From assembly GCA_026391655.1 (NCBI GenBank), contig JAPLDR010000055.1, positions 1-64,000 on the forward strand: 64,000 bases of DNA. Reading direction: 5' to 3'. The stretch is from Bacteroidia bacterium (GTDB lineage: Bacteria; Bacteroidota; Bacteroidia; Bacteroidales; Prolixibacteraceae). The notes below the pieces were generated by a model, which made no database searches, was not told where the DNA came from, and saw nothing but the letters and a program-made list of their open reading frames with translations. Positions 1-64,000 of this stretch are shown one piece after another (within the stretch, counting starts at the first letter, position 1; each line of letters begins with the position of its first letter). Position numbers and translations under genes: made by a program.

Positions 1-60
1 GCAAAAGGAGAATATCGTTATAATGATATTGTTGACTGGATAAAGAATAAGGTGAAATAA
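1..60 (+). CDS. C-terminal end of an unidentified protein (partial)
   Basis: An open frame enters from the left edge and ends in TAA at 58-60, encoding about 19 residues (ending DWIKNKVK). It is followed at once by a hairpin terminator and converges on the DUF1015 gene. The tail is too short to identify a family. It could be chance, but the stop-then-terminator arrangement supports a real gene end. Confidence 0.5.
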   Translation, partial: AKGEYRYNDIVDWIKNKVK

Positions 61-64
61 CTAT

Positions 65-90
65 AAAGGCGACCAAATTTAGTCGCCTTT
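65..90. terminator. Hairpin terminator between convergent genes
   Basis: Perfect 9-bp stem AAAGGCGAC / GTCGCCTTT with an 8-base loop, flanked by A- and T-rich sequence on both sides. It lies between the stop of the left-edge gene and the stop of the DUF1015 gene, so it can serve both strands. Confidence 0.75.
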
Positions 91-101
91 ATTATTTGTT
101 G

Positions 102-1349
102 TTATTCAAGTTCATGCACCACCAGCCCCGACCGAAGTTTGGGCTCAAACCAGGTTGTTTTTGGAGGCATGATATTTCCTGAATCTGCTATATCGATCAG
201 TTGTTTCATTGAAACGGGATAAAGCGCGAATGCCACTTTCATGTCACCACTATCAACTCTTGTCTTTAATTCTCCCAAACCGCGGATGCCACCAATAAAA
301 TCGACCCGCTTATCGGTTCGAAGATCCTTAATTCCCAATATTTTATCAAGAATAAGATTTGAAAGAATCGTAACATCAAGTATGCCGATCGGATCATTAT
401 CGTTATAACGACCCGGTTTAGTGATCAGTTTATACCACTCTCCTTCAAGATACATACCGAAATTGTGCAGTTGATTTGGCTTGTATGTTCCGGTACCTAA
501 TTTTTGAACTTCAAAATCTTCATGAATCTTTTCAACCAATTCAACCGGCGAAAGACCATTAAGATCTTTGACCGTACGATTGTAATCGATAATTTTCAAT
601 TGATTATCGGGGAAATGAACCGCAAGAAAATAGTTATACTCCTCGTCACCTGTGTGATTCGGATTTTTCGCGCGTTTTTCTTTTCCAACTAAAGCTGCTG
701 CTGCTGTACGGTGATGACCGTCAGCAACATAGGTAACCGGAATTTTCGTGAAAAGCGCTACAATTCTTTTAATGGTTTGTTCTTCATCAACGAGCCAGAA
801 ATGGTGTCCAAAACCATCTTCCGCTACGAAATCGTAAACAGGCAACTGCGTTGAAACAATTTTCGCAACAATATCATCGAGCTCTTTTACAGCAGGATAG
901 GCAAAAAACACGGGCTCCATATTGGCATTGGTAATCCGGACATGTTTCATGCGATCCTCTTCTTTGTCGTTTCGTGTTAATTCATGTTTACGAATTACAC
1001 CATCCAGGTAATCATCAACTGAAGCACAACCCACAATACCATACTGGGTTCTCCCCAGCATTGTCTGCGCATAAATATAGAGTGAATCCTTTGCATCCTT
1101 TACAAGCCACCCGTTTTTACGCCAAACATTGAAATTTTCAATCGCTTTCTGATAAACAGGTTCAGTGTGTTCATCTGTTCCGGACGGAAAATCGATCTCC
1201 GGCTTGATGATATGCAATAAAGTATAAGGATTTCCTTTTGCCTCAACCCGGGCTTCTTCCGAATTAAGCACATCGTAAGGCCGGGAAGCAACTTTTGCTG
1301 CCAGCTCAACAGGAGGTCTGAGTCCTTTAAAAGGTTTTAAAACTGCCAT
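102..1349 (-). CDS. DUF1015 family protein (serine-cluster conserved protein)
   Basis: Protein of 415 residues of the DUF1015 family (sometimes named SerB-cluster protein). It starts MAVLKPFKGLRPP and carries the family hallmark YVADGHHRTAAA near residue 210, where the DGHHR stretch is the likely active-site or nucleotide-binding element. The biochemical function is unsettled. In many Bacteroidales the gene follows serC and serA. Here it starts only 3 bases after the serC stop, so serA is absent from the usual place. Full length, no signal peptide, so cytosolic. The family call is secure; the role in serine metabolism is inferred from neighbourhood only. Confidence 0.9.
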   Translation of the reverse strand: MAVLKPFKGLRPPVELAAKVASRPYDVLNSEEARVEAKGNPYTLLHIIKPEIDFPSGTDEHTEPVYQKAIENFNVWRKNGWLVKDAKDSLYIYAQTMLGRTQYGIVGCASVDDYLDGVIRKHELTRNDKEEDRMKHVRITNANMEPVFFAYPAVKELDDIVAKIVSTQLPVYDFVAEDGFGHHFWLVDEEQTIKRIVALFTKIPVTYVADGHHRTAAAALVGKEKRAKNPNHTGDEEYNYFLAVHFPDNQLKIIDYNRTVKDLNGLSPVELVEKIHEDFEVQKLGTGTYKPNQLHNFGMYLEGEWYKLITKPGRYNDNDPIGILDVTILSNLILDKILGIKDLRTDKRVDFIGGIRGLGELKTRVDSGDMKVAFALYPVSMKQLIDIADSGNIMPPKTTWFEPKLRSGLVVHELE

Positions 1350-1352
1350 AAT

Positions 1353-1730
1353 TTAGTTTTGAACTTCAAATTCCTTCATCGCAGCAACCAACACTGCCAC
1401 ACTTTCGATTGGCATTGCATTGTAAATAGAAGCCCTGAATCCTCCAACACTACGATGACCTTCGATTCCGAGGATATTGAGTTCTTTTGCTTTGGCCAGG
1501 AATGCTTTTTCAAGTTCTTCATAACCAGCCGCCATCACAAATACAACATTCATTCGGGAACGATCTTCGGGATCGGGAACCGGACAAGTGAACATTTTAT
1601 TACGGTCGATTTCATCGTAAAGCAATTTTGCCTTGGTAAGGTTCTTCAATTCCATCGCTTTGATACCGCCATTCTCCTTCAACCATAGTAATGTCTGAAG
1701 CGCCGCAAAAACAGCAATACATGGAGGCGA
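1353..1730 (-). pseudogene. serC: serC, 3' part (phosphoserine aminotransferase, frame-broken)
   Basis: About 125 residues in a different frame from the 5' part. Reading on from the break gives SPPCIAVF...LWLKENGG, then DRSRMNVVF and GHRSVGGFRASIYNAMP, which is the conserved C-terminal domain of phosphoserine aminotransferase. An in-frame TTG at 1682 could start a 109-residue fragment, but this would lack the PLP-binding domain and could not be an enzyme. Homology resumes at about 1730, immediately next to where it ends in the 5' part, so the two halves belong to one gene. The two halves sum to about 349 residues against about 355 for Bacteroides SerC. Confidence 0.85.
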
Positions 1731-2401
1731 ATATGTGTCATGTAATTGATCATCGTAGGAATAGGCCTGCCGGATTTACCAAGTGCATCTTTGCGCACAA
1801 TAACCAGTGTTACACCAGCAGGAGCCAGGTTTTTCTGCGCTCCGGCATAGATAAGGTCGTATTTCGAAATATCGATCGGGCGGCTAAAAATATCGGAAGA
1901 CATATCTGCGACCAGCTTCACAGGAGCATCAACATCTTTGTAGATTTGAGTTCCAAATATGGTATTATTTGTAGTAATATGAAGATAATCAATATCTGAA
2001 GGGATACTTACATTTTTTGGAATGTAATTGTAGTTTTTATCTTTCGAAGATGCTACGGTGATCAGCTCGCCAAAAAACTTAGCCTCTTTAAGCGCTTTTG
2101 ATGCCCACACTCCCGTATCGTAATATCCTGCTTTTGTTTTCAGCAAGTTAAAGGGAACCATGTAAAACTGGGTACTTGCACCACCTTGCAAAAAAAGTAC
2201 TTCGTAACCTTCGGGTACTTCGAGCAACTCTTTTACAAGCGAAATAGCCTGATCCATAACTACAATGAACTCTTTACTCCGGTGCGAAATTTCCATTACA
2301 GAAAGCGAGGTGCCTGCAAAATTAATTACTGCTTCAGCAGTTTTCTGAATCGTAAACTCAGGAAGAATGGATGGACCTGCATAAAAATTGTGCTTTTTCA
2401 T
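1679..2401 (-). pseudogene. serC: serC, 5' part (phosphoserine aminotransferase, frame-broken)
   Basis: SerC makes phosphoserine from 3-phosphohydroxypyruvate and glutamate using PLP. This part encodes the N-terminal domain ([33 protein letters not shown]) and the PLP-lysine region [12 protein letters not shown]. True homology runs for 224 residues to INYMTHI at about 1730; the last 16 residues before the stop (RLHVLLFL...) are out of frame. In the family about eight residues lie between THI and the next conserved PP; here only two bases remain, so about 22 bases are missing. Catalytic residues are intact on both sides, so a sequencing or assembly error must be excluded before calling it dead. 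A good promoter and operator-like site lie upstream. Confidence 0.85.
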
Positions 2402-2500
2402 TTGAAGGAGATTAAAGGTGAAAAAAAAATTTATAACTTGTTATAATTGTGTTTATTATAGCTAGGAAACAGAAAAATAGCGATTTCGGCTATCCATTTA

Positions 2501-2534
2501 CAAAATTAAGACTTTTGTCACAAACATGACAAAA
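2501..2534 (-). promoter_or_regulatory. serC promoter with operator-like inverted repeat
   Basis: On the minus strand a Bacteroidota -7 box TAATTTTG occupies 2508-2501, about 100 bases upstream of the serC start. Directly upstream, at 2513-2534, is a perfect inverted repeat TTTTGTCA-N6-TGACAAAA that fills the space between the -7 box and a possible TTTTTG -33 element. That is where a repressor or activator dimer would bind. The binding factor is unknown. Confidence 0.5.
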
Positions 2535-2579
2535 ATCAATGAAAAATAAGAAGTATTTAAAGAATACTTAACATGGAGA

Positions 2580-3668
2580 TCAGGATTGAATAAACGGCAT
2601 CTTAACAATCCTTGCCTTAAGCCGTTTGTTTCGTACAAAAATATAAATTTCGGAGCCTGTTGAACTAAACTCATCATTAATATAACCCATTCCTATTCCT
2701 TTCTCAAGTACCGGTGATTGTGTTCCGGAAGTTACAAAACCAATCACGGCCCCTTCAGAATCGACGATCTCGTATCCATGACGCGGAATTCCCCTGTCGA
2801 TCATTTCAAATCCCTTTAACCGGCGGGTTACACCTTCGTTTTTTTGCCGAAGAAAAAGCTTTTTATCAATAAACTCCTTCGTCGGGGTAAATTTCGTTAT
2901 CCAGCCCAGGCCGGCCTCAATTGGTGAAGTAGTATCATCAATATCATTCCCGTAAAGACAATAACCCATTTCGAGCCTCAGGGTATCGCGGGCACCAAGT
3001 CCGATAGGTTTAATCCCCTCTTCACTTCCAGCTGCAAAAATTGCATCCCAAATTGGTTGTGCATATTCGTTATAAAAATAGAGTTCAAATCCGCCGGCAC
3101 CAGTATATCCTGTAGCAGAGATAATTACGTTATCAATCCCGGCAAAACGTCCCATCTTAAATGTGTAATATTTGATGGATGAGAGATCTGTATCGGTCAA
3201 TTTTTGCAGAATCTGTGTCGCTTTGGGGCCTTGAACAGCCAATTGACTAATTTTATCGGAAGCATTTTCCAATTCTGCGCCCAAATCGTTTTGTGATACA
3301 AGCCAATTCCAGTCTTTTTCAATATTAGAAGCATTCACAACTAGCATATACTTCTGTGGTTCAAAGTAGTATACAAGTAAGTCGTCAACAATTCCACCTT
3401 TTCCATTCGGGAAACACGAATACTGTGCCTGCCCAGGTTGTAAAACTGATGCATCGTTGGTGGTCACCTTTTGAATAAACTTTAAGGCACTGGGACCTTT
3501 CACCCAAATTTCACCCATATGCGACACATCAAAAACGCCGGCACCATTACGGACGGTCATGTGTTCATCTTTTATTCCGGTGTATTCAACCGGCATCTCA
3601 AATCCTGCAAATTCTACAATTTTAGCGTTGCAACGTTTGTGAATCTCATAAAACGGAGTTCTTGTCAT
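2580..3668 (-). CDS. gcvT: Glycine cleavage system T protein (aminomethyltransferase)
   Basis: Protein of 362 residues, the normal GcvT length. It transfers the methylene group from the aminomethyl-lipoyl H protein to tetrahydrofolate, releasing ammonia, in the cytosolic glycine cleavage system. Family marks are the start [24 protein letters not shown], the folate-domain stretch [14 protein letters not shown], and [21 protein letters not shown] around residue 230. It stands alone here, without gcvP or gcvH, between serC and a divergent HPt gene. The ATG at 3668 lies about 24 bases downstream of the predicted transcription start. Pairing with serC in one-carbon/serine metabolism is contextual. 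Confidence 0.95.
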
Positions 3669-3698
3669 CTGATTGTTGTTTAATATTTTTTAATATTG

Positions 3699-3706
3699 CA
3701 AAATTA
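3699..3706 (-). promoter_or_regulatory. Predicted -7 box for gcvT
   Basis: TAATTTTG on the minus strand matches the Bacteroidota consensus TAnnTTTG about 30 bases before the gcvT ATG. No clear -33 element at the ideal spacing. Confidence 0.4.
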
Positions 3707-3762
3707 AATATTTCAAAGGGACTAAAAGCTGTAAAATCATATTCAATTTGAATAATAAATAC

Positions 3763-3770
3763 TATTTTTG
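3763..3770 (+). promoter_or_regulatory. Predicted -7 box for the HPt gene
   Basis: TATTTTTG on the plus strand matches TAnnTTTG 41 bases upstream of the HPt ATG. A TTTG at 3747-3750 is too close to be an ideal -33 element. Confidence 0.35.
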
Positions 3771-3811
3771 GCCGCAGTGAATTATAGATTGCCTTAAAAT
3801 TTTAAAAGAAC

Positions 3812-4159
3812 ATGGCTTTTACAAATTTGGATTATCTGCGAACCATTACGGAGGGCGATACCGAATCGGTTCGCGAATTAATTATTCTCTTTATTGAACA
3901 GGTTCCTGAATTCATCGAAAATCTAAAAAAATTCCTTGCAGAGGGGCAATATGCCGAACTTGGTAGTGAGGCTCATAAAGCTAAATCCTCGGTAATGATT
4001 ATGGGAATGGATGACCTTGGGCACGATATGAAAACGCTCCAGCTTGCTACTATCGCCAGAACCGATGTAGAAACTTACGCTCAGTATGTCAGTAAATTTG
4101 AATTGCAGTGTCTTGCTGCAATTGATGAGCTGAATATAGAGCTAAGAAAAATGAATTAA
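3812..4159 (+). CDS. Histidine phosphotransfer (HPt) domain protein
   Basis: Small stand-alone HPt protein of 115 residues. It has the four-helix-bundle pattern of the family, with the phospho-accepting histidine in EAHKAKSSVMIMGM near residue 55 followed by the typical Lys and Ser. Such proteins shuttle phosphoryl groups between receiver domains in multistep phosphorelays. No histidine kinase is next to it, but the gene 1 kb away (5169-8156) carries a canonical receiver domain, so the two could be partners. It converges on the esterase gene with a 6-base gap. Cytosolic, no signal peptide. Confidence 0.85.
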   Translation: MAFTNLDYLRTITEGDTESVRELIILFIEQVPEFIENLKKFLAEGQYAELGSEAHKAKSSVMIMGMDDLGHDMKTLQLATIARTDVETYAQYVSKFELQCLAAIDELNIELRKMN

Positions 4160-4165
4160 CTCCGA

Positions 4166-5158
4166 TTACTTCGGAAGCATTTTTAAAATTGATTCCGCAA
4201 ATCCATAGGTAGCCGTTTCCACTTCACCAACACTTTTTGAAGTTAGATTGCACGCTATAACATGTGATCCAGCCTCAGGAAAAGCTTGTGCAATTTTCTT
4301 TGTAACGGGAGTTCCCACCTGACGGAACATTTTTAATTCGGATTTCACATCAACTGACTCATCCTGATGTTGCTCATCCTTGTAATAATACCCTACAAAC
4401 AGTGGACACTTGACTTTTTCGAAAACTTCATTTTTCATGGTTACATCGACTAACTGCTGAAGGAATACAAGTCCTTCAGCCCTGAAACTGAAATACCAGT
4501 ATTTCCAGGACTCGCTAGATGGGTCATCCGTCGAAACTCTGAATTTTCCTCCGACTGTCATCCTTGCAATCTGCAAGCCCCAGGGTTTGGATAATAAAAC
4601 AAATGCCTTATTTTTAAGCTTGACATTGGGTGAATAGAGGATAAGCCCGTGAACCATTTTCGGAAAATCAGAAGCAAGTTTAAGGGCCAAAGTTCCTCCA
4701 GTTGAAGTTCCCATGATAATTACCTTCTTGCCCAGCTGTTGTGCAATTACCAAAGCCAGTTTTGCTGACTCGTAAAGACGGTAAGGTGTCATATCTATCA
4801 ATGGATTTTCTGTAACCAGACCATGTGAAGCAAGCCGGGCCAGATAAGCATTGCATCCATATCGTTTCGGAAAATCTTCGTTTGCCGGGAATCCCTCCAT
4901 ATGACTGGCATAAAAGCCATGCAAGTATAGGAGAACATATTCTGTTTGTGAGTGAACTGAATCATTGGCCCAAATAATTTTAGCTTCATTACCTGGACGA
5001 ACTTTTTCAACAGACTCTAAATGTGTGACGAATTCCCCAATATCTCCTTCAATAACAGGTAATTCAGCATTTAAAACCGGAGTTGGCATTTTAGGACCCA
5101 GAAAATAGGTAGCCAGGAGGAGAATTAATATTCCCGAAATAATTTTAATTGTTCTCAT
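4166..5158 (-). CDS. Alpha/beta-hydrolase (membrane-anchored esterase/lipase-like)
   Basis: Protein of 330 residues from the ATG at 5158. A TTG 24 bases upstream also gives an open frame but would overlap the preceding stop. An N-terminal hydrophobic segment (IISGILILLLATYFLG) acts as signal or anchor. The alpha/beta-hydrolase core follows: LLYLHGFYAS (oxyanion region), then the nucleophile elbow GTSTGGT around residue 165, a possible acid in the KDEQHQD region, and the catalytic His in EAGSHVI near the C terminus. The substrate cannot be predicted. It begins 10 bases after the receiver/PEP-synthase-like gene, so they are probably cotranscribed. Confidence 0.8.
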   Translation of the reverse strand: MRTIKIISGILILLLATYFLGPKMPTPVLNAELPVIEGDIGEFVTHLESVEKVRPGNEAKIIWANDSVHSQTEYVLLYLHGFYASHMEGFPANEDFPKRYGCNAYLARLASHGLVTENPLIDMTPYRLYESAKLALVIAQQLGKKVIIMGTSTGGTLALKLASDFPKMVHGLILYSPNVKLKNKAFVLLSKPWGLQIARMTVGGKFRVSTDDPSSESWKYWYFSFRAEGLVFLQQLVDVTMKNEVFEKVKCPLFVGYYYKDEQHQDESVDVKSELKMFRQVGTPVTKKIAQAFPEAGSHVIACNLTSKSVGEVETATYGFAESILKMLPK

Positions 5159-5168
5159 CGATATATTT

Positions 5169-8156
5169 TTAAAATTCGTCAACCCTGATTAGTGCCGTTC
5201 GTTTCCGACCATCCATTAATATCTCAAGTTCATTTTTAAACCTGACATGCCTGACATATTTCCCTTCCCATATTAACTCTTGTTTCTCTAAAAGATCAAG
5301 TTTAACAAAATCGGTACTATTAATATCGGGAATCGAAAAATATCCCACATTCATTGAAGTCACATTGTGGAAAAAATGGGAACCAAGCGAAGCATCGAGC
5401 GGATAATTTGGTAATCCTATCTCAACAATTACCTTAGCATTATTTATTTGAGCCCAATTGACAGGAATCCCCGTATATTCGTCTCTTGATCCCCAGCGAC
5501 CCGGCCCAATCAGTACGTATTGACGATTACTGGTATTAAATTTTTCATTTACTTCAGCAATCTCGTTGGCAATTTCTCTGGTTTTTGTCCGGTCAAAACT
5601 TTTTACATCTACATAGACTACATCTGAAATACCTGATAGTCTGCCATTTCCCATACCTTTATTCGACAACAACAAAAGCTTCGAACTATCGAGTGAACCC
5701 AGTTCTATTTCAATGTCCTCCTCGCGTCGGATCAAAGGTTTTAGTTGAAGCAGATAAAAAGTTGGCCATCCGTTCTCTCCACTGTTCAGATCGAGTGCAT
5801 ATTCCATTTCGACGGGAGAGCCCATTGCCTGTTTGAAAAGTTTCATCAGCAACAACAAAGTATCAGCAAGCGGAACATGTTGATATTCAAGAATATTAGC
5901 AAAGTTAATTACCCGTGGACCACGGGTTCCGATACCTGGTGTAATATAATCATTTTCAATACTATATGTCGACGCACAGTGCTCAAGAATACCATCCTTC
6001 TCTGCTTCCGATATTTTATACTTCCGAATGGCAGCCAATTCGCCTTCCATAGTAAGGTCGAAACTACTCTGAGTCATATCAATCGCGTAAAATTCACGTT
6101 GGGAATCGCGTATCTGATCCTGAATAGAATTGTTATTCAATGCCGGATATTTTGGACAAAATCTGTAAGCTTTTTCGCCTCCTACAACTGCTTGTCCCAA
6201 ACCCACTGCAATCACAGCAAAGCCATCATCAGGCTCCATATAGGAATAGGGATAGTAATTAAACGACTGAGCGACTCCGCTGATATCGGCATAAAATTTC
6301 TGATTATGCTCATGACCTACAACAGGTTGAAGGATAACCGCCATTTTTTCCTCTTCAATTTTATAATTTATAGCACTGAAATAGGCCCTTGCATCATCAC
6401 TGAACACCGAAGCATAAACCAGTTTAACTGCCGTTCTTAGCTGATCAAAACGCACATTCTCATCAGGATGGCTATTTGGAATCAGGAAGGTTGAATAGAC
6501 ACCGGAAAAAGGCCGAAGCAGTGAATCTTCGAAGAGTCCCGAAGATCTTACGGCCAAAGGCTGGTTCACCTGGCGCACATATTGCATTAACCTTTCCTTT
6601 AGTGGCTGGCTTAGTGTCGCGTTAAGAAATGCCTCATTCACTTTTTTGAAATCGGTCTGATGATACGCAACATCATACAAATTATTACTTTCGAGAAATT
6701 TATCAAACTCTATGGCTCCTATGATAGCTGTGGCTGGCATACGGATATTAATGCCCGGAATTAAAGCTTTCATGTCCATGTTTTCCATCATATTGCTCAT
6801 AAATGCGAGACCTCTCCCTTTTCCTCCAAGCGATCCAAGACCCATTCTCACAATATAGCGGTTACCATTTACCAGTAAAGGATCGAAATTAATAATCCTT
6901 CCGCGGTTTCTCTTCTCATGCACATCGGCAAAAATGCTCAGGCACATATCCCGGATCTTAGCAGGATCATCAAATTGTTCTGTTTTATATGGTATCAGCC
7001 TTTCGGCCATATTTATTTCACCGCGAGCAACAAGCCATGTCGAAAAGTCGTTTGACTTTCCGTGAAAAACCAACGACTCAACAGGTACTTGTCTTACGAG
7101 ATCTTCAAATTCGTGAAGATTTCGGGCAATACCAATCTGGACTCCGTCACCATTTCGGAAGATAAAATCACCAAACCCTAAGTTGCTATTAATAAATTCA
7201 TTAATATCATGCGAAAGCGTATCTGAATTTTTATTGATGAATCCTGCCTGAATTTCATCTGCCCTAACGGAGTTTGATAATTCGTGCGACTGCAATAATA
7301 ATGGAATCGGATAACGGAGGTTTTGTTTCACAAATTTAAGCAGTTCAACACCTGCATCCTCATCATTAACTCCGTTTCGCGCAAATTTGACATCAGAGAT
7401 TACGCAAAGAAGATAATCCTTATATTCGTGAATCACCTGCAAAGCATCTTCATAAGTACTAACTAACAATACTTTAGGACGTGCCCTATATTTGAATATT
7501 TTATGAAGTTCATCCGTAGACTCGTCAGATACCAATGCCTGCGTCTGAGTCATCACACTGGCAAACAGCAGTGGTAAATAACGCGAATAATATTTTATAG
7601 AATCTTCAACCAGTAAGATAACCCTCACTCCGCCAAGCCTTGTATCTTTTGATACATTTTTCTTATCCTCGATGTATTTGATCATTGCCAGAAAAACAAT
7701 GGAATTACCATTCCAAACAAATACACGGTCAATAGCCGGTATCTTTGTAGCGGCAATTTTAAAAAACCGCACGTCGCTGTTATTATTGACGAGTAATAAT
7801 ATGGGGATGCGTGGCTTGGCAATGTTGATCTCATCTACAATTTTCAACGGCAACTCCTTGTCAACACCAGCCATGATGATGACCAGATCGAAATGCCGCG
7901 TATTAAGGATTTTGGCTACATCTTCCTGAGTATTGACACTGGTAAACCGGGGCGCAGCATACAAATTTAATTGCAGGTATTCTCCAAATATTTTATCCGA
8001 AAACTGTCCTTCTCTTTCGATGGCATACGAGTCGTATAATGTAGCAAAGAGCAAAACTTCTTTCACTTTATTGGGCATCAGCTCCTGAAAAATGTCTCTG
8101 TCGGTTTTCCTTCTTTTATAAATATCAGATATTGTGATGTCTTCGAATTTTTCCAT
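5169..8156 (-). CDS. Receiver-domain / PEP-synthase N-terminal-domain hybrid protein
   Basis: Large cytosolic protein of 995 residues from the ATG at 8156 (a TTG lies 15 bases upstream). Residues about 1-165 resemble a degenerate receiver fold (LLFATLYDS, FDLVIIMAG). Residues about 170-330 form a canonical response-regulator receiver: acidic pair in VILLVEDS, phospho-acceptor Asp in CVISDVKF, and Lys in GFINKNS. Then comes an ATP-grasp PEP/pyruvate-binding domain (GSLGGKGRGLAFM, QPLAVRSSGLFEDSLLRPFSGVYST, MAVILQPVVG). The swivelling phosphohistidine domain and the PEP-binding barrel of true PEP synthase/PPDK are absent, so it cannot run the full PEP reaction alone. It is usually annotated as a PEP synthase or PEP/pyruvate-binding protein. 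The C-terminal part (LIGPGRWGSRDEYTGIPV) is conserved but of unknown role. Confidence 0.8.
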   Translation of the reverse strand: MEKFEDITISDIYKRRKTDRDIFQELMPNKVKEVLLFATLYDSYAIEREGQFSDKIFGEYLQLNLYAAPRFTSVNTQEDVAKILNTRHFDLVIIMAGVDKELPLKIVDEINIAKPRIPILLLVNNNSDVRFFKIAATKIPAIDRVFVWNGNSIVFLAMIKYIEDKKNVSKDTRLGGVRVILLVEDSIKYYSRYLPLLFASVMTQTQALVSDESTDELHKIFKYRARPKVLLVSTYEDALQVIHEYKDYLLCVISDVKFARNGVNDEDAGVELLKFVKQNLRYPIPLLLQSHELSNSVRADEIQAGFINKNSDTLSHDINEFINSNLGFGDFIFRNGDGVQIGIARNLHEFEDLVRQVPVESLVFHGKSNDFSTWLVARGEINMAERLIPYKTEQFDDPAKIRDMCLSIFADVHEKRNRGRIINFDPLLVNGNRYIVRMGLGSLGGKGRGLAFMSNMMENMDMKALIPGINIRMPATAIIGAIEFDKFLESNNLYDVAYHQTDFKKVNEAFLNATLSQPLKERLMQYVRQVNQPLAVRSSGLFEDSLLRPFSGVYSTFLIPNSHPDENVRFDQLRTAVKLVYASVFSDDARAYFSAINYKIEEEKMAVILQPVVGHEHNQKFYADISGVAQSFNYYPYSYMEPDDGFAVIAVGLGQAVVGGEKAYRFCPKYPALNNNSIQDQIRDSQREFYAIDMTQSSFDLTMEGELAAIRKYKISEAEKDGILEHCASTYSIENDYITPGIGTRGPRVINFANILEYQHVPLADTLLLLMKLFKQAMGSPVEMEYALDLNSGENGWPTFYLLQLKPLIRREEDIEIELGSLDSSKLLLLSNKGMGNGRLSGISDVVYVDVKSFDRTKTREIANEIAEVNEKFNTSNRQYVLIGPGRWGSRDEYTGIPVNWAQINNAKVIVEIGLPNYPLDASLGSHFFHNVTSMNVGYFSIPDINSTDFVKLDLLEKQELIWEGKYVRHVRFKNELEILMDGRKRTALIRVDEF

Positions 8157-8171
8157 AGATTGATCTTTCAA

Positions 8172-8193
8172 GTTGCAACAAACGGTTGTTAGT
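8172..8193 (-). repeat. Possible islet-boundary repeat, left
   Basis: Read on the minus strand, the segment right after the HEPN-gene stop is ACTAAC-AACCGTTTG-TTGCAAC. It resembles, in inverted orientation, ACTAAC-CCATCG-TTGCAA at 9085-9102. The pair brackets the HEPN gene and its upstream non-coding DNA and may mark a mobile cassette. The match is partial. Confidence 0.3.
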
Positions 8194-8194
8194 G

Positions 8195-8878
8195 CTATCT
8201 TTCATTCTCGATGATCGTAATGATTTTTAGTGTCTCATCAAGTCCTAAGTATAGTTTGTTTGGTTCGTAACCAAGCCAGACTGTTTGTTTAATGATATAC
8301 TCATAAGTCGCTTTGGTATAGTCGGTAAAAATTTTGTGATGCCTGTCAAAACATAAAGGCTCGTGATGAGCAATTCTGTTTCTCATACTTCTTATTTCGT
8401 CAAGTTCGTTGAAAATTAGTTTTTGAGTCGTCGCTTTGGGTCGGCTTACGTAAATTTTATGTAGTCCTTGTCCACCTACTACAAACTGAATAGGTGCAAA
8501 CATATATGTCCAAAATCCAAAACTAAGCTCAGCCACAAGTCGGTCATGGTTATAACGTTTGCCGAGTTGAGCAAATGTCGTTAGGATTTTTGTTCTACTC
8601 TCAAAGCCATATTTAGAAAACATAGGATGGCTGAAAATTCCACCTTGTCCGCAATTATTTCTAAGCCATTCGTTGTCGTTAAAGTGTTTTCTGTAATGTT
8701 GGTCAATTTGATTACGTAGTGTTACCTCAAAAATACTTAAAAGTCCGAAAAGTGCTTGTGATAGTTGAATGTTCTGTTTGTACAAACGTAATGCCTTGTC
8801 TTGGTCGCCATTGGCAGCCAAAAGGAATCGTCCAATTCTTGGTTTTGATAATGCTATTTCAAAGTCGTTATATGTCAT
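8195..8878 (-). CDS. Abi-like HEPN-domain protein (predicted abortive-infection RNase)
   Basis: Protein of 227 residues resembling the Abi_2/AbiD-AbiF group. The key mark is RNRIAHHEP around residue 170, the R-N-x3-H motif of HEPN ribonucleases, preceded by a helix ending EIRSMRN. The N-terminal half (SKPRIGRFLLAANGDQDKALRLYKQN, LFGLLSIFEVTLRNQIDQHY) is the typical Abi helical region. Such proteins cut RNA in response to phage or act as toxins; no obvious antitoxin is adjacent. The start is ATG 8878, because the codon one position upstream is TTG. A -7 box at 8893-8900 implies a very short leader. The gene looks like an accessory insertion between housekeeping genes. Confidence 0.8.
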   Translation of the reverse strand: MTYNDFEIALSKPRIGRFLLAANGDQDKALRLYKQNIQLSQALFGLLSIFEVTLRNQIDQHYRKHFNDNEWLRNNCGQGGIFSHPMFSKYGFESRTKILTTFAQLGKRYNHDRLVAELSFGFWTYMFAPIQFVVGGQGLHKIYVSRPKATTQKLIFNELDEIRSMRNRIAHHEPLCFDRHHKIFTDYTKATYEYIIKQTVWLGYEPNKLYLGLDETLKIITIIENER

Positions 8879-8892
8879 CAAAAAAAATTTCT

Positions 8893-8900
8893 CAAATATA
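8893..8900 (-). promoter_or_regulatory. Predicted -7 box for the HEPN gene
   Basis: TATATTTG on the minus strand, 15-22 bases before the ATG at 8878. It would give a leader shorter than 10 bases. Confidence 0.4.
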
Positions 8901-8935
8901 ACGATTTTATGTTTTTATTTGTATATTTGCATCGT

Positions 8936-8983
8936 AGTCCCGGTTGTCACTGACGAAAGTCACACAATCGGGTTTCGTTTTTT
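8936..8983 (+). ncRNA. Candidate tiny structured RNA (promoter-hairpin-T tract)
   Basis: A perfect -7 box TATATTTG at 8922-8929 is followed, at the expected transcription start, by a strong hairpin at 8939-8972. The outer stem is CCCGGTTGT / ACAATCGGG (one G-U pair). The inner stem TGAC / GTCA is closed by a GAAA tetraloop. The T-rich run TTTCGTTTTTT follows at 8973-8983. A transcript would be about 48 bases and self-terminating. No plus-strand gene follows. Alternatives are a lone terminator or the end of a mobile element. Confidence 0.4.
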
Positions 8984-9084
8984 AAAGCCTTTCCTTTTGT
9001 TGAAGCAAAGTCGTCTGTCTGCTAATTAATGGTTTAAAAACGCAATATGCTTATTACTTGGTTAATCGTTATAAACGACTGACA

Positions 9085-9102
9085 ACTAACCCATCGTTGC
9101 AA
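9085..9102 (+). repeat. Possible islet-boundary repeat, right
   Basis: ACTAAC-CCATCG-TTGCAA, partly matching the inverse of 8172-8193. See the left copy. Confidence 0.3.
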
Positions 9103-9115
9103 AGGAGGGTATCGC

Positions 9116-9142
9116 GGCTAACTCCAAGCACCCCTGTTAGCC
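9116..9142. other. Hairpin GGCTAAC/GTTAGCC after the TIR-like gene
   Basis: Perfect 7-bp inverted repeat (9116-9122 and 9136-9142) with a 13-base loop, starting 10 bases beyond the stop of the TIR-like gene. GTTAGCC resembles, but does not strictly match, the integron attC core GTTRRRY. It has no T-run, so it is not a typical terminator. Confidence 0.45.
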
Positions 9143-9151
9143 AAAGTACAA

Positions 9152-10000
9152 TTAATTATAAAGACCCTTAATGCCTATTGATTTAAACTCCCTTAATATG
9201 GAACAAAATGCATTATCAATGTTATTTCGATCCATTAGAATATATTCAAGATCCTTGCCAAGGATTGTTTTATTAAAGTCAGTGTTTTCTTCAATCAGAA
9301 GTAAAATATGTTTGTCTTTACCCATAGCATATCCAATTTCTGCAGTTAACCACTCATGGTTTCTCTGTCCTGTTACGAGAACCATTAAGATTTCCTGTTC
9401 GTCAATTCTATGCTTAACCTTATCTGGAATACTACTTGAAGTATATTCTTCACCTTGTTTTACATCAAAACCTAAAAGTTGAAGAAAACTCTCAAATCTG
9501 TAATATAATCTATATGTATATTCATCGAAATGTCTAGATATAAATATTTTAGGGCTCAGCATTTTCCTTCTATACCCATCGTTATCGATAAATTCTGGTT
9601 TTGATAAAACAAATTCTTCTTTGACAATTTGAATGGCTCTGTCTACAAAAGAAAGGTTGTCCGAATGGGAACTTACTTCAAATTTTCTATTATCAAAATC
9701 AATACCAATTCCACATATGAAATCAGATTTAAACAATCCTCTTGGTTTAAGACATAAATGCCACCTAAAACTTTGGAATTTTTTACGTTTATTTAAAATT
9801 TCTAAAAATTCATTTTCACTGTCACAAACATAATGTTCGTTTTGGTCGATCCATAAGCTAAATTTATTGTCCCACTCACGATCCCCATAAGTAGCTGTCT
9901 TTAATTTGAATTCACTTTTGATTGATTCAGATAATCTTTTGATCTTTTCAAAAAAATCAAGATTATCTGGCCAAATTGTAAAGACTGTAGTTTTAAACAT
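9152..10000 (-). CDS. TIR-like domain protein (predicted defence effector)
   Basis: Protein of 282 residues. The C-terminal half (from about residue 150) fits a TIR/TIR-like nucleotide-sensing fold: KIFISRHFDEYTYRLYYRFESFL, then the beta strand ILMVLVTG, then HEWLTAEIGYAMGKDKHILLLIEEN. The Glu in AEIGYA sits where TIR-type NADases have their catalytic Glu. The N-terminal 150 residues (REWDNKFSLWIDQNEHYVCDSENEF) match no family I recognise and may be a sensor. The coding strand is markedly AT-rich compared with the flanking korAB genes, as expected for acquired defence genes. Its neighbour is a HEPN protein. NADase activity is inference. Confidence 0.6.
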   Translation of the reverse strand: MFKTTVFTIWPDNLDFFEKIKRLSESIKSEFKLKTATYGDREWDNKFSLWIDQNEHYVCDSENEFLEILNKRKKFQSFRWHLCLKPRGLFKSDFICGIGIDFDNRKFEVSSHSDNLSFVDRAIQIVKEEFVLSKPEFIDNDGYRRKMLSPKIFISRHFDEYTYRLYYRFESFLQLLGFDVKQGEEYTSSSIPDKVKHRIDEQEILMVLVTGQRNHEWLTAEIGYAMGKDKHILLLIEENTDFNKTILGKDLEYILMDRNNIDNAFCSILREFKSIGIKGLYN

Positions 10001-10040
10001 AGTTGATGGTTTTATGCATTTTGGTTAACTCGTATATATA

Positions 10041-10055
10041 CCTGATAACATCAGG
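10041..10055. promoter_or_regulatory. Inverted repeat CCTGAT-N3-ATCAGG upstream of the TIR-like gene
   Basis: Perfect 6-bp inverted repeat with a 3-base spacer, 41-55 bases before the TIR-like ATG. A degenerate second copy, CCTGATAGATGTCAG, lies at about 10085-10099. It is a possible operator pair. Confidence 0.4.
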
Positions 10056-10177
10056 ACTACTTGATGAAATTTAGTGAGATAGGCCTGATAGATGTCAGAT
10101 TTATCTTTGTAAAAATAATGCTTCCCCTTTAGAAATCATCAAATGGAGATTGTATTTTTTGTAAACGCTCAAACCCG

Positions 10178-11194
10178 TTATTCAACTACCCATGTATTGC
10201 CGCTGCTGAGAAGATCATCGATTGACTTGATCTTTGCCTTACATTTTACTTCTGCAATCTGCTTCTCCATCATCTGATCATAGACCAACACTTCTACTGC
10301 ACGAATAACTCCCATTGCCACAGGAAAATCGGGCAATTTCATCCCGATCAGTTGCTGATGAAGGTAACCGTTTGGCTCGGTAACATCATGAACAAGAATA
10401 TCCTCACGAGTAATACCATTTTCTCCGATTGTGACCACTTTCAGTAATCCTTTTTCAAAGACAAGACCCTTGTCTTTCAAAATTCCAAAAATCATCGGTT
10501 CACCATGTTTCAAAAAGATCTGGCGTTCCTCACGAAACTTTGGATCTGAAATTTCAGCATGAATACCATCGTTGAAGATGACACAATTCTGCAAAACCTC
10601 CACAACCGATGTACCTTCGTGCTGTGCTGCCGCTTCGAATACTTCCTGTGAATGTTTGATGTTATTATCAACAGCTCTTGCAAAAAAGGTTCCACCGGCT
10701 CCAAGCACCAACTGTCCCGGAATAAAAGGGTTCTCAATAGTTCCCTGCGGAGAAGTTTTTGTAACGGCCCCCCGATCGGATGTGGGTGAATACTGACCTT
10801 TAGTAAGTCCGTAAATTTTATTATTAAATAAAATCAGATTGATGTTGATATTCCTGCGGATGACATGGATGAAATGATTCCCGCCAATGGCCAATGCATC
10901 ACCATCGCCGGTTATCTCCCACACACAAAGTTTTGGGTTGGCACATTTCACGCCTGAAGCCACTGCCGCAGCACGACCATGAATGGTATGAAAACCATAT
11001 GTGCTCATATAGTAAGGAAATCTCGAAGAACAGCCTATCCCTGAAACAACTACAAAATCCTCTTGTTTAATACCCAGTGTGGCCATTGCTTTCTGGACAG
11101 AATTCAGTACAGCGTGATCTCCGCAACCCGGACACCAACGTACTTCATTTTCACTTTTAAAATCTTTTAATGTATATTCTATAATTTCAGTCAT
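10178..11194 (-). CDS. korB: 2-oxoacid:ferredoxin oxidoreductase, beta subunit
   Basis: Protein of 338 residues. It is the TPP-binding subunit of 2-oxoglutarate (or related 2-oxoacid):ferredoxin oxidoreductase, which converts the oxoacid plus CoA to acyl-CoA, CO2 and reduced ferredoxin. Visible marks are the cysteine motif RWCPGCGDHAVL near the N terminus, GIGCSSR, and the TPP motif from GDGDALAIGG to NN around residues 95-125. It starts 2 bases after the korA stop, so the two are one operon. Substrate (2-oxoglutarate versus another oxoacid) is assigned by subunit architecture and similarity, not proven. Confidence 0.9.
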   Translation of the reverse strand: MTEIIEYTLKDFKSENEVRWCPGCGDHAVLNSVQKAMATLGIKQEDFVVVSGIGCSSRFPYYMSTYGFHTIHGRAAAVASGVKCANPKLCVWEITGDGDALAIGGNHFIHVIRRNININLILFNNKIYGLTKGQYSPTSDRGAVTKTSPQGTIENPFIPGQLVLGAGGTFFARAVDNNIKHSQEVFEAAAQHEGTSVVEVLQNCVIFNDGIHAEISDPKFREERQIFLKHGEPMIFGILKDKGLVFEKGLLKVVTIGENGITREDILVHDVTEPNGYLHQQLIGMKLPDFPVAMGVIRAVEVLVYDQMMEKQIAEVKCKAKIKSIDDLLSSGNTWVVE

Positions 11195-11196
11195 CT

Positions 11197-13035
11197 TTAT
11201 TCCTCCAAAAGCTTTTCAAAATTGTCAACTAATTCCTGAATTGTGAACGGAAGTCCCTGTATCTTATTGTATTGGTGATAGACAAAGCCAGGGACTTTAT
11301 CACGCAGATAACTTGCAAACTGACCAAGATTCAATTCACAGACTACAATCTTTTTGTACCGGGCGAAAACCTCAGCGGTATTGGCAGGTAATGGCCTGAT
11401 GTAGTTAAAATGAGCCAGCCCGATCTTCACTCCCCTGGTTCTCAATTCACGAACAGAACTCTCCATATAACCGAATGTTCCTCCCCAGCCAACAACCAGC
11501 AAATCACCTTGCTGGTCACCGTAAGCATCAAGGCCGGGAATCATATCAACCACACGATTTACTTTCTCATCGCGGATTTCAACCATTTTTTGATGATTAA
11601 CTGCATCATGGCTGACATTACCGTTGGCATCTTTCTCAAGCCCCCCAATACGGTGCTGAAAACCTGCCATTCCGGGAATTGCCCATTCGCGAGCCAATGT
11701 TTTTTCATCCCGGCCATATGGTTTATAACTTGCCGTATTAGTAGCAAATCGAGGTGTAATCGATGGTAACTCACTAAATGCCGGTATTTTCCAAGGTTCT
11801 GAACCATTTCCCAAAAATCCGTCAGTTAACAAAACCACCGGAACCATTCGCTCGAGAGCTATTTTTGCAGAAACATAGGCAAAATGAAAACAATCTGAAG
11901 GAGTTGATGCAGCAATTACAACAACCGGACTCTCACCATTGCGACCATATAAGGCCTGAAGCAGGTCGGATTGTTCGGTTTTTGTTGGCAGTCCCGTTGA
12001 AGGTCCGCCACGCTGTACATTTACTACAACAAGTGGTAATTCGGCCATTACACTCAGACCCAAAGCTTCGGATTTAAGTGCAAAACCGGGTCCTGAAGTG
12101 GTGGTAACAGCAAGTTTTCCGGCAAATGATGCACCTATAGCTGTACAGATTCCTGCAATTTCATCCTCCGCCTGAAAGCTTTTTACTCCAAGATCCTTTC
12201 TATCTGCAAGTGCCTGCAAAATTTCAGTTGCGGGAGTAATAGGATAAGAACCAATAAATAACTCTAGCTTAGCTTTATGTGCAGCGGCCAACAAACCCCA
12301 GGCTGTAGCCAGGTTTCCATTGATGTTCCGGTAAGTTCCTTTTTCAATCTCAGCCGGATGAACTACATACCTTGGAGTCAGATGCTCAAGTGTCCATCCA
12401 TAATTCCAACCGGCACGTAAAACCCTAAGATTTGTCTCAACAACGACTGCACTTTTAGCAAATTTTTTGTTAATGAATTTCTCGATATAATCGAGTGGCT
12501 TACTAAAAACCCAGCAGATTAATCCAAGCGCAAACATATTTTTGCTTCTTAGAACACTCTTATTGTCAATGTCAAGATCTTTTAAAGCTTCTTTTGTAAG
12601 GCTCGTAATTGGAACCGCAACCTTAATAAAATCCTCAAGATTGCATTCAATAAAAGGATCGTCAGTTTTTAGTTTCGCCTTATCAAAATTCTTTTGGGTG
12701 AAACTATCACTATCATAGAAAATTGTACCACCAGGGCGAACAAAACCGGCATTTGCCTTGATTGCAGCAGGGTTCATTGCCACCAGCACATGGGCAAAGT
12801 CGCCGGGAGTGGTAATTTTGCCTGTTCCAAATTGAACCTGAAATCCTGATATCCCTGCAACGGTACCCTGAGGCGCTCTGATCTCTGAAGGATAATCGGG
12901 AAAGGTGGAAATATCATTTCCAAACAATGCCGAGGTATCAGAAAAAAGTGCACCTGTCAACTGCATACCATCTCCGGAGTCACCCGAAAACCGGATTACA
13001 ACCTCCTCCAGTTCTATGACCTTTGTTTCAATCAT
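11197..13035 (-). CDS. korA: 2-oxoacid:ferredoxin oxidoreductase, fused gamma-alpha subunit
   Basis: Protein of 612 residues. The N-terminal gamma domain (about 1-190: VIRFSGDSGDGMQLTGALFSDTSA, IRAPQGTVAGISGFQVQFG) is fused to the alpha/pyrimidine-binding domain (GLLAAAHKAKLELFIGSYPITPATEIL, TTSGPGFALKSEALGLSVMAELPLVVVNVQRGGPSTGLPT). The C-terminal transketolase-like part contains LLVVGWGGTFGYMESSVRELRTRG. This architecture is typical of Bacteroidota KorA. With KorB it forms the cytosolic enzyme feeding reduced ferredoxin and acyl-CoA into central metabolism. It is first in the operon and divergent from the gamma-carbonic-anhydrase-like gene. Confidence 0.92.
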   Translation of the reverse strand: MIETKVIELEEVVIRFSGDSGDGMQLTGALFSDTSALFGNDISTFPDYPSEIRAPQGTVAGISGFQVQFGTGKITTPGDFAHVLVAMNPAAIKANAGFVRPGGTIFYDSDSFTQKNFDKAKLKTDDPFIECNLEDFIKVAVPITSLTKEALKDLDIDNKSVLRSKNMFALGLICWVFSKPLDYIEKFINKKFAKSAVVVETNLRVLRAGWNYGWTLEHLTPRYVVHPAEIEKGTYRNINGNLATAWGLLAAAHKAKLELFIGSYPITPATEILQALADRKDLGVKSFQAEDEIAGICTAIGASFAGKLAVTTTSGPGFALKSEALGLSVMAELPLVVVNVQRGGPSTGLPTKTEQSDLLQALYGRNGESPVVVIAASTPSDCFHFAYVSAKIALERMVPVVLLTDGFLGNGSEPWKIPAFSELPSITPRFATNTASYKPYGRDEKTLAREWAIPGMAGFQHRIGGLEKDANGNVSHDAVNHQKMVEIRDEKVNRVVDMIPGLDAYGDQQGDLLVVGWGGTFGYMESSVRELRTRGVKIGLAHFNYIRPLPANTAEVFARYKKIVVCELNLGQFASYLRDKVPGFVYHQYNKIQGLPFTIQELVDNFEKLLEE

Positions 13036-13068
13036 GATAATAAAATAAAAAAATATTCGCGATATTAC

Positions 13069-13076
13069 TAATTTTG
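13069..13076 (+). promoter_or_regulatory. Predicted -7 box for the gamma-carbonic anhydrase-like gene
   Basis: TAATTTTG, 28-35 bases before the ATG at 13104. It overlaps a TTG that could be mistaken for a start, which argues for the ATG. Confidence 0.45.
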
Positions 13077-13103
13077 GAGTACAAATTAAAACAATTTAAA
13101 CGA

Positions 13104-13625
13104 ATGGCTCTAATAAAATCACTTCGCGGAAAAACACCTGTATTCGGTCAGAATTGTTTTCTTGCTGAAAACGCAGTAATCATTGGTGATACTACAATAG
13201 GAGATAATTGCAGTATTTGGTATGGAGTTGTGCTTCGTGGCGACGTTCATTATATTAAAATTGGCAATAATGTTAATATTCAGGACAATGCAGTAATACA
13301 TGCCACTTTCGAGAAATCGCCGACCAATATCGGGAACAATGTCTCAATCGCTCACGGAGCGATTATTCATGGCTGTACCATTCACGATAATGTGTTGATC
13401 GGGATGAATGCTGTGGTGCTCGACGATGCCGTAATCCACAGTAATTCAATTGTCGCAGCAGGTGCTATAGTCACAAAAGGGACTGTTATTGAATCGGGTT
13501 CTGTTTATGCAGGTTCACCGGCAAAAAAAATAAAAGATTTGAGTCCCGAATTGCTTGAAGGAGAAATTAACCGGATTGCGAATAACTATCATAAATACTC
13601 CGGGTGGTACAAGGAACCGGAATAG
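13104..13625 (+). CDS. Gamma-carbonic anhydrase-like hexapeptide-repeat protein
   Basis: Protein of 173 residues made of left-handed beta-helix hexapeptide repeats (IIGDTTIGDNCSIWYGVVLRGD, IGNNVNIQDNAVIHA, IGNNVSIAHGAIIHGCTI, IGMNAVVLDDAVI). The metal-ligand histidines of the gamma-class carbonic anhydrase/YrdA family are seen in VIHAT, IAHGA and IIHGC. It probably trimerises and binds a metal; catalytic CO2 hydration is not guaranteed for this subgroup. The start chosen is ATG 13104 (MALIKSLRGKTP, the usual family start). An upstream TTG at 13074 lies within the promoter box. Monocistronic, divergent from korA. Confidence 0.88.
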   Translation: MALIKSLRGKTPVFGQNCFLAENAVIIGDTTIGDNCSIWYGVVLRGDVHYIKIGNNVNIQDNAVIHATFEKSPTNIGNNVSIAHGAIIHGCTIHDNVLIGMNAVVLDDAVIHSNSIVAAGAIVTKGTVIESGSVYAGSPAKKIKDLSPELLEGEINRIANNYHKYSGWYKEPE

Positions 13626-13713
13626 TCAGCCACATTAAAATTGAATTGCATTGAAATACATGAAAATAAATTGAAATACTTTGAAAATGGGGTTGGTACG
13701 AAAAGAATTTTCT

Positions 13714-13744
13714 TTTGATTGGAAGCAAATAATAGATATTTTTG
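13714..13744 (+). promoter_or_regulatory. Promoter of the nucleotidyltransferase gene
   Basis: TTTG at 13714-13717, then exactly 19 bases, then TATTTTTG at 13737-13744. This is the best match in the window to the full Bacteroidota consensus (TTTG-N19-TAnnTTTG). It predicts a leader of about 36 bases before ATG 13787. Confidence 0.6.
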
Positions 13745-13786
13745 CGTGCCGGAAAAATTTCCACGGCTATTAAACTTTAGTAATTT

Positions 13787-14686
13787 ATGAAACCAACATT
13801 AGTGATACTCGCGGCTGGCATGGGCAGTCGTTATGGTGGTCTTAAACAACTCGATGAAGTTGGACCAAATGGTGAAGCAATTATCGATTATTCGCTATAT
13901 GATGCCATCCAGGCAGGATTTGGCAAAGTAGTTTTTGTGATCCGCACTGATTTCGCGGATGCGTTTAAAGCCAGATTTGAGCCCAAACTAAAAGGCCAGA
14001 TTGATGTCGAATACGTATACCAATCGCTCGATAGAATACCTGAAGGATCGGTTATTCATCCCGGAAGAGAGAAACCTTGGGGAACCAGCCATGCAACGTT
14101 AATGGCAGAGACAGCAGTGAATGAGCCGATGGCGGTCATCAATGCCGATGATTTTTACGGTAATAAAGCCTATCAGGTAATGGCAGATTTCCTCACCTCG
14201 TCAACCGACGAGAACGAATATTCAATGGTTGGTTACAATGTAGCGAATACGCTTTCGGAACATGGGACGGTTTCGCGTGGAATTTGCAACATGGATAAAG
14301 ATGGATACCTGACAACTGTCGTCGAACGCACCAAAATCAAACGGGATGATGATGGTATTTTCTTTTACGAAAATGATGACCGGTTCAAACTTGAGGAGAA
14401 GACTCCTGTTTCGATGAATTTCTGGGGACTTAAGCCAAATGTCTTTAAATATCTGAACGAAGGGTTTAAAGAATTCCTTGAACAGCATGGAAACGAATTA
14501 AAATCAGAATATTACATTCCACTTTTAATCAACGATAATATTGTAAAAGGGAATATCCGGACTAAGGTTTTGCAATGCGATTCCCCATGGTTTGGAGTCA
14601 CTTACAGGGAAGATAAACCGATGGTACAACAAAGGATTAAAGACCTGATTGAATCGGGCGCTTACCCTCAGAATCTTTGGAAATAA
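13787..14686 (+). CDS. Sugar-phosphate nucleotidyltransferase
   Basis: Protein of 299 residues with the nucleotidyltransferase N-terminal signature LVILAAGMGSRYGGLKQLDEVG (G-x-G-S-R plus Lys). The metal-binding aspartates are seen in VINADDFYG near residue 120. The remaining length fits NTP-sugar pyrophosphorylases that make UDP-, dTDP- or GDP-sugars from sugar-1-phosphate. It is followed by a sugar-kinase-type phosphotransferase. Together they could form a salvage route: kinase makes a hexose(amine)-1-phosphate, this enzyme activates it. A hairpin terminator separates the genes, so coupling is functional rather than strictly operonic. The exact sugar is unknown. Confidence 0.85.
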   Translation: MKPTLVILAAGMGSRYGGLKQLDEVGPNGEAIIDYSLYDAIQAGFGKVVFVIRTDFADAFKARFEPKLKGQIDVEYVYQSLDRIPEGSVIHPGREKPWGTSHATLMAETAVNEPMAVINADDFYGNKAYQVMADFLTSSTDENEYSMVGYNVANTLSEHGTVSRGICNMDKDGYLTTVVERTKIKRDDDGIFFYENDDRFKLEEKTPVSMNFWGLKPNVFKYLNEGFKEFLEQHGNELKSEYYIPLLINDNIVKGNIRTKVLQCDSPWFGVTYREDKPMVQQRIKDLIESGAYPQNLWK

Positions 14687-14705
14687 GCCATTAACTTACC
14701 ATACC

Positions 14706-14738
14706 AAAAAGGAGGTGACGAAGGTTTCCTCCTTTTTT
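14706..14738 (+). terminator. Rho-independent terminator after the nucleotidyltransferase gene
   Basis: A 10-bp stem AAAAAGGAGG / CCTCCTTTTT with a 12-base loop and a T tract, starting 20 bases after the stop codon. Confidence 0.8.
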
Positions 14739-14765
14739 GAATACTCCATTTAATACCTCCTGACA

Positions 14766-15860
14766 ATGAACAATTCCCAATTTTCAGAACTCGTCAATAA
14801 GTTTGATGTTATATTAAATATCAAGGGATTAGCCCCGTTTGGAAATGGTCACATTAATGATACTTATCTGGTAAAAACCGCACCGGCAGATGCTCCTGAT
14901 TATATGCTGCAACGGAAAAACCATAAGATTTTTAAAGATGTTCCGGGAATGATGAAAAATATCCTGATCACGACCAGTCATATCCGAAATAAGTTAGTTG
15001 CTACAGGTGAAAAAGAGGTAAACCGGAAAGTGATGACCTACATTCCGGCTAAAGATGGTCAAATGTTTGTGAATGACAACGAGGGAAATTTCTGGACTTT
15101 GTTTCTGTATATTACCGGCTGTCGCGTAGTCGAGAGCATCCAAAAACCAGAACAAGCCTTCAGTGCAGCACGCGCCTTCGGCCATTTTCAACAACAACTT
15201 GCTGACCTGCCAGGCGAAAAACTTATTGAAACGATTCCCAATTTTCATAACGGAATATCAAGATTGTTCGATTTTCAATTATCAATTTTAAAAGACGTGG
15301 CAGGAAGGGTAAGCGACAATCAACTATTAATCGCTAAAATAACTGACAGAGCAGTCGAAATGACTTCCCTGCAGCGATGGCTCGACGATAAAACACTTCC
15401 GCTGAGGATTACCCATAATGACACGAAAATCAATAACATACTCTTTGATCACGAAAATAATACTTTATGCGTGATTGATCTTGATACCGTAATGCCCGGC
15501 TCGGCGCTGTACGATTTTGGTGATGCAATCCGCACACTTGGAAATATAGCTCCCGAAGACGAACCAGACCTCGCTAAAATAGTTTTCAACAAGGATATTT
15601 ACGAAGCGTTTGCACAAGGGTATTTATCTGAAGCCAAAGCGTTTCTAACACCAATGGAGATTGACAATCTGGCATTTTCATGCCGCTATATGGCATGGGA
15701 ACAGGCCATGCGTTTTATGACTGATTACCTGAATGGCGACCTTTATTATAAAACGGAATATCAAGGACATAATCTGGTTAGAACTAAAGCACAGATAAGA
15801 TATCTTGAAGTTCTGGAGGAAAATAAAGAAGCGATGGAGAAAATCGTAAAGGCAGGTTAG
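14766..15860 (+). CDS. Aminoglycoside-phosphotransferase-family sugar kinase (NahK-like)
   Basis: Protein of 364 residues of the APH/choline-kinase fold. The Brenner motif ITHNDTKINNILFD (catalytic Asp, Asn for Mg) lies near residue 220, and the metal-binding CVIDLDTVMPGSALYDFGDAIR follows. The N-terminal lobe has the loop FGNGHINDTYLV. This pattern is typical of N-acetylhexosamine-1-kinase-like enzymes that phosphorylate GlcNAc or GalNAc at C1. In Bacteroidota such kinases often adjoin a nucleotidyltransferase, as here, which supports a role in amino-sugar activation. Substrate choice is inference; the kinase fold is clear. Confidence 0.8.
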   Translation: MNNSQFSELVNKFDVILNIKGLAPFGNGHINDTYLVKTAPADAPDYMLQRKNHKIFKDVPGMMKNILITTSHIRNKLVATGEKEVNRKVMTYIPAKDGQMFVNDNEGNFWTLFLYITGCRVVESIQKPEQAFSAARAFGHFQQQLADLPGEKLIETIPNFHNGISRLFDFQLSILKDVAGRVSDNQLLIAKITDRAVEMTSLQRWLDDKTLPLRITHNDTKINNILFDHENNTLCVIDLDTVMPGSALYDFGDAIRTLGNIAPEDEPDLAKIVFNKDIYEAFAQGYLSEAKAFLTPMEIDNLAFSCRYMAWEQAMRFMTDYLNGDLYYKTEYQGHNLVRTKAQIRYLEVLEENKEAMEKIVKAG

Positions 15861-15933
15861 TTATCGAACTAAAAGTGCGTATTCGAGAGACCAACATGCG
15901 TATTTCAATGGCTGATCCTAACTCGCCGGACGA

Positions 15934-16764
15934 TTAAAGATGTATTTTTTCAGCATTTACCGGACTACCAAGAAACATGCTCGCACGCGGCTCAAAATTC
16001 TGAACAGATTCAGTTGTTAAAAACCGACGTGAACCCGCTTTCGAGCACTTTTGATTAATTTCAGGATGGCGAACCAGATAATCAGCGAGACTTTCAGCGA
16101 CGATAGGACCTTGTTCAATAAGTAGCACATCATCCGGAAGATATTTGATGATGGCAGGCAAAAGAAGTGGATAATGGGTACAGCCCAATATCACAGTATC
16201 TATTTCCGGGTCTTTATTAAAAAGGTTAGTGATGTTTTTTCGCACAAAATAGTCAGCAGCAGGATTACTGGTTTCGTCGTTTTCGACAAGCGGCACCCAC
16301 ATTGGACAGGCCTCCTGTGTAACAATGATGCGATCACCCGCAATTTTGTTAATTTCAAGAGGATATGAATTTGAAAGGACAGTTCCTGTTGTTCCTAAAA
16401 CTCCAACGTGCCCTGTTTTAGTATACTGCGGAATCTTTTCAATACTGGGACGTATTACCCCTAAAACTCGTCTTGATGGGTCAAACAGCGGAAGATCGTT
16501 TTGCTGAATCGTTCGTAAAGCTTTGGCCGAAGCTGTATTACAAGCCAGAATTACCAGCTGACATCCCATTGAAAAAAGCTTCATCACCGCCTGCCGTGTA
16601 TATTCATAAACGACATCAAATGAGCGTGAACCATATGGAGTTCGTGCATTGTCGCCCAGGTAAATATAATCGTATTGAGGAAGTTGCTCTATAATAGATT
16701 TCAATATGGTTAACCCGCCATATCCTGAATCGAAGACGCCAATGGGCTGATAATTGTCTTTCAC
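15934..16764 (-). CDS. murI: Glutamate racemase
   Basis: MurI interconverts L- and D-glutamate for peptidoglycan. It has the two catalytic cysteines in LVILACNTASAKAL (near residue 80) and TVILGCTHYPLLLP (near residue 195), and the opening QPIGVFDSGYGGLTIL. The start chosen is GTG at 16764 (276 residues). A longer TTG start at 16788 would lie inside the -7 promoter box at 16786-16793 and so could not be on the mRNA. Cytosolic. The gene lies downstream of the outer-membrane biogenesis cluster but is separated from it by a terminator and low-complexity DNA. Confidence 0.92.
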   Translation of the reverse strand: MKDNYQPIGVFDSGYGGLTILKSIIEQLPQYDYIYLGDNARTPYGSRSFDVVYEYTRQAVMKLFSMGCQLVILACNTASAKALRTIQQNDLPLFDPSRRVLGVIRPSIEKIPQYTKTGHVGVLGTTGTVLSNSYPLEINKIAGDRIIVTQEACPMWVPLVENDETSNPAADYFVRKNITNLFNKDPEIDTVILGCTHYPLLLPAIIKYLPDDVLLIEQGPIVAESLADYLVRHPEINQKCSKAGSRRFLTTESVQNFEPRASMFLGSPVNAEKIHL

Positions 16765-16785
16765 CTGTCGATAGTTTTTATGAAC

Positions 16786-16793
16786 CAAAAGTA
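16786..16793 (-). promoter_or_regulatory. Predicted -7 box for murI
   Basis: TACTTTTG on the minus strand, 22-29 bases before the GTG at 16764. Its position decides the start codon of murI. Confidence 0.45.
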
Positions 16794-16880
16794 CAAAGAT
16801 TTAGCTTAAATAAATTATTCTATTAAAGCCATATGCCAAATAATGAGGGGCTCATTAGTATTTTGCTTCATCGACCCATC

Positions 16881-16919
16881 CATTCATTCTTTCATTCTTA
16901 ATTCTTTCATTTTTCACTT
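16881..16919. repeat. Low-complexity CATTC/CTTTCATT repeat
   Basis: Degenerate repeats of CATTCATT, CTTTCATT and AATTCTTTC in the spacer between murI and skp. No gene is seen in the 257-base spacer. Confidence 0.5.
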
Positions 16920-16975
16920 ATTAAACGTAGCTTTTTCACTTGATTTTCATCTTATGCGTTTAGTATAAAACCAAA

Positions 16976-17001
16976 AAAGGGCACCGTAAACGGCACCCTT
17001 T
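16976..17001 (-). terminator. Terminator of the porG-uppS-bamA-skp cluster
   Basis: On the minus-strand RNA AAAGGGUGCCG pairs with CGGUGCCCUUU around a UUUA loop, using two G-U pairs, and a further U run follows. It lies 20 bases after the stop of the second skp. Confidence 0.8.
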
Positions 17002-17021
17002 GTATATGATTGCAGCAGTAA

Positions 17022-17534
17022 CTACTTAATCCCTAATTTGGTTTTAACCAATGATATCAAATCAACAGACTGTTCAGAATGGTATAACACGCCATTAACT
17101 TCGAAAACATATAGAAGGCCTTGTTCTTTAGCAACTTCAGTGATCGCTTTACGTGCTTTTTCGATTACGGGTTGAAATTGCTTGGATTCTTCTTTCTGAA
17201 GGCTCTCCTGTGCAGTTTGCTGGAAAGTTTGAATCCTTTCCTGAATACTTTGAACTTCGTCCTGTTTGGCTTTTAGCAATGCTTCGTTGGCATCTTTTGC
17301 CTGAGCCAAAGCAACATACTCTTTGCCTTTTTCACTATATTCTTTTTGCATTGCGGCGAGCTGAGTTTCAAGTGTAGTCTGAACTTTTTCAAGGTTAACT
17401 CTGGCAACTTCTCTTTCGGGCATTGCCTGAAGCAGCGCCTGAAAATCAATATGACCGAATTTTAAAGTCTGGGCAGATAAACTTCCCGTAAAAAGAACGG
17501 AACAAAATACTATTGCTTTTAAAAAATTTCTCAT
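17022..17534 (-). CDS. OmpH/Skp family periplasmic chaperone (second copy)
   Basis: Protein of 170 residues from ATG 17534 (a longer frame starts at 17591 but delays the signal peptide). Signal peptide MRNFLKAIVFCSVLFTGSLSAQ, then LKFGHIDFQALLQAMPE. A long Gln/Glu/Lys-rich coiled coil forms the grasping arms (about residues 45-130), and the chain closes with a short beta end (LLYVFEVNGVLYHS). Skp-type proteins hold unfolded outer-membrane proteins in the periplasm and hand them to BamA, whose gene is two genes upstream. Tandem skp paralogs next to bamA are usual in Bacteroidota. Confidence 0.9.
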   Translation of the reverse strand: MRNFLKAIVFCSVLFTGSLSAQTLKFGHIDFQALLQAMPEREVARVNLEKVQTTLETQLAAMQKEYSEKGKEYVALAQAKDANEALLKAKQDEVQSIQERIQTFQQTAQESLQKEESKQFQPVIEKARKAITEVAKEQGLLYVFEVNGVLYHSEQSVDLISLVKTKLGIK

Positions 17535-17574
17535 GTTGGTTTTTGATTTAAAATTTGTTCGCAAATATATATCT

Positions 17575-18090
17575 TTAATTCTTATATCCAAGTTTCTGAA
17601 GGATCTGGTCGCTCAAATCATACTTAGAATTCGTATAAATCATTGAAAGACTCCCCGCTTTGTCAAAAATAATTGAGTAAGCTCCTTGTTCTGCAACCTC
17701 CTGAATTACTTTAAATACATCATCCTGAATCGGTTTTATCAAGGCCTGACGCTTTTGATAAAGATCTCCTTCAGCTCCAAAGTACTGCCGCTGTAATTTC
17801 TTATATTCCTTTTCTTTGGTAATGATCATATCTTCCCGTTTCCTTTTCATATCGTCAGACAGTAATACTGCTTCTGCCTGAAAATCCTTATACATTTTGT
17901 CCAACTCAGCATGAAGCGTCTCAAGCTCCTTCTGGTATTGCTGCGAAACTTTATCAAGCTGTTCCTGAGCCGCTTTATAAGAAGGTATATTCCCGAGAAT
18001 ATACTGAGTATCAACATAAGCATATTTTTGGGCAAAGCCAAGACCGACTGAAACGGTAAAAAACAGCAGAATTAGTACTAATTTTTTCAT
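17575..18090 (-). CDS. OmpH/Skp family periplasmic chaperone (first copy)
   Basis: Protein of 171 residues from ATG 18090 (a TTG lies two codons upstream). Signal peptide MKKLVLILLFFTVSVGLGFAQ, then KYAYVDTQYILGNIPSY, the standard Skp start. The coiled-coil arms are Lys/Glu/Gln-rich (KREDMIITKEKEYKKLQRQYF), and the C-terminal strand is YSIIFDKAGSLSMIY. It is the first of two skp genes behind bamA, 98 bases after its stop. Role as for the family: periplasmic holdase for outer-membrane proteins. Confidence 0.9.
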   Translation of the reverse strand: MKKLVLILLFFTVSVGLGFAQKYAYVDTQYILGNIPSYKAAQEQLDKVSQQYQKELETLHAELDKMYKDFQAEAVLLSDDMKRKREDMIITKEKEYKKLQRQYFGAEGDLYQKRQALIKPIQDDVFKVIQEVAEQGAYSIIFDKAGSLSMIYTNSKYDLSDQILQKLGYKN

Positions 18091-18188
18091 AATCAAAAGT
18101 GTTAATTTTAAAATATTCTGGCAAAAATCAGACCAAACAAACCTTGATGACCATGCAACATGTTAAATAATGTTAGCAAACATTCATT

Positions 18189-20756
18189 TTAGAATTGTTG
18201 TCCCATGATAAAGTGGAATTGACTGCCTCCTGTTCCTTTGGTATATCCATCGTCAAACCCATAACCCCAGTCAAATCCCATTAAACCGAACATTGGCAGG
18301 AAGATACGAACTCCAAGACCTGCAGACCGCTTAATGGCAAATGGATTGTAATCGGCAAAATCGTACCACGAATTACCGGCTTCGAGAAAACCTAAACCAT
18401 ATATTGTGGCCGATTGACTCAAAGTTATCGGATACCTTAATTCCATGGTTATCTTCTCGTATATATTACCTCCGTTTGCCGGAGTAACCGAGTTATTTTC
18501 GTAGCCTCTCAATCCAACGATGTCACTGCCATACATACTATAACCCGACATTCCATCACCCCCTAACCGGAAAGATTCGAAAGGCGAACGGAGGTTTTTA
18601 TTATAATAGCCGAGGAACCCGGTTTCGAATTTCGTACGCAAAACAAGTTTACTGTTTAAGCTAAGCGGTGTAAAAACATCACCTTTAAACACCCACTTAT
18701 GGAACTCGATAAGACTATAACGTTCTTCGGCAGTTAAAGTAGAACTACTATAGTCTTTCTTTGAGAAGAGTGAATACGGTGGTGTGAACTGCACCATAAA
18801 TGAAAAGTTGGAACCAGTTTTGGTATATAAAGGATTATCCGTAGAATTGCGGCCAAATACCGTTTTAAAGCTCAGATTGTTTGACTTACCATTTTGAAAG
18901 AAAAAATACTTCCAGTTTTGGAGAACATATAACTGATACGACATTTCATGATAAACTGTGAAGAAGTCATCGGGCCATTTTAAACGATAAGCCAGTCCAA
19001 TGGCGCCACCAATAACTCCCATTTTCTCAGTAATTTCATAGTTATATTGGTTATAACCACTTCCATAACCTGATCCATAACCTGATCCGTAATCAGACCC
19101 ATAACCGGATCCGTAGTTCCCGGAATAATTATAATCCTGATTTCCACTTGTTTGCTTTGAATAGTAGATTGAGAAAGTAAATGAATTTGGTTTTTTTCCA
19201 CCCAACCATGGCTCCGTAAAAGAAAAGCTATACGACTGATAATAAGAACCATTTGTCTGCGCACGAAGCGAGAGCGACTGACCGTCGCCTGTAGGAAGTG
19301 GCTTCCAGGCTTTTTTATTGGTAATATTCCGAACGGAGAAGTTTGAAAATTTTAAACCTACGGTACCGACGAACATACCGGCACCCCAACCACCGGAGAG
19401 CTCAATCTGGTCATTGGCACGCTCTTCGAGTTCATAATTAATATCTACTGTCCCGTCTTCCGGATGAGGAACAACATCCGGTTTAATCGTTTCGGGGTTA
19501 AAGTGACCCAATTGTGATAATTCTCTTACCGAACGGATAATATTCTCTTTACTGAACAACTGGCCGGGTCGCGTGTAAAGTTCGCGTCGGGCAACATGTT
19601 CGTTGGTTTTAGTGTTTCCTTTAATTCCAATCTCGTTGATAGTGGCCTGAGAACCTTCAACCATTCGCATTTCGAAGTCAATGGAGTCATTCTCCACATT
19701 AACCTCAACCGGATTCAGGTTGAAAAAAAGATAACCTGAGTTAAGGTACAAATTTGATACAGCATCATCATCTTCGGTAAGCCTTTTATCCAGCAATTTC
19801 TGGTCAAAGATGTCGCCCTTCTTAATCCCAAGAACCCTGTTTAGCTGAACATCGGTATAGACTGTATTTCCCACCCAACGGATATTCCTGAAAAAGTATC
19901 TTCTTCCCTCATCAATCCAATATTTCAGGTGAACTGCATTCCTCAAAGTATCTTTGGTGACAGAATCGGCTACAATTATTGCATCGCGGTAACCTTTTTC
20001 GTTATACTTCTTAATCAGGTTTATTTTGTCCTCCTCGAACTTATCTTCCAGAAATTTTTTGGAAGAGAAAAAGTTCCTCAGTTTTTTGGCCTTTGTTTTC
20101 TTCATTGCTTTTTCCAGTTCGGCCGTTTTAAGCGATTTAACACCTACGAACTCGATTTTACCAATCTTGACTTTCGTTTTCTTATTTACGTTGATGTCGA
20201 GTATCACCTGATTCACCTTGGCAGTATCATCGCGCTGAACAATATTTATTTCAGTATTGTAGAAACCTTTAGCCTGAAAGATTCCAAGAATCTGACGTTG
20301 TGCTGTATTAATCAGGTTGTCAGTAACCTGGCCACCTATAAGCAACATGACCTTCTTTTCGATATCCTCCCGTTCACTCTTCGAAATACCCTTATAGTTC
20401 TTCTGCGAAAGCCGGGGACGTTCCTGAAGGTAAATGTCGAGCCAGATTTTACTTCCAACTATTTTTGTTGCAGAAATTCTGACATCTGAAAAAAGTCCCT
20501 GACGCCAGTATTTCTTTAATGCTGAAGTGATCTGATCGCCCGGAATTGTGATTTCGTCACCGATTGTTAATCCTGACAGATTTTTAAGTACTTCGGTATC
20601 CAGAAATCGGATACCGCTCACTTCAATCCCCGCCACGGTATACTTTTTCGCACTATCGTAATAGATTGAAAAATTCGTACTATCTGCAACTACCTGGGAA
20701 AATAGGTTTAAACTACCAAATATTGCCAGGGAAAAAATTATCAGTTTTTTGTACAT
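18189..20756 (-). CDS. bamA: Outer membrane assembly factor BamA
   Basis: Protein of 855 residues, the central pore of the BAM complex that folds outer-membrane proteins. After a signal peptide (IIFSLAIFGSLNLFSQ) come the POTRA domains (VAGIEVSGIRFLDTEVL, VKIGKIEFVGVKSLKTAEL, FFRNIRWVGNTVYTDVQL, INEIGIKGNTKTNEHV), then the beta barrel. The barrel includes the conserved LRGYENNSVTP and closes with SQFHFIMGQQF, ending in Phe. A surface-loop region has a Gly-Ser-Tyr repeat encoded by 12-base units. It starts 2 bases after the uppS stop and is followed by the two skp genes, the conserved Bacteroidota order. Confidence 0.96.
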   Translation of the reverse strand: MYKKLIIFSLAIFGSLNLFSQVVADSTNFSIYYDSAKKYTVAGIEVSGIRFLDTEVLKNLSGLTIGDEITIPGDQITSALKKYWRQGLFSDVRISATKIVGSKIWLDIYLQERPRLSQKNYKGISKSEREDIEKKVMLLIGGQVTDNLINTAQRQILGIFQAKGFYNTEINIVQRDDTAKVNQVILDINVNKKTKVKIGKIEFVGVKSLKTAELEKAMKKTKAKKLRNFFSSKKFLEDKFEEDKINLIKKYNEKGYRDAIIVADSVTKDTLRNAVHLKYWIDEGRRYFFRNIRWVGNTVYTDVQLNRVLGIKKGDIFDQKLLDKRLTEDDDAVSNLYLNSGYLFFNLNPVEVNVENDSIDFEMRMVEGSQATINEIGIKGNTKTNEHVARRELYTRPGQLFSKENIIRSVRELSQLGHFNPETIKPDVVPHPEDGTVDINYELEERANDQIELSGGWGAGMFVGTVGLKFSNFSVRNITNKKAWKPLPTGDGQSLSLRAQTNGSYYQSYSFSFTEPWLGGKKPNSFTFSIYYSKQTSGNQDYNYSGNYGSGYGSDYGSGYGSGYGSGYNQYNYEITEKMGVIGGAIGLAYRLKWPDDFFTVYHEMSYQLYVLQNWKYFFFQNGKSNNLSFKTVFGRNSTDNPLYTKTGSNFSFMVQFTPPYSLFSKKDYSSSTLTAEERYSLIEFHKWVFKGDVFTPLSLNSKLVLRTKFETGFLGYYNKNLRSPFESFRLGGDGMSGYSMYGSDIVGLRGYENNSVTPANGGNIYEKITMELRYPITLSQSATIYGLGFLEAGNSWYDFADYNPFAIKRSAGLGVRIFLPMFGLMGFDWGYGFDDGYTKGTGGSQFHFIMGQQF
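19056..19115. repeat. Five 12-base tandem repeats inside bamA
   Basis: Units such as ACCTGATCCATA and ACCTGATCCGTA (plus-strand reading) repeat five times in frame, encoding YGSG/YGSD blocks of a predicted extracellular barrel loop. Copy-number change would lengthen or shorten the loop without a frameshift. Confidence 0.8.
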
Positions 20757-20758
20757 TT

Positions 20759-21499
20759 TTAGCTTCTGATTTGTTCACTTGTTTTTCCAAATCTTCTCTC
20801 TCTACGCTGGAAATCGCCTATGGCTTCAAACAAATTCTCCTTACGAAAATCCGGCCATAAAATAGGTGTAAAATAAAATTCACTATATGCAATCTGCCAA
20901 AGCAGGAAATTGCTGATCCGGTATTCACCACTCGTTCTGATCAATAACTCGGGGTCAGGAATTCCAACCGTCGAAAGATGACTCGCAAACATGTTTTCGT
21001 TGATCTGATTTTCACTCACTTCACCGTTCTTTGCTTTACAAACAATTTTCTTTACCGCTTCGAGGATTTCCCAACGACCCGAATAACTTAAAGCAAGAAT
21101 CAGGTTAAGTCCGGTATTTGATGAAGTACTTTGAACTGCTTCAGAAAGCTTTAACTGAACATCGGGAGGTAACGAAGCAAGATTGCCAATAGCAAGCATC
21201 TTTACGTTCTTTTCGTTAAGATTATCGGTTTCCTGAACAATTGCATGAACCAGAAGCGACATCAGGGCATTTACCTCATCTTTAGGCCGATCCCAGTTTT
21301 CAGTTGAAAAGGCATAAAGCGTAAGGTATTCAACTCCTGATTCTCCGGCTCCTTCAACAACTGAACGCACAGCATCAACTCCCTGAGTATGCCCGAAAAT
21401 CCTGTCATTTCCATGCAGCTCGGCCCAGCGACCGTTCCCATCCATAATTACTGCTACATGGCGTGGGATATAATTCTTCTTCAGTTCATCAAGGATCAT
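20759..21499 (-). CDS. uppS: Isoprenyl transferase (undecaprenyl diphosphate synthase)
   Basis: Protein of 246 residues that condenses isopentenyl diphosphates onto farnesyl diphosphate to give the C55 lipid carrier for cell-wall and O-antigen synthesis. It has the cis-prenyltransferase signature HVAVIMDGNGRWAELHG (catalytic Asp, phosphate-binding Gly-Arg), YLTLYAFSTENWDRP, and near the end IRTSGEYRISNFLLWQIAYSEFYFT. It lies between porG and bamA with gaps of 3 and 2 bases, so translation is tightly coupled. Cytosolic, membrane-associated. Confidence 0.96.
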   Translation of the reverse strand: MILDELKKNYIPRHVAVIMDGNGRWAELHGNDRIFGHTQGVDAVRSVVEGAGESGVEYLTLYAFSTENWDRPKDEVNALMSLLVHAIVQETDNLNEKNVKMLAIGNLASLPPDVQLKLSEAVQSTSSNTGLNLILALSYSGRWEILEAVKKIVCKAKNGEVSENQINENMFASHLSTVGIPDPELLIRTSGEYRISNFLLWQIAYSEFYFTPILWPDFRKENLFEAIGDFQRRERRFGKTSEQIRS

Positions 21500-21502
21500 T
21501 TC

Positions 21503-22366
21503 TTATTTTTTGATCTTATCATAAATTGCGCAATTCCCCTTGCTGCTCCACAATTGGTAACATAACGAAACCGCAAACGTGGCATACCAGTCATTGTTAT
21601 TCAATTGCATTTTTGAAACCTTATCAGGATATTGATACGTTCCATTGATAACAGCAGGATTAGTTGGATCGATAATAAATCTTTTCGGATCATCCAGATT
21701 GTCAATATTATCTGAAAAGGTCTTTCGCACAATTACCTCTACAATTCCACCCAATCTTTTTGAAAGATTAAACTTTATACCTGCGCCAACCGGAATTGTA
21801 ACTGTTAATACATCGAAATTATTCGTCTTGTTTAGGTTTGCATCCAAATATGGCGCATACAGCCCGCTTCCGATAGTAGTCTCAAAAGGATTAAGAATAT
21901 AAGATCCTGAGCGCAAAGCTCTGGAAAAAAATCCTCCTAAGCCAACCTCCACAAATGGTGTAAAGGCCTCTTTCTTTGTGCTTCCCAATTTATAGTTCCG
22001 GAAATTAAATTCAAACAATGCTTCAACACTTTGGAACGAACGGCTAAAATTATAAGCAAAAAGAGGATCTTTTTGATACTCCTCAGGAACAACACGTATT
22101 CCCGATTGACCAATATTTGCATCACTAAAAAAACCTTCGGCTTTCAGATTCCCGGTAAACAGCTGACCCCTTGCTGCCAAACGCTTGTTGAAATTCCAGC
22201 GGCCCAGAATACCAAACACAGGAGTGATTGATTTGGAGAAACCGGCATTTTCAATATCGCCCCAATAAGTTGCACCAGCAACCTGAATACCAAGCTCAGT
22301 CGTTTGTTGTGACATGACGCAATGACTTGACATGATGAGTATTATGGCTACTATCAACTTTCTCAT
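21503..22366 (-). CDS. porG: DUF6089 outer-membrane protein, PorG-like T9SS component
   Basis: Protein of 287 residues from ATG 22366 (TTG codons upstream are ignored). Signal peptide MRKLIVAIILIMSSHCVMSQ, then TELGIQVAGATYWGDIENAGF, the hallmark start of the DUF6089/PorG family, followed by an eight-to-ten-strand beta barrel. In Porphyromonas gingivalis porG sits directly before uppS, bamA and two skp genes, exactly as here, and its product anchors the PorK-PorN ring of the type IX secretion system in the outer membrane. The assignment rests on this synteny plus the start motif. The window also contains a T9SS sorting signal (giant protein). Confidence 0.8.
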   Translation of the reverse strand: MRKLIVAIILIMSSHCVMSQQTTELGIQVAGATYWGDIENAGFSKSITPVFGILGRWNFNKRLAARGQLFTGNLKAEGFFSDANIGQSGIRVVPEEYQKDPLFAYNFSRSFQSVEALFEFNFRNYKLGSTKKEAFTPFVEVGLGGFFSRALRSGSYILNPFETTIGSGLYAPYLDANLNKTNNFDVLTVTIPVGAGIKFNLSKRLGGIVEVIVRKTFSDNIDNLDDPKRFIIDPTNPAVINGTYQYPDKVSKMQLNNNDWYATFAVSLCYQLWSSKGNCAIYDKIKK

Positions 22367-22526
22367 TTGCAACAATATTCGGTGAATTTATTCAAAATAT
22401 CGATCCTGATAACTATCATGTTTTTACTAAAGGTTACAAAAGTAATAGATTAACCCTAATTTCCTTTTTTTCGGACAAAATTTAACGGATAAAAATTAGG
22501 AATCTAACTGAAACCGGGAAATTATT

Positions 22527-23405
22527 TCAATTACGTTTGTCGATCCCCCACATCAGTTTATTTCGGAGAGTGCTATAAAATGACAGATTATCAAATTGTA
22601 ACACATTGACCGAAAACCCGGCTTTACTTAATCTCATCTCGACATCAGAACCAAAAGCATCTGAGCGTGAATCCAATGAAGCCATAAAACGCTCTCCACG
22701 ACCTTCTACCCTTAGTTTTATCTCCTCACTATCAGGAATTACCACGGGGCGAATTGCCAGATTATGCGGAGCAATGGGTGCGATGATAAAATTCGCTGCT
22801 GTCGGAGTAATAATCGGACCACCAACGCTCAAAGAATAAGCGGTTGATCCGGTGGGAGTTGAAACTATTAAACCATCAGCCCAATAGGAATTCAGGTAGT
22901 CTTTCCCAACCTCAACATGCACTGTAATCATTTGCGAAGTTTCCTGTTTATGCACTGTAAACTCGTTTAAAGCATAAGGAAAATCTGAAAATAACCCTAA
23001 ATCGTTTTCCAGTCTGATCAAAGAACGCGGTTGCAGATAATATTTATTAGCGAAAAAGCGTTCAAGAGCACTTTCAAGTTCCTGTTGAGCCACATCGGCT
23101 AAAAATCCAAGTCGTCCGCTGTTGATCCCAACCATCGGAATTCCTGAATCCCTGACCAGGGAAATTGCTTCAAGGAAAGCCCCGTCACCTCCGATACTGA
23201 AGAAAAAGTCGACATTTCGTAATTCACTGTGATTCGAAAAGTCGGTTACTTCTTTAGGATCGATGTCTATTTCGCTCCGCATATATTCCAAAAAAGGCCG
23301 ATATACGGTAACCTCTACACGATGTAGATGCAATATCCCGAACAAACGTTTCAAGCTATCGTGAAAAACAGGACTAATGTTTCGGCCAAAAATAGCAATT
23401 CTCAT
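22527..23405 (-). CDS. nadK: NAD kinase
   Basis: Protein of 292 residues that phosphorylates NAD to NADP. It has the catalytic FSIGGDGAFLEAI (variant of GGDGT), the loop GINSGRLGFLAD, YALNEFTVH and the nucleotide-binding DGLIVSTPTGSTAYSLSVGGPI. Cytosolic. It lies between the CBS-domain gene (15-base gap) and porG (160-base gap). The nadK-porG-uppS-bamA order is common in Bacteroidota. Confidence 0.95.
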   Translation of the reverse strand: MRIAIFGRNISPVFHDSLKRLFGILHLHRVEVTVYRPFLEYMRSEIDIDPKEVTDFSNHSELRNVDFFFSIGGDGAFLEAISLVRDSGIPMVGINSGRLGFLADVAQQELESALERFFANKYYLQPRSLIRLENDLGLFSDFPYALNEFTVHKQETSQMITVHVEVGKDYLNSYWADGLIVSTPTGSTAYSLSVGGPIITPTAANFIIAPIAPHNLAIRPVVIPDSEEIKLRVEGRGERFMASLDSRSDAFGSDVEMRLSKAGFSVNVLQFDNLSFYSTLRNKLMWGIDKRN

Positions 23406-23420
23406 TTAATTAACTGGTAT

Positions 23421-24092
23421 TTAAACGTTTATATATCTCATAAATTGATCATACCGATCATCAAATAGACCTTTAATTTGTGACTGATCCATGTATATGG
23501 CCTTGATCAGATAATCATAGCGCGCAAAAGTCTGAATAATTCCCGAAAGTTCAACAACATTTACTTTTATTGTAACGTCAAGTTCTTTCGAAAACGGGGA
23601 AGGTTTATGAATATAAAGACTCAGAATACGTGCATCATTTCCTTCGATGATCTGAGATATCTGAGAAAGAGAATAATTAATTTCAGTAAGTTCGAGTACT
23701 ATAATTCCACCTGGCTCATTGGATGAAAACAGTTCGGTTAGTTTAAAGGCAAGATCAGTGCGCGAAATGGATCCCATGTAAGAATGGTCTTCTTTGAGCA
23801 CCGGAACAATCGAGACTCCACAGCCCAGCGCAACGCCCACCACTTCAAAAATATGTTGGTTGGCATGCACATGAGGTTGCAAAAGGTTCGGACTGATGTA
23901 CTTTTCAATCTTCTCGTCGAAGTTTTCGGCATCGTAAATATCTTTATCAGACACGACCCCGAAATACTCTTTTCCAACCACGACCGGAAGATGCGAAACA
24001 CGAAATATCTCCATTAGTGTCAACACTTTAGAACCAATCTCTTCGAGTGTAACGGTTGGAATGGATTCTGTAATCAAATTTTCTGCTATCAC
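23421..24092 (-). CDS. CBS-domain pair protein (AcuB-like)
   Basis: Protein of 223 residues with two CBS domains: residues about 1-60 (LITESIPTVTLEEIGSKVLTLMEIFRVSHLPVV) and 75-130 (PHVHANQHIFEVVGVALGCGVSIVPVLKEDHSYMGSISRTDLAFKL). A C-terminal ACT-like stretch follows (GGIIVLELTEINYSLSQISQIIEGNDARILSLY). Such proteins sense adenine nucleotides; the target is unknown. The start is GTG 24092: an in-frame TAA lies six codons upstream and no ATG intervenes. It is divergent from pdxJ and precedes nadK with a 15-base gap, so they are likely cotranscribed. Confidence 0.85.
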   Translation of the reverse strand: MIAENLITESIPTVTLEEIGSKVLTLMEIFRVSHLPVVVGKEYFGVVSDKDIYDAENFDEKIEKYISPNLLQPHVHANQHIFEVVGVALGCGVSIVPVLKEDHSYMGSISRTDLAFKLTELFSSNEPGGIIVLELTEINYSLSQISQIIEGNDARILSLYIHKPSPFSKELDVTIKVNVVELSGIIQTFARYDYLIKAIYMDQSQIKGLFDDRYDQFMRYINV

Positions 24093-24166
24093 GATTATTG
24101 CATTAATTTGTTATCAAATTCGAATCAAAGTTGTAAATTGCACACCAAATCAGTGAATCAAACACT

Positions 24167-24880
24167 ATGACACGTTTAAGTGTAAATAGAAACAAAATAG
24201 CAACACTGCGAAACACCCGACAGGGAAATACGCCGAATGTTAAGCTTGCAGCCATAAATTGTGAAGAATTTGGTGCGGAAGGGATTACTGTTCATCCCCG
24301 ACCCGACGAACGCCATATCCGTTATTCGGATGTAAGAGAGTTAAGGCCAATTATTACCACCGAATTCAATATTGAAGGATATCCTTCAGAATCGTTTCTC
24401 GATCTGGTATTCGAGGTAAAACCCGATCAGGTAACACTTGTTCCTGATGCTCACGATGCTATAACTTCAAATGCAGGATGGGACACCATCGCTCACAAGG
24501 ATTTTTTGACCGAAGTGGTTGCAAAATTGAAAAAAGATGGAATACGTGTCTCGCTGTTTGTAGGAGCTGATAGTAAAATGGTTGAAGGAGCTGCAATCAT
24601 CGGCGCTGATCGCATTGAGCTGTATACCGAGCCTTATGCCACAGCATTTCCTTTCAATCCCGATCAGGCTGTCGCACCTTTTATTCAGGCAGCCAAAGTT
24701 GCCGCTGATCATCAGCTCGGTGTAAATGCGGGGCACGACCTAAGCCTTGAGAATCTGAAATTCTTCAACCAGTCGATCCCTAATCTACTCGAGGTTTCAA
24801 TCGGTCATGCGCTGATTTCAGACGCATTATACCTGGGACTCGAACTGACGATACTCAAATATAAAGAGTGCTTGAGATAG
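24167..24880 (+). CDS. pdxJ: Pyridoxine 5'-phosphate synthase
   Basis: Protein of 237 residues, a TIM barrel that condenses 1-deoxyxylulose-5-phosphate with 3-amino-2-oxopropyl phosphate to give pyridoxine phosphate (DXP-dependent vitamin B6 route). Family marks: TRLSVNRNKIATLRNTR, GITVHPRPDERHIRYSDV, VTLVPDAHDAITSNAGWD, GVNAGHDLSLENL and EVSIGHALISDALYLGL. Standard length. It is divergent from the CBS gene and is followed by a G-rich spacer and an esterase. Cytosolic. Confidence 0.95.
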   Translation: MTRLSVNRNKIATLRNTRQGNTPNVKLAAINCEEFGAEGITVHPRPDERHIRYSDVRELRPIITTEFNIEGYPSESFLDLVFEVKPDQVTLVPDAHDAITSNAGWDTIAHKDFLTEVVAKLKKDGIRVSLFVGADSKMVEGAAIIGADRIELYTEPYATAFPFNPDQAVAPFIQAAKVAADHQLGVNAGHDLSLENLKFFNQSIPNLLEVSIGHALISDALYLGLELTILKYKECLR

Positions 24881-24901
24881 ATGATGGAGCGAGTTGGCAA
24901 A

Positions 24902-24945
24902 GGGGCAAAGGGGCGATGGGGAGATGGGAAAGAGGGAAAGATGGG
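24902..24945 (+). other. G-run array with G-quadruplex potential
   Basis: Six runs of three or four G on the plus strand, with loops of four to seven bases, at 24902-24905, 24910-24913, 24918-24921, 24926-24928, 24934-24936 and 24943-24945. It fits the G3+N1-7 pattern. It lies 20-63 bases before the esterase ATG, so it would be in the mRNA leader. Confidence 0.55.
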
Positions 24946-24964
24946 AAAATGAGGAACAAATTGA

Positions 24965-25765
24965 ATGACGATTAATTTACATTTCAGAAAATCGGGGCAT
25001 GGTCCGGCACTGGTAATTCTTCATGGACTCTATGGTGCATCGGATAACTGGATTTCGATTGCCAGAAAACTTGAAGAGCAGTTCACTGTTTTTATTCCCG
25101 ATCTTCGCAATCACGGGCATTCGCCACATACTTCTACACACACTTACCAGGATATGGTTGACGATCTTTTTCATTTTTTCAACGATCATCACCTTAAAAA
25201 AGCGACCATTCTTGGCCATAGTATGGGTGGTAAACTCGCGATGATGTTTGCAGCTGAATATCCTGAGTTGATTGCTGGTCTGATTGTTGCCGATATCTCC
25301 CCTAAGAGATATGATTATGATCTTAAAACGGTCTTACAACACGAAGTGATCCTTGGATTAATGGAAGAGCTTAATATGGTAGCTGTAACTTCACGGAAGG
25401 AAATAGATTATTTTTTGTCTGAAAAATTGAAAGATAGTGCGCTACGGCAATTTTTTTTGAAAAATATTCACCGGAACAAAGAGGGCTATTTTGAATGGAA
25501 ATTTAATGTCCCGGTACTCAGGCATGCACTCAATTCTATTATGAGCGAAGTAAATTGTGACTGGTTTGCCGACCGCCGGCCAATCCTTAATTATCCGGTC
25601 ACCTTTATCCGCGGACTTAATTCTGATTATATTACAGATCAGGATATTCCGGCAATCAGAGACATTTATCCCGAAGCACGGATCATCGATATTCCCGATG
25701 CCGGCCACTGGTTACATGCCGAACAACCGGAAAAATTTATTGAAGCTGTGTTAGCGTCCGTATAA
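24965..25765 (+). CDS. Alpha/beta-hydrolase (YbfF-like esterase)
   Basis: Protein of 266 residues without signal peptide. The oxyanion motif VILHGLYGASDNW is near residue 20, the nucleophile elbow LGHSMGGKLAM near residue 93, and the catalytic His in DAGHWLHAEQP near residue 247, with an Asp near GLNSDYIT. This is the pattern of YbfF-type acyl esterases and carboxylesterases. The substrate is unknown. Its last 15 bases overlap the 3' end of the convergent malQ. An unusual G-rich leader precedes it. Confidence 0.85.
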   Translation: MTINLHFRKSGHGPALVILHGLYGASDNWISIARKLEEQFTVFIPDLRNHGHSPHTSTHTYQDMVDDLFHFFNDHHLKKATILGHSMGGKLAMMFAAEYPELIAGLIVADISPKRYDYDLKTVLQHEVILGLMEELNMVAVTSRKEIDYFLSEKLKDSALRQFFLKNIHRNKEGYFEWKFNVPVLRHALNSIMSEVNCDWFADRRPILNYPVTFIRGLNSDYITDQDIPAIRDIYPEARIIDIPDAGHWLHAEQPEKFIEAVLASV

Positions 25766-27229
25766 AGCGGTCAACTCTTTCAATTTTTCGCCATGCTCCT
25801 TTAAGATTTCCGAAGAGGCCAATTTCCATTTCCAGTTGTTAACGATCGTTCCCGGAGTATTCATTCTGGCCGACGAACCGAGACCTAGCAAATCCTGCAT
25901 TGGAATAATAGTCATTTGCACCACAGAACCGAGTATCGCTCTGATCATTTTCCAATGATCGATTTCTGTGGTCCCAAAATATCGCTGCAAATGATCCCGC
26001 TCCTCCCCTTTTACCGTTTTAAGCCAATTCACTGTAGTATCATTATCATGAGTTCCCGTATAAGCCACGAAATCAAGCTCGTAATTATGTGGCAAATGTT
26101 CATTTTCAGCATCCGATGCAAAAGCAAATTGCAGAACTTTCATACCGGGTAAAGCATATTTTTTGCGCAACAGATGAATCTCTTTGGTAATGGTTCCCAA
26201 ATCTTCGGCAATAATCGGTAAATAGTCAATCTGTTTCTGCAAAATTTTAAGAACTGCATCACCATGTGCTTCTAACCATTCTCCCTTAACTGCCGTTTTC
26301 TCGCCATACGGAATAGCCCAGTACGATTCCAAACCCCTGAAATGATCAATTCTGACCAAATCATACATCTGAAGATTAAAGTGCAGCCGGGCAATCCACC
26401 AATCATAATCGCGCTGCTTTAGCTTTTCCCAGTCAAATAAAGGATTTCCCCAAAGCTGACCCGTTTCACTGAAATAATCGGGGGGCACTCCCCCAACTTT
26501 TACCGGTTTTCTTTTTTTGTCAAGTAAAAAAATATCCTGATTGGTCCAGACATCAACGCTGTCGTAGGACACATATAGCGGAATATCTCCAAATATTTTA
26601 ATTCCTGAATTATTAGCATATTTTTTCAGTGAAAACCACTGCTTAAAAAAGAGAAACTGCAAAAATCGCTGGAATTCTACATCTTCCCGATAAGTGCGGT
26701 AGTAAAGATTTAGGGCTTCTTCCGTTCGTGATACCAAAGATTCGGCCCAATAGCTCCAGTCTTTTCCTTTCAGATTTTTTCGGCATGCATAAAAAAGCGA
26801 CCACGATTCGAGCCACCAGGAATTTTCGCTCCAGAACTGTAGATAATTATCCCATCCAAAGCCACCAATTTCCCGAAAACGAAGAAACGCTTTGTGAAGA
26901 TGGATTTCACGAAATTTGCGAACACTATGATAGTCTATACTCTCCAATGGAAATGCTTTTGCCGGGAGCATCTGCTCTGGGTGAAGTAAATCCATTTCAA
27001 CCAGTTCGTCAAGATCAATCAAATCAGAATTTCCGGCAAAAGCCGAATAACATTGATATGGCGAGTAACTGAAGTCCGTGGGACCAAGCGGCAGTATCTG
27101 CCAGATTTTCTGTCCCGATTCCGACAGCCAGTCAACAAACTTACGTGCTTCCTCACCAAGCGAACCAATCCCATATTTCCCGGGAAGAGAAGTTGGATGC
27201 AGAAGGATTCCGGAACTACGAACTGTCAT
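25751..27229 (-). CDS. malQ: 4-alpha-glucanotransferase (GH77)
   Basis: Protein of 492 residues that transfers alpha-1,4-glucan chains in maltodextrin and glycogen metabolism. GH77 marks are GILLHPTSLPGKYGIGSLG, ILPLGPTDFSYSPYQ, the nucleophile region VRIDHFRGLESYWAIP, acid/base IIAEDLGTIT, and TGTHDNDTTVNW. The start chosen is the ATG at 27229, which overlaps the stop of the upstream peptidase gene as TAATG, a typical coupling site. An ATG four codons upstream (27241) is also possible. The 3' end overlaps the convergent esterase by 15 bases. Confidence 0.92.
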   Translation of the reverse strand: MTVRSSGILLHPTSLPGKYGIGSLGEEARKFVDWLSESGQKIWQILPLGPTDFSYSPYQCYSAFAGNSDLIDLDELVEMDLLHPEQMLPAKAFPLESIDYHSVRKFREIHLHKAFLRFREIGGFGWDNYLQFWSENSWWLESWSLFYACRKNLKGKDWSYWAESLVSRTEEALNLYYRTYREDVEFQRFLQFLFFKQWFSLKKYANNSGIKIFGDIPLYVSYDSVDVWTNQDIFLLDKKRKPVKVGGVPPDYFSETGQLWGNPLFDWEKLKQRDYDWWIARLHFNLQMYDLVRIDHFRGLESYWAIPYGEKTAVKGEWLEAHGDAVLKILQKQIDYLPIIAEDLGTITKEIHLLRKKYALPGMKVLQFAFASDAENEHLPHNYELDFVAYTGTHDNDTTVNWLKTVKGEERDHLQRYFGTTEIDHWKMIRAILGSVVQMTIIPMQDLLGLGSSARMNTPGTIVNNWKWKLASSEILKEHGEKLKELTALYGR

Positions 27230-29319
27230 TATTTCAACCATTTATCAAGCCACTGAAAGAAAACGCGTTGCCAAAGAATTCCGTTCTGAGCCTGCAATAC
27301 CCAGTGACTCTCGTCGGGAAAAAACAAAAACTCGGCTGGAACACCTTTTAATTTGGCAGAATTAAACGCGCCCATTCCCTGAGTGTACGGAATGCGCAAA
27401 TCCTTCTCTCCGGTAATTACAAGAATCGGGGTATCCCAATTCTGAACAAATTTATGGGGAGAAAAATTTTTGTAGGTATTTTGGGCGACCTTGTTATTCA
27501 AATCCCAGTAGGCTCCGCCATTATCCCAGTTTACAAACCACAATTCTTCAGTAGTTGAATACATTGCTTCGAGGTTGAAAATCCCGCAATGCGAAATAAA
27601 TGCCTTAAACCGTTTTTCATGATGACCCGCCAAATAGTAAACTGAGTATCCGCCATAGCTTGCGCCAACAGCACCTAAACGGTTTTTATCGATAAAAGGC
27701 TCATTTGCAAGCGTATCGATCGCCGATAAATAATCTTTCATATTCTGACCACCATAATCACCCGAAATCTGTTCGTTCCATGCCTGACCGAAGCCTGGCA
27801 GTCCGCGACGATTTGGAGCAACAATAATGTAACCATTGGCAGCCATCATCTGGAAATTCCAGCGGAACGACCAAAACTGACTAACAGTACTTTGAGGACC
27901 ACCTTCACAATAAAGCAATGCCGGATATTTTTTGGCAGCATCGAAATGGGGAGGATAAATCACCCAAACCTGCATTTTTTTCTTGTCTGTAGTGGTAATC
28001 CACCGGCTTTCGACTTTGCCGAAAGTCAGCTGATCCATTATTCCTTTAGTAGCCGTTGTGATTGCTTCGTCTTTTCCGGTTAACGGATCGACGCGGTAAA
28101 TCTCGGCAGGTTGCGACATCGAGACTTTTGTAGCAACTAATTTATTTTCTGCAATAAATACATTTTGATAGTCATGAATTCCATCTGTTATGCGCGAAAA
28201 TTTTCCATCCGCCAGATCGAGCCTGAAGATTTCGTCGGTGGCGTGGATATCGGAAATGAAATAGATTGAATTGCTATCAGCAGTCCAGGTTAGTCCCTGA
28301 ACATTCTGGTCAAATGCAGCCGAGTAATCCTTTTTTTCGCCGGTTTTCAGATCAGCGACAAAAAGACGGTTTTTGTCTGCCTCGTAACCATCTCGTGCCA
28401 TACTCTCCCAGGCAATCTTTAGTCCATCGGGAGAGAAAACAGGATTAATATCGTACCCCATCATCGCTTCAGTAAAATTCGTGGTTACACCAGATTCCAA
28501 ATTATAAAGATATATATCTGAATTTGTGGAAGTTGCATATTCCTTACCAACTTTCTTTTTACAGGTATAAGCCACCGTTTTTCCATCAGGACTCCAGTTG
28601 ATTTGTTCGATGCCACCCATAGGTTTCATTGGAGAATCAAAATGTTCGCCCTCCATAATGTCCTTATCACCCGACAAAGTGCCTTGGTTGTATTTTGCAA
28701 TAACCACATGCTGATAAGTATAATCATGCCAGCTATCCCAATGGCGATACATCAGGTCGGTTTCGAGCCTGGCATTTGCTAATGGAAGATCAGAAAATAG
28801 ATCGTGGATGTCTTTATCTAATTTAACAGACTTAATATATACAATATTCTTTAAATCAGGCGAATACTTAAAGCCGGAAATTCCATCTGCAATGTTTGAG
28901 ACCTGAATATTTCCGGTTCCGTCGGGATTCATTTCCCATAACTGGGCGCTACCCGATTTCGAAGAGATATAACCGATCTTTTTCCCGTCGGGGCGCCATT
29001 GTTCTTCACTCTCTTTTTCGCGGGTATCGGTTAGTTTTTTAGGTTCGCCACCAGTAACCGGAACAACATAGATATCGCGGAACGATTTATTCCCGGCAAT
29101 ATTAAAATAGGTAATTCCATAAATTACCGATTTTCCATCAGGAGAAACCTGCGTGCCGCCAACACGGCCAAACGACCATAAAACCTCTGGAGTCATTATA
29201 TCCGAAGTCAACTTTGGGGTTACAGGAGTGTAATTTTCTTTTGCGGGAGCAGGTTTTTCACTTTTCATACAGGCAGAAAATAGGATAATGATGAGGAAAA
29301 AAACTAAAAGATTTTTCAT
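27229..29319 (-). CDS. S9 family prolyl-oligopeptidase-type peptidase, lipoprotein
   Basis: Protein of 696 residues. The signal peptide ends in a lipobox (IILFSAC), so the protein is probably anchored in an envelope membrane. Residues about 45-420 form a WD40-like beta-propeller (VSPDGKSVIYGITYFN, WRPDGKKIGYISSKSG, WSPDGKTVAYTCKKK, FSPDGLKIAWESM). The C-terminal hydrolase carries Ser in GASYGGYSVYYL, Asp in TGEKDLRIPYTQG and His in DESHWVLQ. It resembles dipeptidyl- and acylaminoacyl-peptidases that degrade oligopeptides in the envelope. Coupled to malQ by a TAATG overlap. Confidence 0.92.
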   Translation of the reverse strand: MKNLLVFFLIIILFSACMKSEKPAPAKENYTPVTPKLTSDIMTPEVLWSFGRVGGTQVSPDGKSVIYGITYFNIAGNKSFRDIYVVPVTGGEPKKLTDTREKESEEQWRPDGKKIGYISSKSGSAQLWEMNPDGTGNIQVSNIADGISGFKYSPDLKNIVYIKSVKLDKDIHDLFSDLPLANARLETDLMYRHWDSWHDYTYQHVVIAKYNQGTLSGDKDIMEGEHFDSPMKPMGGIEQINWSPDGKTVAYTCKKKVGKEYATSTNSDIYLYNLESGVTTNFTEAMMGYDINPVFSPDGLKIAWESMARDGYEADKNRLFVADLKTGEKKDYSAAFDQNVQGLTWTADSNSIYFISDIHATDEIFRLDLADGKFSRITDGIHDYQNVFIAENKLVATKVSMSQPAEIYRVDPLTGKDEAITTATKGIMDQLTFGKVESRWITTTDKKKMQVWVIYPPHFDAAKKYPALLYCEGGPQSTVSQFWSFRWNFQMMAANGYIIVAPNRRGLPGFGQAWNEQISGDYGGQNMKDYLSAIDTLANEPFIDKNRLGAVGASYGGYSVYYLAGHHEKRFKAFISHCGIFNLEAMYSTTEELWFVNWDNGGAYWDLNNKVAQNTYKNFSPHKFVQNWDTPILVITGEKDLRIPYTQGMGAFNSAKLKGVPAEFLFFPDESHWVLQAQNGILWQRVFFQWLDKWLK

Positions 29320-29354
29320 AGTCAGAATTTTATTTCTTACAAAAATAAGCGGAT

Positions 29355-29630
29355 TTATATTTTAAAATCTTCATAATGTCCTCCAATGGCAAAAATGTGG
29401 ATTGAGTTTTCGTCAAATCTATAAATCAACCGATCATATTGGGACAATTTCCGGGACCAAAAACCTTTTAATTCATATTTTAGTTGCTCTGGTTTTCCTA
29501 TGCCAATTTCAGGATTTTCCCTTTGCATCTCTTTTAAAATTTTGCAGAGATTTTTATGAAGCACCTTATCTCTAAGTCTCAAATCTTCATAAACGTTCCA
29601 TGTGTTCCCTTCAAATACGATTGATCGCAT
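29355..29630 (-). CDS. YoeB-type mRNA-interferase toxin
   Basis: Protein of 91 residues from ATG 29630 (a longer frame exists but lacks the family start). The RelE/YoeB fold is shown by FEGNTWNVYEDLRLRDKVLHKNLCKILKEM, the catalytic Glu region in PEQLKYELKGFWSRKL, Arg in DRLIYRF and the C-terminal GGHYED with catalytic His. YoeB toxins cut mRNA at the ribosomal A site. The start overlaps the antitoxin gene by 20 bases, the usual antitoxin-first order. It lies between thrC and the S9 peptidase gene. Confidence 0.92.
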   Translation of the reverse strand: MRSIVFEGNTWNVYEDLRLRDKVLHKNLCKILKEMQRENPEIGIGKPEQLKYELKGFWSRKLSQYDRLIYRFDENSIHIFAIGGHYEDFKI

Positions 29631-29883
29631 CAAGTTGTTCCTGAGTTGGTTTATAACCACTATTTTGCTGATAGGTGACCGATGATTCGGCAACCTGATT
29701 CATCAAGGAGTTGTTTCGAAGTATGTACAAAGTTTCCTGCTCGCGTTCCCAGTCTTCCGCGCTTATAACAATAAAATCCTTTCCGGAACGACGGTTAATC
29801 CGGATTGCCTGATGTTCTTCAATCGCCTTATCTACAAAGCCTTTAATGTTTGCTCTGAATTTATTTACGGATAGCTCAAGCAT
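29611..29883 (-). CDS. Phd/YefM-type antitoxin
   Basis: Protein of 90 residues. The N-terminal Phd/YefM DNA-binding domain reads VNKFRANIKGFVDKAIEEHQAIRINRRSGKDFIVISAEDWE. The C-terminal tail (after ETLYILRNN) is the flexible toxin-neutralising part and is longer than in E. coli YefM. It binds and inhibits the downstream toxin and represses the operon. A clear single-locus toxin-antitoxin module. Confidence 0.9.
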   Translation of the reverse strand: MLELSVNKFRANIKGFVDKAIEEHQAIRINRRSGKDFIVISAEDWEREQETLYILRNNSLMNQVAESSVTYQQNSGYKPTQEQLDAINRI

Positions 29884-29950
29884 TATTTTACATTTTTAAT
29901 TTCAACAAAGGTACTGCTTTTTAGTACATCCAATGAAAACCACAGAAAAG

Positions 29951-31249
29951 TTATTCCAATCCGGCAAGATACACCCTGAATGATTCGTATTCAGCAGGAA
30001 ATTCAATACTCAACTTCGCCCCTTTCATAAAAAGTTGTAGTTTTTCGGGCATCGGAACATTCCCTTTCCCGATCACCTCTTCAACAGTTTCGGTGAATTT
30101 TGCAGGATGAGCTGTTTCCAGAAAGATTCCGGTCTCGTCTTCTTTGAGTAACTCATCAAGCGCTCTGTAACCAACAGCGCCATGAGGATCAAGAAGATAA
30201 CCAGTGGTTTTATAAACAGATAACAGTGTTTCCCTGATTTGATCATCCGAATAGGTTGTTCCTGCTATATCATTTGTAATCGCCCGATGACTATTGTGAT
30301 ACAGATCGAGGATTCGGGCAAAATTGCTTGGATCACCAACATCCATCGCATTTGCAATCGTCGAAACCGAGGGACGTGGCTCATAAACTCCGGTTTGCAG
30401 GTATTTAAAAACAATGTCATTCCGATTATTGGCAGCAATGAATTTACTGACAGGCAATCCCATTCTTTTTGCAAAGAGTCCGGCAGTAAGGTTTCCGAAG
30501 TTACCGCTTGGAACCGAAAAGACAACTTTCCGGGATTTATCTTCCAGCTTTGCCCAGGCATTGAAATAATAGAATGCCTGTGGAAGAAACCTGGCAACAT
30601 TGATTGAGTTGGCAGATGTAATGGTGATTTTCTTTTTGAGAGCTTCATCCATAAACGCCGACTTTACCAAAGCCTGACAATCGTCGAAAGTACCGTCAAT
30701 CTCAAGTGCCGTAATATTCTGACCTAAAGTAGTAAACTGTTTCTCCTGTATTTCGCTCACCTTTCCTTTGGGATAAAGGACGTGTACCTGAATTCCGGGC
30801 ACACCCAAAAATCCGTTGGCCACCGCACTTCCCGTGTCACCCGAAGTCGCCACCAGCACATGCACCATCTTTTTCTCTTGTCCTGTGAAATGGGATAAAA
30901 GACGCGCCATAAACCTGGCCCCCACATCTTTAAATGCTGAAGTGGGACCATGAAAAAGCTCAAGTGAATAGATATTATCCTTCACATTTACCAATGGAGT
31001 ATCGAAACTCAGTGTGTCGAAAACAATTTTTCTCAATGTTTGCTCAGGAATATCATCGCCAAAAAACTTCTTCGCTACTTCGAATGAGAGTTCCTGGAAA
31101 GACATTGATCCGATTTCCCTAAAAAATGATTCCGGCAACGGATCGATCCTTTCGGGCATAAATAATCCACGATCGGCAGCTAATCCCTGGGTAACTGTAG
31201 TTTCGAGGCTTACATCGGGAGTTTTATGGTTGGTGCTGTAATATTTCAT
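29951..31249 (-). CDS. thrC: Threonine synthase
   Basis: Protein of 432 residues that converts O-phosphohomoserine to threonine with PLP. It begins MKYYSTNHKTPDVSLETTVTQGLA, has the PLP lysine in HGPTSAFKDVGARFMARLL near residue 112, and carries GDTGSAVANGF and the phosphate-binding SVPSGNFGNLTAGL. The long (YrdC-independent, E. coli-like) class. It is last in the operon thrA-apgM-thrC, 59 bases after the apgM stop. Confidence 0.95.
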   Translation of the reverse strand: MKYYSTNHKTPDVSLETTVTQGLAADRGLFMPERIDPLPESFFREIGSMSFQELSFEVAKKFFGDDIPEQTLRKIVFDTLSFDTPLVNVKDNIYSLELFHGPTSAFKDVGARFMARLLSHFTGQEKKMVHVLVATSGDTGSAVANGFLGVPGIQVHVLYPKGKVSEIQEKQFTTLGQNITALEIDGTFDDCQALVKSAFMDEALKKKITITSANSINVARFLPQAFYYFNAWAKLEDKSRKVVFSVPSGNFGNLTAGLFAKRMGLPVSKFIAANNRNDIVFKYLQTGVYEPRPSVSTIANAMDVGDPSNFARILDLYHNSHRAITNDIAGTTYSDDQIRETLLSVYKTTGYLLDPHGAVGYRALDELLKEDETGIFLETAHPAKFTETVEEVIGKGNVPMPEKLQLFMKGAKLSIEFPAEYESFRVYLAGLE

Positions 31250-31308
31250 TGTACTTTAGATCTTAACATTTGTGACTAATTAGGTTTTAGACTAAAGGCT
31301 GAAGGAAC

Positions 31309-32520
31309 TTAGTCTTTTCCCAATAGTTTCAGCATAAACTGATTACTTTCCAGAACACCGTAACTGCCATTTTTTGCAGATAATTCGTCATAGCGACAAA
31401 CTTTATCGGGCTGAATACCTGGATACCAGATTAAAAAAGGAACGGCATCACGCGTATGTGTTTTCAATTTCCAGGGAGTCGGATGATCAGGAAGAACAGC
31501 GATAGCTACCGGTTCATTCATTTTAGCAATTTCCGCAACAAGATATTTGACAACCCGACTATCGAGATATTCGATCGTCTTAACTTTTAAATCGTAATCT
31601 CCTTCATGTCCTGCCTCATCACTTGCTTCTAAATGAAGATAAACAAAATCGTGCGTTTTCAAGGCTTCAATAGCAGCCTGAGCTTTCCCCTCATAATTAG
31701 TATCGTACAGACCAGTAGCACCTTCCACTTTTATCACATCCAGTCCGGCATATACACCAATACCCTGAATCAGATCGACTGCTGAAATCACGGCGCCACT
31801 TTCGATCCCAAACATCTCTTTGAGCGTTTTCATCGCGGGTTTATAGCCGGGTGACCACGGCCAGATTGAATTGGCCCTGTCTTTCCCCTCCATCTTGCGC
31901 CGGATATTTACAGGATGGCATTTCAAAAGTTTATGAGATTTTTGGATCAGATCAATCAACAATTGAGCCGTCTCCTCACCAGATTCATTCGTTGCAGAAG
32001 GAAGGACATCAATTACAGAAGTTCCCGGAACATCGTGAGGCGGGATACAATTTAGTGATTTATTCCCCCCTTTGATCACGAGCAAATGGCGGTACGAAAC
32101 GCCGGGATAGAATTTAATCTTATCATTACCAAGTTCTTCATTAAGATATTTGATCAACTCGATTGCTTCAGCTGTAGAAATATGTCCTGCGCTGTGATTT
32201 TTTATCTTTTCGTCTGAAATGCAAATAAGATTGCAACGTAATGCAATATCTCCCGCGTCCAGCTGAATGCCCATGCTGGCAGCTTCAATCACACCACGAC
32301 CTTCGAAAACGGCTTCAACATCATAGCCAAGAACTGCAAGATTAGCAACTTCGCTTCCGGGATGGAGTTTTTCGGGAATTGTTTGTAATAATCCGGATCG
32401 ACCCATCTCTGCCAGCTTATCTATATTTGGTATGTGAGCCGCCATCAAAGGAGTCAACCCACCATGTTCAATCTCGGGCTGATCCGACATTCCATCACCA
32501 AGAATAATTATATATTTCAT
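31309..32520 (-). CDS. ApgM-type phosphoglycerate mutase family protein, likely homoserine kinase
   Basis: Protein of 403 residues from ATG 32520 (MKYIIILGDGMSD, family start). It belongs to the archaeal-type, cofactor-independent phosphoglycerate mutase branch of the alkaline-phosphatase superfamily. Visible metal sites are LGDGMSD, HLEASDEAGHEGD (Asp/His) and AVLPDHPTPWKLKTHT; the nucleophile residue cannot be pinned down by eye. It lies between thrA and thrC, where thrB is expected, and no thrB is seen in the window. Members of this family have been reported to act as homoserine kinases, so that role is more likely than glycolysis here. Confidence 0.8.
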   Translation of the reverse strand: MKYIIILGDGMSDQPEIEHGGLTPLMAAHIPNIDKLAEMGRSGLLQTIPEKLHPGSEVANLAVLGYDVEAVFEGRGVIEAASMGIQLDAGDIALRCNLICISDEKIKNHSAGHISTAEAIELIKYLNEELGNDKIKFYPGVSYRHLLVIKGGNKSLNCIPPHDVPGTSVIDVLPSATNESGEETAQLLIDLIQKSHKLLKCHPVNIRRKMEGKDRANSIWPWSPGYKPAMKTLKEMFGIESGAVISAVDLIQGIGVYAGLDVIKVEGATGLYDTNYEGKAQAAIEALKTHDFVYLHLEASDEAGHEGDYDLKVKTIEYLDSRVVKYLVAEIAKMNEPVAIAVLPDHPTPWKLKTHTRDAVPFLIWYPGIQPDKVCRYDELSAKNGSYGVLESNQFMLKLLGKD

Positions 32521-32541
32521 TAATATCGTTTTTTCAATTTG

Positions 32542-32561
32542 GGCGACCACGTAGGGTCGCC
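32542..32561. repeat. REP-like hairpin between thrA and apgM
   Basis: Perfect 7-bp inverted repeat GGCGACC / GGTCGCC with a 6-base loop. It lies in the 48-base gap between the thrA stop and the apgM start and lacks a T tract. It resembles a short GC-rich palindrome often scattered in such genomes. Confidence 0.5.
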
Positions 32562-32568
32562 GCTGCCA

Positions 32569-34992
32569 TCAAATATTTGAAACCTTGATCAGATCGGCAA
32601 AAACTCCTGCAGCAGTCACAGCTGCCCCTGCGCCATACCCTTTGATCAACATTGGATATTCATTGTATCGTTCACTCGTTAATAAAACAATGTTGTTACT
32701 TCCCTCAAGGTCATAAAACGGGTGGCCCGGATCAACGATCTTAAGCGAAACAGAAGCTTTACCTTCGTCCATCACAGCGACAAAACGCAATTTCTGCATT
32801 CCGGATTCAAGAACAACACGTTGTTTTTCAAAAACTTCATCCATTTCGCTGATCGTATTCCAAAACTCATCCATCGAAGAATTGAAATACTTTTCGGGAA
32901 TAAATGAATTATTGACAACATCCTCTTTTTCAATTTTATAACCTGACTCGCGCGCAAGAATCACGAGTTTCCGTATCACGTCAATCCCGCTAAGGTCGAT
33001 TCGGGGATCAGGTTCTGAATAACCGATCTCTTTCGCCATTTTAACAGCCTTGCTAAAAGGCACATCTTTACTCAGTGTGTTGAAAATATAGTTCAGCGTT
33101 CCGGAAAGTACTGCTTCAATACGAACAATCCGGTCACCCGAACGCATTAAATCGTTAATCGTTGAGATCAGCGGAAGTCCCGCACCTACATTGGTCTCGA
33201 ATAGAAATTTCACACCATGATTCGCTGCCATCTCTTTCAATGCGCGGTAGCGACTGTATTCTGAGGATGCTGCAACTTTATTCGCAGCAACAACGGATAT
33301 AAAATTTTCGAGCACAAAAAGGTAATGATCAGCCACTTTTGCATCAGCCGTACAATCGACAAACACGGAATTAAACATGTTCATCTGAACCATGGTCTGA
33401 CAAAACAGGTTTAAATCTGATTTTCCCCCTGATTGATTCATCGCATTTTTTAGATCCGGTACGTCCAATCCTTCACGGTCGAAAATCATTTTCCGGGAAT
33501 TCGCAACTCCGGCAAGTTTTAGCTTCAGACGATGCTCCTTTTTCAGTTTGTCCTGTTGTCTGCTGATCTGACCTATTAAATCGCGACCTACCGTGCCGAT
33601 TCCCACCAGGAAAATATTCAGTTCAACAAAGGGAGAGAGGAAAAATGCTTCGTGGACAACATTCAGGGTTTTCCTTAAATCAGAATTTTTTACAACCCAC
33701 GAGATATTTTGCTCAGAAGCACCTTGTGCAATGGCAACAACATTGATTCCGTTTTTCCCTATCGTATGAAACAACTTTCCGGCTATTCCGGCCGAATGCT
33801 TCATATTTTCACCAACTATTGCAACGATTGAGAGCTCATTTTCACAAGCCAGTTTGCTGATACGACCCGTTGCGATCTCACGCTCAAATTCGAACGATAT
33901 AGCCTCACGGGCAACATCAGTGAAATGTGAGTCTATCGCGAAACTGATCGAGTTTTCGGATGAAGCCTGGGAGATAAGAATTACATTAATCTCCTTTTTA
34001 GCCAACGCACCGAAAAGTCGCATCGAAATACCTGTGACTCCTACCATTCCCAAACCCTGAATTGTAAAAAGCGTAATGCCCGAAATGGAGGAGATCCCTT
34101 TAATCGGATGATCTTTTACAATAGCTTCTGCCTGAGATATCAAGGTTCCTTCTCCATCGGGATTCAATGTATTTTTGATGTGAATAGGAATACTTTTCTG
34201 ATAAACCGGAAGAATGGTTGGAGGATAAATCACCTTCGCCCCAAAATGCGAAAGCTCCATGGCTTCGGAATAAGTAAGCATCGGAATTGTGTATGCTTTA
34301 CTAATTACGCGTGGATCGGCAGTCATAAAACCATCGACATCAGTCCAAATTTCGAGACTTTCGGCATGAACTGCAGCTGCAAAAAGTGCCGCTGTATAAT
34401 CGGAACCACCACGTCCCAAAGTGGTCATTGAACCATCAAAAGCAGAAGATATAAATCCCGGAGCAACAGCTAATTGTTCAATTGAAGAACAAGCCTCCGA
34501 AATTAATTTATAGGTAACATCAAAATCAACATTTGCTTTACCAAAATTACGATCGGTCCGAATAACTGCTAAGCTATCAATTAATTGAACATCTAAATAA
34601 CGACTAATCAAAATGGAAGAGAGTCGTTCACCAAAACCAAGAATCTTATCCATCGTTTTGGGAGTGAGTTCTCCGATTAGCGTAATTCCCTGAACGATCT
34701 TTTCGAGTTCGTCAAAAAGCGGTTGCAGGGCTTGAATTGTTGGAACAACATTCTCATTATTAAATAATCCTCTGATCATCTCCTCGTGACGTGTTCGGAT
34801 GGCTATTAGTTCGCCGTTGATTTTCTCGCCCGATGCAGCTTTCTGAGCTACGGCAAGAAGCTGATCGGTGACTCCACCCAATGCAGAAACCACGACAATA
34901 ATTTTGTCTTGTTGATTTAGAACAATTTCGCCAATCCTCCTTACATTTTCCACCGAACCAACCGAAGTTCCGCCAAATTTCAATATTTTCAT
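32569..34992 (-). CDS. thrA: Bifunctional aspartate kinase / homoserine dehydrogenase I
   Basis: Protein of 807 residues from ATG 34992 (family start MKILKFGGTSVGSVENV). Residues 1-290 form the aspartokinase domain (TLGRGGSDYTAALFAAAVHAESLEIWTDVDG). Two ACT regulatory domains follow (about 310-450; IQGLGMVGVTGISMRLFGAL, IVAIVGENMKHSAGIAGKLF). The homoserine dehydrogenase domain then has NAD(P)-binding LVGIGTVGRDLIGQI near 465 and GTLNYIFNTLSKDVPFSKAVKMAKEIGYSEPDPRIDLSG. It catalyses steps 1 and 3 toward threonine and is probably feedback-inhibited through the ACT domains. First gene of the operon thrA-apgM-thrC. Confidence 0.96.
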   Translation of the reverse strand: MKILKFGGTSVGSVENVRRIGEIVLNQQDKIIVVVSALGGVTDQLLAVAQKAASGEKINGELIAIRTRHEEMIRGLFNNENVVPTIQALQPLFDELEKIVQGITLIGELTPKTMDKILGFGERLSSILISRYLDVQLIDSLAVIRTDRNFGKANVDFDVTYKLISEACSSIEQLAVAPGFISSAFDGSMTTLGRGGSDYTAALFAAAVHAESLEIWTDVDGFMTADPRVISKAYTIPMLTYSEAMELSHFGAKVIYPPTILPVYQKSIPIHIKNTLNPDGEGTLISQAEAIVKDHPIKGISSISGITLFTIQGLGMVGVTGISMRLFGALAKKEINVILISQASSENSISFAIDSHFTDVAREAISFEFEREIATGRISKLACENELSIVAIVGENMKHSAGIAGKLFHTIGKNGINVVAIAQGASEQNISWVVKNSDLRKTLNVVHEAFFLSPFVELNIFLVGIGTVGRDLIGQISRQQDKLKKEHRLKLKLAGVANSRKMIFDREGLDVPDLKNAMNQSGGKSDLNLFCQTMVQMNMFNSVFVDCTADAKVADHYLFVLENFISVVAANKVAASSEYSRYRALKEMAANHGVKFLFETNVGAGLPLISTINDLMRSGDRIVRIEAVLSGTLNYIFNTLSKDVPFSKAVKMAKEIGYSEPDPRIDLSGIDVIRKLVILARESGYKIEKEDVVNNSFIPEKYFNSSMDEFWNTISEMDEVFEKQRVVLESGMQKLRFVAVMDEGKASVSLKIVDPGHPFYDLEGSNNIVLLTSERYNEYPMLIKGYGAGAAVTAAGVFADLIKVSNI

Positions 34993-35043
34993 AGGGATTC
35001 TTTGATAATTTATAATCCAACCTTGCACACAAAAGTCCAAAAA

Positions 35044-35076
35044 AAATCTGAACCGTGGAATTTCCGGTTCAGATTT
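35044..35076 (-). terminator. recA terminator
   Basis: A perfect 12-bp stem AAATCTGAACCG / CGGTTCAGATTT with a 9-base loop. On the minus strand it is followed by a run of seven or eight T. It lies 20 bases after the recA stop and separates recA from thrA. Confidence 0.9.
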
Positions 35077-35096
35077 CTTAACAAGTTTACAATTAT

Positions 35097-36119
35097 TTAT
35101 TTTTCGGAAGTGGGAGAATAACTTGCAAGTATTTTAGATTCAAGCTCTTCCATTAATTCAGGGTTATCTTTCAAAAGTGCTTTTACCCCTTCGCGACCCT
35201 GACCCAGCTTTGTTTCGCCATAGCTAAACCACGATCCGGACTTTTTAATCAGGTTAATTTCAACACCCATGTCAACAATCTCACCAACTTTGGAGATTCC
35301 TTCACCATAAAGGATGTCAAATTCGGCCTTACGAAACGGTGGCGCCACTTTGTTTTTGACCACCTTAACACGGGTATGGCTACCTTGTACCTCTTCGCCA
35401 TCTTTCAATTGACCAATCTTACGGATATCCAGGCGAACTGAGGCGTAAAATTTAAGCGCATTACCACCTGTTGTAGTTTCAGGATTTCCGAACATTACCC
35501 CGATTTTATCACGTAGCTGATTAATAAAAATTACGCATGTTTTTGTTTTACTGATACTTCCAGTAAGTTTTCGTAATGCCTGGGACATCAATCGTGCCTG
35601 AAGACCCATTTTCGAATCGCCCATCTCCCCTTCAATTTCAGCTTTCGGGGTTAACGCCGCTACAGAGTCAATAACGATGATGTCGATAGCTCCTGAACGA
35701 ATCAGACTATCAGCAATTTCGAGTGCCTGCTCGCCGTTATCAGGTTGAGATATAAGAAGTTCGTCGATATCTACACCCAATTTTTGGGCATATGTAGGAT
35801 CGAAAGCGTGCTCAGCATCTATAAAAGCAGCGATGCCTCCCACCTTTTGTGCTTCCGCAATTGCATGTATTGCAAGCGTCGTTTTTCCTGAAGATTCGGG
35901 CCCAAATATCTCAATTACACGACCTTTGGGATACCCGCCAATTCCCATGGCCAAATCCAATCCTATAGAACCGGAATGAATAGCCTGTACATCATCTACA
36001 GGTTTATCTCCCATTCTCATAATTGAGCCTTTCCCGTAGCTTTTTTCAATCTTATCAATTGTAAGCTGCAGGGCTTTCAGCTTTTCGCTGTTGATCTTCT
36101 GCGTATCGTCCTTTGCCAT
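35097..36119 (-). CDS. recA: Recombinase RecA
   Basis: Protein of 340 residues, standard length. Walker [15 protein letters not shown] near residue 73; the MAW motif area [22 protein letters not shown]; Walker [14 protein letters not shown]2 region [35 protein letters not shown]. It drives homologous recombination and the SOS response. It follows bcp with a 14-base gap, so the two are probably cotranscribed. No SOS-box is recognised. Ends in a strong terminator. Confidence 0.98.
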
Positions 36120-36133
36120 GTTGTAATATGTAA

Positions 36134-36601
36134 TTATTTAATTAATAAATCATTAATAATCTGGTTGGTGTGTTCTTTCGTATCAACCTTTTTGAAAATC
36201 TTTTCAATAACTCCTTGTTCATTGATCACAAAAGTTGTTCGGATCACTCCCATATAGGTTTTTCCGTAATTCACTTTTTCGCCCCACACTCCATAAGCCT
36301 GAAGAATCTCCTTTGCTGTATCAGCAATCAGATTAAACTTTAATCCGTATTTTTTGACAAATTTTGCATGCGATGCTTCACCGTCAGGACTGATGCCTGC
36401 AACTTCATATCCTTTTGATAACCAAAACTCGTAATTATCATTAAGATTGCAGGCTTCTGCCGTACAACCTGGCGTATCATCCTTGGGGTAAAAATACAGA
36501 ATTAACTTCTTCCCTTTGAATCCTGCAAGAGAAATTGTTTCTCCGTTTTGATTAATCCCCGAAAAATAGGGAGCTGATATTCCTTCAACTAATTGTATCA
36601 T
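36134..36601 (-). CDS. bcp: Thioredoxin-dependent thiol peroxidase (Bcp/PrxQ)
   Basis: Protein of 155 residues of the peroxiredoxin Q family. The peroxidatic Cys is in [18 protein letters not shown] near residue 45, with the resolving Cys five residues later (CTAEAC pattern), and [26 protein letters not shown] follows. It reduces peroxides using thioredoxin in the cytosol. First gene before recA; a -7 box lies 30 bases upstream of its start. Confidence 0.93.
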
Positions 36602-36630
36602 ATCTTATTATTTTAATATTACCAATAGAA

Positions 36631-36638
36631 CAAATATA
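36631..36638 (-). promoter_or_regulatory. Predicted -7 box for bcp-recA
   Basis: TATATTTG on the minus strand, 30-37 bases before the bcp ATG. A TTTTG further upstream is at non-ideal spacing. Confidence 0.45.
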
Positions 36639-36711
36639 ATAAAAAATAAGGATATGGGATCTCAAAAGACAACATAAAACAGAGAAAATTTATGGAAAAC
36701 AACAAAAATCC

Positions 36712-36732
36712 GCTAAAATGTATAATTTTAGC
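36712..36732 (+). terminator. Terminator-like hairpin in the leader of the TPR-SPOR gene
   Basis: An 8-bp stem GCTAAAAT / ATTTTAGC with a 5-base loop, followed by TTTTTATAATTT. It lies 27 bases before the ATG at 36759 with no plus-strand gene upstream, so it may be an attenuator rather than an end-of-gene terminator. Confidence 0.5.
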
Positions 36733-36758
36733 TTTTTATAATTTCTGAATTAAAAGTC

Positions 36759-38102
36759 ATGAGAGTTTCGTGTAAGAGCGTAGGGTTTATCGTTGTTTCA
36801 AGTCTGTATTTATTGTTTCCAAACCGATTAATATCTCAGGAAATAGCTGGCAATGAATCACTTGCTATAGAATATTTTATAAATAAAAATTTCGAAAAAG
36901 CATTACCAATTTTCACCCGGCTTATCAACAAATCGCCTGACAATGCGATGTATAATTACTATTACGGAATTTCCCTGATTAAAAATAATCAGTATACTAC
37001 CGCAGCAAAAGAGGCTTTGCTTAACGCTGTTGTAGATAAAACACCTTCGAACTCGAATTTTTATCTTGGCAATTACTTTCACGCCCTTGAAAACTGGTCA
37101 GAAGCCATCGACTTCTATAAGCGGTATAAAGGGAGTAACCAGGAACGCCGGGAGCTTGAATACGATAAATACCTCGATTTGTGTATGAAACACATCAACC
37201 CATTTAAAGTTGATAAAGGAGACGAGAAAAGTATTTTTGTTGACACAATCAAAGTTCCGACTGCAAAGCCGGATGAAAAAAATTTTCCTATTCCCGATTC
37301 TCTTCGGGTAGAATGGTTCAACTTCCAGATAAACAGTCAATTGATTTATCATAGCATATCAGATTTCAGAAGTGAAGCTGCAAAAATCCTTTTTACAAAA
37401 GCATGGATCGCCACAGGTAAAAATGATTCGATTGTAAAGAATACCGATATTCTCAGAAAAGCGCATGAGGAAACGCACAATGTAACCACTAGAATTGGTC
37501 TGGTACAAAGAATCGTCGATGCAGAACAGCAATCTTATCAGTTGCTGCGCGACCGGGAGAAATTTTTCGAACAGGCAAGGGTAAAAGAGGCAGGCTATTG
37601 GGAAAAGGCCGGAGCCGATGCGATGGCAACCTTTATTAAGGTAATTGCTGAAAGGGAGAAATCCAGAGGCGATCGAATGCTCAATGAAAAGAAAAAAGTT
37701 GAAGTTGCTTCCACAGAAGTAGCAGTAGCAATACCTGTTACAGAAATTCAGGAACCGGAAAAACAGCCGATGAGCTCAGATAATCAATTATCAAATCAAA
37801 AAAATATCGTTTTTAAAGTTCAGATCGGATCTTTTCTGAACGGTAAACAAACACCTGCTTTCAAAACGTTGTATAAAAAATTGTCGAAATTCAGAAAGAT
37901 TGATAATTATACCGACGCAAAAAAATGCGTTTTCTACACAATTGGAAATTTTACCGATTATAAGGACGCCTCATTGCTTAAAAATCAATTGATTATGGAA
38001 GGGGCAAAAGGCTCATTTTTAGCTGCTTACAAAAATGGCGTACGCGTTCCGGTGTCCAGTGTTGTTAAAGGCCTTTCTGCAAAACAAAACAATTTAAAGT
38101 AA
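36759..38102 (+). CDS. TPR and SPOR domain envelope protein
   Basis: Protein of 447 residues. Signal peptide-like start (VGFIVVSSLYLLFPNRLISQ). TPR-like repeats at about 30-130 (LAIEYFINKNFEKALPIFTRLINKSPDNAMYNYYYGISLIKNNQYTTA, FYLGNYFHALENWSEAIDFYKRY). A charged helical middle follows, then a C-terminal SPOR domain at about 345-425 (IVFKVQIGSFLNGKQTPAF, FYTIGNFTDYKDASLLKNQLIMEGAKGSFLAAYKNG). SPOR domains bind denuded peptidoglycan glycan strands, so a cell-wall or division-site role is likely. It precedes clpS by 11 bases. Confidence 0.85.
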   Translation: MRVSCKSVGFIVVSSLYLLFPNRLISQEIAGNESLAIEYFINKNFEKALPIFTRLINKSPDNAMYNYYYGISLIKNNQYTTAAKEALLNAVVDKTPSNSNFYLGNYFHALENWSEAIDFYKRYKGSNQERRELEYDKYLDLCMKHINPFKVDKGDEKSIFVDTIKVPTAKPDEKNFPIPDSLRVEWFNFQINSQLIYHSISDFRSEAAKILFTKAWIATGKNDSIVKNTDILRKAHEETHNVTTRIGLVQRIVDAEQQSYQLLRDREKFFEQARVKEAGYWEKAGADAMATFIKVIAEREKSRGDRMLNEKKKVEVASTEVAVAIPVTEIQEPEKQPMSSDNQLSNQKNIVFKVQIGSFLNGKQTPAFKTLYKKLSKFRKIDNYTDAKKCVFYTIGNFTDYKDASLLKNQLIMEGAKGSFLAAYKNGVRVPVSSVVKGLSAKQNNLK

Positions 38103-38113
38103 TATCGAATTGT

Positions 38114-38389
38114 ATGAGCATTGAGAAGCAAAAAGATCAGATATCACCGACAGATCTGGACAAGGATCATGTTTGCACATTGGAGTTGCACAATGATGAT
38201 TATCATACGTTTGATTACGTCATCGAATCACTCATCGAAATATGCGATCTTGATAAGATTCAGGCTACCCAATGTACTTATCTGATACATTACAAAGGTA
38301 AATGTGATATAAAAAAAGGATCAAAGTCCTATTTGCTCCCTTTGCGAAGAGCACTGGCCAAACGCGATCTTAAAGCTGTAATTAAATAA
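38114..38389 (+). CDS. clpS: ATP-dependent Clp protease adaptor ClpS
   Basis: Protein of 91 residues. The ClpS core is CTLELHNDDYHTFDYVIESLIEICDLDKIQATQCTYLIHYKGKCDI, with the N-degron-binding LHNDDYHTFD. It delivers N-end-rule substrates to ClpA-type unfoldases. It follows the SPOR gene with an 11-base gap. Its last 61 bases overlap the 3' end of the convergent methyltransferase gene. Confidence 0.9.
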   Translation: MSIEKQKDQISPTDLDKDHVCTLELHNDDYHTFDYVIESLIEICDLDKIQATQCTYLIHYKGKCDIKKGSKSYLLPLRRALAKRDLKAVIK

Positions 38390-39048
38390 TGAAATGGAAG
38401 GGTGAAAGTCCGTTTATTATTTTTGGCGAAAAATTTTAACTTGCTAAATATCAGCGGAAAATCGATTTGCTCCTTTTTAGGAAATAACGCATTTGTCTGT
38501 TCCATATAAACGCGGTATTCGTTACCAAAATGACTGATCAGTTGCCGCTCTTCGCGTTGAACCCGGTGAAGATAGAATGGGATCGCGAGGACCAGAAAGG
38601 CAGGACCAACAATCCAGTTTTGCAACATAAATACCTGAGCTACAGCAATTGCAACAAAAGCCGCATACATCGGGTGTCGTACCCATTTGAAAACACCCGT
38701 TGTGATCAACTGATGATTCTCTTTGATCTCCAAACCTGGTGACCAATACTTCCCTAAATCGGCGTGAGCCCTGAAAAAAAGCCATACCCCAAATCCATAG
38801 AGCATTGTTGAAGGAAAACCTAACCATTTCGGAAGATTATAATCGAAGAATGAAAACCACGTAGAAAAAACATAAAGAATAGGAAGTAGCTGAAAACCAA
38901 CGAATATAAACAACAGAAACAGACGTTCTTTTTTATTAAAATAACGCTGGTGTTTTTCTGTCACATAATACTGAACGTAATACGAACGAAGAATAATCTG
39001 CAAAACAAATCCGCACAAAAATATTATCTCGAGATAAGCACGATCCAT
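38329..39048 (-). CDS. Isoprenylcysteine carboxyl methyltransferase-family membrane protein
   Basis: Protein of 239 residues with four or five predicted membrane helices (EIIFLCGFVLQIILRSYYV, LFLLFIFVGFQLLPILYVFS, SAM-binding region). Family marks are GLEIKENHQLITTGVFKWVRHPMYAAF around residue 115 and the C-terminal IPFYLHRVQREERQLISHFGNEYRVYMEQT. These are the ICMT/PEMT-type motifs (His-Pro, Glu-Glu-x-x-L, Tyr-x-x-Tyr). The substrate in bacteria is usually unknown. The last 45 residues extend beyond the usual family end and lie across the clpS 3' end. Confidence 0.85.
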   Translation of the reverse strand: MDRAYLEIIFLCGFVLQIILRSYYVQYYVTEKHQRYFNKKERLFLLFIFVGFQLLPILYVFSTWFSFFDYNLPKWLGFPSTMLYGFGVWLFFRAHADLGKYWSPGLEIKENHQLITTGVFKWVRHPMYAAFVAIAVAQVFMLQNWIVGPAFLVLAIPFYLHRVQREERQLISHFGNEYRVYMEQTNALFPKKEQIDFPLIFSKLKFFAKNNKRTFTLPFHYLITALRSRLASALRKGSK

Positions 39049-39122
39049 ATTTTCAATTTTTATGCAAAATAAACGCTTTTTGGGATGGATTCAAATGTAA
39101 TCCGGGAAATAAATGAATAATT

Positions 39123-39164
39123 GAGAAGACGGAAGTTAAAAGACCGAAGTCAGAAGACGGAAGT
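39123..39164. repeat. Three degenerate AGAAGACGGAAGT repeats
   Basis: Units at 39123-39136, 39139-39150 and 39151-39164 in the spacer between the methyltransferase and GH39 genes. No gene in this spacer. Confidence 0.6.
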
Positions 39165-39206
39165 AGCTTTATTATCCGTCATTCATATTTTGGCCATATC
39201 GCATCG

Positions 39207-40877
39207 TTAATAGGTCAGTTTCACCAACGAAACAGCCTGACGCGGCAACTGCATTCTTATAAATGCTTCGCCATTACTGATATTTATTTTCTCAGGAGCA
39301 TTAAGCAGTTCCAACTGACCGGACTTTTCAAGAATGGTAAATTGGTCGGGAGTTGGGTTTTGGGGTGAACCTATCTTTTTCCAGACTTCATAGGAATTAC
39401 TGTGGTTACTGTCTATCCGAAAGTGAGTAAACACTGCCTTTTTAGATGGTATACCCTTGATTTTAAGTTCAACAGGTGACCCGGCATCTATTATATCGTC
39501 GTCATGATAGTTCCAGACCAATACTGTTACGGAGCTTATATCCTTACTCGCCAGTGCATTAATGTCGGTTCTCTTACCCCGGACACTTGAATCACGAATA
39601 GCGCTGAAATCATAGGCAAGATCTCCGCTCACCTCTACCCTGCTGCCAGTCATCATTCCCAACATCCTAAATACATTAAGAACAGGTTTGTCCACGCCAT
39701 TGGTAGCCAGATCGCGGAACCCGGCAAACCATGGCTGATTTTCGAATTCAAACGACCAGTTCACGGCACCAATAAGATTAATACCGTAGAAATCAGCCAA
39801 ATCATATTCCCGGGCAATGGATGCCGCCGAGTAGCTCGAATACATAGTGCCGTTTCGATAGGCATTTTCGGGATTGGTTGTCATGCCACATGCAGCACAT
39901 CCTTCAGGGTCGGATTCACCTATAATGACCGGAATATTTTTTATTTCAGGGAAGGAAGCAATCACTGCAAAGTTATCATTCATATTACGCAACTGAGAAC
40001 TCATACCCATGCGCACTTTACCATTCACTACTTTTGGTGAACCTTTGGCATGAAACGCCACAAAATCAAATTGTGAACCTATTTTACCTGTTGCAAAATT
40101 GGTATCACGCAGACAGTGCTGAATAAAAGTACGGACAAAACGGGAACCGCCGCCGGTAGTATGCGGACCACCTATTCGGGCTGTTGGCAAGGCACGTTTT
40201 ACGGCATCTGAAGCATAATCGTACATTTTGCAATACTCAAGAACCCTATCAGGTACTTTTAAATAAGCTCCGTCGGCTTCGTTCCATAGTTCCCAGTACC
40301 ATTTTTCAACTTCATTTTTTCCGTATCGGTCGACACTATGTCTTACCCATTGATAAATCAATTCCGCCCATCTTTTATAATCTTTTGGAGGATATGCCCA
40401 GCCGGTTTCAATTTTGCTATATGGTTTACCGGGAGCCCAGTCGTGCTTATAAGGTTTCGGGTTGGTAGAAAGCGCTTCCGGCATAAAACCTATTTCTGCC
40501 AAAGGCCTCATTTTACGCTCAATATAAGTATCGAAAATTTTATCGATGATGGTCCAGTCGTAAACCGGATTCCCATCTTTATCTTCGGTGTACATATTGG
40601 TGGAGCCCCATTTAAGGTCAGGTATACCATCACCGGTGTTCATGAGATTATGAGCACGCACATAAACAGGTACCGGACTTAATGCCGCAATCTCCGACAG
40701 CAGTTTTTTCCCATCTTTCATATAGGTGTAATTTGGCTCATCGTATCCAAACCACGCCCAGATTGGTTTCATCGGGCCTTTTTCTTTGGTCAGGTCAACT
40801 TGTATGACTATGGGTTTATTTTGACAGTAAACAACAAGTGAAAAAATGACAAGAAAGAATGTAAGTGTCAGTTTCAT
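39207..40877 (-). CDS. GH39-type glycoside hydrolase (beta-xylosidase-like), secreted
   Basis: Protein of 556 residues. Signal peptide MKLTLTFFLVIFSLVVYC. The (beta/alpha)8 barrel carries the acid/base Glu in WYWELWNEADGAYL near residue 200 and a likely nucleophile Glu in IPVIIGESDPEGC near residue 315. These are the spacing and context of GH39 beta-xylosidases and related enzymes. The C-terminal 150 residues form a beta-sandwich accessory domain (VTVLVWNYHDDDIIDAGSPVELKIKG). No T9SS tail. It starts 82 bases downstream of the giant protein's true stop, so they may be cotranscribed. Xylan or a related hemicellulose is the suggested substrate. Confidence 0.8.
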   Translation of the reverse strand: MKLTLTFFLVIFSLVVYCQNKPIVIQVDLTKEKGPMKPIWAWFGYDEPNYTYMKDGKKLLSEIAALSPVPVYVRAHNLMNTGDGIPDLKWGSTNMYTEDKDGNPVYDWTIIDKIFDTYIERKMRPLAEIGFMPEALSTNPKPYKHDWAPGKPYSKIETGWAYPPKDYKRWAELIYQWVRHSVDRYGKNEVEKWYWELWNEADGAYLKVPDRVLEYCKMYDYASDAVKRALPTARIGGPHTTGGGSRFVRTFIQHCLRDTNFATGKIGSQFDFVAFHAKGSPKVVNGKVRMGMSSQLRNMNDNFAVIASFPEIKNIPVIIGESDPEGCAACGMTTNPENAYRNGTMYSSYSAASIAREYDLADFYGINLIGAVNWSFEFENQPWFAGFRDLATNGVDKPVLNVFRMLGMMTGSRVEVSGDLAYDFSAIRDSSVRGKRTDINALASKDISSVTVLVWNYHDDDIIDAGSPVELKIKGIPSKKAVFTHFRIDSNHSNSYEVWKKIGSPQNPTPDQFTILEKSGQLELLNAPEKINISNGEAFIRMQLPRQAVSLVKLTY

Positions 40878-40959
40878 TTAGTAAATATCTTTAGAGACTC
40901 TTTAAGTTTTTTTGAGTAAGGAAGGTGAATATTGATAGCTAATATTTTCCCCGGAGGAT

Positions 40960-41554
40960 TTAATCTTCCAGTACGAATTTGATTGTTTTTTTCTGGTTTC
41001 GGTCAATGATGGTAAGTAAGTATACTCCGGCCGCCATATCCCGAAGCATCCAGCTGGTTCTGGAGCTGATTTTTAGCATTCAAATTAGCCAATAGCTTGC
41101 CGTTTACGGAATAGAGGTAGAAACGTGCATCAGAACTCACTTCTCCGTTTATATAAATGGTCTTTGCAATTGAACGAACTTTAAGCTCATTATTAGCTGG
41201 TTGAGTTGATCCGATCGCATCGTATGTATGAAGGAAGAACCTGCCTGTCCCTTTTGTATTTTGATCCAGGGTAGCCGTATAGGTTGCACCTTTGAGATCA
41301 AGCCTGATAAAAATTTTGGTTAACCTGTCCTCCAGTACTGCCTGACATCCTGAAGGCAGGTTGACCGTTTCGGCCTTAAATGTAATCTGACCTCCGGCTT
41401 TATAATCAATCCCCAGTGGAATCACGTACTGATCGTAATCCTGATCGGGAAGACATTGCAAGGTATAATCTATTGCATTATCTTCCACCAATTTAGAATA
41501 AACTGAAAAGTCCGGATTTGCTATATACAGGCCTGCATCATAACCAGGATCCAT
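40960..41554 (-). pseudogene. Detached 3' end of the giant surface protein, with T9SS sorting domain
   Basis: The downstream end of the giant gene lies in a different frame. From about 41620 the frame reads TECSSARDQTSSSSTEIKFVTNTTKGMDPGYDAGLYIANPDFSVYSKL. Homology then runs to QLDASG at about 41040, where an extra base shifts back to the original frame: MAAGVYLLTII then KTIKFVLED and stop TAA at 40960-40962. The last about 75 residues (from TIYINGEVSSDARFYLYSVNGKLLA) are a type A T9SS C-terminal sorting domain. Within this segment, 41003-41554 is open for 183 codons. Read together with 41521-56010 it restores one protein of about 5,016 residues. Two indels of -1 and +1 could be sequencing errors. 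Confidence 0.85.
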
Positions 41555-44500
41555 TCCTTTGGTAGTATTTGTAACGAATTTGATCTCCGTTGAGCTTGAT
41601 GATGTCTGATCCCTGGCAGAGCTGCATTCGGTAATTGCATAGCTTTGGTAAACGTTACAGCCCCTCCGCCAGTTTTCGATTTGACAAAGAATCCCTGAGC
41701 AGTTTGCACACTTGTGATCGTGGTTGCATTATTTATGACAATATATTCAGGTGTAGTATGGCTGGTCGTTATATTGTTGGTATCCCAAAGATAAACAGCA
41801 ATATAGTTAGGATCAAGCTGACTTATATTTGTCGCATTTAAAAAGCCATCGTTGGCGACATCCCGAATATTGAGTGCGCAGGTAAAAGGATTTCCAATAC
41901 AGTTCCATCCCCAGTCGGGTGCAATACCTGTTCTGGTCAGAGTAACATTAACCGTATTAAGATTTGGAATCCCTGTGGCATCGACTCTGCCTGTACCAGG
42001 TATTACACCTACTCCAGGCTCATTGTAATTATAAATCGTTCGGATATTAAAACCTTTACCAAGCCCAATGCTACCAACAGTTGTACTTGTTGTCGGATAA
42101 TAAAAATATGGATTCCAGATATTGGTAGTGGTATTATAATCGCGGATACCTGCAGCAACTAAAGCATCCGGGTTAAGATTAAATAAATCAGGAATTTCAG
42201 GATTGTATTGTAAAAAATAATGAACCGACTCGTCTTTAATCGGTGAAGAATAAAGATGCCAGTTATTCGTATGAGACATATACCGCTCTACCTTTGCCGT
42301 CCCGTTTCCGATTGCACTGCTAAACAAATCACTATGAACAAATGATCCTGTCAAAACTGAATCAGATTTAAGAACTAAACATGACCAATAGTCAATCTGA
42401 AGTGGATAATATACCGGGAAAGGAGCACGATAATCGAATTTTGTATAATTGTCAACGGTAAGCGTGGCACCCGGAGGAACAGTAAGCACCCCTCTCGTAA
42501 TTGTACAATCGTGAGGGACATAAATGGAAGCGGTGGTTGCAAGCCATACACCAAATACATTATAGATACCCAGATTATACATACTATTGTTGAGATAACG
42601 ATTCATTTCGATGGTTTGCTTTGCATAGGGATCACCGGCATATACTACGGTAGGCATTGTAGTGGTGGCATCCAACCGGCCGGCAGGAGCGGTAATCTCA
42701 TGAAGCAAACGCATTGTCCCATATAGCGTTACATTATTTGAATTGTTTATCAGAATGTCATAGACCTCATCATTGGTAAATGTAGCCGCCGGAATTGTCT
42801 GAGCCAAAGTCCCTGCAAACTCGATGGTAGAGTATTGTGCCGAGGCATTAATATGTGCACTGCTGCCTAAATACAAGTTCCTGTTCACCGTGAGTTTTTT
42901 GTTGGAAGGTATAACCGTACTTCTGATTGTGGCATCAATAAGACTGCCAATCGTGCGATTGATATCCAGATGCAAATCGCGTATAGCGGCTGAGCCGTAA
43001 TTCGCAACTGTGGCAAATTCGACATCATCTCCGGCAGCCGGAATGTAACTTGCCGTCCAGTTACTTGCTGTGCCCCAGTCTATGCTGTTAAACCCATACC
43101 AATAGTTTACACGTACAGAAACCATCATGATCACAGTATTCGAAGTAGCCGGATTGCCGGTGACACAAGTAAGCGATGAGGTCAGCACAACAGTGACGAT
43201 ATCGCCGTCAGACAAAGTAGAACTGTTATAGGTGGGTGAAGGACCATTGGCTACATTCGTACCGTTCACTTTCCACTGATAACTTGGAGTAAGTCCGCCA
43301 TTTACAGGAGTTGCTGTAAAAGTAACATTGGTACCCGTAGTGGTCGGATTGGGAGATGCTACCAGACTTACACTGACAGGAACATTGGGATTAACGATCA
43401 GATCAACTGATGAAGTAGCCGGAAGTATTTGCTGAAATACTATATCGTCCAGTGCAAAATCGTTTCCGTTCGCTATTGTATTTTGATTAATCAATTCCAG
43501 GTTTAACGATGTATTGCTTCCTGAAGTTGCGTTATAAGTAAACTGTTTCCAGGAGCAGGTAGCCAGATCTGCAGTATAAACCGGTCCTACGGCAACTCCA
43601 TTTATATATAACTGCAATTGGGAAGGCGCCAGTGCAACAACACTTTGTACCCAATAAGTAAACTGGTAGCTGGCCCCGGGAATTACAGGCACAGATTGGG
43701 TCCATATTACAGCTCCTGCCACAGGAGAACCGTTGACCACCATTTGTTTTCCGGTACCTGTGGTATGGTCACCGCAGGAAATAAAATTCGGATGCTCTGA
43801 ATGAGGATCGACAAGTACATCATAAGTACTCTCGGGCCAAAGTCCGCTGGTACCAGGTATAGCAAGAGCATAACTGCTGCCAAAACTTGTATTTCCAGCT
43901 TCGAAATCACCATTGGTAACCAAATTACCGCCAACAACAACATTACCTGTTACAGTATAAGTTCCTGTCATGTCAGTTGTAACATTTGTTAAAACCGGAT
44001 TTTGAAGGGTAGAGTAAAAACTGTTCGGCCCTTGCCAGAAACGGTTCAAAATAGTTGATTCTCCTACGCTTGTCAGGTTCACCGTTGAGCCGGCACACGC
44101 TGTTCCTGGGCCTCCTGCGGTAATTAATGGCGAAACAAACACGATACCAACGCATGCAACATTTAGTGTTGTAGCACCTGATGCTAAAGCAATATTAACA
44201 CCCGTATAATTACCGGCAGACAATCCTGATTTCAGACGGGCATAAATGGTGGTCGGATTTAATACACCTCCGGTTTGTGTTAGTGTTATTGGGCCTGATT
44301 GATATGTACCACCAGAAGTCAAACAAATTTCGTAGTTCGTGGGAGGTGTGACACTTACATTTGCCGAGAGGGAAGCACCACTCACGGTAAACGATTGCGG
44401 AGAAGATGGCCCTGTCGTTGCCATATAACCAAATCCGGTAAGCGTTGTCTTTGAAACCATAATGGTGGCTGTATTAACTACTGCTCCGCTGCAACCAACA

Positions 44501-47500
44501 CTTTTTGTTATTGCTCCGGTTGATGATACAGGAATATTGACGGGAGGATAGGTAGCAACTGCCAATCCGGATTTCAAACGAACGTAAATCGTGGTTGTAT
44601 TAACTGTCCCACCGGACTGAGTCAGCGTAAGGGCTGTTGATTGATAGGTGCCACCCGAAGACAATGAAATTTCGTAGTTTGTTGCAGGCGTGATCAATAT
44701 ATTATTTGTGAGCAAGGTACCACTCACGGTGAACGATTGCGGAGCTGACGGACCTGACCCTAAAGTATAAATAAATCCGGCCAGGGATGATGTAGAAATG
44801 AGAATAGTGTTTGAACCCATCACTGTTCCGTCACAGGTAACATTTTTAGGAGTTGCACTGGTCGATGACGAAACAATATTTTCAGAATAGCCACCAATGC
44901 CCAACCCACTTTTCATGCGAACGTAAATAGTAGTAGCGCTTAATGTCCCTCCGGACTGGGTCAGTGTAATAGGAGTTGAAACAAATCCTGAACCCGAAGT
45001 TGTCGAAATTTCAAAGCTTGCTGAAGGTGTAACCGTTACATTCGCCACTAGATTAGTACCACTTACCGTAAACGTCTGCTGACTTGATGGACCTCCCGTG
45101 TATGGATAGCTAAAACCGGTTAAGTTGGGAGTAGCTGTAATTACAGGGATAGCTGTTACCGCTCCGCTACAGGCTACATTTTTCGGCGTTAATCCGTTCG
45201 ATGAGCAAACGATATTTTCCGGAGCAATCGTACCAATTGCCAATCCCGCTTTCAAACGAACGTAAATAGTTGTTGTGGCAACATTTCCACTATTCACCAA
45301 CAGCGTAATGGGGTTACTGGCAACAAACGCGCCACCTGTTCCCGTTGAGATTTCAAAGTTAGCTGTTGGTGTGACAACCAGATTGGCCGAGAGATTAGTA
45401 CCACTCACGGTGAACGACTGCTCGGCAGAGGGACCAAAGCCAACAGGATAATTTAATCCGGTTAAGGAGGTTGTGGAAGTAGTGATTGCAGGTACACTGC
45501 TGATTGTTAAAACTGCAGCATTTGACTCATTGGTAGCAACATAAGGATTGGGTGATACATTATTTGTACTACTCAGTATGGCGTTTCTGTAAATGTAATA
45601 GGTACCCGGAGTATTGAATGGAGCAACCGATGCACTTGGAGTATACGTGGCTCCCGTAGCTCCCGAAATAGTGGTTCTTGTACCTGAAGGAGTTGTACTA
45701 TAGCTCCATTGATAGCCCGTTCCGCTTAGCGTTATTCCTGTGGGCAGCGTCCCGAATACATTCCCGCTGATGGTTGACCAGGTGCCTCCGACATAAATAC
45801 TCTGTGATATATTAGTCGTGAGTGTATTGGACATAACAAGGGTCAGGTTCTGAAATACTACCTGGTTTGCACCTCCATTTTCGTAATAATCATATAACAA
45901 CGTACTCGCACCATTGAGGTTCATCAATATCCTGGGACGGGAAGTATAGGCCTGATCAACCCAATTATTATACAACAGCGTTCCATCCACAGTGAGGCGA
46001 CTGCCGTCATCCGAACCCAGATCGGCAATGTATAAACCCCTTTTCGTTGAATTCATCCGGTACTGAACCGAGAAAGTTTCTGTATAAATACTTCGGGCTC
46101 CAAGACTGGAAGTTATAGGAAAACAAACTGTAGCGCCACCAAAACTTTGATTAAAAGCTTCAGTTTCAGTATAAGTCCCGTAATAGGTAGTAAAGCTCAA
46201 ACCATCATAGACATGACCAATCCACGAATCCGTTCCTGCCAAATTTGAGTTATCAGGTGATGCTGACGGGAAAGTGGCTGTTACCTGTGTCCGTAAACTT
46301 TCACAACCTCCGACACCCAAAATGGAAACCCAATAGTTGGTAGTAACAGCAATAACCGGAGTTACATAGGTATTATCTGCATTGTTCGCGCTGGTTTTTA
46401 AAAGATTCCCGGCAGTGGCTGCATCATACCATTTGTATGTTTCACCCGCCACTGCCCCGGAGGCAGATAACGTAGCAGTTGAACCAATACAAATTATTGC
46501 TCCGCTTGTTGTTGGTGCTGAAGGAATAAGGGCTACCGTTACTGCCAGTGTTCGTGCCGTGCCGCTACCGCAGGAGGTTGAAGGTGTAACCTGTACATTT
46601 CCTGAACCTGCACCAACAGTGACTGTTACTGAATTCGTTGTGCCTCCTCCGGTTTGTGTCCATCCTGACGGGAATGCCCAGGTATAGGTTACGCCGGAAA
46701 CATTGGTAACACTATAGGTTTGCGAAGAAGCAATGCACGGGGTTGCACTACCCGTTATTGCACCAGGCTGGGCAGGAATACCGGCGGCTGGAACAACTGC
46801 AAGTGTTCGCACCGTTCCGTTACCACATGAATTCGAAGGTGTAACCGTTACATTTCCTGTATTTGCGCCAACAGTTACAGTTACTGTACTTGTTGTTTGT
46901 CCGCCAGTTATTGTCCATCCTGACGGGAATGTCCAGGTATAAGTAACTCCGGAAACATTGGTAACACTATAGGTTTGCGAAGAACCCGTGCATGGTGTGG
47001 CATTGCCCGTTATTGTGCTTGGTTGGGCAGGTACCGTTGTTGGCGTTACTGCCAGTGTACGTGCGGGTCCGTAACATCCGCCATTCGAAGGTGCAACCTG
47101 TACATCTCCTGTACCTGCACCAACAGTGACTGTTACTGAATTTGTTGTTCCTCCGGCGGTTTGTGTCCATCCTGTGGGGAATGTCCAGTTATAGGTCACT
47201 CCGGAAACTAAGGTAACACTATAGATTTGAGAAGTAGTCTGGCATGGGGTTGCACTGCCGGTTATTGTGCTGGGTTGAGCTGGTAGCAGTATTGGTGTGA
47301 CAGCCAGGGTACGTGTGTTTCCGTTACCGCATGAATTCGAAGGTGTAACCACTATATTTCCGGAACCCGTACCAACAGTTACTGTTACTGAATTCGTCGT
47401 TCCTCCGGCGGTTATTGTCCATCCAGTGGGGAATGTCCAGGTATAGGTAACTCCCGCAACGTTGGTAACGCTATAGGTTTGCGAAGAAGGCCGGCATGGA

Positions 47501-50500
47501 GTTGCACTGCCGGTTATTGCACTTGGCTGGGCTGGTACCGTTGTTGGCGCTACAGCCAAAGTAGTTGCTGTTCCGTTACCACAGGCATTTGATGGTGTAA
47601 CTTGTACAAATCCGGAACCAGCACCAACAGTTACCGTTACTGAATTAGTTGTCCCTCCGCCCGTTTGTGTCCAACCTGTGGGGAAGGTCCAGGTATAGGT
47701 GACTCCGGTAACATTGGTAACGCTGTAAGTCTGCGAAGATGCCTGGCATGGGGTTGCACTGCCCGTTATTACACTGGGTTGGGCAGGTACCGTGGTTGGC
47801 GCTACTGCCAAAGTACGTGCCGTCCCGTTACCGCAGGTATTTGAAGGTGTAACCTGTATATTTCCTGAACCTGAGCCAACGGTTACAGTAATTGAATTCG
47901 TTGTGCCTCCACCGTTTTGTGTCCATCCTGCCGGTAATGCCCAGGTGTAGGTGACTCCGGAAACATTGGTAACACTATATACCTGGGAAGAAGTCTGGCA
48001 CGGGGTTGTACTGCCGGTTATTACGCTGGGTTGGGCCGGTAAAGTGGTTGTGGCATAGGTAATAGTGCCTGAAGAGACAGAAGTGCCACAATCATTAGAA
48101 GCTCTTACCCTATAATAATAAGTGGTTCCTGCTGTTAACCCGACAACATCAAATGTGGTAAAATTTCCAACATTAGAATTCTGATAGCCTGTTACATAAC
48201 TGCCAAACCCAATAACCGTGGATACATCCAAAAAATATGATGTGGCATAGGTTGATGCTGTCCAATTGGCTGTTATCTGTGTACACGCTGCGCCTGAACC
48301 TGCATTAGCTACCGGTGCTGCCGGTGTTGTGATTACCGTCCAGGTACAAATGGTACTCCATGCCGAAGTTGCACATACACCACCGCCTGTCCGGCGTGAC
48401 TGAACAATGACACTGCCTGTTGCTCCCGTAGTGGTGATCGCAGCTCCGTTGGTGTAAGCGCTGTAAGTACTTCCTCCGTTAATGCTATACTGGTATTCAT
48501 CCGCTGCTCCTGTCGGACCGCCAGATCCTGCTGCTCCTGTTACAGTTCCTGTGTTAAATCCTGCACAGATGGTACTGCCGCTGGCCGGTGATGCAACGCC
48601 AAGTGTTGGTGCTACAGGTGTTGACCCTACTGTCCACGTGCTTATCGTACTCCATGCCGTGTTGGAACAGCCGTAGCTTCCGCCCGTTCTGCGTGACTGG
48701 ACAATCACACTCGTGGTTGCTCCCGTGGTGGTGATGGCAGATCCGCTTGTGTAAGCGCTGTAAGTCCCTCCTCCGTTAATACTATACTGGTATTCATTGG
48801 CTGCTCCTGTTGAACCGCCCGAACCGCCTGTTCCTGTGACAGTTCCCGTGTTAAATCCTGCACAGATGATACTGCCGTTTGCCGGTGATGCAACACTAAG
48901 CGTTGGTGCTGCCGGTGCTGATCCTACTGTCCAGGTACTTATCGTACTCCATGCCGAGTTGGAACAACCATAACTTCCGCCCGTTCTGTGTGACTGAACA
49001 ATCACACTCGTGGTTGCTCCCGTGGTGGTGATCGCAGCTCCGTTGACATAAGTGCTGTAAGAAGTTCCTCCGTTAATGCTGTACTGGTATTCATCTGCTG
49101 CTCCTGTTGAACCGCCCGATCCTGCTGATCCTGTTACTGTTCCCGTGTTAAAACCTGCACAGATGATACTGCCGTTGGCCGGTGATGCCGCGCTAAGCGT
49201 TGGTGCTGCAGGTGTTGTACCTATTGTCCAGGTGCTTATCGTACTCCATGCCGAAGTTGCACAGACACCACCGCCTGTTCGGCGTGACTGAACAATTACA
49301 CTCGTGGTTGCTCCTGTAGTGGTGATCGCAGATCCGTTGGTGTAAGCGCTGTAAGTACTTCCTCCGTTAATGCTATACTGGTATTCATCTGCTGCTCCTG
49401 TCGGACCGCCCGATCCTGCTGCTCCTGTCACAGTTCCTGTGTTAAATCCTGCACAGATGGTACTGCCGTTGGCCGGTGAAGCGACGCCAAGGGTTGGTGC
49501 TACAGGTGTTGTACCTACTGTCCACGTGCTTATCGTACTCCATGCCGTGTTGGAACAGCCGTAACTACCACCCGTTCGACGTGACTGAACAATCACACTC
49601 GTGGTTGCTCCAGTAGTAGTGATCGCAGATCCGCTGGTGTAAGCGCTGTAAGTCCCTCCTCCGTTAATGCTATACTGGTATTCATTGGCTGCTCCTGTTG
49701 ATCCGCCCGAACCCCCTGTTCCCGTTACTGTTCCTGTATTAAATCCTGCACAGATAATACTGCCGTTTGCCGGTGAAGCAACGCCAAGTGTTGGTGCAAC
49801 AGGTGCTGTACCATAAGTCCAGATTGTATAGGTATTATAAGCAGATGCAATACATAGTCCGCCGCTTCTTCTTGCTCTTACCTGTACTGATGTAGTCCCT
49901 CCGGTTGTTGTAATTGCTGCACTATTGGTATATGTTGACCAGTTGGTACCACCGTTAATGCTATACTGATATTCATCACTGCCACCGCCGGAACCACTGG
50001 TAAAAGTTGCTGTACCGGAATTGTAGCCTGCACAAATAACACTGCCACTTACCGGTGAAGCAGAACTTAAGGTTGGCGATACAGGTGTAGCATCGACAGT
50101 TAAATTACTTCCGTTGTCTGTTCCTGTTATAACAGGAGTACTGCTAACTACACGAATTCTGTAACCCGATCCGCTTGCAGTACCTGCCGGAATAGTGCCA
50201 CTAATAGTTCCCGCAGTGGTTTGTGTTAAAGACCCGATATTTACAGGTGTTGTAAAACTACCGCTTGCGTCAGATAACTGGGCGGTAAAAACGTTTCCAG
50301 AGGTAAAGGTTCCCGTGATGGTAAATGCAACAGAAACAGCTGCCCCGGCACAAAATGGCGAACCGGAGATGGCACTTATTGTAATGGATCTCTTCGTCGC
50401 CATCACAAAATATCCCAGGGAATTACCTGTATTATCAGAATTTATAACTGACGTACCGCTCACTGTACCATTTAGCGAGGAATAAGCCCCGTTTATAGTT

Positions 50501-53500
50501 GCACTTCTTCCAATAGCATTCAATCCTGCAAGTGCAGTCTGACGTGTTAATGAAACGGATCCGTTCGTATAAGTACCCGACACTACAGAGGCCAACCAAT
50601 ACTCAGTTGTACTTAACGATCCCAATGGATTTGTTGCTGTTCCCCCGGCGTTTCCTGTAAAAGCTTCAACCCTCAGACTTGGGGCTGTCCCGGTGATTCC
50701 TGTTATGCCAAACGGTAAATAGGTAGTACCTTTTCCAACAGGATAAAGATAAGTTTGACCGGTTGCCAATTGCCAGATTAACGCACCATTTACAAAACTC
50801 GTAGTCGATCCGCCAGTGACAGCACTGGTCGAATTATTGGTCAATGTTACTGTATTTGCACCCGAAGTTAATATACCGCTCGTTAAATTTAATGTCCCGC
50901 TAACAGCTGTACTACTTGTAAGAGTAACACCTGCTGCGTTATTTATGGTAAGGTTATTAGCACCTGTCAGTCCGTTTCCGGTTACCTGGGCTGATGCTCC
51001 GTCATAATTGTAATTGGCACCGGCATTGTATGTTTTTGTCCCGGTAAGCTGAATACTTCCTGTAGCAGCTGTTGTTGAAAGCCCTTGTGCATGAGCTGTG
51101 ATAATCCCGGCTCCTGAATTTAATGTAAATGTTCCATCGCTTCCATTAATAATTGAAGTACCAACATCCAATATAGAAGGGCTGTTAACGCTGAAATTTA
51201 CTGTATTTGTGTATGTTCCGCCTGTATTTGAATAGTTATGCGTAGTGTTGCCAATAAAATTGATGGCACCCGGCCAGGTACTTGTTGTCGTATTTATAAA
51301 ACCGCCTGAAAGAGTAAAGTTACCGCCAACATTCAGAGTCCCAATTGATACATTATCATTTTCATTCATGGCTAATGTTCCTCCGGTAATACTCACATTA
51401 CCTGTGACTGACAACGTGGAACTTGCCCCTCCTGTAACAATGGTAAAATATCCGGTACCGCTTATTGTAAAATTTCCACCTACAGTCATCGTGCAGGAAC
51501 CCGTGCTATTGTTCATTTTGAAAGCAGCATCATTGTTGATGACAACATCACCGGTCACAGCCATTGTGAAACCATTAGCGGTATTCGACATCCGAAGGGC
51601 TTTTGTGTTAGGATCGGCCGGAGCAGTTCCCGTTCCTGAAACCGTAAGATTACCTGCAATGGTAATATTGGATTCCAAATAAAAGTTTGTGGTCTGCAAA
51701 GGACAATTCCATGTGAAATTTCCAAATGTTTGTCCCACTCCTCCGGTAAAACCAGTACTTGCCGCAATTCCTGTTATATTACAATTTGAAGCAGCATTCC
51801 ATGTTGCAGCAGGGATTGTGCCACCATCCTGGGCATGTTGATAAGTGCCTCCACTGCCGAAGGCCAATGCACCTGTGGTCGTAATAGTACCCGAGTTAAC
51901 CAATGTTCCATCAACCGTCATATCTGTACCTGCACCATTGGCAATCGTTAATGTTTGACCGGTATTAACGGTTACCTGCCCACCAGTATTCACTGTAACC
52001 AGATCAACCGATACCGATGCAGTAACTGTAACAACGTGTGTATTTTGAATGGTAATTGTGTTTGCAGCATTTGTTGGGGTTAACGTTGCATTAAACCAGT
52101 TAGTGCCGTCATGCGAACTCTCCCAGGTTGCAGTTGCATTCCAGTTGCCTGTTGCCTTTGTACGGAAATAGTCGGTTGTCTGGGAAACATCTGCAGGGGT
52201 TGCATTGGTTTCAACTCCGGAACTCCAGACAGTACCTATTCGTGTGAAAAACTTGAAAAAGTATTGCGTTCCATTGATCAGGCTGGTTACAGTCTGGGGC
52301 GAAGCAGTGCCTTTATAAACCACATAGCCTCCACCAGTGAACGCAGTTCCCGATCCGTAAGTTAAACTGGCAGTATATGCCGTACCATCGCCACTTGGTG
52401 TACCGCTTACCGATGAACCGGCTTTGGCTACGATCATTATTCCATCGGAACAACTTGCTGGGTTTGTCCACGAAATTGCGGCTGCAGCATTTCCGGCAAC
52501 AGCAGACTGAGCGGTTACATTATTAGCTCCGGTGACGATGAATGCACCCGATACAGCACTGGTTATATCTGTCCCGCAATTGCTGTGGACAATGCAATAG
52601 TAATAAAGTGTCCCGGCAACAGTAGCAGATGGTGTGTAGCTGGCACTGGTTGCACCTGTTAATAATGTTCCGCCTGAATTGCTTGATATGGTGTTGCTGT
52701 ACCACTGATAAGTTATTGTCCCTGTACCGGTTGCTGTTACAGAAATTGCTGTAAAAGTTCCATTAATACATTGTGTCTGAGTAGCAGTTGACTGACTGGA
52801 TATGGCAGTAGCAGGATTAACTATAAATGCACCTGAAACTGTGCTTGTTACAGGAGAGCACGTTGAACTACCAACAATACAATAATAATAAAGTGTTCCG
52901 GCAACAGCAGCCGATGGTGTATAGCTGGCACTGGTGGCTCCCGTTAATAATGTTCCTCCGGAATTGCTTGATGTGGTATTGCTGTACCACTGATAAGTTA
53001 AACCTACTCCGGTTGCAGTTACTGAAATTGCAGTAAAAGTCCCTGCTATACACTGTGTCTGTGTTGCTGTTGACTGACTGGTTATAGCTGTAGCAGGATT
53101 AACCGTTACTGTAATTGCTGAATTGCTGCTTACACAACCTGTTGTTGAATTCTTTACTGTTAATGTCGCATTAAATGTTCCCGAACCTCCTGTTGGTGCT
53201 GCAGGTACAGTAATAGCTATCGGAGATGCTCCTAAATTAGCATCTGTTACATTTACAAAACCTGCGGCTAATGCCGCAGCATTAAAGACAATGCTGTATT
53301 TATTTGGTGTACCTGTTGTTGCACTGTAAGTAAGATTGGCTGTGGTTGTTCCAAGACACACTGCCGGATTCGAACCTAATGTTATGGTTGGTGCAGTACA
53401 TGAAGAGCTACTAATATTAATAATACCAGTTGTGGCTGCAAAATAGGTGTCGTTTTTGTAGGTTGAAGAGGAACTGGTATTACCCCATGATCCGTTTATG

Positions 53501-56010
53501 ACACCTGCACCGCCAAGGGTCATCGTATTCGCCGAAGAGGTAAATGTTCCAAGGTTAACTGTTATGCCACTGACAACGGACAGGTTTCCGTTCGCATTGG
53601 TGGCGATGCCCAAAGTCTTTGTGCCCGAGTTGGAAAATGTAAGGTTATTGAATGTGGTTGAGCTTGAACCTCCAATGGTCTGGGCTGTACCATTAAAATT
53701 TATCGTGCTACTACCAGCGGTAAAAGTTCCTCCATTATTTGTCCAGTTACCTCCAACATTATGAGTAAATGTACCTACGGTAAAACCTGTTCCGCTTCCA
53801 AGGATAACGCTTCCTCCAATTGTTATTGCAGTTGCTGCTGTTGCTGTTGCAGTACCACTTAAAGTAAGATTACCGTTGACAGCAGAAACTCCGGTCATAG
53901 TTTTAGTGCCACTACCTGAAAGTGTAAGATTATTATAGGTTATTGCAGCTATTGTCTGAGCTCCGGCAGCATTCCATTCAACCGTACCGGTTCCGGCAGT
54001 AAATGTTCCGGCAGCTCCGCTCACGCTACCCCCAATTTTTAAAAGGCTTGAGCCGCCGTCCAATGTACCTGCGGTTCTTGTCCATGTACCTGAAAATGTG
54101 TGAGTTAATGCCGCTCCAAGGTTTAATGTTCCGCCGGTTCCGTTGATCGTAAGCCCAGCCCCATTTACATTTCCTAAAAAAGTAGCTGTTCCGGCAGTTT
54201 TTGTCATCGATACCAAACCAGTTGTGGTGAACCCATCAATGCTCTGGGCTGCCATTGTATTAGCGATCACAATAGGGGAAGCATTTGCTGTAAAAGTACC
54301 ACCATTATTGTTAAAGTCGCCACCAAAAGTCAACTGATAATTGCTTGCAGAAGTGTTTAAAGTAGCGCCGCTGTTAATCGTCAATGGGACTGACGCATTA
54401 AAGACTTTGGCTGAATTTAAAGTGATTGCTCCCGTATTGGCTATAATAACACCTCCGGTTGCTGCAAAAGGGGAAATCCATTCAGCACCGGCAGTTCGTG
54501 CAGTTGCAGTGTTGTACTGTAGGGTAGCGGCTGTACCATAAGTCGGAGCAAAAGAGGCAGTTGCAGTGCCTTCCATGGAAAGAACACCATTGACTGTTAC
54601 GCCAGTAGTTGTTTTTGCACCGGAGCCTGATAATGTCAGATTATTATAAGTAACTGCAGCTAATGTTTGAACACCTGCAGCGTTCCATTCAACTGTCCCT
54701 GTTCCGGCGGTAAACGTTCCTGCAGCTCCGCTCACACTTCCTCCAATTTTCAAAAGGCTTGATCCGCCATTCAGTGTGCCGTTAGTTCTTGTCCAGGCAC
54801 CTGAAAACGTATGGGTTAATCCGGCTCCAAGGTTTAATGTTCCGCCTGTACCATTGATTGTTAATCCTGCGCCGTTTACATTACCTGAAAAGGTAGCTGT
54901 TCCGGCAGTTTTTGTCATTGACACTAAACCAGTTGTAGTGAACCCGTCAATGCTCTGAGTTACCATTGTATTGGCTATTACAATAGGAGAAGCATTTGCT
55001 GTCAGAGTGCCTCCATTATTTTGAAAGTCTCCACCAAATGTTAATTGAAAATTGCTTGCAGAAGTGTTTAAAGTAGCGCCGCTGTTAATCGTCAATGGGA
55101 CTGACGCATTAAAGACTTCGGCTGAATTTAAAGTGATTGCTCCCGTATTGGCTATAATAACACCTCCGGTTGCTGCAAAAGGGGAAATCCATTCAGCACC
55201 GGCAGTTCGTGCAGAAGCAGTATTGTACTGGAGAGTAGCATCTGTACCATAAGTTGGAGCAACAGAAGCTGTTGCAGTGCCTTCCAACGAAAGAACGCCA
55301 TTGACAGTAACACCTGTTGTAGTCTTTGCACCGCTACCTGAGAGGGTCAAATTATTATAATCAAAATCGCCAACTGTCTGTGCACCTGCTGCATTGTATT
55401 CTACTGTTCCTGTACCTTGTGTCAAAGTACCTGTTGCAGCAGTCAGGAATGTACCACCTAATTCTAAAAACCCTGCACCGGTAAATGTGATAGAAGCACT
55501 TCCGGTACTACCGGTTTGAGTAACATTACCCGTAATTATAACAGTACCGGTAGAGATAGTTATCAGGTGCCTGACACCACCGCCCCCGCTTGTAAACGCA
55601 ACGCTGGCAGCATTTAAATTACCACCGTCAACGGCAAGTGTGTTGACTCCAGAACCTGATCTTGGAATGGTTATGGCACCTGAAACATTCAGGGTAATTC
55701 CCGAATTGATGGTTAATGAAGTCGCGGTAGTTGTGGTGAAATTCAATGTTGTACAAGCTGCATTTGCTGTTACTGTAACATTATGACCACCTTCAATAGT
55801 CACAACATCACCAGCCACAGGAACACTTGCTCCTGCTGCTCCTCCTGATGTTGCAGACCAGGTAGATGTTGCATTCCAGTTACCTGTAGCAACAGAATAA
55901 CGATTAGCACCATTAACAATATCAACCCCAATCAGCAGAAACAACAATACACCAGCGAAGAAAAACTTCGTCGGTTTGTGTATCTTAAAAATAGCGTCTG
56001 CTTTAATCAT
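41521..56010 (-). CDS. Giant repeat-rich T9SS surface protein / adhesin
   Basis: Main frame of 4,829 residues from ATG 56010, with an N-terminal hydrophobic export segment (FFFAGVLLFLLIGVDIVNG). Order of parts: Gly/Thr-rich beta-helix repeats (about 35-860, hemagglutinin-like); Ig-like domains, two near-identical (about 970-1170); a fibronectin-like domain; a second beta-helix (about 1280-1870); six 98-residue repeats with ICAGFN (1970-2565); a fibronectin-like domain; six 84-residue PAQPS repeats (2655-3160); a PA14-like domain (about 3250-3395); four about 110-residue TGF repeats (3510-3955); a carbohydrate-binding-like stretch (NGDFEAGN, about 4020-4195); an Ig-like domain; then the T9SS region. 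It is probably secreted and surface-bound, with a role in adhesion or polysaccharide binding; no catalytic domain is recognised. The true end is frame-shifted (see 40960-41554). Confidence 0.9.
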   Translation of the reverse strand: MIKADAIFKIHKPTKFFFAGVLLFLLIGVDIVNGANRYSVATGNWNATSTWSATSGGAAGASVPVAGDVVTIEGGHNVTVTANAACTTLNFTTTTATSLTINSGITLNVSGAITIPRSGSGVNTLAVDGGNLNAASVAFTSGGGGVRHLITISTGTVIITGNVTQTGSTGSASITFTGAGFLELGGTFLTAATGTLTQGTGTVEYNAAGAQTVGDFDYNNLTLSGSGAKTTTGVTVNGVLSLEGTATASVAPTYGTDATLQYNTASARTAGAEWISPFAATGGVIIANTGAITLNSAEVFNASVPLTINSGATLNTSASNFQLTFGGDFQNNGGTLTANASPIVIANTMVTQSIDGFTTTGLVSMTKTAGTATFSGNVNGAGLTINGTGGTLNLGAGLTHTFSGAWTRTNGTLNGGSSLLKIGGSVSGAAGTFTAGTGTVEWNAAGVQTLAAVTYNNLTLSGSGAKTTTGVTVNGVLSMEGTATASFAPTYGTAATLQYNTATARTAGAEWISPFAATGGVIIANTGAITLNSAKVFNASVPLTINSGATLNTSASNYQLTFGGDFNNNGGTFTANASPIVIANTMAAQSIDGFTTTGLVSMTKTAGTATFLGNVNGAGLTINGTGGTLNLGAALTHTFSGTWTRTAGTLDGGSSLLKIGGSVSGAAGTFTAGTGTVEWNAAGAQTIAAITYNNLTLSGSGTKTMTGVSAVNGNLTLSGTATATAATAITIGGSVILGSGTGFTVGTFTHNVGGNWTNNGGTFTAGSSTINFNGTAQTIGGSSSTTFNNLTFSNSGTKTLGIATNANGNLSVVSGITVNLGTFTSSANTMTLGGAGVINGSWGNTSSSSTYKNDTYFAATTGIINISSSSCTAPTITLGSNPAVCLGTTTANLTYSATTGTPNKYSIVFNAAALAAGFVNVTDANLGASPIAITVPAAPTGGSGTFNATLTVKNSTTGCVSSNSAITVTVNPATAITSQSTATQTQCIAGTFTAISVTATGVGLTYQWYSNTTSSNSGGTLLTGATSASYTPSAAVAGTLYYYCIVGSSTCSPVTSTVSGAFIVNPATAISSQSTATQTQCINGTFTAISVTATGTGTITYQWYSNTISSNSGGTLLTGATSASYTPSATVAGTLYYYCIVHSNCGTDITSAVSGAFIVTGANNVTAQSAVAGNAAAAISWTNPASCSDGIMIVAKAGSSVSGTPSGDGTAYTASLTYGSGTAFTGGGYVVYKGTASPQTVTSLINGTQYFFKFFTRIGTVWSSGVETNATPADVSQTTDYFRTKATGNWNATATWESSHDGTNWFNATLTPTNAANTITIQNTHVVTVTASVSVDLVTVNTGGQVTVNTGQTLTIANGAGTDMTVDGTLVNSGTITTTGALAFGSGGTYQHAQDGGTIPAATWNAASNCNITGIAASTGFTGGVGQTFGNFTWNCPLQTTNFYLESNITIAGNLTVSGTGTAPADPNTKALRMSNTANGFTMAVTGDVVINNDAAFKMNNSTGSCTMTVGGNFTISGTGYFTIVTGGASSTLSVTGNVSITGGTLAMNENDNVSIGTLNVGGNFTLSGGFINTTTSTWPGAINFIGNTTHNYSNTGGTYTNTVNFSVNSPSILDVGTSIINGSDGTFTLNSGAGIITAHAQGLSTTAATGSIQLTGTKTYNAGANYNYDGASAQVTGNGLTGANNLTINNAAGVTLTSSTAVSGTLNLTSGILTSGANTVTLTNNSTSAVTGGSTTSFVNGALIWQLATGQTYLYPVGKGTTYLPFGITGITGTAPSLRVEAFTGNAGGTATNPLGSLSTTEYWLASVVSGTYTNGSVSLTRQTALAGLNAIGRSATINGAYSSLNGTVSGTSVINSDNTGNSLGYFVMATKRSITISAISGSPFCAGAAVSVAFTITGTFTSGNVFTAQLSDASGSFTTPVNIGSLTQTTAGTISGTIPAGTASGSGYRIRVVSSTPVITGTDNGSNLTVDATPVSPTLSSASPVSGSVICAGYNSGTATFTSGSGGGSDEYQYSINGGTNWSTYTNSAAITTTGGTTSVQVRARRSGGLCIASAYNTYTIWTYGTAPVAPTLGVASPANGSIICAGFNTGTVTGTGGSGGSTGAANEYQYSINGGGTYSAYTSGSAITTTGATTSVIVQSRRTGGSYGCSNTAWSTISTWTVGTTPVAPTLGVASPANGSTICAGFNTGTVTGAAGSGGPTGAADEYQYSINGGSTYSAYTNGSAITTTGATTSVIVQSRRTGGGVCATSAWSTISTWTIGTTPAAPTLSAASPANGSIICAGFNTGTVTGSAGSGGSTGAADEYQYSINGGTSYSTYVNGAAITTTGATTSVIVQSHRTGGSYGCSNSAWSTISTWTVGSAPAAPTLSVASPANGSIICAGFNTGTVTGTGGSGGSTGAANEYQYSINGGGTYSAYTSGSAITTTGATTSVIVQSRRTGGSYGCSNTAWSTISTWTVGSTPVAPTLGVASPASGSTICAGFNTGTVTGAAGSGGPTGAADEYQYSINGGSTYSAYTNGAAITTTGATGSVIVQSRRTGGGVCATSAWSTICTWTVITTPAAPVANAGSGAACTQITANWTASTYATSYFLDVSTVIGFGSYVTGYQNSNVGNFTTFDVVGLTAGTTYYYRVRASNDCGTSVSSGTITYATTTLPAQPSVITGSTTPCQTSSQVYSVTNVSGVTYTWALPAGWTQNGGGTTNSITVTVGSGSGNIQVTPSNTCGNGTARTLAVAPTTVPAQPSVITGSATPCQASSQTYSVTNVTGVTYTWTFPTGWTQTGGGTTNSVTVTVGAGSGFVQVTPSNACGNGTATTLAVAPTTVPAQPSAITGSATPCRPSSQTYSVTNVAGVTYTWTFPTGWTITAGGTTNSVTVTVGTGSGNIVVTPSNSCGNGNTRTLAVTPILLPAQPSTITGSATPCQTTSQIYSVTLVSGVTYNWTFPTGWTQTAGGTTNSVTVTVGAGTGDVQVAPSNGGCYGPARTLAVTPTTVPAQPSTITGNATPCTGSSQTYSVTNVSGVTYTWTFPSGWTITGGQTTSTVTVTVGANTGNVTVTPSNSCGNGTVRTLAVVPAAGIPAQPGAITGSATPCIASSQTYSVTNVSGVTYTWAFPSGWTQTGGGTTNSVTVTVGAGSGNVQVTPSTSCGSGTARTLAVTVALIPSAPTTSGAIICIGSTATLSASGAVAGETYKWYDAATAGNLLKTSANNADNTYVTPVIAVTTNYWVSILGVGGCESLRTQVTATFPSASPDNSNLAGTDSWIGHVYDGLSFTTYYGTYTETEAFNQSFGGATVCFPITSSLGARSIYTETFSVQYRMNSTKRGLYIADLGSDDGSRLTVDGTLLYNNWVDQAYTSRPRILMNLNGASTLLYDYYENGGANQVVFQNLTLVMSNTLTTNISQSIYVGGTWSTISGNVFGTLPTGITLSGTGYQWSYSTTPSGTRTTISGATGATYTPSASVAPFNTPGTYYIYRNAILSSTNNVSPNPYVATNESNAAVLTISSVPAITTSTTSLTGLNYPVGFGPSAEQSFTVSGTNLSANLVVTPTANFEISTGTGGAFVASNPITLLVNSGNVATTTIYVRLKAGLAIGTIAPENIVCSSNGLTPKNVACSGAVTAIPVITATPNLTGFSYPYTGGPSSQQTFTVSGTNLVANVTVTPSASFEISTTSGSGFVSTPITLTQSGGTLSATTIYVRMKSGLGIGGYSENIVSSSTSATPKNVTCDGTVMGSNTILISTSSLAGFIYTLGSGPSAPQSFTVSGTLLTNNILITPATNYEISLSSGGTYQSTALTLTQSGGTVNTTTIYVRLKSGLAVATYPPVNIPVSSTGAITKSVGCSGAVVNTATIMVSKTTLTGFGYMATTGPSSPQSFTVSGASLSANVSVTPPTNYEICLTSGGTYQSGPITLTQTGGVLNPTTIYARLKSGLSAGNYTGVNIALASGATTLNVACVGIVFVSPLITAGGPGTACAGSTVNLTSVGESTILNRFWQGPNSFYSTLQNPVLTNVTTDMTGTYTVTGNVVVGGNLVTNGDFEAGNTSFGSSYALAIPGTSGLWPESTYDVLVDPHSEHPNFISCGDHTTGTGKQMVVNGSPVAGAVIWTQSVPVIPGASYQFTYWVQSVVALAPSQLQLYINGVAVGPVYTADLATCSWKQFTYNATSGSNTSLNLELINQNTIANGNDFALDDIVFQQILPATSSVDLIVNPNVPVSVSLVASPNPTTTGTNVTFTATPVNGGLTPSYQWKVNGTNVANGPSPTYNSSTLSDGDIVTVVLTSSLTCVTGNPATSNTVIMMVSVRVNYWYGFNSIDWGTASNWTASYIPAAGDDVEFATVANYGSAAIRDLHLDINRTIGSLIDATIRSTVIPSNKKLTVNRNLYLGSSAHINASAQYSTIEFAGTLAQTIPAATFTNDEVYDILINNSNNVTLYGTMRLLHEITAPAGRLDATTTMPTVVYAGDPYAKQTIEMNRYLNNSMYNLGIYNVFGVWLATTASIYVPHDCTITRGVLTVPPGATLTVDNYTKFDYRAPFPVYYPLQIDYWSCLVLKSDSVLTGSFVHSDLFSSAIGNGTAKVERYMSHTNNWHLYSSPIKDESVHYFLQYNPEIPDLFNLNPDALVAAGIRDYNTTTNIWNPYFYYPTTSTTVGSIGLGKGFNIRTIYNYNEPGVGVIPGTGRVDATGIPNLNTVNVTLTRTGIAPDWGWNCIGNPFTCALNIRDVANDGFLNATNISQLDPNYIAVYLWDTNNITTSHTTPEYIVINNATTITSVQTAQGFFVKSKTGGGAVTFTKAMQLPNAALPGIRHHQAQRRSNSLQILPKEWILVMMQACI
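44150..45490 (-). repeat. Four about 110-residue repeats in the giant protein
   Basis: Repeats beginning SLTGLNYPVGFGPSAEQSF, LTGFSYPYTGGPSSQQTF, LAGFIYTLGSGPSAPQSF and LTGFGYMATTGPSSPQSF, each followed by FTVSGTxL, FEIS/YEIS and TTIYVR(L/M)K(S/A)GL. They are divergent at the DNA level, so older than the other repeat blocks. Confidence 0.85.
46530..48045 (-). repeat. Six 84-residue PAQPS repeats in the giant protein
   Basis: Each unit of about 252 bases starts PAQPSxITGSATPC, runs through YSVTNVSGVTYTW and GGTTNSVTVTVG, and ends CGNGTARTLAV. It is a PKD/Ig-like fold with a cysteine pair. Confidence 0.88.
48310..50095 (-). repeat. Six about 98-residue ICAGFN repeats, with an 888-base higher-order unit
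   Basis: Units of about 294-297 bases carry SPANGSIICAGFNTGTVTG, EYQYSINGG and TTTGATTSVIVQSRRTGG. Units 5 and 6 are nearly the same as units 2 and 3; corresponding bases are exactly 888 apart (for example 49739 and 48851), showing duplication of a block of three units. Confidence 0.88.
53940..55360 (-). repeat. Two 711-base (237-residue) repeats in the N-terminal beta-helix
   Basis: Two tandem copies offset by 711 bases. Within them, 54342-54503 and 55053-55214 differ at only one base, while the flanking parts of the copies differ more. Confidence 0.85.
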
Positions 56011-56488
56011 AGAGCTAAATTTTCATTGGCTGAAATCAAGTCACAACTGCAACTTTTAGATTTCCCAAACTTAAGGATAAAAATTCAAACGGAGTTATGC
56101 ATCCCGATTTTTTTACAGACCCCATATCTAATTAATAATTAGCAACTTTGATATCCTGATTGGTGCAAATAGTAATTTTGTTTCAATTCCAATTTTATTA
56201 TTAATCCCTTATATCATATATCGTGCCAGACAATTTCATAATGAATCTAAAGTCCGCTTATTAATTGATCAGGATTGTATGAAGTTGAAATCCAATGAAG
56301 GGACACCCATAAATAAAATCATTACAAATAGTAAATATTGGTTTACTTACCAGTAAAATATTGGGTTTATGAAAAATATTTTCACTCAGTGTAAATTTTT
56401 ACTTTACATCCAAACATTTAACAGGCAGGTTGCTTTCCTTCAAAACGTATGGGCAAAGAATAAGACTGTCTTTAAAAAGGGGTTAAGA
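56011..56488 (-). promoter_or_regulatory. Upstream region of the giant gene (promoter and repeated motifs)
   Basis: This gene-free 478-base stretch lies between the giant gene and the GH2 gene. A -7 box TAAGTTTG lies at 56066-56073 (minus strand), about 60 bases before the giant ATG. A direct repeat, AGTAAATATTGGTTTA (56330-56345) and AGTAAAATATTGGGTTTA (56352-56369), is offset by 22 bases. A palindrome TGTAAA-N7-TTTACA lies at 56390-56408. These may be regulator sites. Confidence 0.4.
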
Positions 56489-58900
56489 CTAGTTTGAATT
56501 TATCACAATACTTGCCGCTTTCAAATTGCCAGATGAAGCCTTTACAAGTATTTTTCCCTTGTTCCGTTCTGATTTTATGACCACCAGACTGCGACCTTGC
56601 CAGGCTTTTCGTTCAGTTGCCTGGTAACTTTCGGTGCTGACCGGATTTGCGTTTCCAACAGCTATAATCTTTCCGGGTCCTTCAATTTCGAATTTCAAGA
56701 GATTTTCGGCTTTAGGGTTTCTAATTCCTTTCTCGTCAGTAATTTCCAAAGTGATATAACTCAAATCCTGACCGTCGGCCCTGATTTCAATTCGGTCAGC
56801 AGTCAGTTTAATTTGTGAGGGTTCAGTTGCCGTACTTAGCATAGACGTATTTACCTGTTTTATACCCGTATAGCCGATTGCTTTAAGTTCTCCGGCCTGA
56901 AAAGGGACATTCCATATGGCTTTGAATTCGGTGGAGCGATCGGTTTTCTTTCGGCCAAGCGATTTACTGTTGAGAAACAGTTCAACTTCATCACACGAAG
57001 AATACACACTTACTTCCAGTGGCGTATTTTCATATCCATTCCAGTTCCAATCTGCAACCGCGTCGATCCAGTGCCATTTGCTCCACGATTGACGGTCAGG
57101 ATTTTCCTCAAAAGAAGGTTTAGGAGGTTTGACAAAAAGAGAGAGTTGATTCGTCATCCAAAGTGCATCGCGGTAGAACGACTGCGGACGTTTCCATCCA
57201 CAAATATCAAGATCCCCGCAAAAAGCAAGATTCCACGGGTAAAAATTCTGTTCCTGGAAATATCCACGCCATCCTATACTCGCTTCGCCAATATAATCAA
57301 AAGCCGTCCATACAAAATCGCCAATCAGCCACGGATGATCCGTAACATCCATCCAGCTATTAAACGCATCTAAAGGATATGATTCTGTTTGCACCATGAT
57401 TCGTGAAGGAACACGCGTATGGTCAATATCAAATATGTTGTTTTTATTATGATCGCCACCTGAACCATAGTTATAACCAGCGATATCCAACGTTTTGAAA
57501 AATGGATCTTTATCCGGGTTCAATCCATTTACGGCTGCAGTAACCTGTCGTGAAGGATCACTTTTTCGAATAAAATTGGCCAACACTTGTGAAGTTTTAA
57601 CAACTTCGGGATTATTCATCCCTGGAATTTCGTTGCCAATACTCCACAAAATAACAGAAGGATGATTGATATCCCGGTTGATCATGCTTTCGATATCTTT
57701 TTGCCACCATTTGTCGAACCAGAGGTGATAGTCGTTGACATTTTTGCCATCCGACCACATATCGAACGATTCATCAATGACGAACATGCCCAAACGATCG
57801 CAGGCATCCAGAAAGGCTGGTGCCGGAGGATTATGCGAAGTTCGAATAGCATTAAACCCACTGGCTTTTAATAATTCAACACGACGTTCCTCTGCCCGGT
57901 CGTACGATTTGGAGCCCAGCGGACCCTGATCGTGATGAAAGCAACCGCCTTTCAATTTCATCACTTTTCCGTTCAATTTAAACCCATATGCAACATCGAA
58001 TTGAATGGTTCGGATACCAAATCTTGTTTCTGTGCGGTCAACTAACTGATCAGCTATATATACCTCACTGATTGCTGTATATATTGTTGGCGATTCGGTC
58101 GACCAAAGATCAGGCTTTGTAACGGTGACATCCTGAATATATTCAGAAAGACCACCCTTTTCAATCATTTGTGCCAATTCGGTTTTGTTAGTTTCCCCGC
58201 CTTTTGCATTTAATATGATGGTAACTACCTTAACAATTAATGTGTTATCAGACTTATTGTTCACTTTTGTCCTGATATTTACTTTGGCTGAACCTGCATT
58301 TACTTCAGGAGTGGTAATACTTATGCCCCATTGCGCCACATGCACAGGGTCAAGTACTTTTAACCATACATGACGGTAAATACCAGAACCTGAGTACCAG
58401 CGGCTGTTTTCGCCCTCGTTTCTGACCTTTACAGCCAAAACATTGGTTTTTCCAAACTTCACCTTTTCCGTGATATCATACCAAAACGAAGTATATCCGT
58501 AAGGATGGGTCCCTAAAGAGGAACCATTGATCCATATTTCCGGGTTCATGTAAATACCATCGAATTGAACAATTATCCTCTTTGCACTTTGTCCGTCAGG
58601 CAGAATGAATGATTTACGATACCAACCAATTCCACCGGTTGTAAAACCGCCGTTCACCTGGCTAATTGCATCGCGATTGAACGGAGAGTTGGTACCGGGT
58701 AAGTTTTCGATGCTCCAATCGTGCGGAAGATCAACAACCCGCCATTTGGAGTCGTCGTATTTGGGGTTTTCAGCACTTAATGCACCTCCAGGGTGAAACC
58801 GCCAGTCCGAATCGAAACGGTTGGTACCGTTTTCAAGATTCTGCGCCATTAATACATTGACAATTAGTATACCGGCAAATAGAATAAGTATTTTTTTCAT
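56489..58900 (-). CDS. GH2 beta-galactosidase-type glycoside hydrolase, secreted
   Basis: Protein of 803 residues with signal peptide MKKILILFAGILIVNVLMAQ. The N-terminal sugar-binding sandwich (DSDWRFHPGG, WYRKSFILPDG, WINGSSLGTHPYGYTSF) is followed by an Ig-like linker domain. The GH2 barrel starts at about 290 (GFNAIRTSHNPPAPAFLDACDRLGMFVIDESFDMW), with acid/base Glu in ILWSIGNEIPGM near 425 and nucleophile Glu in MVQTESYPLDAF near 510. C-terminal DUF4982-like domain (VELFLNSKSLGRK) and a further Ig-like domain. Substrates are probably galactose-containing side chains of hemicellulose or pectin. It lies upstream of the giant gene on the same strand. Confidence 0.92.
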   Translation of the reverse strand: MKKILILFAGILIVNVLMAQNLENGTNRFDSDWRFHPGGALSAENPKYDDSKWRVVDLPHDWSIENLPGTNSPFNRDAISQVNGGFTTGGIGWYRKSFILPDGQSAKRIIVQFDGIYMNPEIWINGSSLGTHPYGYTSFWYDITEKVKFGKTNVLAVKVRNEGENSRWYSGSGIYRHVWLKVLDPVHVAQWGISITTPEVNAGSAKVNIRTKVNNKSDNTLIVKVVTIILNAKGGETNKTELAQMIEKGGLSEYIQDVTVTKPDLWSTESPTIYTAISEVYIADQLVDRTETRFGIRTIQFDVAYGFKLNGKVMKLKGGCFHHDQGPLGSKSYDRAEERRVELLKASGFNAIRTSHNPPAPAFLDACDRLGMFVIDESFDMWSDGKNVNDYHLWFDKWWQKDIESMINRDINHPSVILWSIGNEIPGMNNPEVVKTSQVLANFIRKSDPSRQVTAAVNGLNPDKDPFFKTLDIAGYNYGSGGDHNKNNIFDIDHTRVPSRIMVQTESYPLDAFNSWMDVTDHPWLIGDFVWTAFDYIGEASIGWRGYFQEQNFYPWNLAFCGDLDICGWKRPQSFYRDALWMTNQLSLFVKPPKPSFEENPDRQSWSKWHWIDAVADWNWNGYENTPLEVSVYSSCDEVELFLNSKSLGRKKTDRSTEFKAIWNVPFQAGELKAIGYTGIKQVNTSMLSTATEPSQIKLTADRIEIRADGQDLSYITLEITDEKGIRNPKAENLLKFEIEGPGKIIAVGNANPVSTESYQATERKAWQGRSLVVIKSERNKGKILVKASSGNLKAASIVINSN

Positions 58901-58970
58901 TTTTCAAGTGAACTGTTTGTTAATTACAATGTTGGTTCTATAACGATTTTCAAGGAAATTGAAATGAAAA

Positions 58971-59083
58971 GCAGCTGGCCGTTACCAGCTGGCAACTGTC
59001 TTTACAATACAAACATTCGCCTCTTTGAATAAGGAGTAATTTCTTATGATCGTGCCAGTAGCCAGCCGCAAGAAGCCAGCTGC
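58971..59083. repeat. GCAGCTGGC / GCCAGCTGC intergenic inverted repeats
   Basis: GCAGCTGGC at 58971-58979 and its exact inverse GCCAGCTGC at 59074-59082, with further partial copies (CCAGCTGG, GCCAGTAGCCAGC) around each end, in the 230-base gap between the GH2 and GH51 genes. It could form a long stem-loop. Confidence 0.5.
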
Positions 59084-59130
59084 CAATTCTAAATCAAGTA
59101 AAAATATTTATTAATGTATTTCCACCTTGC

Positions 59131-60207
59131 TTATTTTAATTGGATCAGCACAACCGATTTTGACGGAATAGTTGCCTCAAGTACTCCTTTATTCAGCTTC
59201 ACATTTTTAAAATCCGTCAAAGAGACCTCCTCTTTTTTACCAAAATCATTATAGGCATTTATCTTATTCGAAGTCACGATCTGGCCTGATATGGTTGCAA
59301 CCTTCAAACCCTGAATATCGAAGCTGATATTCTGAGAGTTAACCGGATCCAAATTACAAAGAGTAATACTCACCACACCATCTTTTACCGAAGCAGAAGC
59401 ATTGATGGCATCAATTGAATTCAATCCGGAGGTATATTTACCACACTTTAATTCAATGGGGATCATCTTTGCATCCTGATGGACACTATACATTTTAAAG
59501 ACATAATAGGTAGGCGTTAGAACTATCTCGTTGTCTTTTGTTAGAATAACAGCCTGTAGCACATTAATCATCTGAGCGATGTTACTCATTCTTACGCGGT
59601 CAGCATGGTTATTAAAGATATTCAGATTGATACCAGCCACCACTGCATCGCGCAGCGTGTTCTGCTGGTAAAGAAACCCCGGATTCGTCCCAGGTTCAAC
59701 ATCGTACCAGGTACCCCATTCGTCAACAAGAAGTCCTACCCTTTTCTTTGGGTCATATTTATCCATAATCTCCGAATGTTTGGTAACCAGTTCCTCCATC
59801 TTCAGAGTTTTCTGAAGCGTCACAAACCATGTGGAATCTGTAAATTGAGTAGCAGAACCTTTCCTGTTCCAATCGCGCGGAACGGTATAATAATGAACAG
59901 AAATACCATTCATCATCCGGCTTGCTTCCCGCATCAGAACATCAGTCCAATGGTAATCATCAGAATTGGCTCCGCTGACAATTTTGTACATACCGGGTGC
60001 ACGCATGTAGGAAGCATATTGCCTGTAAAGATCAGCATAGTATTCGGGGCGCATATTACCACCACATCCCCAGGTTTCGTTTCCGGCAGACCAGTATTTT
60101 ACATTCCACGGTTTTTCGCGACCGTTTTGCTTACGTAATTTAGTCATCGGACTCTCATTGGACGCCGTTACATATTCAATCCACTCAGCAGCTTCGCGTA
60201 CCGTACT
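59131..60207 (-). pseudogene. GH51 alpha-L-arabinofuranosidase, 3' part (broken gene)
   Basis: About 358 residues in a different frame from the 5' part, starting at STVREAAEWIEYVTASNESPMTKLRKQNGREKPWNVKYWSAGNETWGCGGNMRPEYYADLYRQYA. The acid/base Glu is in GNETWG and the nucleophile Glu in LLVDEWGTWYDVEPGTNPGFLYQQNTLRDA, so both catalytic residues survive. The C-terminal beta-sandwich (ITLCNLDPVNSQN...) is complete. In intact GH51 enzymes about 57 residues lie between CFA and STV, including DEYHWKDGIGP- and NSFGTHEF-like stretches; here they are gone. Confidence 0.88.
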
Positions 60208-60499
60208 CAGCAAAACAACCCCCAGGCCAACGGATCAAAGGAACTTTCATTTCTTTCAATGCTTTAACCACATCATTCCGGAATCCATTCGTATTTGGAA
60301 TATCAGATTTATCCCCAACATAGATTCCTCCATAAATACAATGACCGAGATGCTCGGCAAAATGGCCATATACGGCCTTATCAATTTTCGCTCCCGGTTG
60401 GTCGACATGAACAGTAATTACATTCTGTGATATCGCTGAAAACGATAAAAAGATGGCATAAAACACCATTAAAAATCCAATCCGACTTAGTTTTTTCAT
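60185..60499 (-). pseudogene. GH51 alpha-L-arabinofuranosidase, 5' part (broken gene)
   Basis: Signal peptide (SRIGFLMVFYAIFLSFSAISQ), then ITVHVDQPGAKIDKAVYGHFAEHLGHCIYGGIYVGD, the family's opening, and PLIRWPGGCFAE at residue 97, where homology ends at about 60209. The remaining residues before the stop are out of frame. The break loses about 170 bases in total and leaves the two parts of one gene abutting at 60207-60211. GH51 enzymes release arabinose from arabinoxylan and arabinan; this copy is probably inactive unless the gap is an assembly error. Confidence 0.88.
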
Positions 60500-60577
60500 A
60501 TTAGTTTGAATTAAAAGTAATTTGTACTTGTAAAAATCAAAAGTAATAAATCCTCTGTATTAAAATGAATTCTTATT

Positions 60578-60589
60578 GGTAAATTTACC
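60578..60589. promoter_or_regulatory. Palindrome GGTAAATTTACC upstream of the GH51 gene
   Basis: Perfect 12-base palindrome, 79-90 bases before the GH51 ATG. It resembles the GTAAA/TTTAC motifs at 56330-56408 and 61411-61792, so it may be a shared operator. The gap to the small gene at 60644 is otherwise empty. Confidence 0.4.
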
Positions 60590-60643
60590 TCATCCAGGTT
60601 GTATTTGTAAATTGAGTTCAGTAATTATTAAAGCAACACAAAG

Positions 60644-60811
60644 ATGCCACTAAAAAAGGGGAAGTCAAAGAAAGTGATCAGCTCAAACGTAGAGGAGTTA
60701 CTTCACAATTACAAGGAGACGGGAGCAATAGGGACGAGCCACCCGGAGTCAATGGAGAAGGCGCAGAAACAGGCAGTAGCAATAGCGTACGCGAATGCAA
60801 AGAAGAAATAA
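60644..60811 (+). CDS. Small Lys-rich protein, DUF6496-like
   Basis: Fifty-five residues, beginning MPLKKGKSKKVISSNVEELL and ending QKQAVAIAYANAKKK. This is the pattern of small DUF6496-like proteins often met in phages and plasmids (K-K-G-K-S opening; x-Q-K-Q-A-V-A-I-A close). It lies between minus-strand genes, with TAA at 60809-60811. The function is unknown. Base composition is more G-rich than the surrounding spacers, and a weak stem plus T6 follows. The coding call is favoured because the protein is basic and family-like, but it is short. Confidence 0.65.
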   Translation: MPLKKGKSKKVISSNVEELLHNYKETGAIGTSHPESMEKAQKQAVAIAYANAKKK

Positions 60812-60911
60812 ACACACCAGGAAAGACAAGAAAACTGGCTTTTTTATCGGAGAGAAAACTTCTTTGGAGCCTAAACATCCAATTAACACAGATGCTTTTT
60901 CGGTTTTGTTG

Positions 60912-61343
60912 TTATAAGCTTAAATTTATTGAGGATAAATCATGTATTTCAATAACGACATTTTTCCCCTTGTCTAAAAGAATAAAATTTTCTGAATATC
61001 TTCGACAATTTGCAGCTCCTGAATAATATTGAGACTTCTTAGGTGCAAGTTGAAATGAAAATTTTATTTTTTCGTATTTTGATGGAATCTCTATTTTGGA
61101 AGATATTTTGTCAGTCAGTACCGGGCTGATACTATCTACTTTAACAATGTCTTTCCCGATATAATAATAAACAACAACTTCCCATAAAGAACCATCTATG
61201 AACTCTACAGGTGGATATAATTTAAGATTATTTGAGATCTGATAAGTTGTAGGCGATTCTGTCGTTGCTGATTCAATTGGTACTAGAATTTCGTCACAAC
61301 TTACACAAAGTATCATGAATAAAACAAATATTAATTTTTTCAT
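60912..61343 (-). CDS. Small lipoprotein of unknown function
   Basis: Protein of 143 residues with a clear lipobox (MKKLIFVLFMILCVSCDE). The mature part is a predicted beta-rich domain (YPPVEFIDGSLWEVVVYYYIGKDIV, KFSFQLAPKKSQYYSGAAN). No family recognised. It may sit at the cell surface or in the periplasm, given its neighbours. It starts just before a 1.1-kb gene-free stretch. Confidence 0.7.
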   Translation of the reverse strand: MKKLIFVLFMILCVSCDEILVPIESATTESPTTYQISNNLKLYPPVEFIDGSLWEVVVYYYIGKDIVKVDSISPVLTDKISSKIEIPSKYEKIKFSFQLAPKKSQYYSGAANCRRYSENFILLDKGKNVVIEIHDLSSINLSL

Positions 61344-62477
61344 GATTCAATTTCAATCTTTAATTTATAGGGCGGCGGATTAGGAATCATATCACCAGGT
61401 TAAAAAACGTTGTAAAATTAGTTTACATTTATTTATTTTGAAAGCGGATAGCAAGCTAATTATCAACATCAACCAGATACTTATTAACAAATCCCCTATT
61501 CTTGTTTTTATTGCATGGTTGAACGGGAATGTGTTGTTTAGTTGTCATAAATATTTAGATTTATTAGTTTTAATCTAAATATTAGTTGAATAATAGATAG
61601 GATGTACGTTGTTTTATTGTCATAAATATTTAGATTTATTAGTTTCCATCAATTTTTACCGGTGAGCAGATAGTAAGCATTCTCAAATTAATGGTTAATA
61701 ACATTGTTGATAAGTTTTAAACCTTGTTTTATTGGACAACGCATAGAAAGAGGGGTTGCAGCTTTTAGTTTTCATTGTAAAGTTAGTTTACACCTGTTTT
61801 ATTTGAAGATGGCTATCAATCTGATTATCAACTTTTATCGTATATTTGCCAATCAAGTCCTATCCATATTTTAGCAGTAAGAGAATAGGAATTATACAAA
61901 AATTAACAGTTGATAACGTTGTTCATAAGGTTCACTAAAAGTTTCATTGTACAGTAAATAGTAGTTCATAACCCTGCTTAAATCATTCTGGTCTCTTTTA
62001 GCTTCAACCATTTTTTTATTGAATTGTGGTCATAAATTGTAAAAAAAGCTATCACAATGTAAAATTTAACTGCACTTCTATCCTTGTTTTATTGAATTGT
62101 GGTTACAAAGTGTAAAAAAGCTATCCAAATGTAAAATTCTATATACTTTTCAATCATGTTTTAATAATTAATGGTTAGAAGTTGTTCATTTATATATTTA
62201 CATTAATAGATGTATGTCTCAAATCAATTTTACGGGATCAGGATAGAAAGATGTTTGTGTTTCCAATTAACAATTGAAGGCAAAAAGAAAAAAGCATTTA
62301 TGATTAATCAATAAAAACTTATGCATGATATATCCCAATTCCAAATAAAGTATATTTGCATCTTCACCAGATTTCGACCAGGAATCATCCTTGAATAATT
62401 CAGGAACACCGGAAACTGATCATGTAAAAACCTTATTAAATTACGTTCAACAAGAAGACTCCAACTTAAAATACGCT
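61344..62477. repeat. Gene-free AT-rich region with several repeat pairs
   Basis: No convincing gene is seen here. It contains: TGTAAA-N5-TTTACA twice (61411-61427, 61776-61792), each starting a similar segment of about 56 bases; an exact 29-base direct repeat starting TTGTCATAAATATTTAG (61542-61570, 61617-61645, offset 75); and a similar pair of about 52 bases starting TTTTATTGAATTGTGG (62014-62066, 62087-62138, offset 73). It is probably a regulatory or decayed region between the lipoprotein and GH5 genes. Confidence 0.7.
62351..62358 (+). promoter_or_regulatory. Predicted -7 box for the GH5-like gene
   Basis: TATATTTG on the plus strand, 120-127 bases before ATG 62478, giving a leader of about 110 bases. 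No -33 match at the ideal spacing. Confidence 0.4.
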
Positions 62478-64000
62478 ATGAAAACAAGTAAATTAAAAAT
62501 CGCTTTTCTGATGCTTGCTGCTGTATTACTAAGCTCAGCAGTTTATTCACAAAAGAATACCGATCCTGTCAAAATTGATAAAAACGGGAGAATGATCTGG
62601 AAAAATAATAACAAGGAAGCTTTTTTCTGGGGAGTTAACTACACAACACCTTTTGCCCACGCATACAGACAGATCGCCAAGCTGGGCGAAGAGAGGGAGA
62701 AAGTCATAGATATTGATACTTACCATTTATCAAGACTGGGTACCAATGCTTATCGCATCCATGTATGGGATTGCGAAATAAGTGACAGCATTGGGAACCT
62801 TTTGCAGAATGAACATCTCAAACTTTTGGATTACCTGATCTATCGTTTTCAACAGAGAGGTGTCTATATCTTTTTGACTCCGATTGCTTACTGGGGAAAT
62901 GGTTACCCTGAGCCGGAAGAAAAACTTCCCGGCTTCTCGGGAAAATATAACAAAGGTAATGTCTATATTTTACCGGAAGCTATTGCGGCTCAGGAACGAT
63001 ACCTGAAACAATTCGTCAATCATGTTAATCCTTACACAGGGAAAGCCTACAAAAATGATCCAATGATTGTTGGCTTCGAAGTATGCAATGAGCCGGGACA
63101 TTCAAAAGCTGCAGAAACCACCGAATTTGTCAAAAAAATGATTGCCGCTATTAAATCCACGGGATGTGCAAAACCAGTTTTCTATAATGTCACTCAAAGT
63201 ATAAATCTACTTCCTGATTTTATTAAAGGTGGTACCGATGGCGTTACATTCCAGTGGTATCCGACTGGATTGGTTGCCGGCCACGAACAACAGGGCAATT
63301 TTCTTCCCCAAATCGACGAATACTTTATGCCCTTCAAAAACGAAAAATATTTTGCAAATCAGGCCCGGTTAGTGTATGAATTTGATGCTGCCGATATAGG
63401 AAGATCATACATGTACCCTCCAATTGCCCTTTCATTTAAAGAAGCAGGTATGCAATGGGTTACCATGTTTGCCTACGATCCAATAGCCCTGGCAGCAAGC
63501 AATACAGAATATCAGACTCACTTTCTTAACCTGGCTTATGCGCCTCAAAAAGCAATCGGATTTAAGATTGCGGGTGAACTTTTCAGAAATCCACAGTATA
63601 AAAGAGACCGGGAAAATGAGAAAAAACCCTTTGATATGAAAGGCTTAAAAATCAGCTATACTGACGATATCTCCGAACTGGCGACCAATGAACTGTTCTT
63701 CCATACTAGTAACACCTCAACAAATCCACCAAACCTCTCAACGCTCAAATCGATTGCAGGTTATGGCACTTCACCAGTTGTTTCTTATAAAGGTTACGGC
63801 GCTTATTTTCTTGATAAAATCAGCGATCGTGTATGGAGACTCGAAGTAATGCCCGATGCAATATGGGTTCGGGATCCTTTCTCGAGAGCAACACCTAAAA
63901 TCGAAAATGTTGTTATTAAATGGAATAAAACCGGAATGGGTGTGAATCTGCCTGATCTTGGTAAAGATTTCACTGTTACAGGAATAAATGACGGGAATAA
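62478..64000 (+). CDS. GH5-like (cellulase/mannanase superfamily) glycoside hydrolase, partial
   Basis: The first 507 residues are present; the gene runs off the right edge. Signal peptide KLKIAFLMLAAVLLSSAVYSQ. The barrel shows AFFWGVNYTTPFAHAYRQ, TNAYRIHVWDCEI, the acid/base Glu in IVGFEVCNEPGHS near residue 200 and the likely nucleophile Glu in ARLVYEFDAADIG near residue 300. This is the clan GH-A pattern, nearest in feel to GH5 enzymes acting on beta-glycans such as mannan or glucan. It may carry further C-terminal domains. It lies at the end of the carbohydrate region on the opposite strand from the others. Confidence 0.8.
   Translation, partial: MKTSKLKIAFLMLAAVLLSSAVYSQKNTDPVKIDKNGRMIWKNNNKEAFFWGVNYTTPFAHAYRQIAKLGEEREKVIDIDTYHLSRLGTNAYRIHVWDCEISDSIGNLLQNEHLKLLDYLIYRFQQRGVYIFLTPIAYWGNGYPEPEEKLPGFSGKYNKGNVYILPEAIAAQERYLKQFVNHVNPYTGKAYKNDPMIVGFEVCNEPGHSKAAETTEFVKKMIAAIKSTGCAKPVFYNVTQSINLLPDFIKGGTDGVTFQWYPTGLVAGHEQQGNFLPQIDEYFMPFKNEKYFANQARLVYEFDAADIGRSYMYPPIALSFKEAGMQWVTMFAYDPIALAASNTEYQTHFLNLAYAPQKAIGFKIAGELFRNPQYKRDRENEKKPFDMKGLKISYTDDISELATNELFFHTSNTSTNPPNLSTLKSIAGYGTSPVVSYKGYGAYFLDKISDRVWRLEVMPDAIWVRDPFSRATPKIENVVIKWNKTGMGVNLPDLGKDFTVTGINDGN

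Follow-up and report, generated by a model that had tools for sequence, protein, structure and literature searches.

PEP synthase and PPDK carry, in the half that is covered by PF01326, an ATP-grasp nucleotide domain with the catalytic set K, R, E/D, E and Q. The protein described here (hereafter, the fusion) shares this domain but lacks both the swivelling phosphohistidine domain and the PEP/pyruvate barrel, and has receivers ahead of the ATP-grasp and an unrelated C-terminal domain (C-domain) behind it. Rifampin phosphotransferase (RPH), the best Foldseek match to the ATP-grasp of the fusion (E=4e-12), contains a His swivelling domain as well as a rifampin-binding domain; the fusion has neither. 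Tandem receivers, one of them degenerate, are a feature that the fusion has in common with PleD-like response regulators; PleD, however, has its canonical receiver in front and a GGDEF diguanylate cyclase as output, whereas in the fusion the canonical receiver is the second one and the output is the ATP-grasp.

Post-translational control of the glutamate/2-oxoglutarate node is known from GlnE/GlnD and GarA-PknG. The fusion family can be likened to these systems by the node and by the Pol-beta nucleotidyltransferase of one of its groups (group D, see below), but has no core domain in common with them. We know of no nitrogen-control modification system that uses a PPDK-type ATP-grasp. Bacteroidales are dominant in the human gut, and their ammonia assimilation runs largely through glutamate dehydrogenase (GDH); little is known of how this enzyme is controlled. 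A receiver-bearing ATP-grasp protein tied to GDH is a concrete gene for studying GDH control in Bacteroidales; the fusion is also a case of half a PEP synthase turned signalling output, with a C-domain for which a search of solved structures gave no significant match.

We analysed a stretch of 64,000 nucleotides (the window) that includes the fusion gene; the features of the locus are listed in Table 1. Comparison of the sequences leads us to propose, with a probability of about 0.5, that the fusion is an ATP-grasp protein that is gated by its receiver and regulates the glutamate/2-oxoglutarate node; it would probably act on GDH, or perhaps, in the clade of the window, on 2-oxoacid:ferredoxin oxidoreductase (KOR), most likely by ATP-dependent phosphotransfer.

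Table 1. Position of the fusion gene, its domains and its neighbours in the window.
Feature	Position	Strand	Residues	Basis or location
HPt protein, 115 aa, H55	3812..4159	+		Pfam, linkage counts, residue counts
Alpha/beta-hydrolase gene, overlaps fusion end	4166..5182	-		downstream of fusion
Fusion, receiver-receiver-ATP-grasp-C-domain	5169..8156	-		ORF call, Pfam, AlphaFold
C-domain, fold without significant PDB match	5172..5726	-	~816-1000	AlphaFold, Foldseek, profile search
ATP-grasp (PPDK_N)	5727..6851	-	~441-815	Pfam, Foldseek, residue counts
Linker, weakly like PF19027 DUF5752	6852..7181	-	331-440	Pfam
Receiver 2, canonical	7182..7622	-	~184-330	AlphaFold, Foldseek, residue counts
Receiver 1, degenerate pseudo-receiver	7638..8060	-	~38-178	AlphaFold, PleD fold match, residue counts
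KorB, 2-oxoacid:ferredoxin oxidoreductase beta	10178..11194	-		upstream of fusion, same strand
KorA, 2-oxoacid:acceptor oxidoreductase alpha	11197..13035	-		TIGR03710 above cut-off

Domain architecture of the fusion protein

The open reading frame of the fusion begins with an ATG at 8156, ends with a stop at 5169-5171 and encodes 995 aa; residues are numbered in the 1000-aa frame, which starts from a TTG at 8171, 15 bases upstream of that ATG. An earlier note on this DNA, made from the sequence, described a degenerate and a canonical receiver fused to the ATP-grasp half of PEP synthase, with the phosphohistidine and PEP-barrel domains missing. Pfam, AlphaFold and Foldseek bear out the fusion, and the domain search for the missing modules confirms their absence: neither the PEP-utilizers (phosphohistidine swivelling) domain, PF00391, nor the PEP/pyruvate barrel, PF02896, has a Pfam match in the fusion, and 1000 aa leaves no room for the barrel. 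The layout of receivers and ATP-grasp thus stands, but the C-terminal ~185 residues, which had not been separated, form a domain of their own.

AlphaFold on 52 orthologues (from the window and Bacteroidales; mean pLDDT 79) gave two beta/alpha receiver-like folds ahead of the ATP-grasp. Foldseek matched the front part of the fusion to the tandem receivers of PleD, and the ATP-grasp to RPH and PPDK. A profile search of PDB sequences recovered the ATP-grasp of PEP synthase/RPH plus weak receiver matches and nothing else; the same database gave no match with the single fusion protein as the query. In the window protein, the linker matches DUF5752 at E=0.0013, which falls short of the curated cut-off; some relatives exceed it. 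Among open-licence papers, no paper on the receiver-receiver-ATP-grasp-C-domain architecture was found.

Across the 97 relatives compared, receiver 1 lacks the Asp expected where beta-3 ends and carries Trp153 at the Lys position; W153 and G155 are invariant. The full response-regulator set (acidic pair, phospho-Asp, Ser/Thr and Lys) is present in receiver 2, where E189, D260 and K314 are each found in 97 of 97 relatives, D190 in 96, and S295 also in 96, with Thr in the remaining one; judged by these residues, receiver 2 is phosphorylatable. PF00072 was matched by Pfam in the receivers of relatives, not in the window copy.

The PPDK_N domain (PF01326) was matched over residues 447-818 (E=3.5e-36). 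K451, R542, E548, D549, Q615, E788, E790 and Q809 are conserved in 97/97 relatives, and position 811 is Lys throughout subfamily A and Arg throughout subfamily B. Alignment with the PPDK of the same genome supported the equivalence of the GGK and IE...Q motifs; the VRS motif was paired by eye, the automatic alignment having slipped there. Judged by these residues, the nucleotide site of the ATP-grasp is catalytically complete, and, as none of the relatives has lost the catalytic set, phosphotransfer is likely. The same domain might instead be a non-catalytic sensor that reads the energy state by binding ATP, perhaps together with a 2-oxoacid, with the receiver setting affinity and GDH controlled by contact only. 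This possibility gains from the fact that every PPDK_N enzyme known to us needs a swivelling phosphohistidine domain, which is found neither in the fusion nor free-standing; however, all positions compared with PPDK are invariant in 97 sequences, which binding alone need not demand, and we regard such a sensor as improbable, though worth keeping in mind. Supply of a phosphohistidine domain in trans was also considered and rejected: apart from PPDK itself, nothing in the genome gave a PEP-utilizers match.

The C-domain, predicted alone by AlphaFold, has a pLDDT of 88 and a pTM of 0.88. Its invariant features are GxGRWG..D..G, E917 and SxGSHFF (with H932), and R892, D897, E917 and H932 make up an invariant polar cluster. 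Taken together, the key residues of receiver 2, ATP site and C-domain are kept in 96-97 of 97 relatives, so that these domains and the pseudo-receiver form a single conserved unit. A Foldseek search of the C-domain against PDB yielded nothing below E=0.07 and no swivelling domain of PPDK or RPH; thus, the C-domain is not a disguised standard phosphohistidine domain. A hidden domain of that kind, considered on account of SxGSHFF and the LGIPV-like motifs, was rejected, as the best Foldseek match (E 0.07) has an unrelated fold. The C-domain profile gave 32 matches in 99 genomes, every one in a fusion-family member with an ATP-grasp, which makes the C-domain an obligate partner of the ATP-grasp of this family.

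Distribution and subfamilies

The fusion family is present in 103 of the 119 Bacteroidales genomes sampled and in 49 of 296 genomes phylum-wide; the window genome has one member. The architecture is conserved over the whole order, which supports the earlier view of the fusion as a real candidate signalling protein.

In a tree of the shared core (FastTree, with local support only), the family falls into four groups, A-D. Group A, which includes the window protein, has the order receivers-ATP-grasp-C. Most Bacteroidales members of group A carry an additional domain of ~165 residues at the N-terminus, which is absent from the clade of the window; it has no Pfam name and looks like a sensory domain. 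This domain (loci L163-L186) contains the motifs WQYP and DEGPFLKEER, and also occurs in the 1060-aa subfamily. Group B proteins, also receivers-ATP-grasp-C, are ~1000 aa long and 36-39% identical to the window protein. Group C (580 aa) consists of the ATP-grasp and C-domain core by itself, and group D (~1060 aa) has a different N-terminus and a C-terminal nucleotidyltransferase (PF01909, Pol-beta); two D-like members are only ~777 aa long and are without the distinctive ends of group D. The ATP-grasp plus C-domain core is therefore common to relatives with the extra N-domain, with no front end, or with an added nucleotidyltransferase. Group D genes at L141 (3099-6284, minus strand) and L138-L149 adjoin a gene for a 428-aa GDH, and in many cases a stand-alone core gene (580 aa) accompanies them.

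Association with glutamate dehydrogenase and KorAB

Gene neighbourhoods were counted with a mechanical ORF caller in locus segments of unequal size. Counted in this way, GDH was present in 30 loci of the 40 distant family members, where any other neighbour family reached 9 of 40 at most. Of 37 distant genomes, 26 had a GDH gene immediately adjacent to a family member; in 31 cases GDH and family member shared a strand with GDH upstream, usually by ~100 bp, the gaps being mostly 60-220 bp. Roughly estimated, with some two GDH genes among 3500, the chance expectation of adjacency is less than 1% per genome. Further Bacteroidales loci had an adjacent GDH in 15 of 40 cases, ten of these divergent from the N-extended form of group A. 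All four groups (A-D) show adjacency, and in many cases each is paired with a separate GDH isoenzyme. Adjacency changes at least 23 times over the family tree, so that descent from one ancestral gene order does not account for it. Depending on the sample, ~30-60% of loci have no GDH nearby.

Among named organisms, Parabacteroides distasonis and Phocaeicola massiliensis have a GDH-linked family member, the nearest GDH being divergent in both. Going by its title, cited in PMC4539542, a 1996 paper by Baggio and Morrison reports a trans-acting gene downstream of gdhA. It is a lead, and only a lead, for the fusion family, and need not concern the family, because GDH is divergent in these two named relatives.

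In the clade of the window, the fusion follows korAB; the gdhA gene of the window genome is on another contig. The models (TIGR03710 for KorA) place KorAB in the class of 2-oxoacid oxidoreductases, not narrowed to one substrate. Among the 43 close loci with full flanks, korA or korB lies at most two genes from the fusion in 22. At locus L220, the genes run korA-korB-fusion-gdhA, and at L202, with two family members, korA-korB-A-B-gdhA. The target, given as unknown in the earlier note, is thereby narrowed: the conserved neighbour is GDH or, for the clade of the window, 2-oxoacid:ferredoxin oxidoreductase.

Because relatives of the fusion lie beside GDH far above chance, the fusion probably controls nitrogen and 2-oxoglutarate handling. 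Direction and mechanism are beyond the reach of gene neighbourhood, and action on GDH is a candidate; transcription or a metabolite could be the target of the family instead. An orphan metabolic enzyme would also fit the association with GDH and KOR, namely, a receiver-gated ATP-dependent ligase or phosphotransferase with a small-molecule product derived from glutamate or 2-oxoglutarate, for which the polar cluster of the C-domain could form an acceptor site. We consider such an enzyme unlikely: stand-alone, receiver-bearing and nucleotidyltransferase-bearing forms all adjoin GDH paralogues, so that regulation looks likelier than a pathway step.

If the fusion is a regulator of GDH, as we favour, the phosphate on D260 would come from a histidine kinase whose gene lies elsewhere, or from another phosphodonor; a PAS histidine kinase neighbours family members in only about six distant loci. 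Phosphorylated receiver 2 would then switch the ATP-grasp core, with the C-domain as its recognising or accepting part. The core, in turn, would change the activity of GDH, perhaps of KOR in the clade of the window, most likely through ATP-dependent phosphotransfer to the partner enzyme or to H932 of the C-domain, and 2-oxoglutarate-glutamate flux would track the nitrogen or energy state. We also put forward, as a speculative extension, that this is an unrecognised form of nitrogen control in Bacteroidota, in which a PPDK-type ATP-grasp, gated by a receiver and lacking a swivelling His, may phosphorylate GDH or, within its own new-fold C-domain, the invariant His, often with a dedicated copy for each GDH isoenzyme.

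The HPt gene near the fusion

The HPt protein encoded near the fusion is a genuine one (PF01627, E=1.5e-6), and its H55 is kept in at least 95% of 28 homologues. The earlier note placed its gene about 1 kb from the fusion and suggested a phosphorelay. The distance holds, within ~1 kb, for the window and its closest relatives, but the two genes are on opposite strands with the alpha/beta-hydrolase gene between them and, hence, are not an operon. The hydrolase gene itself adjoins the fusion in 19 of 80 loci, close relatives only.

A relay in which this HPt phosphorylates the receiver of the fusion would have the required residues on both sides, in the HPt and in receiver 2, as well as the short distance in the closest relatives of the window. 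The linkage counts speak against it: in the close loci where the HPt gene is present, it is adjacent to gcvT in 26 of 26, and it is directly adjacent to the fusion in 0 of 80. The gene-neighbour survey showed HPt and fusion to be rarely neighbours, within two genes of each other in 16 of the 80 loci, all from the closest relatives of the window. Some of these 80 loci end at contig ends; among the 43 that have full flanks, 15 have the HPt gene within reach and 8 have it no more than two genes away. No HPt orthologue was recognised in 80 further, more distant loci with the one query used in the HPt searches, which HPts of other types would escape. The order-wide search found HPt homologues adjoining gcvT in three more genomes, and adjoining the fusion only in the genome of the window. 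The HPt gene is not a specific partner of the fusion, and we consider the relay very improbable. The HPt gene and gcvT (glycine cleavage T protein; 2580-3668, minus strand) are a conserved divergent pair.

Other features of the window

Between korB and the fusion, the segment 8195-10000 (minus strand) contains an Abi-like gene (PF07751; PD-T4-5 and AbiD in PADLOC) and a gene with a weak TIR/ThsB-like C-terminus. As korB and the fusion are neighbours in close relatives, this segment looks like an inserted defence island. A defence role for the fusion was rejected: it has no PADLOC match, and the Abi-like/TIR-like insertion is missing in relatives.

The serC gene (1353-2401, minus strand) is split into two open reading frames, one of 240 aa and a C-terminal piece, where relatives have ~356 aa in one; the gdhA gene of the window genome (G000:C6:61889-63204) is likewise split. 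These apparent frameshifts are either errors of assembly or signs of pseudogenes, and because of them single-base claims outside the fusion need care. A single open reading frame of 4829 aa occupies positions 41521-56010 (minus strand) of the window.
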